From contig PUQB01000024.1 of NCBI GenBank assembly GCA_003024785.1, positions 1,000,689 through 1,064,688 on the forward strand: a stretch of DNA of 64,000 bases, in the 5' to 3' direction. Origin of the DNA: Selaginella tamariscina. Its lineage: Eukaryota; Streptophyta; Lycopodiopsida; Selaginellales; Selaginellaceae. The notes under the pieces were generated by a model that worked only from the letters and a program-made list of their open reading frames with translations, was not told the DNA's origin and searched no databases. The translations under genes and the position numbers were made by a program. Positions 1-64,000 of the stretch are shown here, piece after piece (the first letter of the stretch is position 1; each line of letters opens with the position of its first letter).

Positions 1-540
1 ATTGATGTTTCCATGGTCAATAGAGTAAGTGAATATTATGTACTTCTTAAGATAACTTCTAGTGTAATATCTGGTTCAAGATCGTTCTCAGACTCCAACA
101 TTGAATCAAATTCCTCTTCAGAGCTATTGCACTTCTCGAGAGGGAACTTTCTTAAATACTCCTATATGGGTTTGTTAGGGTAGTCAATTAAGAACCTCTC
201 TATCTATTGTTCAAATCCTCGACCATGGTCTTATTTTTTCAACAACAAACACACAGTATCCCGAAGGTAACACTCCAAGATGGATCCGCTAGTGCAGTAG
301 TAAAAAACCCATGCATCATTGTGCGGACCCCTGATCAATTTGACAATGCTCCATGCAGCTTGACTTGTAATGTTTGGATAACGTACACTGTTGAATACAT
401 CCCTCTAATGGTGGTTCAGCCTCGTTGGAGTGAAAACAAATACATGGCCAATCATTTAAAAGTTTAAATTGTTTGGCGTTTAACCTAAACAACCGTATCA
501 ATACATCTGAAATCAGATCATGGGGTGGCGAGATTAATCC
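1..540 (-). pseudogene. 3' fragment of the ParB/methyltransferase-like transposon gene
   Basis: On the minus strand this stretch matches the 3' part of the gene at 45410-48289 (its 45250-45780 portion), in the same orientation. The minus-strand reading contains FKLLNDWPCICFHSN, against FKLPNDWPGICLHSN in the better copy. It carries several stops and small indels and runs off the window start, so it is a relic. It forms the left outer part of the fold-back derivative that continues to about 11 kb. The segment here (45250-45780 equivalent) is exactly the part missing from the plus-strand copy at 6041-9930, which suggests the two arms were produced by one rearrangement. Confidence 0.75.
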
Positions 541-735
541 ATCGCCATTCAAGCATGTGTTTGTGTGACAAATAAAGAAATATAAAAAACTTATAAATAA
601 TATAAACATGTATATATACATACAATTGTGTGTAAGAGATAAAGAAATTATATATATATATATATACACACAGGTACATACACATATAGTTTGTGTGCGT
701 GTAAGAAATAAATAAATAAATTATATTATACAGAT

Positions 736-800
<65 letters not shown>

Positions 801-2520
801 CATGTGTGTGTGTGTCTGTGCGAGAGATACATAAATAAATTAAATTATACATATCGTATACACACACATATATGTATATGTATATACATGAGTGTGTGGT
901 GCGAGAGATAATAAAATATTATATTATACATATAAACACATATATATATTTGTATATGTATTATATAAGAGTGTGACGGGATTAATCCCGCCACCATTTC
1001 AAGGCCTCCTAGAAAGGTGGCGGGATTAATCTCGCCACCATTTCAAGCATGTGTGTGTGTGTGATAAATAAAATAAATATAAGAAACTTAAAAATACAAA
1101 TATGTATATACATACAATTGTGTGTGTGAGAAAGGGATAAAGAAATTACATATATAAATACACACATACATATACATTCAAGAGAGATAAAGTAATTATA
1201 TATATAAAAATACACAGATACATACACATACAGTTTATGTGTGTGTGTAAGAAATAAATAAATAAATTATATTATACAGATACACACACATATATATATG
1301 TATATACATGTGTGTGTGTGTCTGTGCGAGAGATACATAAATAAATTAAATTATACAGATAGTATACATACACACACAAATATATATGTATATTTATAAG
1401 AGTGTGGCAGGATTAATCCCGTTACCAAAAGGGTGACGGATTAATCTGGCCACTCCTTTTAGGGTTCCTAAAAATGGTGGTGGGATTAATCCTACCACCA
1501 AAAGAGTGACCGGATTAATCCGGCCACTCCTTTTTAGGAGACCTTGAAATGGTGGCGAGATTAATCCCGCCACCATAAGGGTGACCGGATTAATCTGGCC
1601 ACTTCTTTTAGGGCTCTTAGAAAGGTGGCGGCCACCATTTCAAGCATGTGTGTGTGATAAATAAAAAAATATAAAACATGTATATATACATACAATTGTG
1701 TGTGTGAGAAAGAGATAAAGATATATACAAATATACACATACACATACATTCAAGAAAGAGATAAAGTAATTATATATATATAAATACATAAGTACATAC
1801 ACATACAGTTTGTGTGTGTGTAAAAATAAATAAATAAATTATATTATACAGATAAACACACATATATATATGTATATACATGTGTGTGTGTGTCTGTGCG
1901 AAAGATACATAAATAAATTAAATTATACAGATAGTATACATACACACTCAAATATATATATGTATATGTATATACAAGAGTGTGTGTGTGCGATATATAT
2001 ATATATATATATATATAAGAGTGTGCGTGTGTAAGAGATAGAAATAAATTAAATTCTACAGATACACACATATATGTTTATGTATATATAGAAGTGTGCG
2101 TGTGTGCGAGAGATGGATAAATAAAATATAATATATACACACACACACATATGTATATGTATATACAGGTGTGTGCATGTGTGTGCGAGAGATAAATAAT
2201 AATAAATTATACATATACAATCACATGTGTTGTGTGTGTGTGAGAGATAGATAAATAAAATATAGTATACAAATACACACATATATATACACGTGTGTGT
2301 GAGAGATAGATAAATAAATTATAATATACATATACACACATATATATGTATATGTATATACATGTGTGTGTGTGAGAGATAGATAAATAAATTATAATAT
2401 ATAGATATTGTATATGTATACAGGGGTGTGTGTGTGCAAGAGATAGATAAATAAATTAAATAATACAGACACACACATATATATATATATGTATATGTAT
2501 ATACAGAAGTGTACGTGTGA
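541..2520. repeat. Microsatellite/minisatellite arm (left) with GGATTAATCC palindromes
   Basis: About 2 kb of AC/GT, TA and GATAAATAAAT simple sequence, organised as a higher-order repeat of very roughly 75-100 bp whose unit runs: GT tract, GAGAGATAGATAAATAAATT, TATACAGATA, AC tract, then a TATATGTATATGTATATACA-like block. Degenerate versions of the 18-bp palindrome GGCGGGATTAATCCCGCC occur near 530, 979-1050 and 1405-1640. The whole arm is the inverted counterpart of 4740-5960. Open frames here translate to repetitive Tyr/Ile/His/Thr peptides and are not genes. Confidence 0.8.
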
Positions 2521-3578
2521 GAGAAGATTTAACTTGCTGCATCGCCAAACCCTATTTGCATTGCCACGCCTTCTTACACCACGCCTTCTACCTTCTTGTG
2601 AGAGTGGATTTATGAATATGTGTCGGTCTCTCCTCTCTCCTCCGCCGCCTTGAAACCCTAAGAATGTACCCTAAACCTTAGAATCAATAATATATATATT
2701 AACCTAAATGAATATTCTTTCATTATTTATTAATAAGTTTATTGTGTTTTGTGTGTAGGTGTGTGGGTGTATCACATACACACAAATAATATAGATCATG
2801 AAGGGTTTAACATATTGTGTATGTGAGTGTGTTAAGTTTTCACGTATACACAATACATACATATCACATATATACACACATAGTACATATGTGAATGTGT
2901 CACGTCAGTACATATGGATCGTGCATGGTGTGTGTGTGAGAGAGAGAGAGTGTTGAAAAATTAATTTTATACACATTACATACATTAGTACACATCTATA
3001 CATACACACATGTATACACACAACATACATACATATTACATGTGTGAATGTGTTACATACAGTACACAATACATATGGATCATACATGCGTTTAACATAA
3101 TGTTTTTAATAAAGAAGCAACAAATCTCTGAGCTGGGCATGGTGACCCAACAATGATTATTCAAATCAATCATTTATCTAGTATGCCACATAGATGGTAA
3201 GATAATAGTTAATATTAAAATTGTGTAAACACTATCAATATTAGACATATGATCACGTCACATATCATTACTTTTAATATCTATATAAAAAGTTTATTAT
3301 TCTTATAAAAATACACAAGAAAACACGCATAAAGAATTGTTTATAGTCAAGTAGTTATTAATATCACAAATCATTCTAGTGATTTATAAATTAGTTTTAA
3401 AAAATTAATTTTAAAAATGCAAATTATAATTTGCTCATACATTAAAATTGTATACATATATTTGAATTTTACCCTATTGTAATTTAAAATGACATAGTGT
3501 TATTAAAACATATTTTAAAGCAATTATAGCACATAAGATATATAATGTATATTACATAATCTTTAAGACATAGAAATT
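2521..3578. other. Non-coding core with telomere-like motifs; no gene seen
   Basis: A CT-rich block (2526-2660) with an AAACCCTAA motif is followed by AT-rich DNA and TACATA/CACATA tracts. The block 2526-2860 has an inverted counterpart at about 4400-4735, including the stretch resembling TTGCATTGCC.CGCCTTCTTACACCAC. The same CT-rich plus CCCTAA arrangement occurs at the centre of the complete element at about 51290-51400. I see no coding frame with sensible composition. Confidence 0.6.
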
Positions 3579-4375
3579 AAATCCATGCACATTTTAACAA
3601 ATATTTAATATACATTTACTTTTAACCTTAAACATAAATTTATACACTCAACTTGGTTTAGAGTTTAAACCCTAAACACTAAGCCCCACAATTGGATGTT
3701 TTTAACACATGTGTTGAGTATATAAATATTTCGTGTGTGTATATGTAAGCCCCATTGTAGGTGTGTGTAACGATAAATGCTTGGTTTGGGTTTAAACCGT
3801 AAACCCTAAACACAAATCTAGATGCTAGACCCCTAACATTATGATCCACTCATCGGCGTGTGTATGTGTGTGCATATGTGTTTCTATGGGTGCTTTTAAT
3901 GCGTGTGCATGTATATGTAAATTTTTATTGTGTCTATATATGTGTACAAAAGAAACATTGAAATAAAGTGAAAATAATAAAATCATGCACATTTTAAAAA
4001 TATTTAATATACATTTACTTTTAACCTTAAACATAAATTTATACACTCAACTTGGTTTAGAGTTTAAACCCTAAACACTAAGCCCCACAATTGGATGTTT
4101 TTAACACGTGTGTTGAGTCTATAAATATTTCGTGTGTGTATATGTAAGCCCCATTGTAGAGTGTGTGTAACAGGTTTAAACCGTAAACCCTAAACACAAA
4201 GCTAGATGCTAGACCCCTAACATTATTTATATTATGATCCACTCATCGGCGTGTGTATGTGTGTGCATATGTGTTTCTATGGGTGCTTTTAATGCGTGTG
4301 CATGTATATGTAAATTTTTTTATTGTGTCTATATATGTGTACAAAAGAAACATTGAAATAAAGTGAAAATAATAG
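3579..4375. repeat. Direct tandem duplication, unit about 400 bp
   Basis: Positions 3581-3978 and 3981-4373 are near-identical copies. Each begins with ATGCACATTTTAA, contains TTTAGAGTTTAAACCCTAAACAC and ends with GAAACATTGAAATAAAGTG. The second copy lacks a short stretch (the AACGATAAATGCTTGG segment of the first) and has a small insertion before ATGATCCACTC. The high similarity suggests a recent duplication. No coding frame is supported. Confidence 0.85.
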
Positions 4376-4399
4376 TAATATACACACAATGAATATATT

Positions 4400-6040
4400 T
4401 TAAATGATATGAAAACTTAACACACTCACAGACACACATATTTAAACCTTTGCATGATTGTGTGTATGTGATACACCCACACACCTACACACACAAACAC
4501 AATAAACTTATTATAATATAATAAAAGAATATTTGTTTAGGGTTAATATATATTATTGATTCTAGGGTTTAGGGTATTTTTAGGTTTCAAGCAACGGAGG
4601 AGAGAGACAGCGAAAGATTTGAGAGCAGCAGCACCACATATTCATAGATCCACTCTCACAAGAAGGCTAAAAGGCGTGGTGGTGTAAGAAGGCACGGCGA
4701 TGCAAATAGGGTTTAAAGGCGGCGGTGCAGCAAGGTTAAATCTCTCTCTCACACGCACACTCCTGTATATACATATACATATATATATGTGTGTGTATTG
4801 TATTATTTAATTTATTTATCTATCTCTTGCACACACACTCACACCCGTATATACATATACAATATCTATATTATTTTATTTATTTATCTCTCGCACACAC
4901 ATGTATATACATATACATATGTGTGTGTGTGTATTTGTATACTATATTTATTTATCTATCTCTCACACACACACAAACACATGTGATTGTATCTATATAA
5001 TTTATTATATTTATCTCTCGCACACATGCACACACCTGTATATACATATATGTGTGTGTGTGTGTTTATATACTATATTTTATTTATCCATCTCTCACAC
5101 ACATAGACACACTCTTATATATACATATACAATATATATGTGTGTTATCTGTATAATATAATATATTTATCTATCTCTCGCACACACACATGTATATACA
5201 TATACATATATATGTGTGTGTATGTATACTATATGTGTAATTTAATTTATTTATGTATCTCTCTCACACACACACACACATGTATATATATATATGTGTG
5301 TGTGTGTATCTGTATAATATAATTTATTTATTTATTTCTTACACACACACAAACTGTATGTGTATGTACATGTGTATTTGTATATATATATAATTACTTT
5401 ATCTCTCTTTAATATATATGTATGTGTGTATTTGTATATATGTAATTTCTTTATCTCTCTCTCACACACACACAATTGTATGTGTATATACATGTTTATA
5501 TGTATTTTATAAGTTTTTTATATTTCTTTATTTGTCACACACACACATGCTTGAAATGGTGGCAGGATTAATCCCGCCACACTCTTGTATATACATGTCC
5601 GTAAATATTAAAAATCCATGTACTGCACTTACGTGTACATGTACATATATACTATATATTGAGGAGCATATACAAATATATATGTGTGTTTATCTGTATA
5701 ATATAATATATTTATCTATCTCTCTCTCACACACACTCCTGTATATACATATACATATATATGTGTGTGTATATATGTATAATATAATTTATTTATTTAT
5801 TTCTTACACACACACACATGTATTTATATGTACATGTGTATTTGTATATTATAATTCATTTATCTCTCTCTCTCACACACACATGTATTTATATATATGT
5901 ATGTATATGTATATTATAATTTTATATATCTTTCTTTCACACATAAATTTAAGAAGGCAGGGAAGCGATGGCGGGATTAATCCTGCCACCCCTTCCCTAC
6001 CTCTTAGAAATGGTGGGCGAGATTATTTCTGCCACCCTGT
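4400..6040. repeat. Microsatellite arm (right), inverted relative to 541-2860
   Basis: Reading rightwards, this segment gives the reverse complement of the left arm: CCTAAAC motifs, the CGCC-rich block (about 4590-4735), then repeated units of CTCTC, AC tract, TATATACATATAC, GT tract and AATTTATTTATTTAT. It ends with palindrome remnants GGCAGGATTAATCCCGCC near 5565 and GGCGGGATTAATCCTGCC near 5970, followed directly by gene-like DNA at 6041. The arms and the spacer (2860-4400) form a large imperfect inverted repeat. Confidence 0.8.
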
Positions 6041-6338
6041 ATTGAAGAAGAACATAATGATATTATTTGGAAGATTAAAAGGGTAGCTCGGTCCTAAGTT
6101 CTTTACTGATCATGTTCAATTTGCCTAGGAATTTTCAGAGGGTGGAAGAATGTGTTAAGAACACTAGAACAGTTGCAATCGGGGCTCACGCATCTTGATT
6201 CTAGCCATAAAAGAAAGTCTTATGGCGTTCTATCAGCTACACTAGTGATATCCCATGCTGCGATAAGCCACAAGGAAATGATGTTGAATGATAGGATTTA
6301 CGAGTGTAGCAACGTTAACCTAACTTCAACTATAGGCC

Positions 6339-6949
6339 TGTTAGGACCATAGTTAGACATTGATTCTAATTTCTTGTTATTTCATGGGCAATATAATGGG
6401 AAAATATCAAAAACAATATATATTGTGGAAAACTAAGAGTGGGAAGGATATACATGAGTACGAGTTACTAACGCAATACCGCAATACGGGTCATCACCGC
6501 AATACGATACCAGCGGAGTATGACATGTTTGGATAAGGATAAGGAGGAGTTACAGTAACTGAATGGATAAGGTTGAGAGGCAGTTGCGATAACTGCTAGT
6601 ACAAGACCTAGAGTACGGGTATAAATAGACCAGATTAGGACTAGAAGGGGATCCCGAGTATACTATTATTTTGTACCATGTGCTATGCGCGGATATAATA
6701 TAAGTTTCCTTTCTCTCTCAATACGTCTATCTCTTACTCGTATTTCTGTTATGTAGTATACTAATCTTCTTTCCAGTATTGTGACGGGATCCATAGTACT
6801 TCTGCCTGCTATACACCTTGCCATCCTTACCCTTTTTCCAACCTTCTGATATCTGATTTCTTCTGTATCTTATTCCGGTAGACCCTTAATACGGGTTTGT
6901 CGTAGGCAATCTTACCTATGTGCAAATGGTAGGATTTTACGGTTCAACA
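6339..6949 (+). mobile_element. Solo LTR A (copia-like), 5-bp target duplication, copy 1
   Basis: This 611-bp insertion starts TGTTAGGACC and ends GGTTCAACA, giving the TG..CA termini of an LTR with a short inverted TGTT/AACA. It is flanked by AGGCC (6334-6338) and AGGCG (6950-6954), and the uninterrupted gene at 47.3 kb reads AGGCC once at this point. A TATA box (TATAAATAG, 6620-6628) and a pyrimidine-rich leader follow the usual layout of an LTR promoter. No internal retrotransposon sequence is present, so it is a solo LTR. The copia assignment rests only on general appearance. Confidence 0.75.
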
Positions 6950-7560
6950 AGGCGACTCAACCAAGAACGTGTAGTTGATCTCATGGAGAAGATGAAGGAC
7001 GACAATTCGACAAGATCAGCTTTTTTAGCTATGCCGAATCTCATAACCGAGTAGTACCATAAGTTATTTGCAGAGCGGAATGCTGCAGACACCAACCACT
7101 ACAATAGCAAAAATGGGAGAAGTTCAAACACAAACGAATAACTCTTGGCAGCTACAAAGAGCTACTGCAAGGAGAAAACAAAGTGTGGAATACCGGGCAA
7201 GAAAAATTCTTAGCAGGATTTATCTTATCAGTATATTAATTTTTTAATTATTCCATTTGTAGAGAGCTGAAGAAATTGCAGCAATTGATTTTGCCTAGGT
7301 GGGCATGAAGAAAACATCTTTCATATGATGCTGATTTCTTGCCCCAAGGACAAGGTCTTTGCAAATGGGTGAGAATCATGGCATCGTTCGCAAAAGAAAT
7401 ACTAAAGAAAAAGCAAACAAGTGAAGCCTTCAAAGAAGTCTGCAAAAAAACCTAGTAAGACGCCTAAGGCTAAGTCTGTCCAACCTACAAAGGATGTAAA
7501 CAATGACTTCAAGCTCACATGGTTGAATCTTCTAAACAGAACTATAATGGAGGAGATGGA

Positions 7561-9231
7561 TGTCATAGTTTTTACTATAACTCGACCCTATTGTTACCTA
7601 CTGTACTATGTTGATGAACCTTAGATGTAGTAAGAAACAGCCCCGCTTAGTGCACTTAAGTGTTTAAGGGTAGTCCGGCCGGCTATCTTTAAATGTCGCG
7701 AGAAACTCTAAGCGAAGGTAGCACTTACCTTCTAGAAAACCCACCCCTAATTTTGATGTCCTACTTAATATGAGTTTGACATGTTAAATAGGGTTAGGAA
7801 CACCCCTAGGGTTGACCTAACCTTAGGTTTGCCCTAACCCACGCCCTAAAACCCCCACCCCCCTTTGGTAGGGTTTAGGGGTAGGGATTAGTGTGCAAAC
7901 TCATCTCATTAACTAAGGGGCTGGCATTCCGTGCCAGCCCATTCACAAATATAGGACAAGAGGGGGGGGGGGGGGGGGGGTCCGTCACATAAATAAGGTA
8001 GAGTATGAGTAGAAGAGCTCCTGGGTTCATGACTGAGTTCGTTGCTCTTTTACCGGTGCAAGCTTTAGCTTGTGTCGTTAAGGTACAACCCTTTGTTGTG
8101 CCGCCCTAACTTCCATAATGTTGGCGAATCCATGCCTGGGAGGTCTTATCAGATTGCACGTTCCACAAGGTAGAGGTAGAGGCTTGTCTCTAGCCTCCTT
8201 CTCCATGTCAGGCTAGGTGTAGCACTCATGGCTAAGCAAGGCACATTCGTGTCCTTGTCCAACCGTGGGTGTGGGATCTTATTTGACGGGGTCACATTAC
8301 CTAGTTCCTGAGGGTTCACTAAGGGGTTCTAGAGTTGGCATTTAGGAGCCACGATTGTGGCACTTAGTGCAACTCTTGAATCTAAGGGTTATGGCATGAT
8401 AGCCCACATCGGGGAAAGCAGTGTCACATGGAGATGTGACACTGAGCTAAACGTCACACGATACAACGCCCGAGGCATGCCCTTTGGGGTTGTGTCATGG
8501 GCTTGTCGCCAAGGGGTTGGATATTCTGACAAACAAGCATGCTTGCGCTCGCGCTATGGTGCTAAGCCTTGGGCATTTGCTCAAGGGAGGTTAGGTCTTG
8601 TAACTAGGTGTGCTTAGGCACACTTGGCTAGGGGAGTGTCCTCCTTGGAATCCAGGGGTTGAACAACCTAAACTTGTTAGTAGGAGCCTTTTCGTGAAGC
8701 ACTCGCAAGGTTATGTACTTAGGGTTATCCAAACCTAGCCTTAGGGAGTTTGCTTAGTAAACACTTGTGTTCGTCTACAGCGCACACTCGTGTCCTCACT
8801 AAGTACTAGCCCTAAGTCTAGGGTATGACTTGGCCACCCAAACCCTTAGGGGTTAGTCGTGGTTCAAGGTACCCCTTGTCGCCCTAAAGGGGTTGTACTC
8901 CCGGATGAGGATGATTCCTCAAGGGGTAAGTTAACTCTGTCACGGGGTATGTGTGAGACACATCTCCTTTGTGGAGTTAGGGCATGAGCCTGTCTAGGTC
9001 TACTAAGACAGGATCCTAAAGTCTACTCGAGTTATCCTTTAGGGTTCAGGGGATGGTCATTCTAGGGACTTAGGGTAGGACTCTAAGTCTTTTGTCCAAT
9101 TGGGCCTCTGAGTCAGACTCTTAGGGTTATCTTAGAAGACTTAGCGTTGCTCACACAGGGTGATGACGCCGGATGGCCACTTGACAGCCATGTGTTGTCA
9201 CGTGTTGGCTCTTCGAGTTAAAACTTTGACA
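7561..9231 (+). mobile_element. Solo LTR B, about 1.67 kb, copy 1
   Basis: The insertion starts TGTCATAG and ends TTTGACA, with ATGGA on both sides (7556-7560 and 9232-9236); the uninterrupted gene has a single such site. TG..CA termini plus a 5-bp duplication point to an LTR. An alternative reading is a DNA element with an 8-bp duplication ATGGATGT. It is GC-richer than its surroundings, has no internal coding domain, and contains a 19-G run (7962-7980) and a short hairpin GGGCTGGCA..TGCCAGCCC near 7918-7940. The 86-codon open frame at 8357-8617 shows no recognisable domain and I do not call it. Confidence 0.6.
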
Positions 9232-9949
9232 ATGGATGTGTTAGCTAATTTGGTGGCTGATGGCAAACTACAGTTTAACAACAGCAGCCCCACCTCTCCT
9301 TTTCATCTCAAGGCAATGGAGCTAAAAACGACCAGACACTTTAAGGAGTGGTTAGAAATACACTGCCATAAACTGGGTTGGACCTCGGCTCTAGCATATG
9401 AGAAGGTCAACAAATATTTGTAGGTGACAAACGATGATATGTTTATCCAATGGGTAAACCAATTGGAAAATCTGGGCAAGAATCTATTATATGTCAACGT
9501 GAGAAAGAAGAACATCACCATAATGCCTTCTCTTATGGCAGTCCTTTAACAGCGGAGAACCGAGTTGAACTTGATAAAGAAGGACACTACGAATCATAAC
9601 AAGCCTTACAGAGACTTTATGGAGTAACATCACTACCTACAGAAAACTGTTTTAACTGTTCTAAAAAATCCTTCTTTAGAAAAGGCGCTAGAAGATTTGG
9701 TGGAGAAGCTTAGATGTGCAAGCATGTACAGAGAAGGTATTTATTATTGAATTCTTACACACTTACCTGATATCAGAAAGTAACAGCAAAGATGAATTGT
9801 TAATGAGTTATTAAAGTAATAAATAGTTGTGAATGAGTGTAACATAAGACATTTTTGTATATTTCATATATATTTGTACATAAAATAAATTCTCAAGGAC
9901 TAATGAAGCTTTTAGTTCAAACATGGGTCACACATTAACAAAGTAAATA

Positions 9950-10310
9950 ATATATATTGGGCTAGCTAACAATTATTTTACAGATGTAATAAGGTGATTG
10001 GTTACTTAAATCTATATAAGCATGTGGTCGACATAGAAGCAAGTAGTGATGTGGAAGTGCAAACCACACACTTTGTTGTACAAAAAAACCAAAAACCTAA
10101 ATCATACTTTTATTCTTAAAAACTAATGATCGTCCTCATTACTCCAGATGTGTCATATAATCAACCTATTTGGATGGGTCAAATTATCGATATATCTGAA
10201 GTCATAACAAAAAACGTTGATAAAGTCACAATTAACAAAACTACATAAGAATGTATGTTTTATGAAGCTTAAAGCAATTACAAAATTATAAAATATTATA
10301 TATTTAATAT
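9950..10310 (+). pseudogene. 3' end of the transposase gene, relic (copy 1)
   Basis: From about 9990 the plus strand matches 57230-57800 of the transposase gene, with an internal deletion. It includes the equivalents of YKHVV, DIEASSDVEVQTPHFV and NQPIWMGQIIDTPEV. Stops and indels are numerous. The join to the upstream gene falls just after a 3' splice-site-like TTTTACAGATGTAAT, the same sequence as the acceptor at about 44970 in the complete element. Confidence 0.8.
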
Positions 10311-11010
10311 TCATAATTATTATAAACTCTTTAATAATAGTACCAAATTGTTTACTTAACTATATAAATTTATAAAAAGATATGGAAGATTGAATATATT
10401 ATTATAGGATTTTGTATATTATATATATTATTACTAATACAAATTTTTAATTAATAATGTTATATTTAAATATTAATATTTTAATAACAACATCAATATT
10501 TATATAATGTACCTCTTATGCTCTTCCTTAATTTTTATATTAGGCCCATACAATCTTAAATATAATATATTATATAATTTAATACCTTTTACTTTTATAA
10601 TGTTATTAATTTTTGTTCAATGAATGTTATAAAGGGTCAATTATAAAATAAATATTTTAAAGAATATGCTGTTTTCAAACATATATTTTAAAGAATATTC
10701 TTTAATATTAAAAAATGCTAATTAAATAGTTAAAATTACTAATTATTATGAAATAGGACTATAGCCATGCCCATTTTAGTTACAACTTACATGCATGTCT
10801 ATAATCCCATTTTTAATAACATTAGCAATTTTAAATATTTAATTAATATTTTTTAATATTAAAGAAATATTCTTTAAAATAATATATGTTTAAAAAAGAT
10901 TTAAAAATATATTTATTAAATAATTAATTAAAAATTAAAACTTAAATATTAATTAATATTTATTTTCTATTCCCATTTTTCTATATCATGCCCATTTTAG
11001 TATACATTAT
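10311..11010 (+). mobile_element. Right transposon end followed by an inverted end-to-end MITE-like copy
   Basis: AT-rich sequence from 10311 matches the right subterminal region 57800-58308 and ends in CATGCCCATTTTAGTTACAA at about 10765, which is the terminal inverted repeat. It is followed at once (from about 10792) by the same right-end subterminal sequence in reverse orientation, without its outermost TIR, and then by an inverted left end finishing in ATGCCCATTTTAG near 10995. The second part is therefore a short copy built only from the two ends, like the MITE at 28812-29070. Confidence 0.65.
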
Positions 11011-13600
11011 AGTCTTACTTCATTTATATATGTTTATTTACATAATTAATTTCTGAAATACTTTATAAAATCAGAATTTTTGTCATGCATTTCCAATCGA
11101 GAAATGTATCTTTATTAAAGTATAATCTTTTAATATATTCCTTAGACACATAAATAGACACACATTCTGTCTTTAAAGACATTATATATGTGTGTGTGTG
11201 ACAAAGAATATTTCAATGATAGAGAATGTTTTAATTTCATGCAATATTAAGCAACTTTTAATAACAAACACAATATATATACAAACATAATATTATTAGG
11301 CTAAATTTTTATGATGAACATAAATTTTAAAATTTTTAACCATCTAAGTTAAAAATAGTTGACGTTGTAACAACGGTGTTAAGATACTAATTAACACCTC
11401 CGGTGGGTGTTTGAGTTGAATTAAGGTTTTCACTATGTTAAAACAATAACTTATGTTTATTTCAAAGTCAAAAAATACATAAATATATTATTATCTTAAA
11501 CATATATAACATTAGAATATAGGACATTAATTCTTTTATAATTAACATTTCTTAAGCTATTTAAGACTGAATATAAATTTTGAACCATCCAATATATTTA
11601 AATATTATATCATCTGAAATATGCTATTGTTTTATAATTAGTGTATTAACTATTTTTAAGTCATGACCTTATTCACTTATGACATATATTGCATCATTAA
11701 TAAAATATTTGTAAAGCTGAGATAATTAAACCATCTAATTATGACATTGACACCATAAGAATTTTATTTATACTTATAATAAAATATATTACATACGTTA
11801 GAATTAAGTTTTTCACAATCTTTAAGATAAATTAAATAAGCAGAGTTAAGAATATAACTATATTATATTTGATAAAATATAAAACCTATTTTTGTTAAAT
11901 AATGTTAGAATATAACATAATATAATGAAATAATATTTTTGTAGACTGTGTACGTGTTCTAAAATGCACCTAAACCATAAAACATGCTGATCTCATTGTC
12001 TGTGTTTATATGTGGCCATAGTTTTAACCATCCAATCTAAAGAAATGCCATTCGCAAATATCTTTAAATGCATGTTCTTTCTCCATGGATCTCATACATA
12101 TATACAGTCAGATATAAAGAAGTGTCTTTATATTGTTTTGCGACTCAGAGAAGATTCTACATGCATTCACTAGAGTTAAAAACGAAATAATAACATGCTA
12201 AATCTTATGTTTAAAATTATAGATGGAGATAGTTTTGATCTTTCATTGGTGTGTAGTTCTTATTTGATTATATATGTTGCATGTTGTTGGCATGGGATCC
12301 AACTCAAGTGTCCAAAGACATAAACAAACACACACATATACATGTTAATGTGCATGTGTATGCACTTGGGAGAGAATTATAATAATTAAAATAAATTAAC
12401 ATATAGGTCTATTGATCTTGGGACAGTTTATTATTCTCATTCTTTATAACGATTTAATAAAGACAAGTGAAGGAAAGGAACTTGAGAGCGGGTCTACGAT
12501 GGTTTAATAAAGATAAATAAATGAAAGGAACTCAAGAGCCGGGTTCACCATTAGATACTGGCAAGGCTGTAGACCTAATAGATTTTATATAAGGTGGGAT
12601 TGCATTATATTAAGAGAAAATTACATTTATACCCTTAAAATTTATCATATTTACATATATATCCTAGAAATTTTATATTTACATATATATCCCTCTAAAA
12701 GTTTTAAATTTACATATATACCTTTAAAAATTTTAATCGTAATATTTTAATTTTTAAAATAATAATATTAACTACAAATATATTTTTAATTCATAATATA
12801 TTACAAATGAAATAATTGAAGTTTATTAAGTGTTAAATGTCAAAAAATTGTCATAGTAAAAAATGGAATATTTTTAAAAATAATTATATATATTGTAATA
12901 TATATGTTTAATAGGTTGTATTTTGGACCTAAATATAATAAAATACAAATTAATTATAATTTATATTAATTTTCTTAAAATGTTTTTTAATTTTTAATTT
13001 TAATTTTTAATTTTAAAATTTATGAAGTTTTAAATTGAAGTTTCAGGGGTACATATGTAAATATAAAACTTCTAAAGGTATATATGTAAATATAATAAAT
13101 TTCAGTGTATAAATAATCATATGAGTAAATTTAAGAGCCATGTGTCATTATAAAATATTATAAAATATAATTTTTAATATAAATAATGACACATGTCATT
13201 AATTTATAGGTTAATAAAGGAAGATTCTCAAAGTTATAATCTACTATACTATAGAGTAATATACATGGTATGTAAAATTATTAAAAATACATCTTTAAAT
13301 TAACAATTTGACTAGTTAGATTTAAAGAATCCATTGACATGGTAATTCAAAAGATCAAAACATCCTTGCTAAAGCAAATTGTCTACTATTAACATAGTGG
13401 CAAATAGAATAGTCCTGTGAAAATTACAATATGTGAGAAGTCAAGAGCCCTAACCAATGTGGTGCTCAAGGGGATTCAGAACCTCCCTTTCAAAATGATG
13501 CCCATACACAAATGTTCATGACATTACAAGTGTTGACAATATTTAGTGAGCTTGGAGCAATTACCAACATTTGTGAATGAGGCACATGCTAATGGTGAAT
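11011..13600. other. AT-rich non-coding DNA; includes the unoccupied equivalent of the 43.42-kb junction
   Basis: No coding frame is supported. Positions 11050-11437 are nearly identical to 43060-43425, the DNA just left of the complete transposon. Here the sequence continues uninterrupted past AATTAAGGTTTT into CACTATG. A direct repeat lies at 12450-12560 (TTTAATAAAGA..AAGTGA/AAATGAAAGGAACT). A MITE-like inverted repeat lies at 12611-13115 and is listed separately. Confidence 0.6.
12611..13115. repeat. MITE-like element with repetitive inverted ends
   Basis: The left part (12615-12730) repeats the phrase ATTTACATATATACC. The right part (13025-13115) contains the inverted form GGTATATATGTAAAT. 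The centre is very AT-rich with no coding frame. This looks like a short non-autonomous inverted-repeat element. Exact termini and target duplication were not resolved. Confidence 0.5.
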
Positions 13601-14984
13601 ATGAAATTACATGATAAGAAAGTTTGTTAGAGTAATTGGTAGTTAACTATACAATGTGTGAAGCTTGGCAAGGCTAGGGATGAACCTAAGGAAGGACTCC
13701 ATGTAAAACCTATGGCCTCCCATAAAATCTCCTTAACAATTGACAACTACTGATCTTCTTCAACCTTAACAAGGTACTAGTTCATCGTGAGAAATGAAGG
13801 TTGAATTGCAAGTGCAGTGACATGTGTTATGGTATCTTCATGGCTCCAACAAACAACCTATTTATGTGTGCAATAGGATAAACCATCTCTTGAAAACACT
13901 TCTTCATGAAGAAATTCGTGTGGATATCTAAATGATATAATATGAAATAAATAATGTTATTTCTCCTTTAACTTAATTTTTTTTCACCATGGAAACTTTA
14001 TTATTAACTAGAACTATCACATTAACTTCGGAAATGTAGACTTTATAGAGATAAAAAAAAAGAAGAGGTATTTGTGAAGTTCAAAAGACTTCTCAAAAGA
14101 CACACCCAAAATGAAAATTTAACATGAAAATTTAGCAGTTGGTCCTTTTATATCACAACTTTTATTAAAAAGTTCCTAAACTCCAAAATTATTGACAATC
14201 AATCACAAAGTCGACAAAATGACTAATAAGTTGCTATTACATATGAAAAAGACCTCATACAACAATACAATTTGATCGTTTAAAACCCCATTGACAAATT
14301 GGATTCCATTTATAAATCATGGTCAATATTATTTAAACCATAGTTAAAACTCAAATTGGTGATTTGTATAAAGTTGAGTGACAAGTTAAAAAACACACTG
14401 CCAATGAACTATTGAGGTGATATAAAGAAATTAAAGCAACTTTGCAAAGATGATTTATTCAATTAGAAGAGTACATCATTAATATATGCGCACTACACAA
14501 GAAAAAATCCCTCTAGCCAAAGGGATTCAATCAATTCATGTTTGCTTAGGAATAAATATTTATTCAACAAATTAATTTAATTTAAATCTTAAATACATAT
14601 TATGAGTATATTCCAGCAGTTTGCATCAATTGTAAATGCATAGTTTTAATTTAAATATTACTAATTAAATAATTAATAAATATTACTAATTAAATAATTA
14701 ATAAAATATTAAAATTCATTAAAAAATCTCAAATTAATGAATATGTAATTATAGGTACATCAAACCGTACATGCTTGCTTACACACTCATGAATGAAACT
14801 ACACACATGCAAAAGAAAGAGAAAAAAAGAAAAAAGCCTATACAGGTTGATTATATGTTGTACTAACCAAAAAAGGAAGAAAAAGAAAACAAAAATTAAT
14901 GTAAAACCTTAAAAATGATGCATTTAAAATATAGATTTTGCACTAAAAAATAGGCATTGATGCGTATAGTGCGTGCATCATTCC
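13601..14984. repeat. First copy of a duplicated non-coding block
   Basis: Starts AGTTTGTTAGAGTAA and includes CTTGGCAAGGCTAGGGATGAACC. It is matched in order by 18580-20700, which contains an additional block of roughly 700 bp (19840-20600). It is the flank of the DUF7054-like copy at 14985-15740 and belongs to a segmental duplication of the whole gene neighbourhood. No gene is seen inside. Confidence 0.7.
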
Positions 14985-15740
14985 GTGTATAGTGCCAACA
15001 AACAAGGGAACTCACAAAGCTCCACCAGTGCTTGAGGGAATGAGACATCTGCTGCTGCACATTCCCTTTTTTTGCACTTCCTCTGCCTTCTTCCTATACA
15101 GCAAAAATTGCCTCGTCCCCAGACTCCCCACTGTCTCATTAACATTCAGAAATGCTTCCATAAACACAATGCTTAATTAGCATACGACATGATAGAGAGA
15201 GAGTTTATGTAGTACAGTGTATGTGCGTGTAAAAAATATAGATACCATCAAACTGTAGTGATTATGCTCGACTTTTCAACTTATTAATCAAAGATTATGG
15301 GGCAACACTTATACACTAATATATATATATGTGTGTGTGTGCGTGTGTGGGATGTCAAAAACTTATAAGATAAGTCATGTCTACGTACCTTTGAAGTCAC
15401 CATTGTCACAATATAGCTCGAAAAGCTTGGGATTAAGTAGGGGAAGCCTGCCTTCATGAGCATACACATGGAGAGCCATGTCAATTACACAACCCACAGT
15501 ATCCGCCCCATCCACTAAGAAACGTAAAGGTCCTGGACTCCCCAGGACAGTCACAGTTACAAGCATGCATGAGATTCTTATTCTTATCCTTCACCTGTAA
15601 AATAATAAGGAAAAACATCTACGGCAACTTATATATATATTAGTGAGCACACACACACATGTATAATAGATATTTGCATACCTGGGTTTTGCTGAGAGGA
15701 GCGGCAAGAGGAGTTTTACCAAGTGGCCGCCTCCCGAAGT
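14985..15740 (-). pseudogene. Broken DUF7054-like gene (copy of 20710-21588)
   Basis: The minus strand carries the equivalents of exon 3 (14985-15152), exon 2 (15389-15594) and the last part of exon 1 (15682-15740). Exon 2 has a 4-base duplication (GCAT, near 15563-15570) relative to the intact gene and is out of frame. The exon 3 acceptor has changed from CAG to CAT, and the stop codon position now reads TAT. At 15740 exon 1 breaks off and joins sequence equivalent to 22990, so the region equivalent to 21460-22990 was deleted in this duplicate. Confidence 0.8.
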
Positions 15741-16404
15741 GCTTTAAAACAACATGCATTTTTAAAACATTTTAAACCTCTAAAATGTAATTGGTCATAG
15801 CTGATATTGTGGTCTTTGTGATGTTTCTTTGCATGTGTTTATGCGTTGGAATAGTTTGGGCCATCAGATCTAAAGATACGTGGATGATTTATAATGCATG
15901 ATTTCTCTCGGTCGGATCTGATACGTATGTACAATCGTATATAAAGGGTGTGTAAGTGTGTTTATATTTGTTTTGAGTGCATGAGCGGGTGCTTAGGAGA
16001 AAAGTGTAGGTTGATACTAAGTTTAAGAAGGAAATAGTAATATAGTTGAATCGTATTCATGTTTATGGATTAATTAGTTTTGACCATAGGGTTCTCATGT
16101 GCATGTGGTTCTTATTTGAGTTTATTATATGTGCTGCATGTCATGTATACAATAGCATAAATAACATATATACGTGCGTGAGGGTGTGAGAGTATGTCTA
16201 TTTATTCAAGTGCATGTTAATGTGTAAGTGTATGCACCTTTGAGAGAATTGTAGGTTATTATATTACGTACTTGTACATATAATTAGTTTTTAGGTAATT
16301 CCCTTAAATTTTAAGCTTAATTGCTTTATAGGCTTTTATACGACTTTGGAGCACCGTGACATTATTTCTCAATCTTCTAAGGGTCCATAAAAGACAAGGC
16401 TAGA

Positions 16405-17002
16405 ATGCCTATCATTAATACAGTGCAAATGTATATAGTCCTCTTCAAATTTTCAATAGGACATAGAGATTCCTTGGTAGAAGTCCTCTTGATGTTTATC
16501 TAAGTAAAAATCAGGTAAATTAGTTTTGTATTTTTATATATATAGAATCACAATACATGTATGTTTTGGATACATAACTTACAAAATAATATATTTTTAT
16601 ATATGTATTATATAAAACTGGGTGTTTTGTTTTTTAGGGAAAGGTTGGAAGTACCAACCTAATGTTAGTGACAATAACTGTGTTTGGAAATCCATGGCCT
16701 ATACATTTCTTAGTGCACCAATTAGATTCAATAGGACATGTCATCGACAAAACCCTAAGGATATATGCTCAGCAAGGAAGGCTTCCCCCTCTAAATCCCA
16801 AACAGGTTGAGCTTTGTTGCAATAACGGGGAATTTGAAGGTATGTGTACTAGCACCAATATACAAATGTTATATGTTAATTGCATTTCTATATGAAAGCA
16901 GCTTTAAACACCAATGAAATAGTGGGGAGCCTAGGGACAAGACGATTTGTGATGTATAAGAAGGCAGAAGAACTCCAACAATCTACTCCATTCCTAAATT
17001 GA
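16405..17002 (+). pseudogene. DUF7054-like gene copy with frameshifted exon 1
   Basis: This has the same three-exon structure as the intact gene at 23614-24211: exon 1 16405-16514, exon 2 16638-16839, exon 3 16902-17002. Exons 2 and 3 are open with the same splice sites and encode LVTITVFGNPWPIHFLVHQL and GSLGTRRFVMYKKAEELQQ. Exon 1 differs in length by +2 (one base lost after ATTAATA, three gained), so the start codon runs into a stop before the splice site. Use of another start inside exon 2 (ATG at 16662) is conceivable but would remove the N-terminus. Confidence 0.75.
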
Positions 17003-18569
17003 TTAACTTCTCAATGCCACTTTTTAAGATGGATAGACATTAAGAAAATAATAAAAATTAATGACAATGACAATGACATTCTCATTGTATTTTTCTATTT
17101 TTCTTTTTCCTAATTTGAGATTTTATATAAATTTTGACATTTTGTTTATTATTTAATTAGTATTAATTCAATTAAATAATATATAATTAAATTATTTTAA
17201 TTATATAAAAATATATTAATTAATGTAAATTACCAGAATATGTTCGACTTAGTCTTATTGGTATTTATTAAACATTATTTAATATTTATTAATAAATACG
17301 AAAATGTAAACAAATTGTCAATTTAATGAATATGTAAACATGTCGGCCTGGTTTAACCTTTGTATTTAAATATAATAACTATGCTTAATTTTTATTACAA
17401 GAGATATGTTTTAAATTAGATTGTCCTTGTTGTGAATTAAATCATTGAGTCTCATATGAAACGTAAGATCATGGTTGCAATATTCTGTAGATTACTTGAA
17501 TTTATAATTAAAAAGTAAAACCATGAACTTGTGTGTGCCTTAAAACATTGAGCCTCAAATGAAATTGAAAACCTTAAATCTACTGTTAAAATTAAAATCA
17601 TGAATTTGTGTGTGTCGATGCCTTCAAAATGATTCAAGTGAACATTTGAAAAGCTAATTAAATAGACACTTGCATATAGTTTATGCTTTAAATTTATATT
17701 GACAATGTTATTGTTAATGCTCAATTTTAAGTCATTGTCAAGAAATAAAAATTGAAAACATTTTTATAATAATTTTGTTTGAAAGTTAAATGCATAGACT
17801 TAAAAATATATAAATATACATTATATATCCTTATTATATTAAATTAAATAATTAGTTACATAATATCATTAAACTCAAAAAACAACAAAAAATTTTTTAC
17901 ATTATTTTAAACAGAATTTATAACGAACCAATGAAAAATATCAAAATTGTAAGTGATCGTTACTAACTTGAGATATAACATGATATTTTAGTAAAGACAT
18001 AACATATGTTGGTTAATAATGTGTATAATATAAACACTACAACATAAATATATTCTAATAATAATATTTAAAATATGTAGCACTATATTTTTGTTTATAA
18101 ATGAGCCTTAATTTTAGGTATGAAGAAGCTCATTTGTCATGCTTGTGCTCATATTTTACCTTTAACCAAAACATAAACATATAATGTAAACAAATCCTAT
18201 CTCCTTGTAACTGTACAAGTGAATATTGCCTTGTTGAACTTTTTATAAATAATTTTATTTTTTCGGTGATATTAATTTGTATTACCTTCATTATTGGATT
18301 TTGAAATATTCGTAGATGATTATTGATATGACAAAATATATATGATATCAAATGAAGAACAGACGGATATATCATTAACTTATCTATATAAAATTATGCA
18401 TATATAACAAAATGTATTTGAAATAAACAACTTTTATCATTAGGTCAATTTATATAATGTTCTTATAAATAAATGTTGTGCATGTTCACAAACAAATTAA
18501 ACATTTAGTAATCATGTGCATGTGTGTGTGTATAGACTAAAATTGAAATTGCCATTCATTATTATAGTG
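17003..18569. other. AT-rich intergenic DNA; no gene seen
   Basis: The first part (17003-17760) is duplicated at 24212-24790, with repeated phrases such as ATTGAGCCTCAAATGAAATTG. The rest is AT-rich with only short frames of low-complexity composition. No RNA gene or mobile element is recognised. Confidence 0.6.
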
Positions 18570-20709
18570 AGAATAACCAATCAAGAAAGTTTGCTATAGT
18601 AACCAGTAACTAACTATACAATTGTGGAGCTTGGCAAGGCTAGGGATGAACCTAAGGAAGGTGGCCTCCCAGATAACCTCCCCAACAACTAATAACTACT
18701 CATCTTCTTTAACCTTAACCTTAACGAGGTACTAATTCATCGTGAGAAATGCGGGTTGAATTGCAAGTGCACTGATATGTGTCATGGGATCTTCAGGATG
18801 TCCTTCAACAAACAACCCATTTATGTGTGCAATAAGATGGAGCATATCTTCAAAACACTTCTTCATGAAGAAATTCATGTGGATATCTAAATGACATAAT
18901 GTGAAATAAATAATTTTAACAATTAAATAATGTTAACCCTCATTTAACTCCATTTTTTTCCCACCATGAAAGCTTTATTGTTGATAAGAACTATTGCATC
19001 AACTTGAGAAATGTAAACTCTATAGAAACAAAAAAAGAGGTGTTTATTAAGTTTAAAAGATTTCTTAAAAAAGACACCCAAAATGAAATTTTGACATAAG
19101 AATTAGTAGCTGGTCCCTTTATATCAGCTTTTATTAAGAAAATTCCAAACTCCAATATTATTAAAGTGCATCTTGTTATATATAACCCAATCAATCACAA
19201 AGTCGACAGAGTGATTGATAAGTTGCTATTTCATATTAAGGATGACCCATATAACAATACAATATGATCATTTAAAATCCGATTCACAAATTGCGATCAA
19301 TGTTGTAACCACATCTAGAACTCAAAGTATATAGTTCCATAACAAGTTCAAAAAACACAAAAGGCTAATGAACTACTCATATGTTAAAGCAATTTCATGA
19401 AAATGATTTATTCAATCAGAAAAGGACATTATTAATGCATACACTACACATCTGTTAATGAAAAAATCCATTCAACCAAAAGGATTCGATCAATACATAG
19501 TCGTTTAGGAATAAATATTTATTCAACAGATTAATTTAATTCAAGTCTTAAATATATATACTGTGAGTATATTTTGGTAGTTTGCATCATTTGTAAATGC
19601 ATATTTCTAATTTAAATACTACCAATTAAATAATTAATAAAATGTTAAAATTCATAAAAAAAGTCTCAAATTAATGAATAGGAACATTGAACCGTGCATA
19701 CTTGCTCACACACTCATACACACATGCAAAAGAAAGAGAAGAATAAAAAAGCCTGTAGAGGCTGATCATATGTTGTGCTAACCAATAAAGGAAGAAAAAA
19801 AAATCACAAAAAAAATATATATATGTATTACGACCAACATTAATATATGACAATTACACAGCATATCAGTGAAGTCATAGGCAGACACAAATTCTGCTTT
19901 TTAACATTTATTTTAGCATTTTATGCCTAATGAGATTCAAGTAATATATAAAGATTTAAGACTTTCATTTGGGAATATTCTCGAGTATATATTCCTTGTA
20001 TACTCTTTTACAAAATAAACATAATACATAACAAATTGTTTCTTATAGTATATTTTCTAGATATTAGGAATGAAAACTTGTTTAGATATATAAAGTAAAT
20101 CATATTAGTTTATAAGTTAATTATAATTATTAAAAGACTTGTGAAGAATACACACATACTTGTAAATTATCCGTAATATAAATAATATTTCTATGTAACT
20201 TCTGTAATAATATGTACATTTTATAATATTAAAAAATATTTTATGTTTAAATAAAGTATCTATTATCGACTCAACACGTGTGTACTATTTAGCTGTACAC
20301 GTGTACTTAATAGGTGTGCTTATTATTTAAATTTTTAATATAAATATGTGTATATTTATGTACAAATATACTTCATCTACACATGCTGTATAAAAGTTTA
20401 TGTACGTGTGTGCGCTTGTGATATTATACATATACACAGTCAGACTATCGAACTCTCTCGTAAAAAACTATACTTAAACAAAGTATCCTTCATCGAATTA
20501 TTCATGGCCGTTCGATAACAAGGGCTGTTGTCTTAACACAAACATAGAAAAAATATAAACAAGTGTATGCCTATGCGTACGTGCGGGCCAGTGCCTATTT
20601 TAAGGTGTAAAATTTACATTTTAAATGCATAATTTAATGTAAAACCCTGCATTTTTAAATGTAGATTTTACACCAAAAAATAAGCACTGATGCCTACATC
20701 TTTCCGTGT
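18570..20709. repeat. Second copy of the duplicated non-coding block
   Basis: Colinear with 13601-14984. It holds an extra block (about 19840-20600) with TACACGTGTAC motifs and AT-rich sequence that the first copy lacks. No coding frame is supported. It is the downstream flank of the intact minus-strand DUF7054-like gene. Confidence 0.65.
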
Positions 20710-21588
20710 CTAGTGCCAACAGGCAAAGGAATTCACAAAGCTCCACCAGTGCTTGAGGGAATGAGACATCTGCTGCTGCACATTCCCTTTCTGCTGCACT
20801 TCCTCCGCCTTCTTCCTATACAGCAAAAACTGCCTCGTCCCCAGACTCCCCATTGTCTCATTAACATTCAGAGCTGCTTCCATAAACACAATGCCTAATT
20901 AGCATACGACATGAGAGAGAGACAGAGTTTATGTAGTACAGTGTATGTGCGTGTACAAAATATAGATACCATCAAACTGTAGTGATTATGCTCAACTTTT
21001 TCAACATATTAATAAAAGATTATGGGGCAACACACTTATACACTAATATATATAGAGGATGTCAAAAACTCTACATATCCTATAAGATAAGCCATGTCTA
21101 CTTACCTTTGAAGTCACCATTGTCACAGTATAGCTCGACAAGCTTGGGATTAAGTAGGGGAAGCCTGCCTTCATGAGCATACACACGGAGAGCCATGTCG
21201 ATTACACGACCCACGGTATCCACCCGATCCACTAAGAAACGTAAAGGTCCTGGACTCCCCAGGATAGTCACAGTTACAAGCATGAGATTCCTATTCTTAG
21301 CCTTCACCTGTAAAAGAAAAAAAGAAGGAAATGTGATATGAAACATCTACGGCAACTTATATATTAGTGAGCACACACACACACACACATGTATAACAGA
21401 TATTTGCATACCTGGGTTTTGCTGAGAGGAGCGCCAAGAGGAGTTTTACCAAGTGGCCGCCTCCCAGAGTGATCGTTGAAGCTTTTATTGGGAACCTTTC
21501 TGTCCCCCATCTTCTTACCGAAACCGGGAATGAATGACTTGAGGGAGATTCTACCCTTTGGAGAAAAAGAGGAGTCGAGTGGTGCCAT
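20710..21588 (-). CDS. DUF7054-like protein (At4g22758-like), intact three-exon gene
   Basis: Exons on the minus strand are 21588-21412, 21307-21106 and 20873-20710, giving 180 residues. Junctions are canonical: CCCAG|GTATG, TTACAG|GTGAAG, AAAG|GTAAG and GCAG|CTCTG. Residues 1-59 are basic and proline/serine-rich, with GRRPLGKTPLGAPLSKTQ at the end. Residues 60-126 carry the conserved core LMLVTVTILGSPGPLRFLVD..RVIDMALRVYAHEGRLPLLN. Residues 127-180 contain GSLGTRQFLLYRKK and a tryptophan-containing tail. This arrangement resembles the plant At4g22758-like proteins of unknown function; the family name is from memory. It is the parent-like member of the local cluster and is flanked by a divergent paralogue at 23614. 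Confidence 0.8.
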
Positions 21589-21753
21589 CTTTTAAACCCG
21601 AGAACGAGAGAATGAGAGTAATAATGTACAGCGGATGGATTCTTGGAATACAGTAATAACTGTAAAATATGCTCAGCCCATTCAAAAAAAGCTTCCTGCA
21701 CGTGCTTCCACTACACTTAGCACACACAGAAGACTCTCATCTAAATCCTCGCT

Positions 21754-22125
21754 TCAAGCACGGTTGGATAAGTGCCTAGGATGCACGCGTGGATTCCTAC
21801 GTAATAAAACCCCAGAATAAAACAATCAATCAGATGTGAATTAGATCCATTAAAAATAGTATGCACAATCACAACATGCATTGTATATATAACATTAACA
21901 TTTGGTTTGTATTTGAATACTTTGATGGGTCGGTGTGTGTGTTGGTAAGATCAGCTTATCTACCTAAAACAATATGTACTAACCTGGGAGGCCGGTTTGA
22001 AAGAATTGGATGCCAACTAGGTAGTATGGCAATTGCTGGCTCCAGAATAGCCTGCTTGCTGGATTGAATCACTCTGCATAAATGACTTAACCATCTAAAG
22101 CTAGGCGCCCCAACACCCACAAATC
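21754..22125 (-). CDS. Possible two terminal exons of an unrecognised gene
   Basis: A minus-strand exon at 22125-21984 is open, has acceptor ATCACAG|GA and donor CCCAG|GTTAG, and encodes FRWLSHLCRVIQSSKQAILE followed by PAIAILPSWHPILSNRPP. A second exon at 21796-21754 (acceptor TACGTAG|G) would continue in phase for 14 codons to a TGA. Composition is unlike the random AT-rich frames around it. No upstream exon with a start was found, and the product is not recognised. It may be a fragment left by a rearrangement. Confidence 0.35.
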
Positions 22126-23613
22126 CTGTGATAGAGTATAAAATAATTAGACATACATTCTGTGTGTAAAAGGGAAAACAACCACAAATCTCACACATAT
22201 GTAGAAGATCCACTTTAAATTATAGTAAATCTTAAATTTATCATACAATGCCATAGCCTTGGATTTGAAAAGGGAATTATGAATATAGAATTATAGACTT
22301 TCAAATTATGTTTGAATTAATAATTAGTCACAAAATAATATAATCTATTTAACACCATAAAATTTAACAACTTAAAGGATTCGTTCTACCACTCACATTG
22401 GACTAAGCACACTCAAATCCCAAACCTAATGCATGTTGCTTATCCCCATAGCCTTCTTATATACCTAAGAAATGCGCGAACTCGTGGTAACCATTGGATC
22501 TAATATGCACATTAATTTTTACTTTTATAAATGATTATATATACTGCATGCGTTTTATTCATTGGACCTTTATCTATATGTATCTTAGGGGACATCTCAA
22601 TGTGCATGCCTAATAACGTGGAGTTATTCAATTTAGCTTTATTTGTATTGAACAAATATTCACTAAGCTTATATACACAGTCATAGTTTTATTACTGACT
22701 AATGGATGGACTTGGGTTTTCTTTTATACATTTAGGTCTTCTTAACATTAACATTGTATTTTAATTGGCATGTATCTCAAATTTGAAATCCTTGTGCCAG
22801 TTGTGTTTAACATCTTTGAGATAAGAACTCTACTTTAAATCACAAATCATTTTTGAAGTAGACTAACAATATAAGTATATTATATTTAAGAGTATTTCCT
22901 CAAGATATACAATTTTGTTAAATGAAAATATTTTAAGAATATGTTAGTGATAGTTTAAAATAATATAATTAATTATTATTTTTAAGAGCTTGCTTTAAAA
23001 CGACATGCATTTTTAAAACATTTTAAACCCTCTAAAATGTAACTGGTCATAGCTGATATTGTGGTCTTTGTGATGTTTCTTTGCATGTGTTTATACGTTG
23101 GAATAGTTTGGGGCATCGGATCTAAAGATACGTGAATGATTTATAATGCATGATTTCTCTCGGTCGGATCTGATACATATGTACAATCGTATATAAAGGG
23201 TGTGTAAGTGTGTTTATATTTTTCTTGAGTGCATGAGCAGGTGCTTAGGAGAAAAGTGTAGGTTGATACTAAGTTTAAAAAGGAAATAGTAATACAGTTG
23301 AATCGTATTCATGTTTACGGATTAATTAGTTTTGACAAGAGGGTTCTCACGTGCACGTGGTTCTTATTTGAGTTTATTATATGTGCTGCATGTCATGTAT
23401 ACAATAGCATAAAAACATATATACGTTAATGTGCAAGTGTATGCACCTTTGAGAGAATTGTAGTTTATTATATTACGTACTTGTACATATAATTAGTTTT
23501 TAGGTAATTCCCTTAAATTTTAAGCTTAATTGCTTTATAGGCTTTTATACGACTTTGGAGCACCACGACATTATTTCTCAATCTTCTAAGGGTCTATAAA
23601 AGACAAGGCTAGA
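22126..23613. other. Non-coding upstream region of the plus-strand DUF7054-like gene
   Basis: AT-rich, without a supported frame. The part from 22990 onward is duplicated at 15741-16404, and weaker copies of the whole stretch occur at about 26880-28350 and 32780-33900, showing that the promoter-side sequence travelled with the gene during duplication. A CTATAAAAGAC motif at 23593-23604 precedes the start by 10 bases. It could be a TATA-like element only if the transcript starts very close to the ATG. Confidence 0.5.
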
Positions 23614-24211
23614 ATGCCTATCATTAATAGAGTAGCAAATGTATACAGTCCTCAAATTTCCAATAGGACAGAGAGATTCCTTGGTAGAAGTCCTCTTGAT
23701 GTTTATCTAAGTAAAAATCAGGTAAATTAGTTTTGTATTTATATATATAGAATCACAATACATGTATGTTTTGGATACATAACTTACAAAATAATATATT
23801 TTTTTATATATGTATTATATAAAACTGGGGTGTTTTGTTTTTTAGGGAAAGGTTGGAAGTACCAACCTAATGTTAGTGACAATAACTGTGTTTGGAAATC
23901 CATGGCCTATACATTTCTTAGTGCACCAATTGGATTCAATAGGACATGTCATCGACAAAACCCTAAGGATATATGCTCAGCAAGGAAGGCTTCCCCCTCT
24001 AAATCCCAAACAGGTTGAGCTTTGTTGCAATAACGGGGAATTTGAAGGTATGTGTACTAGCACCAATATACAAATGTTATATGTTAAGTGCATTTTCTAT
24101 ATGAAAGCAGCTTTAAACACCAATGAAATAGTGGGGAGCCTAGGAACAAGACGATTTGTGATGTATAAGAAGGCAGAAGAACTCCAACAATCTACTCCAT
24201 TCCTAAATTGA
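23614..24211 (+). CDS. DUF7054-like protein, second intact three-exon gene
   Basis: Exons are 23614-23721, 23846-24047 and 24111-24211, giving 136 residues with all junctions GT..AG and exon 2 exactly 202 bp, as in the gene at 20710-21588. Residues 1-36 end in FLGRSPLDVYLSKNQ, the equivalent of PLGKTPLGAPLSKTQ, but the N-terminus is short and unlike the other gene. The core reads LVTITVFGNPWPIHFLVHQL followed by IDKTLRIYAQQGRLPPLN. The third exon has GSLGTRRFVMYKKAEELQQ and then stops early, lacking the tryptophan tail. The reading frame is complete, so it may be expressed, but the shortened ends could also mean an early-stage pseudogene. Confidence 0.65.
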
Positions 24212-25215
24212 TTAACTTCTCAATGCCACTTTTTAAAGATGGATAGACATTAAGAAAACAATAAAAATCAATGACAATGACAATGACATTCTCATTGTAT
24301 TTTTTTATTTTTCTTTTTCCTAATTTGAGATTTTATATAAATTTTGACATTTTATTTATTATTTAATTAGTATTGATTCAATTAAATAATATATAATTAA
24401 ATTATTTTAATTATATAAAATATATACAATTAATGCAAATTACCAGAATATGTTCGACTTAGTCTTATTGGTATTTATTAAACATTATTTAATATTTATT
24501 AATAAATACGAAAATGTAAACAAATTGTCAATTTAATGAATATGTAAACATGTCGGCCTGGTTTAACCTTTGTATTTAAATATAATAATCATGCTTATTT
24601 TTATTACAAGAGGTCAATTAGATTGTACTTGTTGTGAATTAAATCATTGAGCCTCACATGAAACGTAAAATCATGGTTGCAATATTACTTGAATTATAAT
24701 TAAAAATTAAAACCATGAATTGTGTGTGCCTTAAAACATTGAGCCTCAAATGAAATTGAAAACCTTAAATATAATATTGTGTAGATGAAGTTGCTGATTT
24801 TTATATTGTACTAAGTTTAAAAAGAAAATAGTAATGCAATTGAATTGTATGCATGTTTACAGATTAATTAGTTTTGACTATAAGGTTCTCATGTGCATAT
24901 TTTGGTGTGTGGTTCTTATTTGAGTTTATTGTATATGCTGCATGTTATGTATACAATAGCATAAATAACATATATATGTGCATGAGGGTGTGAGAGCATG
25001 TCTATTTTATTCAAGTGCTTGCTAATGTAGTGTATGCACCTATGAGAGAATTGTAGGTTATTATATTACATATTTGTATATAGAATTAGTTTTTAGGTCA
25101 TTCCTTTAAAATTTAAGCTTAATTGCTTCATAGGCTTTTATATGACTTAACAGATAGTGAAGCATTTCAACATTATTTCTCAATCTTTTAAGGGTCTATA
25201 AAAGACAAGGCTAAA
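24212..25215. repeat. Non-coding duplicate flank
   Basis: Positions 24212-24790 copy 17010-17600. Positions 24800-25215 copy the upstream region of the plus-strand DUF7054-like genes (23270-23613) with more divergence. No independent gene is seen. The direct succession of the two marks a tandem duplication junction near 24790. Confidence 0.6.
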
Positions 25216-25789
25216 ATGCCTATCATTAATAGAGTAACAAATGTACATAGTCCTCCTCAAATTTTCAATAGGGAAGTCTTCTTGATGTTTATCTAAGTAA
25301 AAATCAGGTAAATTAGTTTTGTATTTATATATATAGAATCACAATACATGTATGTTTTGGATACATAACTTACAAAATATATTTTTTTATATATGTATTA
25401 TATAAAACTGGGGTGTTTTGTTTTTTAGGGAAAGGTTGGAAGTACCAACCTAATGTTAGTGACAATAACTGTGTTTGGAAATCCATGGCCTATACATTTC
25501 TTAGTGCACCAATTGGATTCAATAGGACATGTCATCGACAAACCCTAAGGATATATGCTCAACAAGGAAGGCTTCCCCTCTAAATCCCAAATAGGTTGAG
25601 CTCTATTGCATAATAGGGAATTTGAAGGTATATGTACTAGCAGTAATATACAAATGTTATATGTTAATTGCATTTCTATATGAAAGCAGCTTTAAACACT
25701 AATGAAACAGTGGGGAGCCTAGGGACAAGACGATTTGTGATGTATAAGAAGGCAGAAGAACTCCAACAATCTATTCCACTCCTAAATTG
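25216..25789 (+). pseudogene. DUF7054-like copy, broken in exons 1, 2 and 3
   Basis: Exon 1 starts at ATG 25216 but lacks about 19 bases before GTCTTCTTGATG, so the frame is lost. Exon 2 (about 25433-25627) has single-base losses at ACAAACCC and CCCCTCTAAAT. Exon 3 (about 25690-25789) has lost its stop, with TGA read as TGG. Splice signals are still visible. This is clearly a decayed duplicate of 23614-24211. Confidence 0.8.
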
Positions 25790-28359
25790 GTTAACTTCTC
25801 AATGCCACTTTTTCAAAATGGATAGACATTAAGAAAACAATAAAAATCAATGACAATGCAAATTCTCAAGTGTTACAAGATAAACAATGGATAGATATTT
25901 TTTTTCTTGACCAATTTGGACCACTAGTTTATTAAAACTTGAAACTTGATAGGCATTACATATTGTCCAAGTTATAAATTGGAAGTAAGAGAAAAAGTAA
26001 AACTAGATTTGTACTTTTCAAATAATATCCTATAAAATAAATTATAAAAATTTACTAAGCTCAATAATATGTAGAGAAATTGTTAATATAAAAAATCGAA
26101 CAGCATGGTAACCAAAATATGGCAATTGGTTATAAGATTGCACTATTTAATAATGTAGGCTTAACATAGTTAATCCTCTTTCAATCATTATTGCATGAAT
26201 TCAAGATTGCATCATTCATGTTAATCATCGTGAGATCTAACGTGGGACACTCTTACACTTTCCATGTCATTAAATAATTTGGGAGTCTTCTTTTTTTAAA
26301 ACTTCTTCGCTTTGAAACAATCAAATAAGTATTAAATTTATGATATTACCATGTGTACACACACATACCTTGAATGTATCATTAACTTGGGTCCACGATT
26401 TTGTAAAATGTCGCCCTTTATAATATACATGACATTGTTAAGTACGAACAAGGTTTTATGTATTTGCCTCTATATTTACATATACTTCATATCCTTAAGT
26501 TTGTTAAGAGTCTTCTGTCTACACATGGTATATATTGTGCTGAAAATACAACAAAGTTAAACAAATTCAAATGTTGTATACTTACATGTTTACACATGTG
26601 TATATAACTAACTAAAAATTGAGAAAATATTTAATTTGTAGACATTCATATACTTAGAGGGATCGAAGGTTTCCTTGGGATGAATACCATATTTGGCCCC
26701 ATTTGTCAACTTGGTGAGGCCTTTTTGAATTATTCATCCTTCTTCAAACTTTGCAATAATTATGCAATCTAATATATTTCTTTAAAAAAGTTTTAAAATT
26801 ATATAAATCATTATTACATAATTATTATATAGGTTTTGGTTAAGACTTTAATTTTAAAAAATGTAGAAAATCTACTTTAAATTATATTAAACTTCAAATA
26901 AATTTTAATTTTATCATAAAATTTTATAGCATTCAATTTGAGAAGAGGATTATGAGTGTATTAATATAAAATTATAAATCTTAAAATTATATTTGAAATC
27001 AATGATTATTGTCATAAATAATAAAATCTATTTAACTTCATAACAGCCTTCTTATATACCAATGAAACACATGTGAACTCATTATACATATGAAAGTGTT
27101 AACCATTGGAATCAATTTGTTCTTTTATAAGTTGGTTTTATATATATATAAGTGTTAACCATTAGAACCAATTTGTTTTTCTATAATTTAATTATTTATA
27201 CTCCATGCATTTGACCATTAAATCTCTAATGTATTTATCTTGGAGCCATCTTAGTGTGCATGCCTAATAAATAATGTGTAAGTTATTCAATTTAGCTTTC
27301 ATATTTGTATTATACATGTTCTCTAAGCTTATATACACACATGAAGGGTCATAGTTTTATTAGCGAGTACTAGATGAACTTGAAATGAACATTAATTTAA
27401 ATTGGGTTTTTGTTTTATTTTAAAAAAACATTTAAGTCTACTTAACATTAATACTAAATTTTGATTAATATGTAATTCAAATTTCAAATTCTTGTGTTAG
27501 TTATGTTCAATTTATAATAAGAACTTTATTCTAAACTACAAAATAGTTTTTTATCTGATAATTAAACGAGTAGATAACAATATAAGTATATATATTTAAG
27601 AATACTTTGTTAAGATATAAAATATATATTTTGGTTAAATAAAAATATTTTAAGACTATGTTTTTGAGAATATAAAATAATATAATGAATTAGTTTTCTT
27701 TAGAACTTGTTTTAACATGACATATTCTAAAATGCATTTTAAAACATTCTTTAAGTAGAATAACCTTAAGCCCCTAATGCACTTTTAAAACATTCTAAAG
27801 TAGAATAACTTTAAACCCTAAACCCTCTAAAACGTGACTAATTATAGATTTGAGTTGATTTTCAATTGTGGTCTTTATAATGTTTCTTGGCATGTGTTTA
27901 TATGTTGGAATAGTTTTGACCATCTAATTAATTCATATGTGGATTAAATATAAGGCATGTTTTCTCCCGGTCTGTCGGATCTGATACATATGTCCAGCCA
28001 TACTTAAGGGTGTGTAAGTGTGTTTATATTTGTTTTGAGTGCATTGGGCAAGTGCCTAGGAGAGGGTTATTTAGGTTGATTTTATATTGTATTAGGTTTA
28101 AGAAGGAAATAGTAATATTTTAAATTGTATACTTTTATATTACAGAGCATTATAACTAGGATAGTTTTGACAAATAGGTTCTCATGTGCATATTTTGATG
28201 TGTAGTTCTTATTTGAGTTTGCTCCAACTTAAATTTATAGTAGCATAAACAAACATATAATATATATTATGTGCATGAGTATGTCTATTTTATTTTAGTG
28301 CATGTTAATGTACCTAGGAGAGATTGTAAACTTTTATATAAATTTATCATTTAGGTAAA
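25790..28359. other. AT-rich DNA; diverged duplicate of the 22.2-23.6 kb flank; no gene seen
   Basis: 25790-26870 is AT-rich with no supported gene; the 69-codon frame at 26351-26560 has no recognisable domain. From about 26880 to 28359 the sequence is a diverged copy of 22210-23613 (for example TGCATGCCTAATAA, GTTTCTTGGCATGTG, CCGGTCTG.CGGATCTGATACATATG), the usual upstream region of this gene family. Confidence 0.6.
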
Positions 28360-29185
28360 TTGTTGAATTTATGTTTTTTCTGCATAGGCATTGGTACAAT
28401 CCAATTGAGCGTGGAACAACTCATTGTCAACAGGCAATCCTCCATTGGGGGTTCCTTGGCAAATCCTCTAAGACTTGACGTTTGTCTAAGTAAACATCAA
28501 GTAAATTTAATTAGTTTTGTATTTATATATCCAGATTTGCATATGTAACGTAGGAAAAGAGTGTATTCTCTTCTATATAATATATATATATATATATATG
28601 ATAGTTTTGTTTTTCCCATGGAAAGGGTGAAAGTACCAGCCTAATGCTAGTGACGGTAACTTGGGAAATCTAGGGCCTATACATGCCTTAGTGCATGAAT
28701 GGGATTTAGTAGAAGATGTAGTTACTCAATATATACATTCGACAATAAAGACTTCCCCTTCTCAATCTTAATTTGAAGGTATGTGTACTAATATATACAT
28801 AGTATTTATGAACATTGTAACTAAAATGGGAATATTTATAGTCCCATTTTCTTAATAATTGATAATTTTAACTATTTAATTAATATTTTTTAATATAAAA
28901 AAATAATATTTAGAATAATTTATGTTTAAAAAAAAGAATATTCTTTAAAATGTATGTTTAAAATATTAATAATTAATACATAAGTATTAATTAAATATTT
29001 TTTTTTGTATATTTTCATTTTTATATATTATGCCCATTTTAGTTATAACGTTCATACTTATTCAGTATAGTGTTTCCAGCTATCCGATGCACAAATGTTA
29101 TATGCTAATTGCATTTTCTGCATTAACAAAATAGTAGAGAGCCTGGGGGCAAGGCAGTTTGTGCTATATAAGAAGGCAGAGTCTT
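28360..29185 (+). pseudogene. Highly diverged DUF7054-like copy with a MITE in intron 2
   Basis: An exon-1-like piece ends LRLDVCLSKHQ (28500), an exon-2-like piece runs about 28624-28778 with stops and deletions, and an exon-3-like piece (SLGARQFVLYKKAE-like, 29113-29182) follows after the inserted MITE at 28812-29070. This is the oldest-looking plus-strand copy in the cluster. Confidence 0.7.
28812..29070. mobile_element. MITE sharing ends with the 14.9-kb transposon
   Basis: The left end reads GAACATTGTAACTAAAATGG and the right end reads CCCATTTTAGTTATAACGTTC. They are mutual imperfect inverted repeats and match the TIR of the element at 43426-58308 (core TTGTAACTAAA.TGGG). Inside, the left ~110 bp follow the inverted right subterminal region of the large element and the right ~100 bp follow its inverted left end. 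It is thus an internally deleted derivative. AT on both outer sides could be a 2-bp target duplication. It sits in an intron of a dead DUF7054-like copy. Confidence 0.75.
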
Positions 29186-29724
29186 CTCATTGTCACTTTT
29201 ATAAACATTAAGGAAAAACAAAAGAAAAGAATACATAATAATGACAACATTTTTAAAGACACATAAACATTTGTATATAAATATAATAACCATGATTCAA
29301 CATTCTTATTTTTATTATAAGAAGTATATATTTTTGAATTAAATTACCTTTGTTATCAATTCAAATATTAAAGATGTAGCTGGAAACCATTGTTGGAATA
29401 TTATTATATCATTATAGATTATTTGAATTTGTTAAGCACAAAATGCTTAGACTAAAACACACTCTTAAAATTAGAACAATGAATTTGTGTGTACCTATTA
29501 TTTTACAAATATTATTATAGTGAGGATGACCTATAAAATTCTTGATGAGTGCTGCAACATAAACACTGGATCAATAGTTTTTTTCTTGATCAATTTGGAC
29601 GTATAACTTGAAAATTGATATGGGGTATTACATATTGTGGTTGCCAACTTGCAAATTAGATATGAAAAAAAACTAAAGAAAATATTAATATTATTAAGTA
29701 ATTCACAATCCAAGAACTAGATAG

Positions 29725-30010
29725 AATAACAAATCTTTAATATTTTTAAATTTCATTTTTAATAATACTAAGTTAAGTAAGTACTTTTCAGAAATAATAT
29801 GCTTTAAAATAAATTATAAAAATTACTAAGCTTAATAATATGTAGAGAAATTGTTAATATGAAAGATTAGAATAACAGATCTTTAATATTTTTAACTTTC
29901 ATTTTTAATAATACTAAGTTAAGTACTTTTCAGAAATAATATGCTTTAAAATAAATTATAAAAATTACTAAGCTTAATAATATGTAGAGAAATTGTTAAT
30001 ATGAAAGATT
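29725..30010. repeat. Tandem duplication of about 145 bp
   Basis: The block AACAAATCTTTAATATTTTT..ATTGTTAATATGAAAGATTA at 29725-29868 is repeated at 29870-30010 with few differences. It is AT-rich and non-coding. A further, more diverged relative is at 26020-26090. Confidence 0.75.
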
Positions 30011-30109
30011 AAGAGAGGGAACAACATGATAACCAAAATCTTGGTAGTATTGCTTATGGGATTGCACTATTTAATAATATTGATTTGTCTAATTAGTTCT
30101 ATTTCAATT

Positions 30110-32370
30110 CTTATTACATTCATTTAACTTAGTAAAAGGAATTGAACCCGCAATCTTTTGGGTCATGCACATTGTTGTTGGTACCCAAGATGTTGGATGA
30201 CCAAGAAGATTTTGAGTTTAATCTTTCGCTAGAGTAAGATTAATATTATACCTTAAACAAAGGAATCAAACTTGTAACCTTCTGGGTTGTTCACTCTTCT
30301 CAATGGTGCACTCAGCCCTATAAGGTTTTGAATTCGAACCTAGGCAGTAGTGTTAGGCCAAGGCAGTAGTGTAAGGCTAAGGCGACATGTTTTAGCTTGA
30401 GTAGCAAGCTATTGGATGGACCACCTCCCACAAAAAATTAGGTTAATAGCATTACGAGACATGCCCTCATATTAGCTATTAAATTGATAAAAATAAATAT
30501 TACGCTTGATCTTAGTCAAAATGTCAAAAAAGGTATAGAAGGTTAATATTTTAACTTCAAAAATGAATCAAACTCACAACCTTATAAGCCCGAGAAGGTT
30601 TTGAGTTTAGAATAATACTAATATTGTAACTTAAAAATGAATCAAATTCGCAACCTTTTAACCTATGGATCATTGTAACTTAAAAATGAATTAAACTCAC
30701 AACCTTCTAACCATGGATCATGTTTAGTTCGCCTGACTTCAATAATTTAAAAATGAATTAAACTCACAACCTTCTAACCATGGATCATGCTTAGTGTGCA
30801 TGACTCCAAAAAGGATGGTGCAATAGCCTAGAAGGTTTCAAGTTCAAACCTCATTAAAATAAGGCTAATATAATAACTTCAAAAATGAATCAAATTCGCA
30901 ACCTTCTAAGTTATGAACTATGCTTGACATCGAGGATGGTGCATAGTTCCATAAGGTTGTAAGTTTGAACCTCAAATAGGGCAAGGCTAATTTGTATCTT
31001 CAAAAATAATCAAACTCGCAACTTTTAAAGCCATGCATCATCTTTACCAATGAGGCTAATATTGTAACTTCAAAACGATTGAACTTGCAATCTTTTGGAC
31101 TATGTATTATCATTGGTGCCACATATGTGCATGTGCAAGTTTGAACCATATTAGGACAAGACTAATATTGTAGTTTTAAAAAGAAATTGAATTCACAATT
31201 TTTTGGGTACTTCCCTGTCTTCGTTGTGCGAAGGATGGTGCATGGCTCCAAAAAGTTATGAATTTGAACCTTTACGTTAAAAATAAATCAAACTTGCAAC
31301 CTTTTAAGCCATGTACCATCCTCAATGCTGAAGATGGATTGTGCATGGGTTAGAAGATTGTGAATTTAATTTCTTTTTCAAGGTACATATTACTATCGTT
31401 CTAGCGAGGTTCAAATTAGCAACCTTCTACACCATTCATCATCCTTGGCGCACATGGCCCAAAAGGTTGTCAGTTCAAACCTTACTAAGGCCTATATTAA
31501 CCTTGTTCCAACACTCGCATTCTTCTAAGACCATGCACATGTTCTCAGAGAGTTGCGAGTTCAAACCTTGTTGGGATGAGTTTAATATAATATATTAATA
31601 AGGTAAGGATGCTGTATGGCTTAAAAGGTTGTGAATTTGATTTCTTATCAATGTATTATATTAACCTCTCTTATCAATGTATTATATTAACCTCTCTCAC
31701 AAGGTTTAAAGTCAAGTTCAAACTTGTAGCTTTTCCTTATCAATGTATTATGTTAATCTCTCTCACAAGCCTTTTGAGACCATCAACACATATCACAAGC
31801 CTTTTGAGACCATCAACACATATGATGTGTATGGCTCTAAAAGATTACGAATTCAAACCTTACTAAAGTGAAGTTAATCAATAAAAGGTTACGAGTTCAA
31901 ACCTTGTTAGAGTGAAATTAATATTGTATCTTGAAGAAACATGAACTTGCAACCTTCTAGAGCCATATCAGAAGGTTGCAATTTCAATTTCTTTTAAGGA
32001 AAAATTATTATTATATGTTAAAAGTAATCAAACTCGCAGTCATTTGAGACTATGCATCATCCTTGGGTGCCGAGGATGATGCATGGACCCAAAAAACTAC
32101 AAGCTCAATTACTTTTTAAATATTATATGTTGAAACTCACAGCCTTTGCAAACTCACAACTCTTTGGGTTCATGCATCATCCTTTGGCATTGAGGATGAT
32201 GCATGGCTTCATAAGGTTAGCCCATCCTATTCATGTTCCATCCTCAACACCAACATGGTGAATGATTTTAGAATTTTTATCTCATTTTTGTTGTTGAAAA
32301 TGGTACATGGATTTAGAAGATTATGAGTTTTACCCCATCCTCAACACTTAATGTGGTGCATGTCTCTAAA
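30110..32370. repeat. Array of diverged hairpin repeats with tRNA B-box-like arms
   Basis: Units of very roughly 70-110 bp alternate AATCAAACTCGCAACCTT and its inverse AAGGTTGTGAGTTTGAACCT around a centre such as ATGCATCATCCTTGG..CCGAGGATGATGCAT (best at 32052-32086 and 32172-32205). Many arms contain GTTCAAACC, which fits the pol III B-box pattern GWTCRANNC. Units are strongly diverged and some are only half units. Short open frames here (31341-31866, 32052-32261) follow the repeats and are not genes. The repeats may be SINE- or MITE-derived. Confidence 0.65.
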
Positions 32371-33919
32371 CAGATGCAAAATTATTGCCTTATGTAGCTA
32401 TGCTTCATTCTCAATGCCAAGGATAATCAACTAATTTTATGTAGTAGAACATAAATATTTGTTTGGATAAGTAATGAAAATATTCACAACATAAAGCAGA
32501 ACTTATTTTATTTCACTCAAGAATGAGTTTATATAAACCTTCTCTCTTATTTTTTTTTTTAAAACATAAATATACTTGTGTGAAGTTTGCTTCACCTTAC
32601 AAAATATCCTTGCTAAAGTAATATAGATATGGAGCAGATATTTATACGCATAAGTATGTCCTCAACATCAAGGGCAACACGCTAGGCTCCACTTTATATA
32701 AACATCTAAGATTTTTATTTCCCATTTTATAACATTTACCATTCAATTCAATGTACAGAATTGCACAGATGGCTATACAACATTGTGCTCTTTAGATCAT
32801 CTCCATCTTGGTGTGCATGCCAAATAACATGTGAGTTATTCAACTTAGCTTCATTTGTATTATAGATAATACAATTTAGCTTTATTTGTATTATACAAAT
32901 ATTCTTTATGCTTATATACACACGTGATGAGTCACAGCTTTATTAGTGACTAATGGATGGGCTTGAAATGAACTTTGGTTCAAATCAAGTTTTTCTTTTA
33001 TATTTGAAAAGAACATTTAAGTATTCCTAACATTATTTTATGTTTGAAATTCTTGTGTCAGTTGTGTTTAATGTCTTTGAAACAACAACTCTACTTTGAA
33101 CCACAAAATCATTTTTTGATATGATAATTAAACAAGTAAATTAACAATATAAGTATGTTATATTTAAGAGTATTTCCTCAAGATATAAAAAATATACAAT
33201 TTTGTTAAATGAAAATATTTTAAGAATTTGGTATTAATATTTTAAATAATATAATGAATTAATATTTTTTAGAGCTTGTATTAACATGCATTTCTAAACA
33301 TTCTAAAGCAGAATATAACTTTAAACCCTCTAAAACGTAATCGGTCGTAGCTAATATTGTGGTGTTTATGATGTTTCTTGACATTTGTTTATATGTTGGA
33401 ATAGTTTGGACCATCAAATCTAAAGATACATGGATTATTTATAATGCAGGATTTCTCTCTGTCGGATGTGTAAGTGTGTTTATATTCGTTTTTGAGTGCA
33501 TGAGCGGGTGTAAGTTGATTTTTATATTTTACTAAGTTTAAGAAGGAAATAGTAATACAATTGAATTGTATGCTTGTTTACGGATTGAATAGTTTTCACT
33601 ATATTGGTGTGTGCATATTTTGGTGTGTAGTTCTTATTTGAGTTGATTATATATGCTGCATGTTATGTATACAATAGCATAAATATAACACACACACACA
33701 TGTATATATGCATGAGGGTACGACAGTATGTCTATTTTGTTAAAGTGCGGTTATTGTAAGTTATTAAATTACATACTTGTATCTAGAATTAGCTTTTAGG
33801 TCATTCTCTTAAAATGTAAATTTAATTGTTGTATAGGCATTGATACGACTTAATGGAGCATGGAGCGTCACAATATTATTTATCATTCTTTCTAACAGTC
33901 TATAAAAGACAAGGCTAGA
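32371..33919. other. AT-rich DNA; diverged duplicate of the DUF7054-like upstream flank
   Basis: From about 32780 the sequence tracks 22560-23613 and 27170-28320, including TGTGCATGCCAAATAACATG and ATGTTTCTTGACAT. It is the upstream flank of the broken copy at 33920. No other gene is seen. Confidence 0.6.
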
Positions 33920-34488
33920 ATGTTTACAATTAATAGAGTGACAAACATACCCGGTCCTCCTCAAATTTCCAATAGCCATCCTCCCACAAGAAGTCCTTGG
34001 TAGAAGTCCTATTAATGTTTATCTAAGTAAAAACCAAGTAAATTAGTTATGTATTTATTTATACAGAATCACAATATATGCATGTTTTGGATATGTAAAC
34101 TAGGAAATAATACATTTTCTTATATATGTATTATATATAACTGCTGTGTTTTTGTTTTTCAGAGAAAGGTTGGAAGTACCAACCTAATGTTAGTGACAGT
34201 AACTATGTAGGGAAATCCAAGGCCTATAAATTTCTTATTGTGCCAATCGAATTCAATGGGACATGTCATCAACAAAACCGTCAGCATATATGCTCGGTAA
34301 GGAAGGCTTCCCCTTCTCAATCCTAAACAAGTCAATCTCTGTTGCAATAATGGAGAATTTGAAGGTATGTGTACTAACACAATTTAGAAATGTTATATGT
34401 GAATTGTGTTTTCTATATGAAAGTAGCTTTAAATACCAATGAAAACAATGGAGAGTCTAAGGACAAGACAATTTGTGCTGTATAAGAG
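33920..34488 (+). pseudogene. DUF7054-like copy interrupted by a chromovirus
   Basis: An exon-1-like piece begins at ATG 33920 but hits a stop in the LGRSPLDV-equivalent. Exon 2 (about 34162-34363) retains splice sites but has an in-frame TAG right after the start of the conserved core. The exon 3 equivalent (from about 34430) reads SLRTRQFVLYKRV-like and stops matching at 34488, where retrotransposon-derived DNA begins. Confidence 0.75.
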
Positions 34489-34717
34489 GGTAGTGGCCAC
34501 AATCCAAGAGCAAGGAGGCTTAACTCAGGAGCAGGACAAGAACTAGGAACAAAACAAGAACAAGAGGTAAAGAACAAGACAATAACAAGACAAGAATAAT
34601 CATAAAATAATCGGTGTTGATAGTAACTAATTGTACAACAATTAGGTCGGAACCTTTATGGTCACAACTACAAGAGCTAATCTAGGCATGAGCTAAAAAT
34701 ATACTCCAAGGGCTAAT

Positions 34718-35119
34718 TTAGTTATGAGCTAAAAATAATGTCCCATATCCTGTAGGCATATCCTGTAAGAATATCATGTAGGCATATCTTGTAGGCATAT
34801 CCTGTGGGCATATCATATATCCCGTATCATGTATCATGTATCCTGTATTGAGTTGTGACAGCACCTCTTCCATAAGAATGAATTCTATGAGTTCTGGGAC
34901 TTGTTTAACAAGATAACGCCGATGGAATGTAATAACCTTGAAAAAAGCATGGAGTAAATTGGATGCAAGTTCCCAAGTGCGATCGGTAGGCAAATAACCT
35001 TTCCAATCTATTAAGTATTGAAGTTGGCGACGTTGAAGACGGGAATCAAGGATAGCTGCAACTTCATACTCAGGTTCATCGTCAATGACCATAAGAGGGG
35101 GGAGAAGAAGCACGACCAA
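34718..35119 (-). pseudogene. Chromodomain fragment of the chromovirus
   Basis: The open frame contains EYEVAAILDSRLQRRQLQYL, then IDWKGYLPTDRTWE, which fits a chromodomain (start of the aromatic/EV strand, WKGY, TWE). In chromoviruses this domain at the C-terminus of integrase directs insertion to particular chromatin. The last residues come from a tandem repeat of about 18 bp (ATCCTGTAGGCAT-like, 34741-34860), giving repeated TGYM and DMPT peptides, probably not part of the original protein. Confidence 0.75.
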
Positions 35120-35616
35120 GAAGAGAAGAAGGATGATACGGTTCCAACAAAGAGGTGTGAAACACAGGATGAAGTTTCACAGTAGATGGTAGCTCTAGTC
35201 AGAAAGCTACAGGATTGCCCTCAGCCGCAATCCTGTAAGGGCCCAATTGTTAAAAATTTAATTTAGAAGAAGGCATGTTGGTGCGAATATGCCAACGAAG
35301 AAGCCACACAAAATCATCAATCTTGTATGCAGGTGTTGGCTGACGATGAGCATCAACATGACGCTTGTACCGTTCCTGTGCATGCTAAAGATGAACTCAG
35401 AGATCATCCTGTACTTGATGAAGATGCTAGAAATGATCATGTACTGTAGGAGCAAAAGAAGGAGAAGCATAAAGAGCAAAGTCAAAACGTGGATGGTAAC
35501 CTGTAAAAGCAAAGAGAGGTGTCTGGGCTGTAGATGCATGAATTGTAAGCAAACTCTGCCATAAGAAGAAGGTCCAATCAGTTATCCTGTTGATAACTGA
35601 TGAAGCAACAAAGATA

Positions 35617-36144
35617 CTACTCCAAGGTCTGAATCATGGGTTCTGACTTCCCATCAATTTGTGAATGATATCTTGAAGAAAGATCCACTTTAACTTGTAA
35701 ACTCCGAAGAAGCTCTCGCCAAAATCTAGACATGAATTGTGAGCCTCGATCAGAAACAATGCTCTCAAGAAGACCATGATGCCGGAACACTTCGTGGATC
35801 ACCAACTCAGTAGTTGTTTAGCTTGTAGCCATCTTGTTACATGGTAGAAAATGAGCCTGTTCGGTAATCACCACAAGAACTGCATCAAATCCACGAGGAG
35901 GAAGATCTATGAGGAAATCTATAGAAATGGATCTCCAAGGAGCAGAGGGAACAGGAAGAGGACAAAGAAGACCAGAGGGAGCATGACGAGGCATCTTCAA
36001 CCTATTGCAGGTGTCACAACTCTGTACAAACTTTTCCACAAAACCTCGCAACCCCGACCACCAATAGTTGCGAGTCACCAACTCAATTGTCTTGGCCACA
36101 CCAAAATGTCCTGTAGCCGGGGTATCATAACAATCCTGTACCAC
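35617..36144 (-). pseudogene. Integrase of the chromovirus, broken
   Basis: 36144-35818 encodes the zinc-binding region, GHFGVAKTIELVTRNYWW followed by CDTCNRLK, then the start of the catalytic core (SISIDFLIDLP). A stop separates it from 35805-35617, which has VFRHHGLLESIVSDRGSQFM and SRYHSQIDGKSE, the second Asp and the region of the catalytic Glu of a DDE integrase. Further degraded coding continues to about 35130. Confidence 0.8.
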
Positions 36145-36186
36145 ACGAGTCCTGTAAACATCAACAGGAATGTATAAGAGACCTTC

Positions 36187-36770
36187 CTAGTACATGAGTC
36201 CATCATGTATGACAAACAACTTGTAGTCTGTACGGGAACTGGAGGAAGAGGAGCTTGCGATGTTAGGACTAATGTGTGAGAACACATTCTTTGCCAAGTC
36301 GTATGTAGCCAATTGCAAACGGATGTCATGTAAAAGTGTGAAATTTGCTGGAGCTTGATGAATCTGTAGTGCTGCAAGCTGAAATTCATCAGGACCCAAC
36401 AACACTTGCTCTTGACAGTCATATGTAGAATTGCCCGGGATCGATGCAAGGTAAGAGCACCTAGACAATGCATCCGCTTTGCCATCCGAAAACCAGGCCT
36501 GTAGACGATGATAAAATCAAAACGTAATAGGAATTCCGCCCACCTAGCTTGTCATCGACTGAGAACTTGAGCCATTTGAAAAAACTTCAGGTTCTTGTGA
36601 TCCATAAGAACTTGTACAGGATGCACAGCACCTTCCAGGAAGTGCCGCCACTCCTCGAACGAATCCACAATGGCCTTGATTTCCTTGTCATGAATCTCGT
36701 AATTGATCTTTGCCGAAAAGAACTTATGAGAGTGAAAGACTACAGGATGGAGTAACTTGTCTTCTCCAAC
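36187..36770 (-). pseudogene. RNase H region of the chromovirus, broken
   Basis: The minus strand gives AKINYEIHDKEIKAIVDSFE-like and MDHKNLKFF pieces of a Ty3/gypsy RNase H and then a linker containing SRCSYLASIPG (36468-36187). At least two stops and one frame change are present between 36485 and 36770. Confidence 0.65.
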
Positions 36771-37312
36771 TTATGATAGGATAGAACCTACTGTAAAGTC
36801 CGAAAAATCTATTTCAACGAAGAAGGGATGAGAAGGATCAGGATGTACTAAAATTGGAGCTATCGTGAAGGCGTCCTTGAGTGCTGTGAATGCATGTTCT
36901 GCCTTATCGGACCAAGAAAAATCCCCTGTGCGCTTGGTGAGTTTCGTGAGTGGAAGTACACGCTTGAAGAAGTCTTGCATGAATCGCCTGTAAAAGTTTG
37001 TAAAGCCAAGAAAACATTGTACGTCTCGTATAGACTTGGGCCTTTCCCACTCCATGATAGTTTTCACCTTGTGCATGTCCATGGAAATGCTAGTAGGAGA
37101 GACGATGTAGCCCAAGAACTCCACAGTATCCCTGTCAAAAAAACACTTCTCCAACTTCGCATACAAGCCATGCTCGCGAAGCTTCTGTAGAACTAATCGT
37201 ATATGCTTGTCATGTGCCGCTTGGTCTTTGGAGAAAATTAAAATGTCATCCAGGTAGATCACCACAAACTAGTCCAAGGAGTCGTGAAAGATGTCGTTCA
37301 CCATCTCTCGCA
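36771..37312 (-). pseudogene. Second half of reverse transcriptase of the chromovirus
   Basis: The open frame 37265-36771 begins at VIYLDDILIFS, the catalytic YxDD block, and continues with LEKCFFDRDTVEFLGYIVSP, FLGFTNFYRRF and FSWSDKAEHAFTALK. Upstream the frame (VNDIFHDSLD then a stop) continues only to about 37310, where microsatellite DNA of the neighbouring duplicated segment takes over. The palm residues before YxDD are therefore absent. Confidence 0.85.
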
Positions 37313-38318
37313 CACACACGCACACTCTTATATATACATATACAAATATATATGTGTGTTTATCTGTATAATATAATTTATTTATTTATTTCTTACACAC
37401 ACACACAAACTGTATGTGTATGTACTTGTGTATTTGTATATATATATAATTACTTTATCTCTCTCTTTAATGTATATGTATGTGTGTATTTGTATATATG
37501 TAATTTCTTTATCTCTCTCTCACACACACAATTGTATGTATATATACATGTTTATATGTATTTTAGAAGTTTTTTTATATTTCTTTATTTGTCACACACA
37601 CACATGCTTGAAGTGGTGGCAAGATTAATCCTGCCACACTCTTGTATACATATACAAATATATATATGTGTTTATCTGTATAATATAATATATTTATCTA
37701 TCTCTCTCTCACACACACACTCATGTATATACATATACATATATATATGTGTGTGTGTGTATGTATAATATAATTTATTTATTTATTTCTTACACACACA
37801 CCTGTATTTATATGTACATGTGTATCTGTATATTATAATTCATTTATCTCTCTCTCACACACACATGTATTTATATTATGTATGTATATGTATATTTATA
37901 ATTTCTATATTTTTTCTCTTAACATAAATTCAAGAAGGCAGGGAAGTGGTGGTGGGATTAATCCTGCCACCCCTTCCCTACCTCTTAGAAATGGTGGGCG
38001 AGATTATTCCCGCCACCTTGTATTGAAGAAGAACACAATGATATTATTTGGAAGATTAAGAGGGTAGCTCGGTCCTAAGTTCTTTACTAATCATGTTCAA
38101 TTTGCCTAGGAATCTTCAGAGGGGAAGAATGTGTTAAGAACACTAGAACAATTGCAGTCGAGGCTCATGCATCTTGATTCTAATCATAAAAGAAAGTCTT
38201 ATGGCGTTCTATCAGCTGCACCAGTGACATCCCATGCTGCGATAAGCCACAAGGAAATAATGTTGAATGACAGGATTTGCAAGTGTAGCAGCGTTAACCC
38301 TAACTTCAACTATAGGCA

Positions 38319-38913
38319 TGTTAGGACCATAGTTAGACATTGATTCTGATTTCTTGTTATTTCATGGGCAATATAATGGGAAAATATCAAAAACAATATA
38401 TATTGTGGAAAACTAAGAGTGGGAAGGATATACAGGAGTACGAGTTACTAACGCAATACCGCAATACAAGTCACTGCAATACGATACCAACAGAGTACAA
38501 CATGTTTGGATAAGGATAAAGAGTTACAGTAACTGAATGGATAAGGTTGAGAGGCAGTTGCGATAACTGCTAGTACAAGACCTAGAGTACGGGTATAAAT
38601 AGACCAGATTAGGACTAGAAGGGGATCCCGAGTATACTTACCATGTGCCGTGCGCAGACATAATATAAGTTTCCTTTCTCTCTCAATACGTCTATCTCTT
38701 ACTCGTATTTCTGTTATGTAGTATACTAATCTTCTTTCCAGTACTGTGACGGGATCCATAGTACTGCTGCCTGCTATACACCTTGCCATCCTTACCCTTT
38801 TTCGACCTTCTGATGTCTGATTTCTTCTGTATCTTATTCCGGTAGACCCTTAATACGGGTTTGTCGTAGGCAATCTTACCTATGTGCAGATGGTAGGATT
38901 TTACGGTTCAACA
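38319..38913 (+). mobile_element. Solo LTR A, copy 2
   Basis: 595 bp, TGTTAGGACC to GGTTCAACA, flanked by AGGCA (38314-38318) and AGGCC (38914-38918). A TATA box lies at 38594-38602. Compared with copy 1 it has short deletions (for example in the CGCAATACGGG stretch and next to the TATTATTTTG stretch). Same insertion event as 6339-6949. Confidence 0.75.
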
Positions 38914-39526
38914 AGGCCACTCAACCAGGAACGTGTAGTTGATCTCATGGAGAAGATGAAAGACAACAATTCGACAAGATCGACTTTTTTAGCTATGTTG
39001 AATCTCATAACCGAGTAGTACCATAAGTTATCTGCAGAGCGGGATGCTGCAGACACTAACCACTACAATGGCAAAAAATGGGAGAAGTTCAAACACAAGC
39101 GGATAACTCTTGGGCATTTACAAAGAGCTAATGCAAGGAGAAAACAAAGTGTGGAATACCGGGCAAGAAAAATTCTTAGCAGGATTTTTCTTGCCAGTAT
39201 ATTAATTTTTTAATTATTCCATTTGTAGAGAGCTGAAGAAATTGCAGCAATTGATTTTGCCTAGGTGGGCATGAAGAAAACATCTTTCATATGATGCTGA
39301 TTTCTTGCCCCAAGGACAAGGTCTTTGCAAATGGGTGAGAATCATGGCATCGTTCGCAAAAGAAATACTAAAGAAAAAGCAAACAAGTGAAGCCTTCGGA
39401 GAAGTCTGCAAAAAAACCTAGTAAGACACCCAAGGCTAAGTCTGTCCAACCTACGAAGGATGTACATAATGACTTCAAGCTCACATGGTTGAAGCTTCTG
39501 AATAGAACTACAGTGGAGGAGATGGA

Positions 39527-41241
39527 TGTCATAGTTTTTACTATAACTCAACCCTTTACTTTGGAGGTTGATTGTTGTTTAATGTACTATGTTGACGGAC
39601 CCTAGATGTAGTGAGAAACAGCCTCACTTAGTGCACTTAGGTGTTTAGGGGTAGTCCAACCGGCTATCTTTAGATGTCGCGAGAAACTCTAAGCAAAGGT
39701 AGCACTTACCTTCTAGAAAACCCACCCCGATTTGGACGTCCTAGTTAATATGAGTTTGACATGTTAAATAAGGTTAGGAACACCCTAGGGTTGACCTAAC
39801 ACTAGGTTTGCCCTAACCCATGCCCTAAAACCCCACCCCCCTTTGGTAGGGTTTAGGGGTAAGGGTTAGTGTGCAAACTCATCTCATCTCATTCCATGCC
39901 AGCCCACTTACACATATAGGACAAAGGGGGGGGTCCGTCACATAAATAAGGTAGAGTATGAATAGGAGAGCTCCTGGGTTCATGATTGAGTTCGTTGCTC
40001 TTTTGCCGGTGCAAGCTTTAGCTTGTGTCGTTAAGGTACAACCCTTTGTTGTGCTGCCCTAACTTCCAGATGATAGGGGTACGTCCCACCTTCGGGGTAA
40101 CTTACCTTTAACGTTGGCGAATCCATGCCTGGGAGGTCTTGTCGGATTGCACGTTCCACGAGGCAGAGGTAGAGGCTTGTCTCCAGCCTCCTTCTCCATG
40201 TTAGGCTCCTTCTCCATGTTAGGCTAGGTGTAGCACTCATGGCCAAGCAAGGCACATTCGTGTCCTTGTCCAACCGTGGGCATGGGATCTTATTTGACGG
40301 GGTCATATTACCTAGTTCTTGAGGGTTCACTAAGGGGTTCTAGAGTTGGCATTTAGGAGCCATGATTGTGGCACTTGGTACAACTCTTGAATCTAAGGGC
40401 TATGGCATGATAGCCGAGGAAGATAGTGTCACATGGAGATGTGACACTAGGCTAAACGTCACATGATACAACGCCCGAGGCATGCCTTTTGGGGTTGTGT
40501 CATGGACTTGTTGCCAAGGGGTTGGATACTCTAAACAGGCATGCTTGCACTCGCGCTAGGGTGCTAAGCCTTGGGCATTTGCTCAAGGGAGGTTAGGTCT
40601 CGTAACTAGGTGTGCTTAGGCACACTTGGCTAGGGGAGTGTCCTCCTTGGAATCTAGGGGTTGAACAACCTAAGCTTGTTAGCAGGAGCCTTTTCGTGAA
40701 GCACTCGCAAGGTCATGTACTTAGGGTTATCCAAACCTAGCCTTAGGGAGTTTGCTTAGTAGAACACTCGTGTTCGTTTACATCGCACACTCGTGTCCTC
40801 ACTAAGTACTAGCCTAGGTCTAGGGTATGACTTGGCCACCCAAACCCTTAGGGGTTAGTCGTGGTTCAAGGTACCCCTTGTCGTCCTAAAGGGGTTGTAC
40901 TCCCGGATGAGGGTGATTCCTCAAGGGGTAAGTGACGATGCCTTAACTCTGTCACAAGGGTATGTGTGAGACACATCTCCTTTGTGGGGTTAGGGCATGA
41001 GCTTGTCTAGATCTACTAGGACAGGATCCTAAGTCTACTCGGTTATCCTCTAGGGTTTAGGGGATGGTCATTCTAAGGGACTTAGGGTAGGACTCTAAGT
41101 CTTCTGCTCAATTGGGCTTATGAGTCAGACTCTTAGCGTTATCTTAGAAGACTTAGTGTTGCCACATAGGTGATGACGCCGGATGGCCACTTGGCAGCCA
41201 CGTGTTGCCACGTGTTGGCCCTTCGAGTTAAAACTCTGACA
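39527..41241 (+). mobile_element. Solo LTR B, copy 2
   Basis: 1715 bp, TGTCATAG to TCTGACA, flanked by ATGGA on both sides (39522-39526 and 41242-41246). The poly-G run is only about 9 G here, and there is an extra block around 40068-40110 compared with copy 1. Same insertion event as 7561-9231. Confidence 0.6.
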
Positions 41242-41989
41242 ATGGATGTGTTAGCTAATTTGATGGCTGATGACAAACTACAGTTTAACAACAGCAGCCC
41301 CACCTCTCCTTTTCATGTCAAGGCAATGGAGCTAAAAACGATCAGACACTTTAAGGAGTGGTTAGAAATACACTGCCATAAACTGGGTTGAACCTCGGCT
41401 CTAGCATATGAGAAGGTCAACAAATATTTGTAGGTGACAAACGATGATATGTTTATCCAATAGGTAAATCAATTAGAAAATCTGGGCAGAATCTATTACA
41501 TATCAACATGAGAAAGAAGAACATCGCCATAACGCCTTCTCTTATGGCAGTCCTTTAATAGCGGAGAACTGAGTTGAACTTGATAAAGAAGGACACTACG
41601 AATCATAACAAGCCTTACAGAGACTTTATGGAGTAACATCACTACCTACATAAAACTATTTTAATTGTTCTAAAAAATCCTTCTTTAGAAAAGGCGCTAG
41701 AAGATTTGGGAGAAGCTTAGTGTGCAAGCATGTACAGAGAATTTTTATTATTAAATTCTTGCACACTTACCTGATATCAGAAAGTAACAGCGAAGATGAA
41801 TTGTTAATGAGTTATTAAAGTAATAAATAGTTGTGAATGAATATAACATAAGACATTTTTGTATATTTCATGTATATTTGTACATAAAATAAATTCTCAA
41901 GGACTAATGAAGCTTTTAGTTCAAACATGGGTCACACATTAACAAAGTAAATAATATATATTGGTAATTATAAGGCTAGCTAAATTATT

Positions 41990-42300
41990 TTACAGATGTA
42001 ATAAGGTGACTGGTTACTTAAATCTATATAAGCATGTGGTCGACATAGAAGCAAATAGTGATGTGGAAATGCAAACCACACACTTTGTTGAACAAAAAAT
42101 CAAAACCTAAATCATACTTTTATTGTTGCAAGGATCTTAAAAACTAATGATCGTCCTCAACTTTAGATGTGTCATATAATCAGCCTATTTGGATGGGTCG
42201 AATTATCGATATATCTGAAGTCATAACAAAAAACGTTGATAAAGTCACGATTAACAAAACTGTATGAGAATGTATGTTTTATAAAGCTTAAAACAATTAC
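41990..42300 (+). pseudogene. 3' end of the transposase gene, relic (copy 2)
   Basis: Matches 9985-10290 and, more distantly, 57230-57800 (YKHVV.., PIWMG.IID-like pieces). Frameshifted. Followed by the AT-rich right subterminal region to about 42830 and an inverted end-only copy to about 43035. Confidence 0.8.
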
Positions 42301-43425
42301 AAAATTATAAAATATCATATATTTAATATTCATAATTATTATAAACTCTTTAATAATAGTACCAAATTGTTTACTTATACTATATAAATTTATAAAACAT
42401 ATGGAAGATTGAATATATTATTATAGGATTTTGTATATTATATATATTATTATTACTAGTACAAATTTTTATTAATAATGTTATATTTAAATATTAATAT
42501 TTTAATAACAACATCAATATTTATACAATGTCCTCTTATGCTCTTCTTTTAATTTTTATATTAGGCCCATACAATCTTAAATATAATATATTATATAATT
42601 TAATACCTTCTACTTTTATAATGTTATTAATTTTTGTTCAATAAATGTTATAATTTATTATACAAAATAAAATATTCTAAAGAATATGTTGTTTTCAAAC
42701 ATATATTTTAAAGAATATTCCTTTAATATTAAAAAATGTTAATTAAATAGTTAAAATTGTTAATTATTATGAAATGGGAATACAACCATGGCCATTTTAG
42801 TTACAACTTGCATGCATGTCTATAGTCCCATTTTTAATAACATTAGCAATTTTAAATATTTAATTAACATTTTTTAATATTAAAGAAATATTCTTTAGAA
42901 TAATATATGTTTAAAGAAAGATTTAAAAATATATTTATTAAATAATTAATTAAAAATTAGAACTTAAGTATTAATTAATATTTATTTTTTATTCCCATTT
43001 TCCTATATCATGCCCATTTTAGTTACAATATGCACTATAGTCTTACTTCATTTACATATGTTTATTTACATAATTAATTTCTGAAATACTTTATAAAATC
43101 AGAATTTTTGTCATGCATTTCCAATCGAGAAATGTATCTTTATTAAAGTATACTCTTTTAATACATTACTTAGACACATAAATAGACACACATTCTGTCT
43201 TTAAAGACATTATATATGTGTGTGTGTGACAAAGAATATTTTAATTTCATGCAATATTAAGCAACTTTTAATAACAAACATAATATTATTAGGCTAAATT
43301 TTTATGATGAACATAAATTTTAAAATTTTTAACCATCTAAGTTAAAAATAGTTGACGTTGTAACAACGGTGTTAAGATACTAATTAACACCTCCGGTGGG
43401 TGTTTGAGTTCAATTAAGGTTTTAT

Positions 43426-43450
43426 GCACGTTGTAACTAAAGTGGGCATG
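43426..43450. repeat. Left terminal inverted repeat
   Basis: The core TTGTAACTAAAGTGGGCATG is the reverse complement of the right end apart from two mismatches over 25 bp. The flank to the left (43035-43425) is unrelated to the transposon and is also present at 11050-11437. Confidence 0.8.
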
Positions 43451-43711
43451 ATACGTGAAAATGGGAATATAAAATAAATTACTAATTAATACTTAAGTTT
43501 TAATTATTAATTAATCATTTAATTAATATGTAATTAAGCCTTAAATATTAATTAATTAATTAATTAATCCTTCAATAACCTTACTTAGTAAGGAATATTC
43601 CTAAAATATCTTAGAATATTCATATTATTCTAAAAATAGTTTACAATAATGAAGAAATACTATCAAACATAATTACAAATGAAATCATTTTCTTATCAAC
43701 ATGTTAATTTT

Positions 43712-44893
43712 TTATAAATACTTTCTTTCTATCATACAAAGAAATCTTTTCATTTTGTCTAAATCATCACTCTCCGGATTAATCAAATCATTTTGGTCAA
43801 TATCTTGATGTTGTTGCCACCACTTAACACTCTCACGAATGCAATTGGGAGTTGCCATCCTTGTTAATACATAAGATGTGATAAGAGAAGGTCTGCATAA
43901 AGGCTCATCTAAAAACTGACGTTCCTTAAGAATAATATTATAAAGCGCCCGGTTGCTATCCTTCATTTTATAAAATTCAATATCACGAGAAAGAAAAGCT
44001 TCAGGAAATGTATGATACGGTGGATACTGCTCACAAAAATTTTCGAGATTCTTCTTTCTGAGGCACGTATCCAAGTAGTTCACTAGCTCATCCATGATAT
44101 CGGTATCAGAATATGGATCGAAAGTGATTGGATGAATACAAGCAATGTTTTGGTTGAGCATAGCCTTCTGAGGAGAGTCGTCTACTACTAACATCTGTGC
44201 ATTCTTCATTATCCTTAAGCGACTGATCTCCCCATGAGTCCCAATTATTCTTTCATTCTTGAAGAAGTATGGCTTGCTTTCCTTTCTTATATTGTGAAAT
44301 TCGAGAGGTTTATGACACATTCGCTGGTCAAAAATCCAATCTTTACGAATCACCTCTTCTGCAACACTACAATGTTTCTTAAGTAAATTCAACAGCGGTG
44401 TTAAGTTATGAATCTGCATGCATGACCAAATCCCCACAAGCGCACCCATCTCCTTAAGCTTTTGAAAGAGACGATCCAACCCTGGACGAAAAATAATATC
44501 ATATCGAAATTTACCATGACAAGGAATGAAATCTCCTTGTTTGATTTCTTTTTTCCTATCCTCGGGCCTTTGTCGATGAAGCAGAACACCATTGACATCC
44601 AACAACACAATATGGCCATGAGTAACATGAGATAGCGTTGCCTCTTGAATACTTTGCAAATCACTTGTTTGCTCCCTTTCACATTTATCCGTTGCCACTA
44701 TCTCGTTGCCTATCCCTTCATCATTTAATTGTACATCATCCTTACAAGATTCAGATATTGCATGCGCTGAAGAAATTGATTTCGGAATTGAAGCCAATAA
44801 AAATGATGATGAAGTGGCCCCCATGGTAACGATGTTTTGAGCTGCATTATTATCCATTTCCTGCATGAACTCTGTCATTCTGACATGTGGCAC
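43712..44893 (-). CDS. FCP1/NIF-like HAD-family protein encoded in the transposon
   Basis: 393 codons from the first ATG (44893). The second ATG (44878) directly follows a CAG acceptor-like site, so the true start may be there or in an upstream exon (a small exon 44968-44933 has both splice signals). Residues about 93-105 hold the HAD motif I, LLDVNGVLLH. The usual DxDx signature of FCP1/SCP phosphatases reads D-V-N-G, so the second catalytic Asp is Asn. GIWSCM fits motif II and MLVVDDSPQKAM fits motif IV. Plant proteins with DLNG in this position exist. With Asn replacing the acid/base residue, phosphatase activity is doubtful and a binding role is possible. The gene lies between the left TIR and the ParB/methyltransferase-like gene on the same strand. 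Copies 1 and 2 lack it. Confidence 0.75.
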   Translation of the reverse strand: MPHVRMTEFMQEMDNNAAQNIVTMGATSSSFLLASIPKSISSAHAISESCKDDVQLNDEGIGNEIVATDKCEREQTSDLQSIQEATLSHVTHGHIVLLDVNGVLLHRQRPEDRKKEIKQGDFIPCHGKFRYDIIFRPGLDRLFQKLKEMGALVGIWSCMQIHNLTPLLNLLKKHCSVAEEVIRKDWIFDQRMCHKPLEFHNIRKESKPYFFKNERIIGTHGEISRLRIMKNAQMLVVDDSPQKAMLNQNIACIHPITFDPYSDTDIMDELVNYLDTCLRKKNLENFCEQYPPYHTFPEAFLSRDIEFYKMKDSNRALYNIILKERQFLDEPLCRPSLITSYVLTRMATPNCIRESVKWWQQHQDIDQNDLINPESDDLDKMKRFLCMIERKYL

Positions 44894-45409
44894 AAGAAAT
44901 TGTCGCCAAACCCCTCTCTTACCTCATGCCAATGCTGAAAATCCATGTTCTCAATTATTTCATTACATCTGCAAAATGATAATTAGCTGACCTTAAAATT
45001 ATCAAGGTATATTATTTACCTTGTTAATGTGTGACCCATGTTTGAACTAAAAGCTTCATTAATCCTTGAGAATTTATTTTCTGTACAAATATAAAAGAAA
45101 TATACAAAAATGCCTTATGTTACACTCATTTACAACTATTCATCACTCTATCAATTCATTATCAATTCTTCTTCGCTATTACCTTCTGAGTGAGGCGAAG
45201 AAGGTCTAAGCCGCTTGTGAGATGGTTCAAGATCTTCTGCATCTTCTATTGATGTTTCCATGGGTCCTGGAGTGTGCGAATGTTCTGTACTCCTCGAGAT
45301 AACTTCCGGTCTAATATCTGATTGAAGTTCGTCTCAGACTCCGAGATTGAACCAGATTCACCTTCAGAGCTATCGCACTTATCTGGAGGGAACTTTCTCA
45401 AATACGCCT
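44894..45409 (-). other. Intron-like spacer between the two minus-strand transposon genes
   Basis: Contains a possible small exon (44968-44933, TTTTGCAG|ATG..GAG|GTAAG) and the sequence 45010-45180 that recurs at 9780-9960. The reverse strand just after 45410 encodes an acidic stretch (SDSSEGESGS-like) in another frame, so the upstream gene may originally have extended here. Whether the two genes are one transcription unit is unresolved. Confidence 0.4.
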
Positions 45410-48289
45410 TTATGGATCGTTGGGGTACTCAGTTGAGACCCAATCTATCCACTTGTTCAGGTCCTCAACCATGGTCTTATCCTTTTCAACGGCAAACACA
45501 CATGTATGCCGAAGGTAACACTCCTTCAAGACGGACCCCCTAGTGCAGTAGTCAAAAACCCACGCATCACTGTGAGGACCCCTGATCAAGTTGACGATGC
45601 TCCGTGCCGCTTGACTTGTAATGTTTGGATAACGTACATTGCCGAATACGTCACTCATACCTATCGGTGTATCGGATGGAGGTTCAGGGCCGTTGGAGTG
45701 CAAACAGATGCCTGGCCAGTCATTTGGAAGCTTGAAATTGTTTGGCGCATTCCTAACAACCAAGTGAACAACGGTATCAATGCACTTGGGATTAGCATCG
45801 TTCATATAAAATCCTGTCCAACGATGTCTATTCTTCTTGGCGAAGGCGAAGGCAAAAGTATCGGTGACATGAGCAAGAATCAAGAAATAAATACCTGAAA
45901 AAGTAGGTATCAGTGAAGAGCGCAAGCATGAATTCAATAATAAATACCTTCTATGTATATGCTTGCACGGCTAAGTTTCTCCACCAGATCCTCTAGTGCC
46001 CTATCTGTCGAAAGATTTTTTGACACCCGCCGATCCATCACGAACAATTGAAACGGTTTCCTACAAGCAGTGATGTTACCCCATAAAGTCTCCGAATCTA
46101 ACAACAAACATCTGTAGGGCTTGTCGTGATTCGTAGCATCCTCCTTTATAAGGTTCAATTCGGTTCTCCGCTGCTGAAGGACTGCCATAAGAGAAGGCGT
46201 CATCCCAATGTTCTCCTTTTTGGCGTTGGCGTGCAATAGATTCTTGCCCAGATCTTCCGATTGGTTCACCCATTCGACAAGCATATCATCGTTCGTCACA
46301 TGCAAATATTTGCTGACCTCTTCATATGTTGAAGTCGAGGTCCAACCCAGTTTGTGGCAGTGTATTCCCAACCACTCCTTGAAATGCCTGACCGTCTTCA
46401 ACTCCATTGCCTTGAGATGAAAAGGAGAGGTTGGGCTGCTGTTATTAATTTGTAGTTTGCCATCGATCACCAAATCAGCCAAGACTTCCATCTCCTCCAT
46501 CGTTGTTCCATTTAAAGGCTTCAACCATGTGAGCTTGAAATCGTTGTCTACATCCTTTGTAGATTGAACAGACTTAGCCTTCGGCGTCTTACTGGGTTTC
46601 TTTGCAGACTTTTCTGAGGGCTCCCCTTCACTTGTCTGCTTCTTCTTCAGTGTTCCTTTTGAAAAGGATTCCATAATCCCCAACCATTTGGCAAAGATCC
46701 TATCTTCGGGGCAAGAAATCAACATCATCAGAAAGGATGTTTCCTTCCCGCCCACCTGGGCAAAATCAACTGCTGCAATTTCTTCAACTCTCTGAGGAAA
46801 AAGACAGATTAATATACCGGCGAGATAAATCCCGCCCAAACAATTTGCTTACCCGGTATTCCGCAGATTGTGTATTCCCTGCGGTAGCTCTTTGTGGTCG
46901 CTGAAGAGATTCCCACACGGCTCGCGTGTGTTTAAACTTCTCCCATATTTTGCTGTTGTAGTGGTTGGTGTCGGCAGCGTCCCATTCCGCCGATAACTTA
47001 TGGTACTGCTCGATTGTGAGATTCGGCTTAGCTAAAAACGCCGATCTTTTTGTCAGCTTCTCACGGGTATGCTCGGAAAGTTTTGTTGCCATCGTTCCTT
47101 TGTTGTGTTCTCGAGAAGTCGTTGGGCTGCCGTTATTGTGTGCTGGCCACTAATGATGTAGTACTTGATAGATTTTTATTCTCCGTCTGAATCTTCATGA
47201 GTTGTTCTGGTGTTGTGATCCAGACTTTGTCAGCGCCCTTCCTTCTTTCATAGTATGGACACAAAACAGCATTATGTGGAACGGTATAAGAATTGTCGTC
47301 CTTCATCTTCTCCATGAGCTCAGCTACACGTTCCTGGTTGAGTGGCCTGTAATTGAAGTTTGGGTTGACGCTGCAATATTTAACCCTACAAGGATAAATC
47401 TTATCATCCAACATCATTTCCTTGTGACTTATTGCAGCATGAGATGCCACAGGTGCAGCTGACAAAACGATTGATGATTTTCTTTTGCGATCCGAATCAA
47501 CATGTGTGATCCCCGACTGCAGCTGTTCTAGTGTTCTCGGCACACTCTTCCAGCTCCCAAAGCTTCCTAAGCAAATTGAACGTGATCTGTAGAGAACCTG
47601 AGACCGAGCCACCTCTCAATCTCCTTATGATGTCGCTGTGTTCTTCTTCAATGTGAAGAGGGAAGATTGCTCCACTTGCTGATTTTCTGTATTGTGAAGC
47701 AATATCTCCTGACAATACACCTACTCGATGAGTCTGAAGATCTTCGAAGTAGACATCCAGATGGATCCCCTCCATAGATGGGCTTTCGTTGAGTTGAAGA
47801 AGAACTCCAAGGTCAACATCATTAGTGAACACGTGAACGTCATTATCCACAAGTCGACAAAACCACCCGAAATTAATGTTGTAACTGACGACCTCTGGAT
47901 CCGAGAACGTGACATTGGATGGAACAAGGCATATGTGTCGAGCATCGTCCAATCTGGGTTCGCAGCCTGCTTTCGGGTGTCTTGACTAGCGAATCTACTT
48001 TCCATTGTTTTGCTTGTCCATGAGATGTGACAGAGGTTAATTTGACAGCACCATGGTTGCTCCAATGCGCTTCCCATTTATCTTAAAATATGGCCAAGTT
48101 GATTCCAGAATCCCCCTGCCCATCTCTTCTCCTGCTCTTGTCTTTAATGTCACCTCAATTCCACATCTGAATACAAAAATGATTAGTTCAAGTATCCGAG
48201 TATAACAGATTTTATTTTAATTCTTACCCAGAATTTGACGACGACTCCATACTAATGACTCGATCTCCTTGTTTGATCAAATCGTCCTT
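45410..48289 (-). CDS. ParB/Srx-like plus DNA amino-methyltransferase-like protein, multi-exon, frameshifted
   Basis: Exons on the minus strand: 48289-48228 (ATG at 48250), from 48166 (open to about 47970), then coding in shifted frames to 46853, then 46791-45948 and 45894-45410. Introns of 53-61 bp have canonical sites. The N-terminus reads VTLKTRAGEEMGRGILES. Around 47380-47110 lie NPNFNYRPLNQERVAELMEK and, after a frame change near 47180, KYYIISGQHTITAAQRLL, which I read as a ParB/sulfiredoxin-like domain with GQHT in place of GERR/GxHR. A Lys-rich linker (46640-46560) follows. The C-terminal part has FVMDRRVSK where beta-class methyltransferases have DPPY/W, followed by FLILAHVTDTFAFAFAKK and AWVFDYCTRGSVLKE..CVFAVEKD, matching the order motif IV then motif I (FxGxG). 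At least two frame changes (near 47970 and 47180; perhaps also 47510) mean this copy is damaged or has unresolved introns. Assignment is from motifs only. Confidence 0.5.
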
Positions 48290-48388
48290 CTGCAAAATAA
48301 TACACTATGAATAATATATAAAAACGCACACACACTTGTATAAACCCGAATATACAAAAATAATACACAGAGAGAAGTAGACGTAATT

Positions 48389-48475
48389 AACTGTCCGAAG
48401 CTCACATTTGTGTTAGTGCAAAAGAAAGATAACATTTCGTTTTAGAACCACCACAAATGTGAGCTCTGGACAGTT
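48389..48475. repeat. Short hairpin upstream of the ParB/methyltransferase-like gene
   Basis: AACTGTCC..AGCTCACATTTGTG (48389-48412) pairs with CACAAATGTGAGCT..GGACAGTT (48452-48475): a 24-bp stem with two adjacent mismatches and a 39-base loop. It lies about 100 bp upstream of the first exon found. A stem of this size could feed small RNA production or simply be a tiny inverted-repeat insertion. Confidence 0.7.
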
Positions 48476-48588
48476 TTACATAGATTCCTAGCTTTTACTC
48501 GAAATATTATGATAAGATGATAAAAGTAAATAAAATGAGATATGCAACTTATATATACTAATACACATATATATTCACATGGAAGGTG

Positions 48589-50125
48589 CGGCGGGATTAA
48601 TCTCGCCACCCTTCAATCTTGCCACCCTTCTCGGTCTCAGAGAGAACTGGGCAGGATTTATTTCTCACACCCCTTCAGTGACTCCAGAAAGGAGGCGGGA
48701 TTAATCTCGCCCACCATGTAAGTGATGTTTAAATGAATTTCCCCACCCTTCCCAATTCTCTCCATTGGTATGTTGAAAACCTTCTACGTCTCAGACAGAA
48801 ACGTTTGGGATTGGTCCGACTCACCAATGGAGAAAACAAAGGAAGGGTGGCGGGATTCATTCCTCCAACAGGCATTGAAGACTCAGCAGGATTAATCCCG
48901 CTGCCCAGGGCCTTTACTCGGTCCCTATGCGGCGGGATTAATCCCGCCGGACGCCAATTCCCTGCGCGGAATCGGGCGGGATTAATCCCGCCGCCTAGGC
49001 ACTTCAGGCAGGCCAATGGCGGCGGGATAAATCCCGCCCGATTCCGCGCAGGGCATGCGTACGCGGCGAGATTAATCCCGCGTTCCAGGCCCTTCACTCA
49101 GGCCTTAGTCGGCGGGATTAATCCCGCCGAACGCCAATGCCCTGTGCGAAATCTTGCGGGATTAATCCCGCCGCCTAGGCCCTTCAGGAAGGCCAATGGC
49201 GGCGGGATAAATCCCGCCCAATTCCGCGTAGGGCATGCATACACGGCGGGATTAATCCCGCCCACCATGTAAGGGATGGTGAAATTAATCCCACCACCCT
49301 TCTCAGTTCCCTTCATTGGTATTTTGTAAACCTTCTCCGTCTCAGACAGAGTTAGTCGGGATTGATTCAATATACCAATGGAGGATTAATCCCGCCACCG
49401 GGTAATGAAGGTTCGGAGAGACTAATCCAGCCGCCCTCTCGTAAATCATGCGCTCACACATATATATTGGCTGCGGCATTTTGAACAGGGATGGGCAGGG
49501 ATGGGTGGGGGCGGGATTAATCCCGCCGCTTATATCCTGCGGAAGTGCCTGAGCGGCGGGATTAATCCCGCCGCCCTCCGCGAAGGGCATGAGCGTGGGG
49601 CCGGATTAATCCCGCGTTCATGTCCTGCGTGAATTCCCTGGGCGGCGGGATTAATCCCACCGCCTTACGCGCAGGACATGTCATGCAGGCTCTTCGGTTA
49701 GCCTTCCGTGCAGGATCTTTCATGCAGGCTCTTCGGTTAGCCTCATGAGCGGCAGGATTAATCCCGCCGCCCATCCCCTGTAAATGCCCTGCGCGGAATC
49801 CGGCGGGATTAATCCCGCCCATTAGGGCCTTCACACAGGCCATTGCCGACGAGATAAATCCCGCCGCATTCCGCGCAGGGCATGGGTGAGCGGCGGGATT
49901 AATCCCGCCGCCGAGGCCCTCACGCAGGCCATGGGCGGCGGGATTAATCCCGCCGCTCTTCGGTTTGTTGTAGAGCGGCGGGATTAATCCCGCCGCCCAT
50001 GGCCTGCGTGAAGGGCCTCGGCGGCGGGATTAATCCCGCCGCCATGGCCCCAACCATATAGCGGCGGGATTAATCCCGCCGCCGAGGCCATAAACCTATA
50101 ACGGTGGGATTAATCCCGCCGCTCG
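48589..50125. repeat. Left array of GGCGGGATTAATCCCGCC palindromes
   Basis: More than 20 copies of a perfect or near-perfect 18-bp palindrome. Measured at the GG of GGATTAATCC they occur at 48889, 48935, 48979, 49025, 49069, 49115, 49159, 49205, 49249 (steps 44-46) and again at 49514, 49559, 49603, 49648, then 49755, 49806, 49852, 49896, 49941, 49981, 50027, 50067, 50107 (mostly 40-46). Spacers are themselves GC-rich partial inverted repeats (for example CCTGCGCGGAAT and ATTCCGCGCAGG). 48900-49080 and 49081-49260 are a 180-bp tandem duplication carrying four palindromes each. The array lies just upstream of the minus-strand gene. Frames through it encode repeated GGINPA or AGLIPP on both strands, a by-product of the palindrome. 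Confidence 0.9.
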
Positions 50126-50129
50126 AGGG

Positions 50130-50928
50130 GCTTAGCGTGTGTGTGAGAGATAAAATTAATAAATAAAAAAATTATACAGATAAAAACACACACATATATA
50201 TATGTGTGTGTGTGTATATATATATATATGTATGTATGTATGTATGTATAGGAGTGTACGTGTGTGTGCAAGAGATAGATAAATAAATAAAATTATACAG
50301 TATTGGTACACATAATATATGTGTGTACATAGGTATATGTATGTGTGTATATGTATATCGTGTGTATGCGTGTGAGCGAAACAAATAAAATCATACAGAT
50401 AAACAAACACACACACACACATATATATACACAGGAGTGTGCGTGTGTGTGCGAAATATAAAACTAATAAATAAATAAAATTATACAGATAAACACACAC
50501 ATATATATGTGTGTATATAGATATATAATCCATAGAGAAAGAGAGAGAGTCTGTGAATATATAAGCATATATATAAACTAGTGTTGTATGTATGTATATA
50601 TGTATATAGGTATATATATGTGTATATGTATATTGTGTGTATGCGTGTGTGAGCAAAACAAATAAAATCATACAGATAAACAAAAACACACACACACACA
50701 CACACATATACATACACAGGAGTGTGCGTGTGTGTGCGAGAGATAAAACTAATAAATAAATAAAATTATACAGATAAACACACACATATATATATGTGTG
50801 TATATAGATATATAACCCATATGAATATATAAGCATATATATAAACTAGTGTTGTATACTATTTGTTAATATGCATTGATTATAATATATATAATATATG
50901 TGTGTGTGTGTGTGTGGTGTTGTGTGTG

Positions 50929-50967
<39 letters not shown>

Positions 50968-51290
50968 GTGTGTGTGTGTGTGTGTAAAGCAGTGTGCGTG
51001 TGTGTGGGAGAGATAGATCAATAAAAAAAAAATTTACAGATACTGGTACACATAATATATGTATGTATATATGTAATAGGTATATATATATATGTGTATA
51101 TGTATATCGGTGTATGCGTGTGTGAGCGAAACAAATAAAATCATACAGATAAACAAACACACACCCACACACAAATACATACACAGGAGTGTGCGTGTGT
51201 GTGCGAGAGATAAAACTAATAAATAAATTTATACGCACACTCCTATACATATTACATACATACACACATACACACACACACACCAGATCT
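50130..51290. repeat. Microsatellite block of the complete element
   Basis: Long GT/AC, TATG and AATAAATAAAATTATACAGATA units, arranged as an imperfect higher-order repeat whose landmarks GGAGTGTGCGTGTGTGTGCGA and AACAAATAAAATCATACAGA recur at intervals of roughly 230-310 bp. It corresponds to the microsatellite arms of copies 1 and 2. Long open frames here are low-complexity and not genes. Confidence 0.8.
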
Positions 51291-52479
51291 CACCTGTGTG
51301 CACAGCCGCCGCCGCCGATTTCATAGCCGCCGCCTCTTGAAACCCTAAGAATATACCTAAACCCTAAAGGAATTAAATATATATATTAACCCTAATAGAA
51401 TATTCCTTCTGAAATATACTTAAACCCTAAAAAGAATAAAATATAGATTCGCCCTAAACGAATATTCTTTCATTATATTATTACGCGTGCGTGTGCGTGG
51501 GTGTATCACATACACCCCAAAAATATAAATCATGCAGGGATTTAACATGTGTGTGTCCATGAGAGTGTTAAAGTTTCATGTGTATCAATACATACATACA
51601 CATTGCATATATTAATACACATAATATATACATACACACGTGTATACACATAGACATACATACATATTACATGGGTTTGGGTTTTGGATTTAGGATGGAT
51701 CATGCATGGTGTGTATGTATGAGAGAGAAAGTGTTGAAAAATTATTTTTGTACACATTGCATATATTATAATGTACAAGATATACATACACATATTATAC
51801 ACAGATATACATACATAGTATATGAGAGAAGAGAGACAATACATATTATGGATCATGCATGGTGTGTATTATACACACAGACATACATACATATTAGTAC
51901 ATAATATTAGAGAGATCGTACATATTATAGATCATGCATGGTGTGTATGTTTGAGAGAAGAGAGACAGTACATATTAACATGGATCATGCATGGTGTGTA
52001 TGTATGAGAGAAGAGAGAAAGTAACATATATACATACAGAGTACACATATATACATGCACACGTGTATACACACAGACATACATACATATTACATGAGTA
52101 AATTCATTGTGTTACATATTAGGGTTTAGGGTTAGGGTTTAGGATGGATCATGCATGGTGTGAAGAGAGAGTGTTGAAAAATTACTTTTGTACACACATG
52201 TATACACAGGGTTTAGGGTTTGCTCCCAACAAGCTTAATATAAATATTACACATGTAAATTCAATGTGTTACATCACACAGATTGAGTACATATATCATA
52301 CATACGTTGAATGATGTTTTCAATAAAGAAGCAACATATTTCTTCAGTTTGGTTTAGGGTTGTGCATGTGTGTGCATATGTGTTTTTTAAGTTCTTGTAA
52401 TGCGTGTGTAAATTTATGATTGTGTTTATATATGTGTGCAAAACAAACATCGAATAATTAAGAAAATAATATTAATAAA
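51291..52479. other. Central core with GCC-rich leader-like block and telomere-like motifs
   Basis: Starts with a CAGCCGCCGCCGCC block and AAACCCTAA repeats (51340-51440). Later it has four copies of GATCATGCATGGTGTG (51698, 51850, 51935, 51984 region and 52147), then GGGTTTAGGGTTAGGGTTTAGG at 52122-52143 and CAGGGTTTAGGGTTTG at 52208. No protein-coding gene is seen. The motif resembles the plant telomere repeat TTTAGGG. Confidence 0.6.
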
Positions 52480-53200
52480 CACACTATGAACATATTTTAA
52501 ATTATACATAATAATATATGATTTTATCTAATATATAGCCATATATAGTTTTAATAATATATATTAATTTAATATTGATAAAAAGGTTTAACATTGAAAT
52601 ATTCTTGAAATAATAAGAAATTAATTGAGAAAATCCCATTAATATATACAAATGTAAATTAAGTACTCAAATAATTAACTAAATTAATTATCATAATCAT
52701 GTTTAATATTGGAATATTCTTGGAATAATAAGAAAATAATAAAGAATATCCCATTAATATAAAGAAGATTAATTACTCAAGTAATTAAGGAAATGATATT
52801 ATATATATTTATTAAAACTATATATGACTATATATTAGATAAAATGATGTATTATTATGTATAATTTAAAATATGTTCATAGTGTGTTATTAATTTAATA
52901 TTGATAATAAGGTTTAACACATGAATATTCTTGAAATAATAACAAATTAATTGAGAAAATCCCATTAATATATACAAATGTAGAATAATTACTGCAATAA
53001 TTAAGAACAAGACTAATTTAATTATGATAATCAGGTTTAATATTAGAATATTCTTCAAATATTAATAAAATATTAAAGAATATCCCATTGATACTAGGAA
53101 ATGAAAACTAAATACTCGAGTAATTAAGAAAATAATAATAATAAACAGACTATGAATATATTTTAAATGATACATAATAATATATCAATTTATTTATTGT
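52480..53200. repeat. AT-rich direct and inverted repeats
   Basis: The stretch AACACACTATGAACATATTT.. (52480-52565) recurs inverted at 52800-52892 and, partly, in direct orientation at 53145-53190. The block TTGATAA..AGGTTTAACA..GAATATTCTTGAAATAATAA (from 52573) recurs from 52900, with related blocks at 52700 and 53030. No coding frame. Confidence 0.7.
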
Positions 53201-53339
53201 ATAAGTATATATTTATATATATATATAATATAAATATACTTGAATACTAAGAATGTAGAATATAGTCTAAAATTTCGTAATATTAAACAGCTTGAATCAC
53301 TTGAATAACATTAAATGCAATTTTAAAATACTCATTGGA

Positions 53340-54682
53340 ACTGGAGAGTATATATGTCAGAGTGTCGGATATTTGTGTCAACTCATCTTAAATTTTATTT
53401 TCTGTTCTTTTTAAAAAATTTGAATTTCTGACATATGTATTGTCGGTCTGACATGTAAATTTGAAAATGCATTTAATTTCCCACTCAAATTCAGATCTGG
53501 TTCTTTCTCCGGCAAGGGTTTCTTCATTTCTGTATTTTTCACTCTTTAGATCTTCTTTTTTCTTCATAGTGATCATCTCAGGAGCGAGATTAAATTGGGT
53601 GCTATTCTTTATAGGAAAGCACGGCGCCTTCAGTGCTGTTTACAAGTAAGTATTATAAACAAATTTAAAAATACTTATAAAGATTCACTCTCTTACATTC
53701 TCTCTTAAAATTACAATTTAGGGGTTTAGGAATGCATTAGGATTATAATATATTCCGTTAGGGATTTATCCCGTTTAAATATCCTTTTAACTTAATATTC
53801 TAGGTTAACCGGGCGGCGGGATTAATCCGGCCATTTCTTTTTCGCCTCTTCGAAGAGGTGGCGGGATTAATCCCGCCACCATCTCTCGGGCAATGCTTCT
53901 CCGCCACTGAAAAAGAGTGGCGGGATTAATCCCGTCGATAACCTTCTCAACTGATGAAGAGTTACCAGAATTTATTAGAAAGAGTTGTCGGCGGGATTAA
54001 TCCCGCCAACCATTTTAGGAGGCAGGGAAGGGGTGGCGGGATTAATCTCGCCACCACTTCCCTGTTTTAAGGATTTGGGGACAGGATTTATCCCGAGATC
54101 TCTTTGAAATCATAGTTTTGGAGAGAGTTATGTGCGGGTTTAATCCCGCCACCCATTCCCCGTCGTAAGAATTGTGGGCGGGATTAATCCCGCCTTGGAC
54201 TCCCTCCGACAAGGAAGAGCCGGCGGGATTAATCCCGCCGCCTCTTCCTTCGGAGGGAGTCCGGCGGGATTAATCCCGCCGACTCTCTCCGAGGATGAGT
54301 CGGCGGGATTAATCCCGCCGGACTTCCTCGTCGGAGAGAGTCGGCGGGATTAATCCCGCCGGACTCCCCCGAGGAGGAAGAGGCGGCGGGATTAATCCCG
54401 CCGGCTCTTCCTTGTCGGAGGGAGTAAGGCGGGATTAATCCCGCCGACTCTCTCCGAAGGGGTTGAGTCGGCGGCGGGATTAATCCCGCCGACCGTTCCT
54501 CGTCGGAGGGATTCGTGGGCGGGATTAATCCCGCCCATCAGTTGTATTAATCAAACATGAGATATTATCTCTAAACATAATTATGTATTATTGCATATGC
54601 ATATTATTAAGTAACCGTAATTCAGATTTCTTAAAATATTGCATAAACAGATATCATAAATAATACAATTATTTATGTGCAG
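53340..54682 (+). promoter_or_regulatory. Probable promoter, 5'UTR exon and long 5'UTR intron of the transposase gene
   Basis: TATATATG near 53349 is followed by a CT-rich leader (53500-53580) typical of plant 5'UTRs. A strong donor ACAA|GTAAGTATT lies at 53645/53646. The next good acceptor, TTTATGTGCAG|GACAAT, is at 54682, seven bases before the first ATG (54689). The 1037-bp intron contains the right palindrome array. Exon limits are inferred from splice signals only. Confidence 0.55.
53810..54540. repeat. Right array of GGCGGGATTAATCCCGCC palindromes, about 42-bp period
   Basis: Sixteen or so palindromes. GGATTAATCC positions: 53819, 53864, 53923, 53994, 54039, then after two degenerate copies 54181, 54226, 54267, 54306, 54347, 54389, 54432, 54477, 54522. 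The last nine are spaced 45, 41, 39, 41, 42, 43, 45 and 45 bp. Spacers are variants of CTCTTCCTTGTCGGAGGGAG and its inverse, so neighbouring units can also pair with each other. It mirrors the left array about the element centre. Confidence 0.9.
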
Positions 54683-54688
54683 GACAAT

Positions 54689-57600
54689 ATGTTTAATACT
54701 GGAGATAAAGTATGTCTTCTTCGGAACAACGAGATAGTTGGCACTGGAACTGTGGAAGTTCGAGATAATAATGCATCATGTCACAATATTGCCCAAGGAT
54801 CTTGTGTGTACGTATGGGTGAACACCATTTACAAGCATGTTGAGGTTCTGGGAATGGAATTTGAGGAGGGTTCTCCTGTATTGTGGAATTTGGATGAAGT
54901 CAAGGCTGACACAGAATATGCAGAGTCACAAACAAATAGTAGCACGAGTTTACCAGATGATGGCTTGCCTGCTGTGATGGATGAGGTGATTCTCTTTCTT
55001 CGTGAGATTGAAGTCGGAAGAGGCATCATCACAGCTATAAATCCAATGGAAGCAGTGTCAGAAGAGAAACTAGGGTCCGACTTCGTGGGTGTAGTTGTGA
55101 CAGAGGTTTCACCTAATGGCACATTGTATCCTGGATCCCTCGTGAGGTGGCGAACATCTGAATTAAGACGGCAAGATGGTTCAACATATTCTGGGTTGGA
55201 TTTCAATAATAACAACCCGGAAGAACAACTCATATTTGAAGAGGTTCCTTGCATTGGTCCTATTGTAAGAAAAAGGCGATTCATGGGTTGTAGATCTTCC
55301 CCTGCAAGTTTCAGCAAGAGGGTAAAGATGGATCCTACATCTTCCGAAAGTGTTACGAGCATTTCCACGATTGACTGTTGCAAGAAGAAGTGTTGTCAGA
55401 TGGCAGACCGGAATGAAATTACCCAATGTAGACATGTCTTTCGTATGCTCACCCAAAAGCAAAGGCATGAGTTTGTATATGCTGCACTAACTGGGTGTAT
55501 TGATGGAATGGCCTCGGACACAGGTTATCAGAGTACATCCATGGTATTTAATAAGGTGGCCATCTGCTTCAAAGCTTGGTACAGTATATACGGGATCCCA
55601 AAGACCACGTTCTACCGTCGGAGGGATGAGTGGCTAGATGGAGCGCGAACCTCAGTTCATGGGAACACTCGCTTGGTCAAAACCCGCTCTCACATCATGG
55701 CAGCCATAGAGATACTCAAGGCTTTTGTGGAAGCAAATGCAGACAGGATGCCTCACAAATGCCGAACCACAAATGCAGGGGTCAGGGAAAATCTCAAGGT
55801 TTTGCCTTCAATCTACACTCAATTGAAACTGTGTGAACATGTGAACAAGTGCCTCAGTTTGATGGGGCTCCAAGCAATCTGCACTGGTACCTTCAACAAC
55901 ATATGGAATACTCATTTTAAGGATGTGGAGATTGCAAAACACTCTAGCTTTTCTAAGTGTGACACTTGTACATCATTGAAGGCTGCAGAGGCTTGTGCAA
56001 AAACCTTGGTGGAGATCACTACCATTCAAAGGAAGATGGAGGCCCACATGATTGCACAACAAACTTGCCGGTCTCAGTACTATGCACACCGCATGCTTTC
56101 TGTGTCACGCCCATCAGAGTACCTGTGCTTGATCCATGACAAGATGGATCATTCAAAGACCAGCATTCCAAAGCTCTTTGCAACACCAAAGTGCCTTGGA
56201 AATGTCATGAAACTTCCGATTTCATTGACAGGTGTGCTAACACATGGACACGGTTGTGAGTCATATGGACACTTTTCACTTCCACATTGGTCTAGCGACT
56301 CCAATTTCACTATTGGGTCGTTAGCCATGTGTTTCAGAAACCTTGAAGCCCACTCACAGACAAGTCCTATCAGTGATCTCAAAGTGAAGAAACAACACCT
56401 TCAACCTTTACATAATGCTCTCATGAACATCTGCACTTGAGGCTACTTGGGAATATGAGAGGCATTGTCAGCAACCTGCACAAAAAACAGATGGCCCTGT
56501 TGAGAGTTCAGGTTCAGTGGAGGGATCTAGCTCAAATAGTGTACATGTGTCCTCAACATCAAATAAGCTTCCTCGTCATTTGCTTTTACAGATGGATAAT
56601 TGTGCAGGCGAGAACAAAAATAGGTAAATCATTTTACTTAAGGGTTTCTCAAGCTCATACTTACTTTTATTTTCTAGATATGTGCTAGCATACTTGTCAA
56701 TGCTTGTTGCCAAAGGTGTGTTTGAAACAATCACGCTCAGTTTCCTTATGGTTGGTCACACTCATGAAGATATTGATGCGTTCTTCAGCAAGGTCTCCAA
56801 CTCTACAAAAAGGACAAGTGCACTTACCTTACCGCATATGATGAATCTTTTTGAAAATTGCATCTCCAAAAAAAGTTGTGCTTTGCTTGTGACTGAGGTG
56901 CCAGACTTCAAAAAATTTCTCAAGGAGTATATAAAAGAAGGGAGTGATTCTTTAGTTGGTCACCTTGTGCCGCTACAATTCTTTTTCTCCATACGAGATG
57001 GTATACCTATTATGCAGTACAAGTTACGGCCATCAGAGCAGGAGTGGTTACCGAAAGAGGGCTTAATGCTCTTCAAAAGTGGAGAGGATGGAAAGCCACT
57101 TCTCCCAGAAGGACAACCAGACCCTATTCCATTGAGTGCCCAGCTCAAGGAACAAGAGGTTATTATTGATGGCATCAAAAAATATGTGGCATGGGTTCAA
57201 AAATCGATGCCAAAGAATTCTGATAAGGCAACTGGTTACTCAGAACTATATAAGCATGTGGTCAACTATTGGGAGACTGTTGTTCGAGAGTTGGAAGGGC
57301 CTACTGTCACAAGTACAGAATTGCAACACCCTTTCTGGCCTAAAACAAGGTGGCGAGAGGAGATTGAAATGACATCACTGAGCATAGACGACATAGAAGC
57401 CAGTAGTGATGTGGAAGTGCAAACCCCACACTTTGTTGGACAAAGGAACCAAAAACCTAAAGCATACTTTGATTGCTGCAAGGATCTTCAAAAACTAATG
57501 ATGGTTCTCATTACTCCAGATGCGTCATATAATCAGCCTATTTGGATGGGTCAAATTATCGACACACCTGAAGTAATCACAAAAAATAGTATTGTTAAGG

Positions 57601-57899
57601 TTGCATGGTTCAAACCACAAAAAAGGCGACACGAGAAGGAGAGCGAAAGATATAATGGATGCCTAGAGAAAACATGGTCTCCCAATCAAAAAGACCCAGC
57701 ATGTTTTATAAATGTTAAATCCATTCGATATGGGTGGATGTCAAGAAGCGTTGATAAAGTCACGATTAACAAAACTGCAAGGGAATGTATGTTTTCTGAG
57801 CTTAAAAGCAACAAAAAAATACAAAATATCATATATTTAATATTCATAATTATTATAAACTCTTTAATAATAGTACCAAATTGTTACTTAACTATATAA
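54689..57899 (+). CDS. Putative transposase (DUF7869-like) of the large transposon
   Basis: The first ATG after the leader acceptor is 54689. The first long frame runs to 56438. Coding then continues in a shifted frame (from about 56440) to 56623, a 54-bp intron (56624-56677, AG|GTAAATC..TTTCTAG|A), and an open frame to 57899. The N-terminus (VCLLRNNEIVGTGTVEVRDN) resembles the N-terminus of the minus-strand gene. Then come KTTFYRRRDEWLDG (possible DNA-binding helix), a Cys pair CDTC, and three acidic blocks in order: LCLIHDKMDHSK (56125), LLLQMDNCAGENKN (56580) and FLMVGHTHEDIDAFFSKVS (56740). Their order and spacing suit an RNase H-like D-D-D/E nuclease. The family name is from memory. Either one frameshift or an unrecognised intron lies near 56435. 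Confidence 0.65.
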
Positions 57900-58308
57900 A
57901 TTTAAAAAATGATATGGAAGATTGACTATATTATTATAGGATTTTATATATATATTATTACTACTACAAATTTTTAATTAATAATGTTATATTTAAATAT
58001 TAATATTTTAATAACAACATCAATATTTATATAATGTACCTCTTATGCTCTTCCTTAATTGTTATATTAGGCAATATATTATATAATTTAATACTTCTAC
58101 TTTTATAATGTTATTAATTTTTGTTCAATGAATGCTATAATTTATTAAAGGGTAGAATACAAAATAGAATATTCTAAAGAATATTCTCTTTTCAAACATA
58201 TATTCTAAAGAATATTCCTTTAATATTAGAAAATGCTAATTAAATAGCTAAAATTGCTAATTATTAGGAAATGGGACTATAGCCATGCCCATTTTAGTTA
58301 CAACTTGC
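57900..58308 (+). repeat. Right subterminal region and terminal inverted repeat
   Basis: AT-rich, with several AGAATATTCT palindromes (58150-58220), ending in the 25-bp TIR 58284-58308. The same sequence, more diverged, ends copies 1 and 2 and, inverted, forms half of the MITE at 28812-29070. No gene. Confidence 0.8.
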
Positions 58309-58549
58309 ATCGTTGTTCGTCTTATCCTCGGGTAACTATATGTGACATAGGCACATACACATACACATAGGGACACAGCTACATATATATACGAGTGTCC
58401 AATATACATGCATATACGGGTATTAAGATGTAAAGCTTGTTACATATTGGCAGTGCAATTCTTATGCAGCTATAGCACTTTACCACTCTATGTCATTGTT
58501 ACTCAGGTATGCTGAACACACACACGTACGAACGCACGCACTCGTACAG

Positions 58550-58868
58550 ATGGGATCCCACTATAGGAAGGCAATCTTCACAAAACAGATCAACAAGAGG
58601 ACACAGGATGCACGATCGAAACTAAAACAGGCCAAGAGTCAACAAAGGCACCAGCAAGCTCGGAACAAACATCAGTTAGGAGCAGAAGTCCAAACAGCAA
58701 ATTCGGAGCTGAAGCGGACTTCCACGTCACGCGATATTCCACGTAAGGAAGAAGAACCGAGCACATCTATTCAAACCGTGCCATCTCCGGGACATCGTAT
58801 TCTGGAAATCGAGATGTCTACCAATGAAGAGACAGTTCTGCAGATTGTGGAAACACCTGATCAATGTT
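58550..58868 (+). CDS. Probable 3' exon of an unrecognised host gene
   Basis: After an acceptor-like GTACAG at 58549 an open frame reads KAIFTKQINKRTQDARSKLK and further Lys/Gln/Arg-rich, then Ser/Pro-rich sequence, ending EEPSTSIQTVPSP..VETPDQC at TAG 58868. The composition is coding-like and unlike the AT-rich surroundings. A continuous frame extends upstream to 58490. No domain is recognised; part may form a basic coiled coil. Upstream exons would be interrupted by the transposon ending at 58308. Confidence 0.4.
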
Positions 58869-59014
58869 AGCCCAATATGCTTACATGCGTACGTGTGAGT
58901 CTAACCAAGGAACTTGAGACGAGTACATTGTTTTCCCTGCCTTCCCCACCCCCCAAACACACACGCACGCACGCACCAGAAACCAGATAAATTTGCATCC
59001 TACAGAATTGCTTT

Positions 59015-59174
59015 TCAATGTTGTTCGTTGACAGCAGCTATAAGCTCCTTGCGAACTTGAGAAATAGCACCCAAACCACTGTTTTGACCGAAGTTATAAT
59101 AAATAATACAATTATCTGCTGAGTGTGTGTGTAGACTTACGTGCAATCTGTAACAGTGTATGAAATTCATACTG

Positions 59175-59222
<48 letters not shown>

Positions 59223-59540
59223 TATGTTTATGCCTTATATCGTATATATTTAATAAATTCTACATAAGGATGTAAATCCTAATTTTGGCTATGTCATTTA
59301 GTGTTCAGACTCAGTGCGCGAGCGTGTGTATGTGCACCAACCTGGAGAATGTGCTTAATTTGTTGTAAAGATTTTCTTGTCGCATGATACTTAGTAGTTC
59401 ATCGATTACCGTAAAAGCTTCATTATCATGACTCCCATCTATCTTGTATAAGTTGCACGATGAAGGCACCTTGATCTTGAACCGAGTGTATTTAGAGGCC
59501 ACCTTAAGCAGGGCCTCAATCACTGGCACCACTATAAGCC
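59015..59540 (-). CDS. Probable last two exons of an unrecognised host gene
   Basis: Exon 59540-59342 has acceptor CATGACAG|GG and donor CTCCAG|GTTGG and encodes VVPVIEALLKVASKYTRFKI followed by KVPSSCNLYKIDGSHDNEAF and IDELLSIMRQENLYNKLSTF. A following exon 59078-59015 (acceptor AAAACAG|T) keeps phase and ends LGAISQVRKELIAAVNEQH with TGA. This strongly looks like real protein-coding sequence. The family is not recognised. Upstream exons should lie beyond 59600 and may be disrupted by the retrotransposon at 59934. Confidence 0.55.
59177..59222. repeat. GT then GA dinucleotide tracts
   Basis: A (GT)n tract of about 22 bases followed by a (GA)n tract of about 23 bases. It falls in the intron of the minus-strand gene at 59015-59540. 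A further AC/GT tract is at 59575-59618. Confidence 0.85.
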
Positions 59541-59586
59541 CTGTCATGAAAATAAGTGAATCAGCATAGACATGTACACACACACA

Positions 59587-59623
<37 letters not shown>

Positions 59624-59933
59624 GTGCGGTTGTAAGTATGTGTGTTTATGTGTAAGTATCATGCCAAGGAATATAAAGATGCTTAAACAGTAAAAATAAG
59701 CGAAATGTTTAGAAGTAATGTACGTATATATGTGAAACGTACACACAAATATATACGGATATAAAGTCGATATGCACGTATAGATGTGTATATGTGTGTG
59801 TGCAATAGATACATATACGCACATTGTAATAGAACCCAACGATGAACGGGTGCATTCACATAAATTATATATATATATATATACAACACAAAAATGATAG
59901 TGTGCATTCAGCTACAAGTCTAACTGCATACGT

Positions 59934-60145
59934 TGTTATGACCCATATAATGAATCAAAGAATATTCCCAGAAAGGTATAAGCTAGAATATTCTTAAGGA
60001 GCTATACCTAGATCTAAGGGAGAATTAAGGGCACACTATTATTGGAAGCCTTTCTTGGAGAGGAGCGTGTGGAGACTAGAGACAGCTCGGGGGAGGTCGG
60101 GTGTTATTGTGAGGGTCTCTAGATTGTACGTAGAGGTGCCTAACA
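59934..60145 (+). mobile_element. 5' LTR of a Ty3/gypsy element
   Basis: Starts TGTTATGACCC and ends GTGCCTAACA, giving TG..CA termini with TGTTA/TAACA inverted ends, 212 bp, immediately upstream of a primer binding site. Two GAATATTC motifs (59960-59967 and 59986-59993) lie in its first third. The 3' LTR is outside the window, so the limits rest on termini and the PBS position. Confidence 0.65.
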
Positions 60146-60148
60146 ATT

Positions 60149-60166
60149 TGGTATCGGAGCGAGGTT
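60149..60166 (+). other. Primer binding site, initiator tRNA-Met type
   Basis: TGGTATCGGAGCGAGGTT follows the LTR after three bases. The common plant initiator-Met site begins TGGTATCAGAGC, so there is a single difference in the first 12 bases. It marks the start of minus-strand DNA synthesis in the element. Confidence 0.75.
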
Positions 60167-60170
60167 CGAG

Positions 60171-62222
60171 ATGAGTGACCGGTGGGAAGGAGAAGACAAC
60201 ACCAATGAGGAGTGGACGAACCAGGAAATCGTGCTCGAATTATACGCTATGGCGAAGGATTCCAAGCAATTTCAAGAGTACGTGACTGGTTCCTTGGAGG
60301 TGATTCGTGAGCGGTTGGATACTATTGAAGATCAACTTGCTCAAGGAACCGTGACTGGTAAGAGCAGGGTGCTAGATCGTCTTCGTGTTCCACCTTTTAC
60401 CGGTAAAGAATCTGCGGATGAGGCTATGAGTTGGCTTGAGATAGCAGCGAACTTGCTCACTGCACAGGGAGTAACTACTGAGCAGGCTATGATAGCTGTA
60501 TCGGTAGCCTTGAAGGATAAAGCTGCGAGGTGGTGGACACGCATTCGAAATCAGCGCCAGTTAGCTCACCAGGAGATGATTGCAACTTGGGAGGAGTTCT
60601 CTGAGCTATTTAAGAAGGAGTATGCTCCTCGGTTCGATGTGTCTCATGCAAGGCGTGAATTGCGACATTTAGAGCAAGGGAAGATGACCTTGGACGATTA
60701 CATTGAGAAATTGAGTCAATTACTTTGCCGTGTACCTGACGTGTCTGTCAACCAGCAGAAGGATTATTTTGTAGATGGGCTGCGAAGTGCTAACTTGCGC
60801 AGACATCTTAACTCGGTAATTCAGTCCAAGACTTTAGAGGAGCTGTTCGAATATGCTCGCTTGCTAAATGAGGAGGATAAGGTGTTTAAGGAGAATGAGC
60901 GACATGGCAAGAAGCGTGGTAGGAGCACCTCTCCAAGTCCTCGTGAGCACCAGGAGTATAGAGGGAATAGCCATCGTGCTAGGCCGAAGTCCAAGCTGGT
61001 AGCTTCTAGTTCTTATCGCACCGACAATCGGCCTAAGAAGATTGTCAAGGTGTTTGATAGTGAACGTTGCCACCTGTGTGGAGAGGTGGGACACTGGAAG
61101 GCAAATTGTCCCAGGAGGAACAAGCCCAAGGGCAAGGGGTTCAATGGTGACAAGGACAAGGAGACACCTAAGAAGCTTCAGGAGATGGAGCGTGGAGAGG
61201 AACACAAGGGAGATAGTTCTAAACCACGAGGTAAATTTTTGTCTGTTCTTGCTCGACAGGTAAACTGCATGGCACGGGAGGAGCCACACACACGTGCTAT
61301 TGTGGTGGAGGGACAACTTGGTGAACGTCCAGTGCGAATCCTCTTGGATAGCGGAAGTAGCGATAACTTTGTATCAGCAAAGTTAGTGCAGGAGTGCAGC
61401 TTGCCCATGAAGACTGTGCCTCAATACGAGATTGAGGGCTCAGCTACTGTCACACAGAGCTGGAATGCTTGTGTGGAGGAGTTACAGCTGACGGTTGGCA
61501 AAACTCAGCTGGTGAAGACTTTCTTCCTTGCGGAGTTAGCGCGTGTGGACCTCATCCTTGGGATGAGCTGGCTGGAGCGTGTGGATCCTGAGATCAAGTG
61601 GAGCATCAAGCGAGTGAAGCTTGAGTACAGTGGAGTGAAAGACACTTGGTTTGGAACAAGGCTTGAGTCTCCAAACAAGTATCTTTCTATTATGTCTTTG
61701 AAGAAATATCTCCGTAATAAAGAAGATCAAGTCTTTCTGATGTATATACGTGAGTTAGATTCTTCTAATATCACACTGGGCGAGGCTGCTGTGCAAGTTG
61801 TCCTTGAGGAATTTGCTGATGTCTTCCCTCCTGAGTTACCTCATGGCTTACCACCTGCAAGAGGTGTGGAGCATGAGATTGTGTTGGAACAGGGTACGAA
61901 AGCCATTTACCGTAAGCCGTTCCGACTGAGCCATGCTGAGGAGCAAGAGGTTAAGAGACAAGTGATGGAGCTATTGGAATATGGCTTCATACAACCGAGC
62001 AAGTCTCCATTTGGTGCACCAGTATTGCTTGTCAAGAAGAAGGATGGCACCATGAGGATGTGCATAGACTACAGAGCTCTCAACAAGCAAACAGTGAAGG
62101 ACAGGATGCCCATGCCACGTGTGGATACTATCATGGATCATCTCGGTGGAGCCAGAGTGTTCACCAAGATAGACTTGCGTAGCGGGTATCATCAGATTGC
62201 TGTGAAGGAGGCAGATATCTAA
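60171..62222 (+). CDS. Gag-protease-reverse transcriptase polyprotein (5' part), Ty3/gypsy
   Basis: 683 codons from ATG 60171, five bases after the PBS. Gag capsid region about residues 60-235 ([28 protein letters not shown]). CCHC zinc knuckle [14 protein letters not shown] at about 299-312. Aspartic protease [11 protein letters not shown] at about 389. Reverse transcriptase from about 560, with [48 protein letters not shown] and [13 protein letters not shown], which includes the first catalytic Asp. The frame is lost at about 62220, inside the block that normally precedes the FG.FEF.VMPFGL motif, so the copy is not functional as it stands. Confidence 0.9.
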
Positions 62223-62817
62223 AACTGCTTTCAACACTAGCTTCGGGCATTTTGAGTTCACTGTTATGCCATTTGGCTTAACAAATGCCCCAGCCACATT
62301 CACTCGGTTGATGACTGAGGTGTTTGGTGACTACTTGCATGACTTTGTGGAGATCTTCCTCGACGATATTCTTATTTACAGTAAGAATATGAAGGAGCAT
62401 GTGGAGCATTTGCAGAGAGTTCTTCAATTGCTGAGGAAGAACAAGCTCTATGCAAAGAAGAGCAAATGTGCATTTGCTCAGTGCGAAGTGGAGTATTTGG
62501 GTCACATTGTGACGCCAAGTGGAGTGAAGACTGATCCACAGAAGGTGGCAGTGGTGGAGCAATGGCCAGTTCCTAGCAATGCACAAGAGTTACGGAGTTT
62601 CTTGGGCATGGCTGGTTATTACCGGCGGTATGTCAAGGATTATGCCAAGAAAGCTTCTCCGTTAACTAGGTTGCTAAGGAAGGACGTTCCTTTTGCATGG
62701 AGTGCTTCAGAGGAGAGCAGTTTCCAAGCTTTGAAACAAGCTTTGGTACGTGCACCAGTTTTATGTATAAGTACAGCTCCAATGGCCACTCCACTTGCAT
62801 CACACGATACCTCATAA
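62223..62817 (+). pseudogene. Reverse transcriptase second half and start of RNase H, frame-shifted
   Basis: In a different frame from 62225, FGHFEFTVMPFGLTNAPATF and then FVEIFLDDILIYSKN (the YxDD-type block with F before L-D-D), CEVEYLGHIVTPSGV, SFLGMAGYYRRYVKDYAKKA and FAWSASEESSFQALKQAL. The frame ends at 62815 in ASHDTS, where the first acidic residues of RNase H should follow; this junction is degraded. Confidence 0.85.
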
Positions 62818-62835
62818 GGCTTAGAGGGATCTGCA

Positions 62836-63651
62836 ATGCAAGAGGGAAGGCCTATTGCTTATGAGAGTCGTACTTTGAATCCTGCAGAGCAACGGTACTC
62901 AACGTATGAGCAAGAACTACTGGCTATTGTTAATGCATTACGAGTTTGGAGGCACTATCTTTATGGTGCAAGTTTCAAGGTGTTTACAGATCACAAGCCT
63001 TTGGTGTATCTGTTCACACAGAAAGAGTTAAACTCTCGGCAAGCTCGCTGGATGGTTAAGCTCATGGAGTTTGGCGAATTTCCTATTGAGCATCGCGCAG
63101 GAAAGACTAACGTGGTGGCAGATGCTTTGTCACGCGTTAGGAGAGCCACAGTAGTGAGAGAATTCCAAACACGCTTATGTAATGCATTAACAAGGACGGT
63201 CAGTGAGTTTAGCCAAGTAGTTCAACATGCTCAAGCACAAGACACCGAGGTGCAGGAGCTCAAAGGACAGCTAGAGCCACCATTCTCATTTCAGGATGGG
63301 GTTTTGTACTACAATGGCCGTGTGTACCTTCCTCGTGTGGACCATTTGATCAACCAGGTACTATATTTTCATCATGATCGCCCGGAGGCTGGTCATTTTG
63401 GGGGGAGGAAAACGTATGAGTTGATCAAGAGGAGGTTCTACTGGAGGAATATGAAAGCTGATATCATAGAGTACTGCAGGACTTGTGACAAGTGTCAGCA
63501 AGTAAAGGTGCCCAGGGAGAAACCAGGTGGGCTATTAGTACCATTGCCTATTCCAGACAGGCGATGGGCAGTATCTCTATGGACTTTGTCACCCATTTGC
63601 CAAGGACACAGAGGCAGAATGAACAGGTGTGGGTCATTGTGGACAGGTTGA
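62836..63651 (+). pseudogene. RNase H and integrase zinc-binding region
   Basis: EGRPIAYESRTLNPAEQRYS, TYEQELLAIVNALRVWRHYL, FTDHKPLVYL and NVVADALSR are Ty3/gypsy RNase H blocks. Next comes the integrase N-terminal zinc-binding domain (HHDRPEAGHFGGRKTYELIK..CRTCDKCQQVK) and GLLVPLPIPDRRW. The frame then shifts at about 63568, before the first catalytic Asp of integrase. Confidence 0.85.
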
Positions 63652-64000
63652 CAAAGTTTGTCAAGTTAGTTCCCTTGGGGAAGAATGTGAATGCATCCGA
63701 GCTGGCTACGATGTATTTACAACATGTATTTCCTATCCACGGATTTCCAGATGATATTGTAAGTGATAGGGACTCCAAGTTCACTTCTAGCTTTTGGAGA
63801 GGCTTTTCTAAGTGCATAGAAGTGAAGCTTAAGCTGTGTAACGGAGATCATCCCGAAACAGATGGGCAAAAGAGAGGGTGAACCAAGTTCTGGAAGATAT
63901 GCTAAGGTGCACTATTAACCAGAAGGAAGGTCAGTGGGATAAGTATATTCCATTACTCGAGTTTGCTTATAATAACAGCCAGCACAGGGCATTGGAATGA
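63492..64000 (+). pseudogene. Integrase core, frame-shifted and truncated by the window edge
   Basis: From about 63570 the frame giving SISMDFVTHLP, VIVDRLTKFVKLVPL and HGFPDDIVSDRDSKFTSSFW carries the first two catalytic Asp blocks. At about 63865 the frame changes again (TDGQ then VNQVLEDMLRCTINQKEGQW, LLEFAYNNSQH). The catalytic Glu region falls near this last shift. The C-terminus and 3' LTR lie outside the window. Confidence 0.85.

Follow-up and report, generated by a model that had tools for sequence, protein, structure and literature searches.

A giant transposon family in Selaginella tamariscina with a DUF7869 transposase, accessory genes, and two arrays of one palindrome

Structure and size of the family

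The analyzed window (64,000 nucleotides of Selaginella tamariscina contig PUQB01000024.1) contains a 14,887-bp element with terminal inverted repeats (TIRs), genes for a transposase, an NIF/FCP1-phosphatase-like protein, and a putative ParB/methyltransferase-like protein, and two arrays of one 18-bp palindrome. The left TIR (43424–43451, + strand, ATGCAC GTTGTAACTAAAGTGGGCATGA) and the right TIR (58283–58310, - strand, reading ATGCAA GTTGTAACTAAAATGGGCATGG on that strand) each have an end common to other copies. A TIR pattern (≤3 mismatches) matches 43425–43451 (+) and 58283–58309 (-), and six times in all in the window where 0.01 matches are expected. The ends read ATGCA...TGCAT and borders were therefore set at 43424–58310. 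Genome-wide, the 21-base TIR core has 2667 + 2589 sites (≤3 mismatches) versus 0 + 8 for a reversed control. The ends of the window copy, together with thousands of core sites against a near-empty control, bear out the matching terminal inverted repeats claimed in an earlier, sequence-only reading of this DNA.

Exact 4-bp target duplications are present at 9 of 21 copies (ATGT, ATTA, ACTT, TAAT, TCTT, TAGA, CGTT, CTAT, and ATAA; 0.25 expected from a cross-pair control). G or C is absent from three of these, occurs once in five, and occurs twice in one. Among border and length combinations with at least five matches, only the two-base sub-match of the 4-bp duplication also exceeded the cross-pair control (9 versus 2.2 expected). 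Target duplications of Sola2 elements are likewise AT-rich and 4 bp long, according to the available text of PMC3627910; the accessible portions of PMC4455052 and PMC10294476 yielded nothing on Sola target duplications. The window copy has no 4-bp target duplication and looks like a recombinant. Its right flank has no match in plasmids. Marker counts suggest ∼1,700–1,900 copies, corresponding to ∼8–9% of the 300.7-Mb assembly. The family consists of recently amplified giant TIR DNA transposons with TIRs of ∼28 bp and 4-bp target duplications.

Ends, gene order, and positions of arrays are common to the window copy and 10 other TIR-bounded copies, except for losses in copy E2. None of the 10 is without the FCP1-like gene, the right array, or the gene for the transposase. 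In nine, a left array is present and the ParB-like gene region has both its ends; among these, copies E3 and E9 have internal deletions and copy E5 a short duplication. In E2, the left array is gone, as is most of the ParB-like gene. Two further DUF7869 loci are copies of the same family, and one of them, L094, is missing most of the ParB-like gene. The genes are divergent, as first described, with a left block on the - strand, a right block on the + strand, and between them a variable, repeat-rich center (50135–53300) of TG/CA microsatellites and AT-rich repeats. Comparison of full-length copies had been named beforehand as the way to refute the element. In the 10 copies, genes and arrays are bounded by the TIRs, which rules out an artifact or a one-off collage of repeats.

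Three genes and their signatures

The transposase gene has two coding exons on the + strand, 54689–56623 (with a frameshift in the window copy) and 56678–57805 (to the family-consensus stop; the window-copy frame runs to 57899). They are preceded by a putative leader intron (53646–54682, + strand), whose donor, TTTACAA followed across the junction by GTAAGTATTA, is present in 10 of 11 copies and whose acceptor is present in all 11. Spliced, the family consensus encodes 1021 amino acids and matches PF25273 (DUF7869) with 159.6 bits (E = 9.1e-47; curated cut-off, 26 bits), and the window copy scores 89.3 bits (E = 3.2e-25) with its exon 2 alone. Transposases of class II TIR elements are characterized by an acidic catalytic triad and an RNase H-like fold. 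Acidic motifs that could belong to such a triad, DKMD, QxDN....NKN, and GHTHEDxDA, are near-invariant (≥90%) when two family exons are aligned with 25 relatives out of 60 found. Within the family, IHDKMD is present in 11, QMDNCAGENKN in eight, and GHTHEDID in 10 of 11 copies. Mean dN/dS is 0.33, and in every one of the 11 copies examined the transposase frame is interrupted. The transposase alignment gave 64 pattern matches in viral contigs, with no relative among them, and DUF7869 is unmentioned among the matches listed in our literature search.

On the left, the FCP1-like gene (43712–44878, - strand) is open in the window copy, where the motif reads DVNGVLL, and matches PF03031 with 47.9 bits (E = 1.6e-12; cut-off of 21.8 bits). 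The catalytic motif of NIF/FCP1-type phosphatases is D-x-D. In all 11 copies, the protein has LLDVNGVL, that is, D-x-N in its place, suggesting a noncatalytic role. Mean dN/dS is 0.54, a weak signal that is erratic against the window copy (0.24–2.87).

The third gene, modeled from 10 copies, has four coding exons on the - strand. The first (48228–48250) may start further upstream. Exon 2 (46853–48166) contains an N-terminal stretch that resembles a domain of the transposase and a second, putatively ParB-like stretch, and has frameshifts in the window copy. Exon 3 (45948–46791) and exon 4 (45151–45894), the latter with a putative methyltransferase-like stretch, have borders set by hand. Exon 2 has 6582 candidates, and 88 of the best 96 scored are free of internal stops. 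Mean dN/dS is 0.32 (copy E2 left out, and codons with gaps or stops skipped); the gene encodes a large four-exon protein under purifying selection.

The ParB/methyltransferase identity of this protein is unproven. Its resemblance to ParB was seen by eye only, in the short runs NPNFNYRPLN and IISGQHT, and its resemblance to methyltransferases, also by eye, is in VFDYCTRG...FAVEKD, which looks like a degenerate motif I. No profile in Pfam, PHROGs, or NCBIfam matched below E = 0.05, and no sequence in the PDB below 0.2. Among ∼5.8 billion proteins, residues 1–860 had no match at E ≤ 0.01 and exon 2 none at E ≤ 10; exon 4 of the window copy had no tblastn match in phage DNA at E ≤ 1. PF02195 has no matches in this genome versus matches in 10 of 14 control genomes. 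With hhalign, YbdM-type ParB domains (YbdM and eight phage relatives) scored 15.0 versus up to 21.7 in 150 shuffles, and N6/N4 methyltransferases (Escherichia coli YhdJ and seven phage enzymes) scored 13.8 versus up to 22.0 in 60 shuffles. The N terminus scored 22.2 against the second N-terminal domain of the transposase (≤15.4 in 100 shuffles) and 17.1, below the shuffle maximum of 20.5, against the first. On these profile comparisons, the transposase and ParB-like protein seem to share an N-terminal module. Thus, of the gene content originally proposed, the transposase, the FCP1-like protein, and a further conserved gene stand, but ParB and methyltransferase domains are not established.

Variation within the palindrome arrays

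The palindrome GGCGGGATTAATCCCGCC has 53 sites in the window (≤3 mismatches; 0 expected). The left array accounts for 26 of them and the right array for 15; one is in a ParB-like intron, and 11 are elsewhere. The exact palindrome has 27,128 sites genome-wide versus none for the control. Sites in the left array (48590–50120) are mostly 44–46 bp apart, and the right array (53815–54535) is within the putative leader intron of the transposase gene. The single intron palindrome (46819–46836) is present in 10 of 11 copies, and a marker around it has 1670 sites (control, 0). Each array sits 5′ of one gene block. The two arrays of one palindrome are thus as the sequence-only reading described them; their symmetry is only rough, since they lie 5.2–6.7 kb from the left end and 3.8–4.5 kb from the right end, respectively.

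Palindromes of the right array are 10 times less variable than their spacers. In pairwise counts among six close copies, taking one best HSP per pair, mismatches amount to 9/4082 (0.22%) in palindromes versus 275/11767 (2.3%) in spacers, and at CpGs to 1/1176 versus 63/1050. A less strict count across all 11 aligned right arrays gave 4.0% versus 19.3%. In the three gene regions, CpGs vary 4–5 times as much as other sites, resembling methylated DNA. The palindrome in the ParB-like intron has no mismatches at 270 compared positions (15 pairs of six copies). Variation is nearly absent from the right-array palindromes, which supports a sequence-specific role for them and rules out a functionless tandem array, for the right array only. 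In the left array, palindromes (3.3% variable) show no extra conservation over spacers (3.8%); because the left array is unconstrained, the counts give no support to a protein that depends on both arrays.

Precedents and possible roles of the palindromes

Parts of the element have precedents, namely a giant algal transposon with a ParB and methyltransferase protein (PMC12477816) and the intron motifs of VANDAL elements (PMC5735166), as far as the available text of either paper goes. The original claim that no described element has this combination was therefore too strong. In that text of PMC12477816, the algal transposon is Sola1-1_Ec32, 21.5 kb long and from the brown alga Ectocarpus, cited beside green and red algal elements. 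Its large accessory gene runs opposite to the transposase gene, and the product, described as ParB-like and N4/N6 methyltransferase, is suggested to bind the very transposon that encodes it and to modify it. The Selaginella element is likewise a giant DNA transposon whose large accessory gene and transposase are on opposite strands. It differs in its land-plant-like host, its extra FCP1-like gene, and its domains, which are putative with by-eye methyltransferase motifs that are degenerate, as well as in its palindrome arrays; the same portion of PMC12477816 mentions none for Sola1-1_Ec32.

VANC-type anti-silencing proteins bind tandem motifs of their own element family and remove its methylation. 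In VANDAL elements of Arabidopsis, target motifs occur as tandem amplifications, some within accessory-gene introns and others ahead of the transposase gene (PMC5735166, in the text available). Comparing anatomy alone, VANDAL/VANC elements and the present family are both multigene and have tandem motifs in introns with repeat numbers that vary among copies, but their target motifs differ. Fungal TET/JBP DNA transposons have captured a DNA-modification gene and are proposed to escape silencing through it (PMC12730594, in the part consulted). The likeness is a DNA transposon with a captured gene for DNA modification, putative here; transposase superfamilies, captured gene, and host are all different. 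Beyond these precedents, our literature search listed no such plant element among its matches.

We consider the chances about even that the palindromes are docking sites for a dimer encoded by the element, which would control the element or relieve its silencing. Transposition would be of the cut-and-paste type and performed by the transposase. A DNA-binding protein acting as a dimer, either the ParB/methyltransferase-like protein or the transposase, would occupy the palindromes and counter host silencing or set transposase expression, with a mode of action that would parallel that of VANC proteins on the tandem motifs of VANDAL introns and upstream regions. A possible target of the FCP1-like protein is the output of RNA polymerase II. 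We hold a more specific version tentatively. It describes a land-plant giant transposon with self-recognition, in which an orphan protein derived from a ParB/methyltransferase, with an N-terminal module common with the transposase, would dock on the fixed palindromes of the leader intron. CpGs there would be kept unmethylated or occupied, an FCP1-like pseudophosphatase would tune transcription, and the family would have risen to its present share of the genome.

It is also possible, though we find it rather unlikely, that no element protein is bound and that the palindromes are sites of host transcription factors or intron hairpins that aid splicing or expression of the transposase. The position of the right array within the putative leader intron is consistent with either role. 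As single-stranded DNA, a 144-base piece of this array has a very strong fold (z = -12.5), and the 15-base flanks of its palindromes pair at 5.2 of 15 positions versus 4.2 when shuffled. The palindrome may also resemble GC-rich E2F-like sites. However, on contig C1, 10 of 11 clusters of exact palindromes coincide with family sequence or lie close to it (counted by hand from the 100 exact sites listed, which reach 2.08 Mb of the 2.54-Mb contig). Moreover, the 18-mer is fixed while spacers vary, which favors DNA recognition over structure.

Maintenance or synapsis in the manner of parS, with a ParB-like protein spreading or bridging from palindromes to join the ends or tether excised circles, is improbable. 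Bacterial parS sites are palindromes, and both systems have palindromic sites clustered near a ParB or ParB-like gene, here as arrays of one perfect palindrome. Yet ParB homology lacks support, none of the three genes resembles ParA, partition is needless for an element that is integrated and in a eukaryote, and the left array, which is next to the ParB-like gene, is not conserved. Least probable is that only the transposase and TIRs matter, with the arrays and both left genes carried along as passengers: most of the ParB-like gene is missing from E2 and L094, which may have been mobilized in trans or have dropped it once inserted, but the dN/dS of this gene, the low variability of the right-array palindromes, and the presence of a ParB-like marker 5.4–6.8 kb away on the other strand from 9 of 13 exact transposase markers on C1 (hand tally) argue against this.

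The preferred reading, an element-encoded dimer on the palindromes, offers a testable protein–DNA pair, one large protein and one palindrome, for escape from silencing or self-control of a transposon. Whatever name any domain is given, the substitution pattern of the right array is evidence of function. The family adds a plant, one with a LEAFY-type gene, to the algae and fungi in which the papers cited here describe giant transposons with accessory genes, still a poorly known class.

Ends, copies and share of the genome

The window copy of the element (43424-58310) is bordered by TIRs (left end, ATGCAC-GTTGTAACTAAAGTGGGCATGA; right end, read inverted, ATGCAA-GTTGTAACTAAAATGGGCATGG). Across the 300.7-Mb assembly containing the window (1391 contigs), the 21-base TIR core, allowing up to three mismatches, occurs at 5256 sites and its reversed control at eight. 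Ten other full copies, picked as convergent pairs among 100 exact TIR sites listed and each read as two overlapping halves, are 11.9-15.4 kb in size. A sequence-only reading had supposed a transposon whose genes lie between its TIRs, and these copies bear it out: all ten have both the FCP-like and the transposase gene (94.2-99.4% and 95.6-99.6% identical to the window copy, respectively), and in nine the ParB-like gene region is retained at its two ends (91-99%). That region has internal deletions in copies E3 and E9 and a short duplication in E5, and just the 3' part of the gene is left in E2. The mobility signature holds across copies as well. An exact 4-bp target duplication lies beside 9 of 21 copies (the ten full copies, the window copy, and ten further pairs taken as 101-base pieces; borders ATGCA...TGCAT), compared with an expectation of 0.25 from pairing the left flank of one copy with the right flank of another. 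In its 4-bp length and mostly AT-rich sequence, the duplication resembles that reported for Sola2 (PMC3627910).

Comparison of both flanks revealed no 4-bp duplication at the window copy. Over 2 kb, its right flank shares 99.05% identity with the right flank of a copy from contig C46 that carries a CGTT duplication, and 1 kb of left flank of the C46 copy has no match to the window's left flank. Because the right flank is common to both, the left is not, and the duplication is missing, the window copy is most simply read as a recombination product between copies. The common right flank region spans 58254-60238 of the window; frames of a Ty3-like retrotransposon polyprotein, split into several, lie at 60171-63881 (by eye, a CCHC knuckle and protease, RT, RNase H, and integrase parts), and RT-like fragments, also recognized by eye, at 36075-37265 on the minus strand.

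A 25-base marker in the transposase leader has 1901 sites (control, 11) and a 33-base marker around the intron palindrome of the ParB-like gene has 1670 (control, 0), each with up to three mismatches. Given a mean element length of 14.2 kb (11 copies), the family would amount to ∼24-27 Mb (8-9% of the assembly) were every marker to represent a near-full copy; not all do, E2 and locus L094 being examples of copies with deletions. On contig C1, by hand count, 9 of 13 exact transposase markers are accompanied on the opposite strand, at a distance of 5.4-6.8 kb, by a ParB-like marker and, conversely, 9 of 12 exact ParB-like markers have a transposase marker so placed.

Other loci vary in structure. 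L094 (contig C585) has lost the greater part of both the ParB-like gene and the left array and retains the transposase gene, FCP-like sequence, right array, and right end. Two left ends lie ∼250 bp apart on C1 (2394829-2395104, back to back) and on C80 (563737-564006, same direction), possibly reflecting adjacent, nested, or truncated elements. Two older decayed relatives in the window (1-10792 and ∼37618-42813; pieces ∼66-88% identical) have ParB-like exons reversed in the right arm, adjoining the transposase 3' end and right TIR, and form a rearranged, probably non-autonomous subfamily.

Genes of the element

The two-exon transposase, 1021 aa long in the family consensus, has a DUF7869 match with an E value of 9.1e-47. 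Among 6840 candidates, 60 relatives were found at E <= 0.001; those from Riccia and Physcomitrium have ∼32-37% identity and the closest up to 51%. Together with a single LEAFY-type SAM domain, the Riccia and Physcomitrium relatives point to a land-plant host, perhaps a bryophyte. When 25 of these relatives are aligned with two family exons, DKMD, QxDN....NKN, and GHTHEDxDA stand out as near-invariant motifs. The outer gene on the left has an NIF/FCP1 family match (E 1.6e-12), and all 11 copies have D-x-N in place of the catalytic D-x-D of that family. The third gene, ParB-like, has four coding exons (976 aa), and 88 of the 96 exon 2 candidates scored, the best by selection from 6582 first-look candidates, have no internal stop.

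Two of the proteins are under selection. Mean pairwise dN/dS is 0.33 for the transposase (11 copies), 0.32 for the ParB-like gene (10 copies), and 0.54 for the FCP-like gene (11 copies). In the window copy, the FCP-like gene is open and the other two are frameshifted. Both transposase exons are intact in none of the 11 copies examined; several DUF7869 matches at other loci lie in open frames that exceed 1,000 aa, which suggests that intact copies exist.

The third protein had been labelled ParB/methyltransferase-like. By eye, a ParB-like stretch (NPNFNYRPLN ... YYIISGQHTITAA) can be recognized in it, along with a stretch that resembles motifs I and II of N6/N4 methyltransferases (VFDYCTRGSVLKECYLRHTCVFAVEKD) but has lost the usual glycines. 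No search or alignment confirmed either label: nothing scored below E 0.05 in Pfam, PHROGs, or NCBIfam, the best PDB sequence match was unrelated (E 0.22), hhalign against 8 methyltransferases and 9 ParB sequences confirmed neither, and Pfam ParB_N searched across the whole genome did not confirm the ParB label (10 of 14 control genomes match). These negatives are weak because the copies are too similar to yield a rich profile and because few reference sequences were compared. The N terminus, taken with 13 extra upstream in-frame residues, scored 22.2 against the second N-terminal domain of DUF7869 transposases (100 shuffles, <=15.4) and 17.1 against the first, within its shuffles (up to 20.5). 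Given the profile likeness to the second domain, the third protein and the transposase may share a module.

Constraint on the palindromes

The 18-bp palindrome, at up to three mismatches, occurs 5-26 times in the left arrays of the ten copies having one (48590..50120 in the window copy) and 8-20 times in the right arrays of 11 copies (53815..54535), most commonly spaced 44-46 and 42-45 bp apart, respectively. Among 100 exact palindrome sites listed, a hand tally gave 11 clusters; ten fall inside an element or no more than 3.4 kb from a marker (TIR, transposase, or ParB-like), and the eleventh, a single site, is 1.3 kb beyond an element end. Right-array spacers at 54197-54340 are also partly self-complementary, and this 144-base piece gives a near-complete fold-back as single-stranded DNA (z -12.5).

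The right array and the single palindrome within the ParB-like gene intron (46819..46836) are constrained. Across six close copies (15 pairs, not independent; sites masked as palindrome at three or fewer mismatches in either copy), differences in the right array number 9/4082 positions in palindromes and 275/11767 in spacers, and in the left array 187/5681 and 634/16798. At CpGs, the corresponding values are 1/1176 and 63/1050 in the right array and 100/1678 and 149/1736 in the left, versus 15/1682 in the transposase gene, 29/938 in the FCP-like gene, and 87/2754 in the ParB-like gene outside its palindrome. Raised CpG variation is the usual mark of methylation, and it is seen throughout the three gene regions, where CpGs are 4-5 times as variable as the remaining sites. 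That right-array CpGs stay fixed therefore has to be explained, whether by purifying selection, absence of methylation, or both.

A working model and its precedents

The closest working model for the family is VANDAL/VANC. VANDAL motifs are described as tandem repeats (PMC5735166) in VANB and VANC introns and upstream of the transposase gene VANA, with repeat number varying among copies; the family's motif is likewise in an accessory-gene intron and on the 5' side of the transposase. By this analogy, an element-encoded protein would bind the palindromes, with effects like those in VANDAL/VANC, a reading to which we give roughly even chances. Next are roles for the palindromes in binding a host factor or as intron hairpins; the right array is flanked by a predicted splice donor in 10 of 11 copies and an acceptor in all 11. 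Any model requiring both arrays is disfavored because the left array decays while the right is fixed.

The sequence-only reading knew of no described element with this combination. The architecture does have precedent, in Sola1-1_Ec32 of the brown alga Ectocarpus, a 21.5-kb transposon whose large accessory gene is described as ParB-like plus N4/N6 methyltransferase (PMC12477816). Among the literature matches listed, what seems new is that the host is a plant, that the transposase is of the DUF7869 type and has an FCP1-like companion, that there are palindrome arrays, one of which is kept fixed within the transposase leader, and that the family takes up a large share of the genome.
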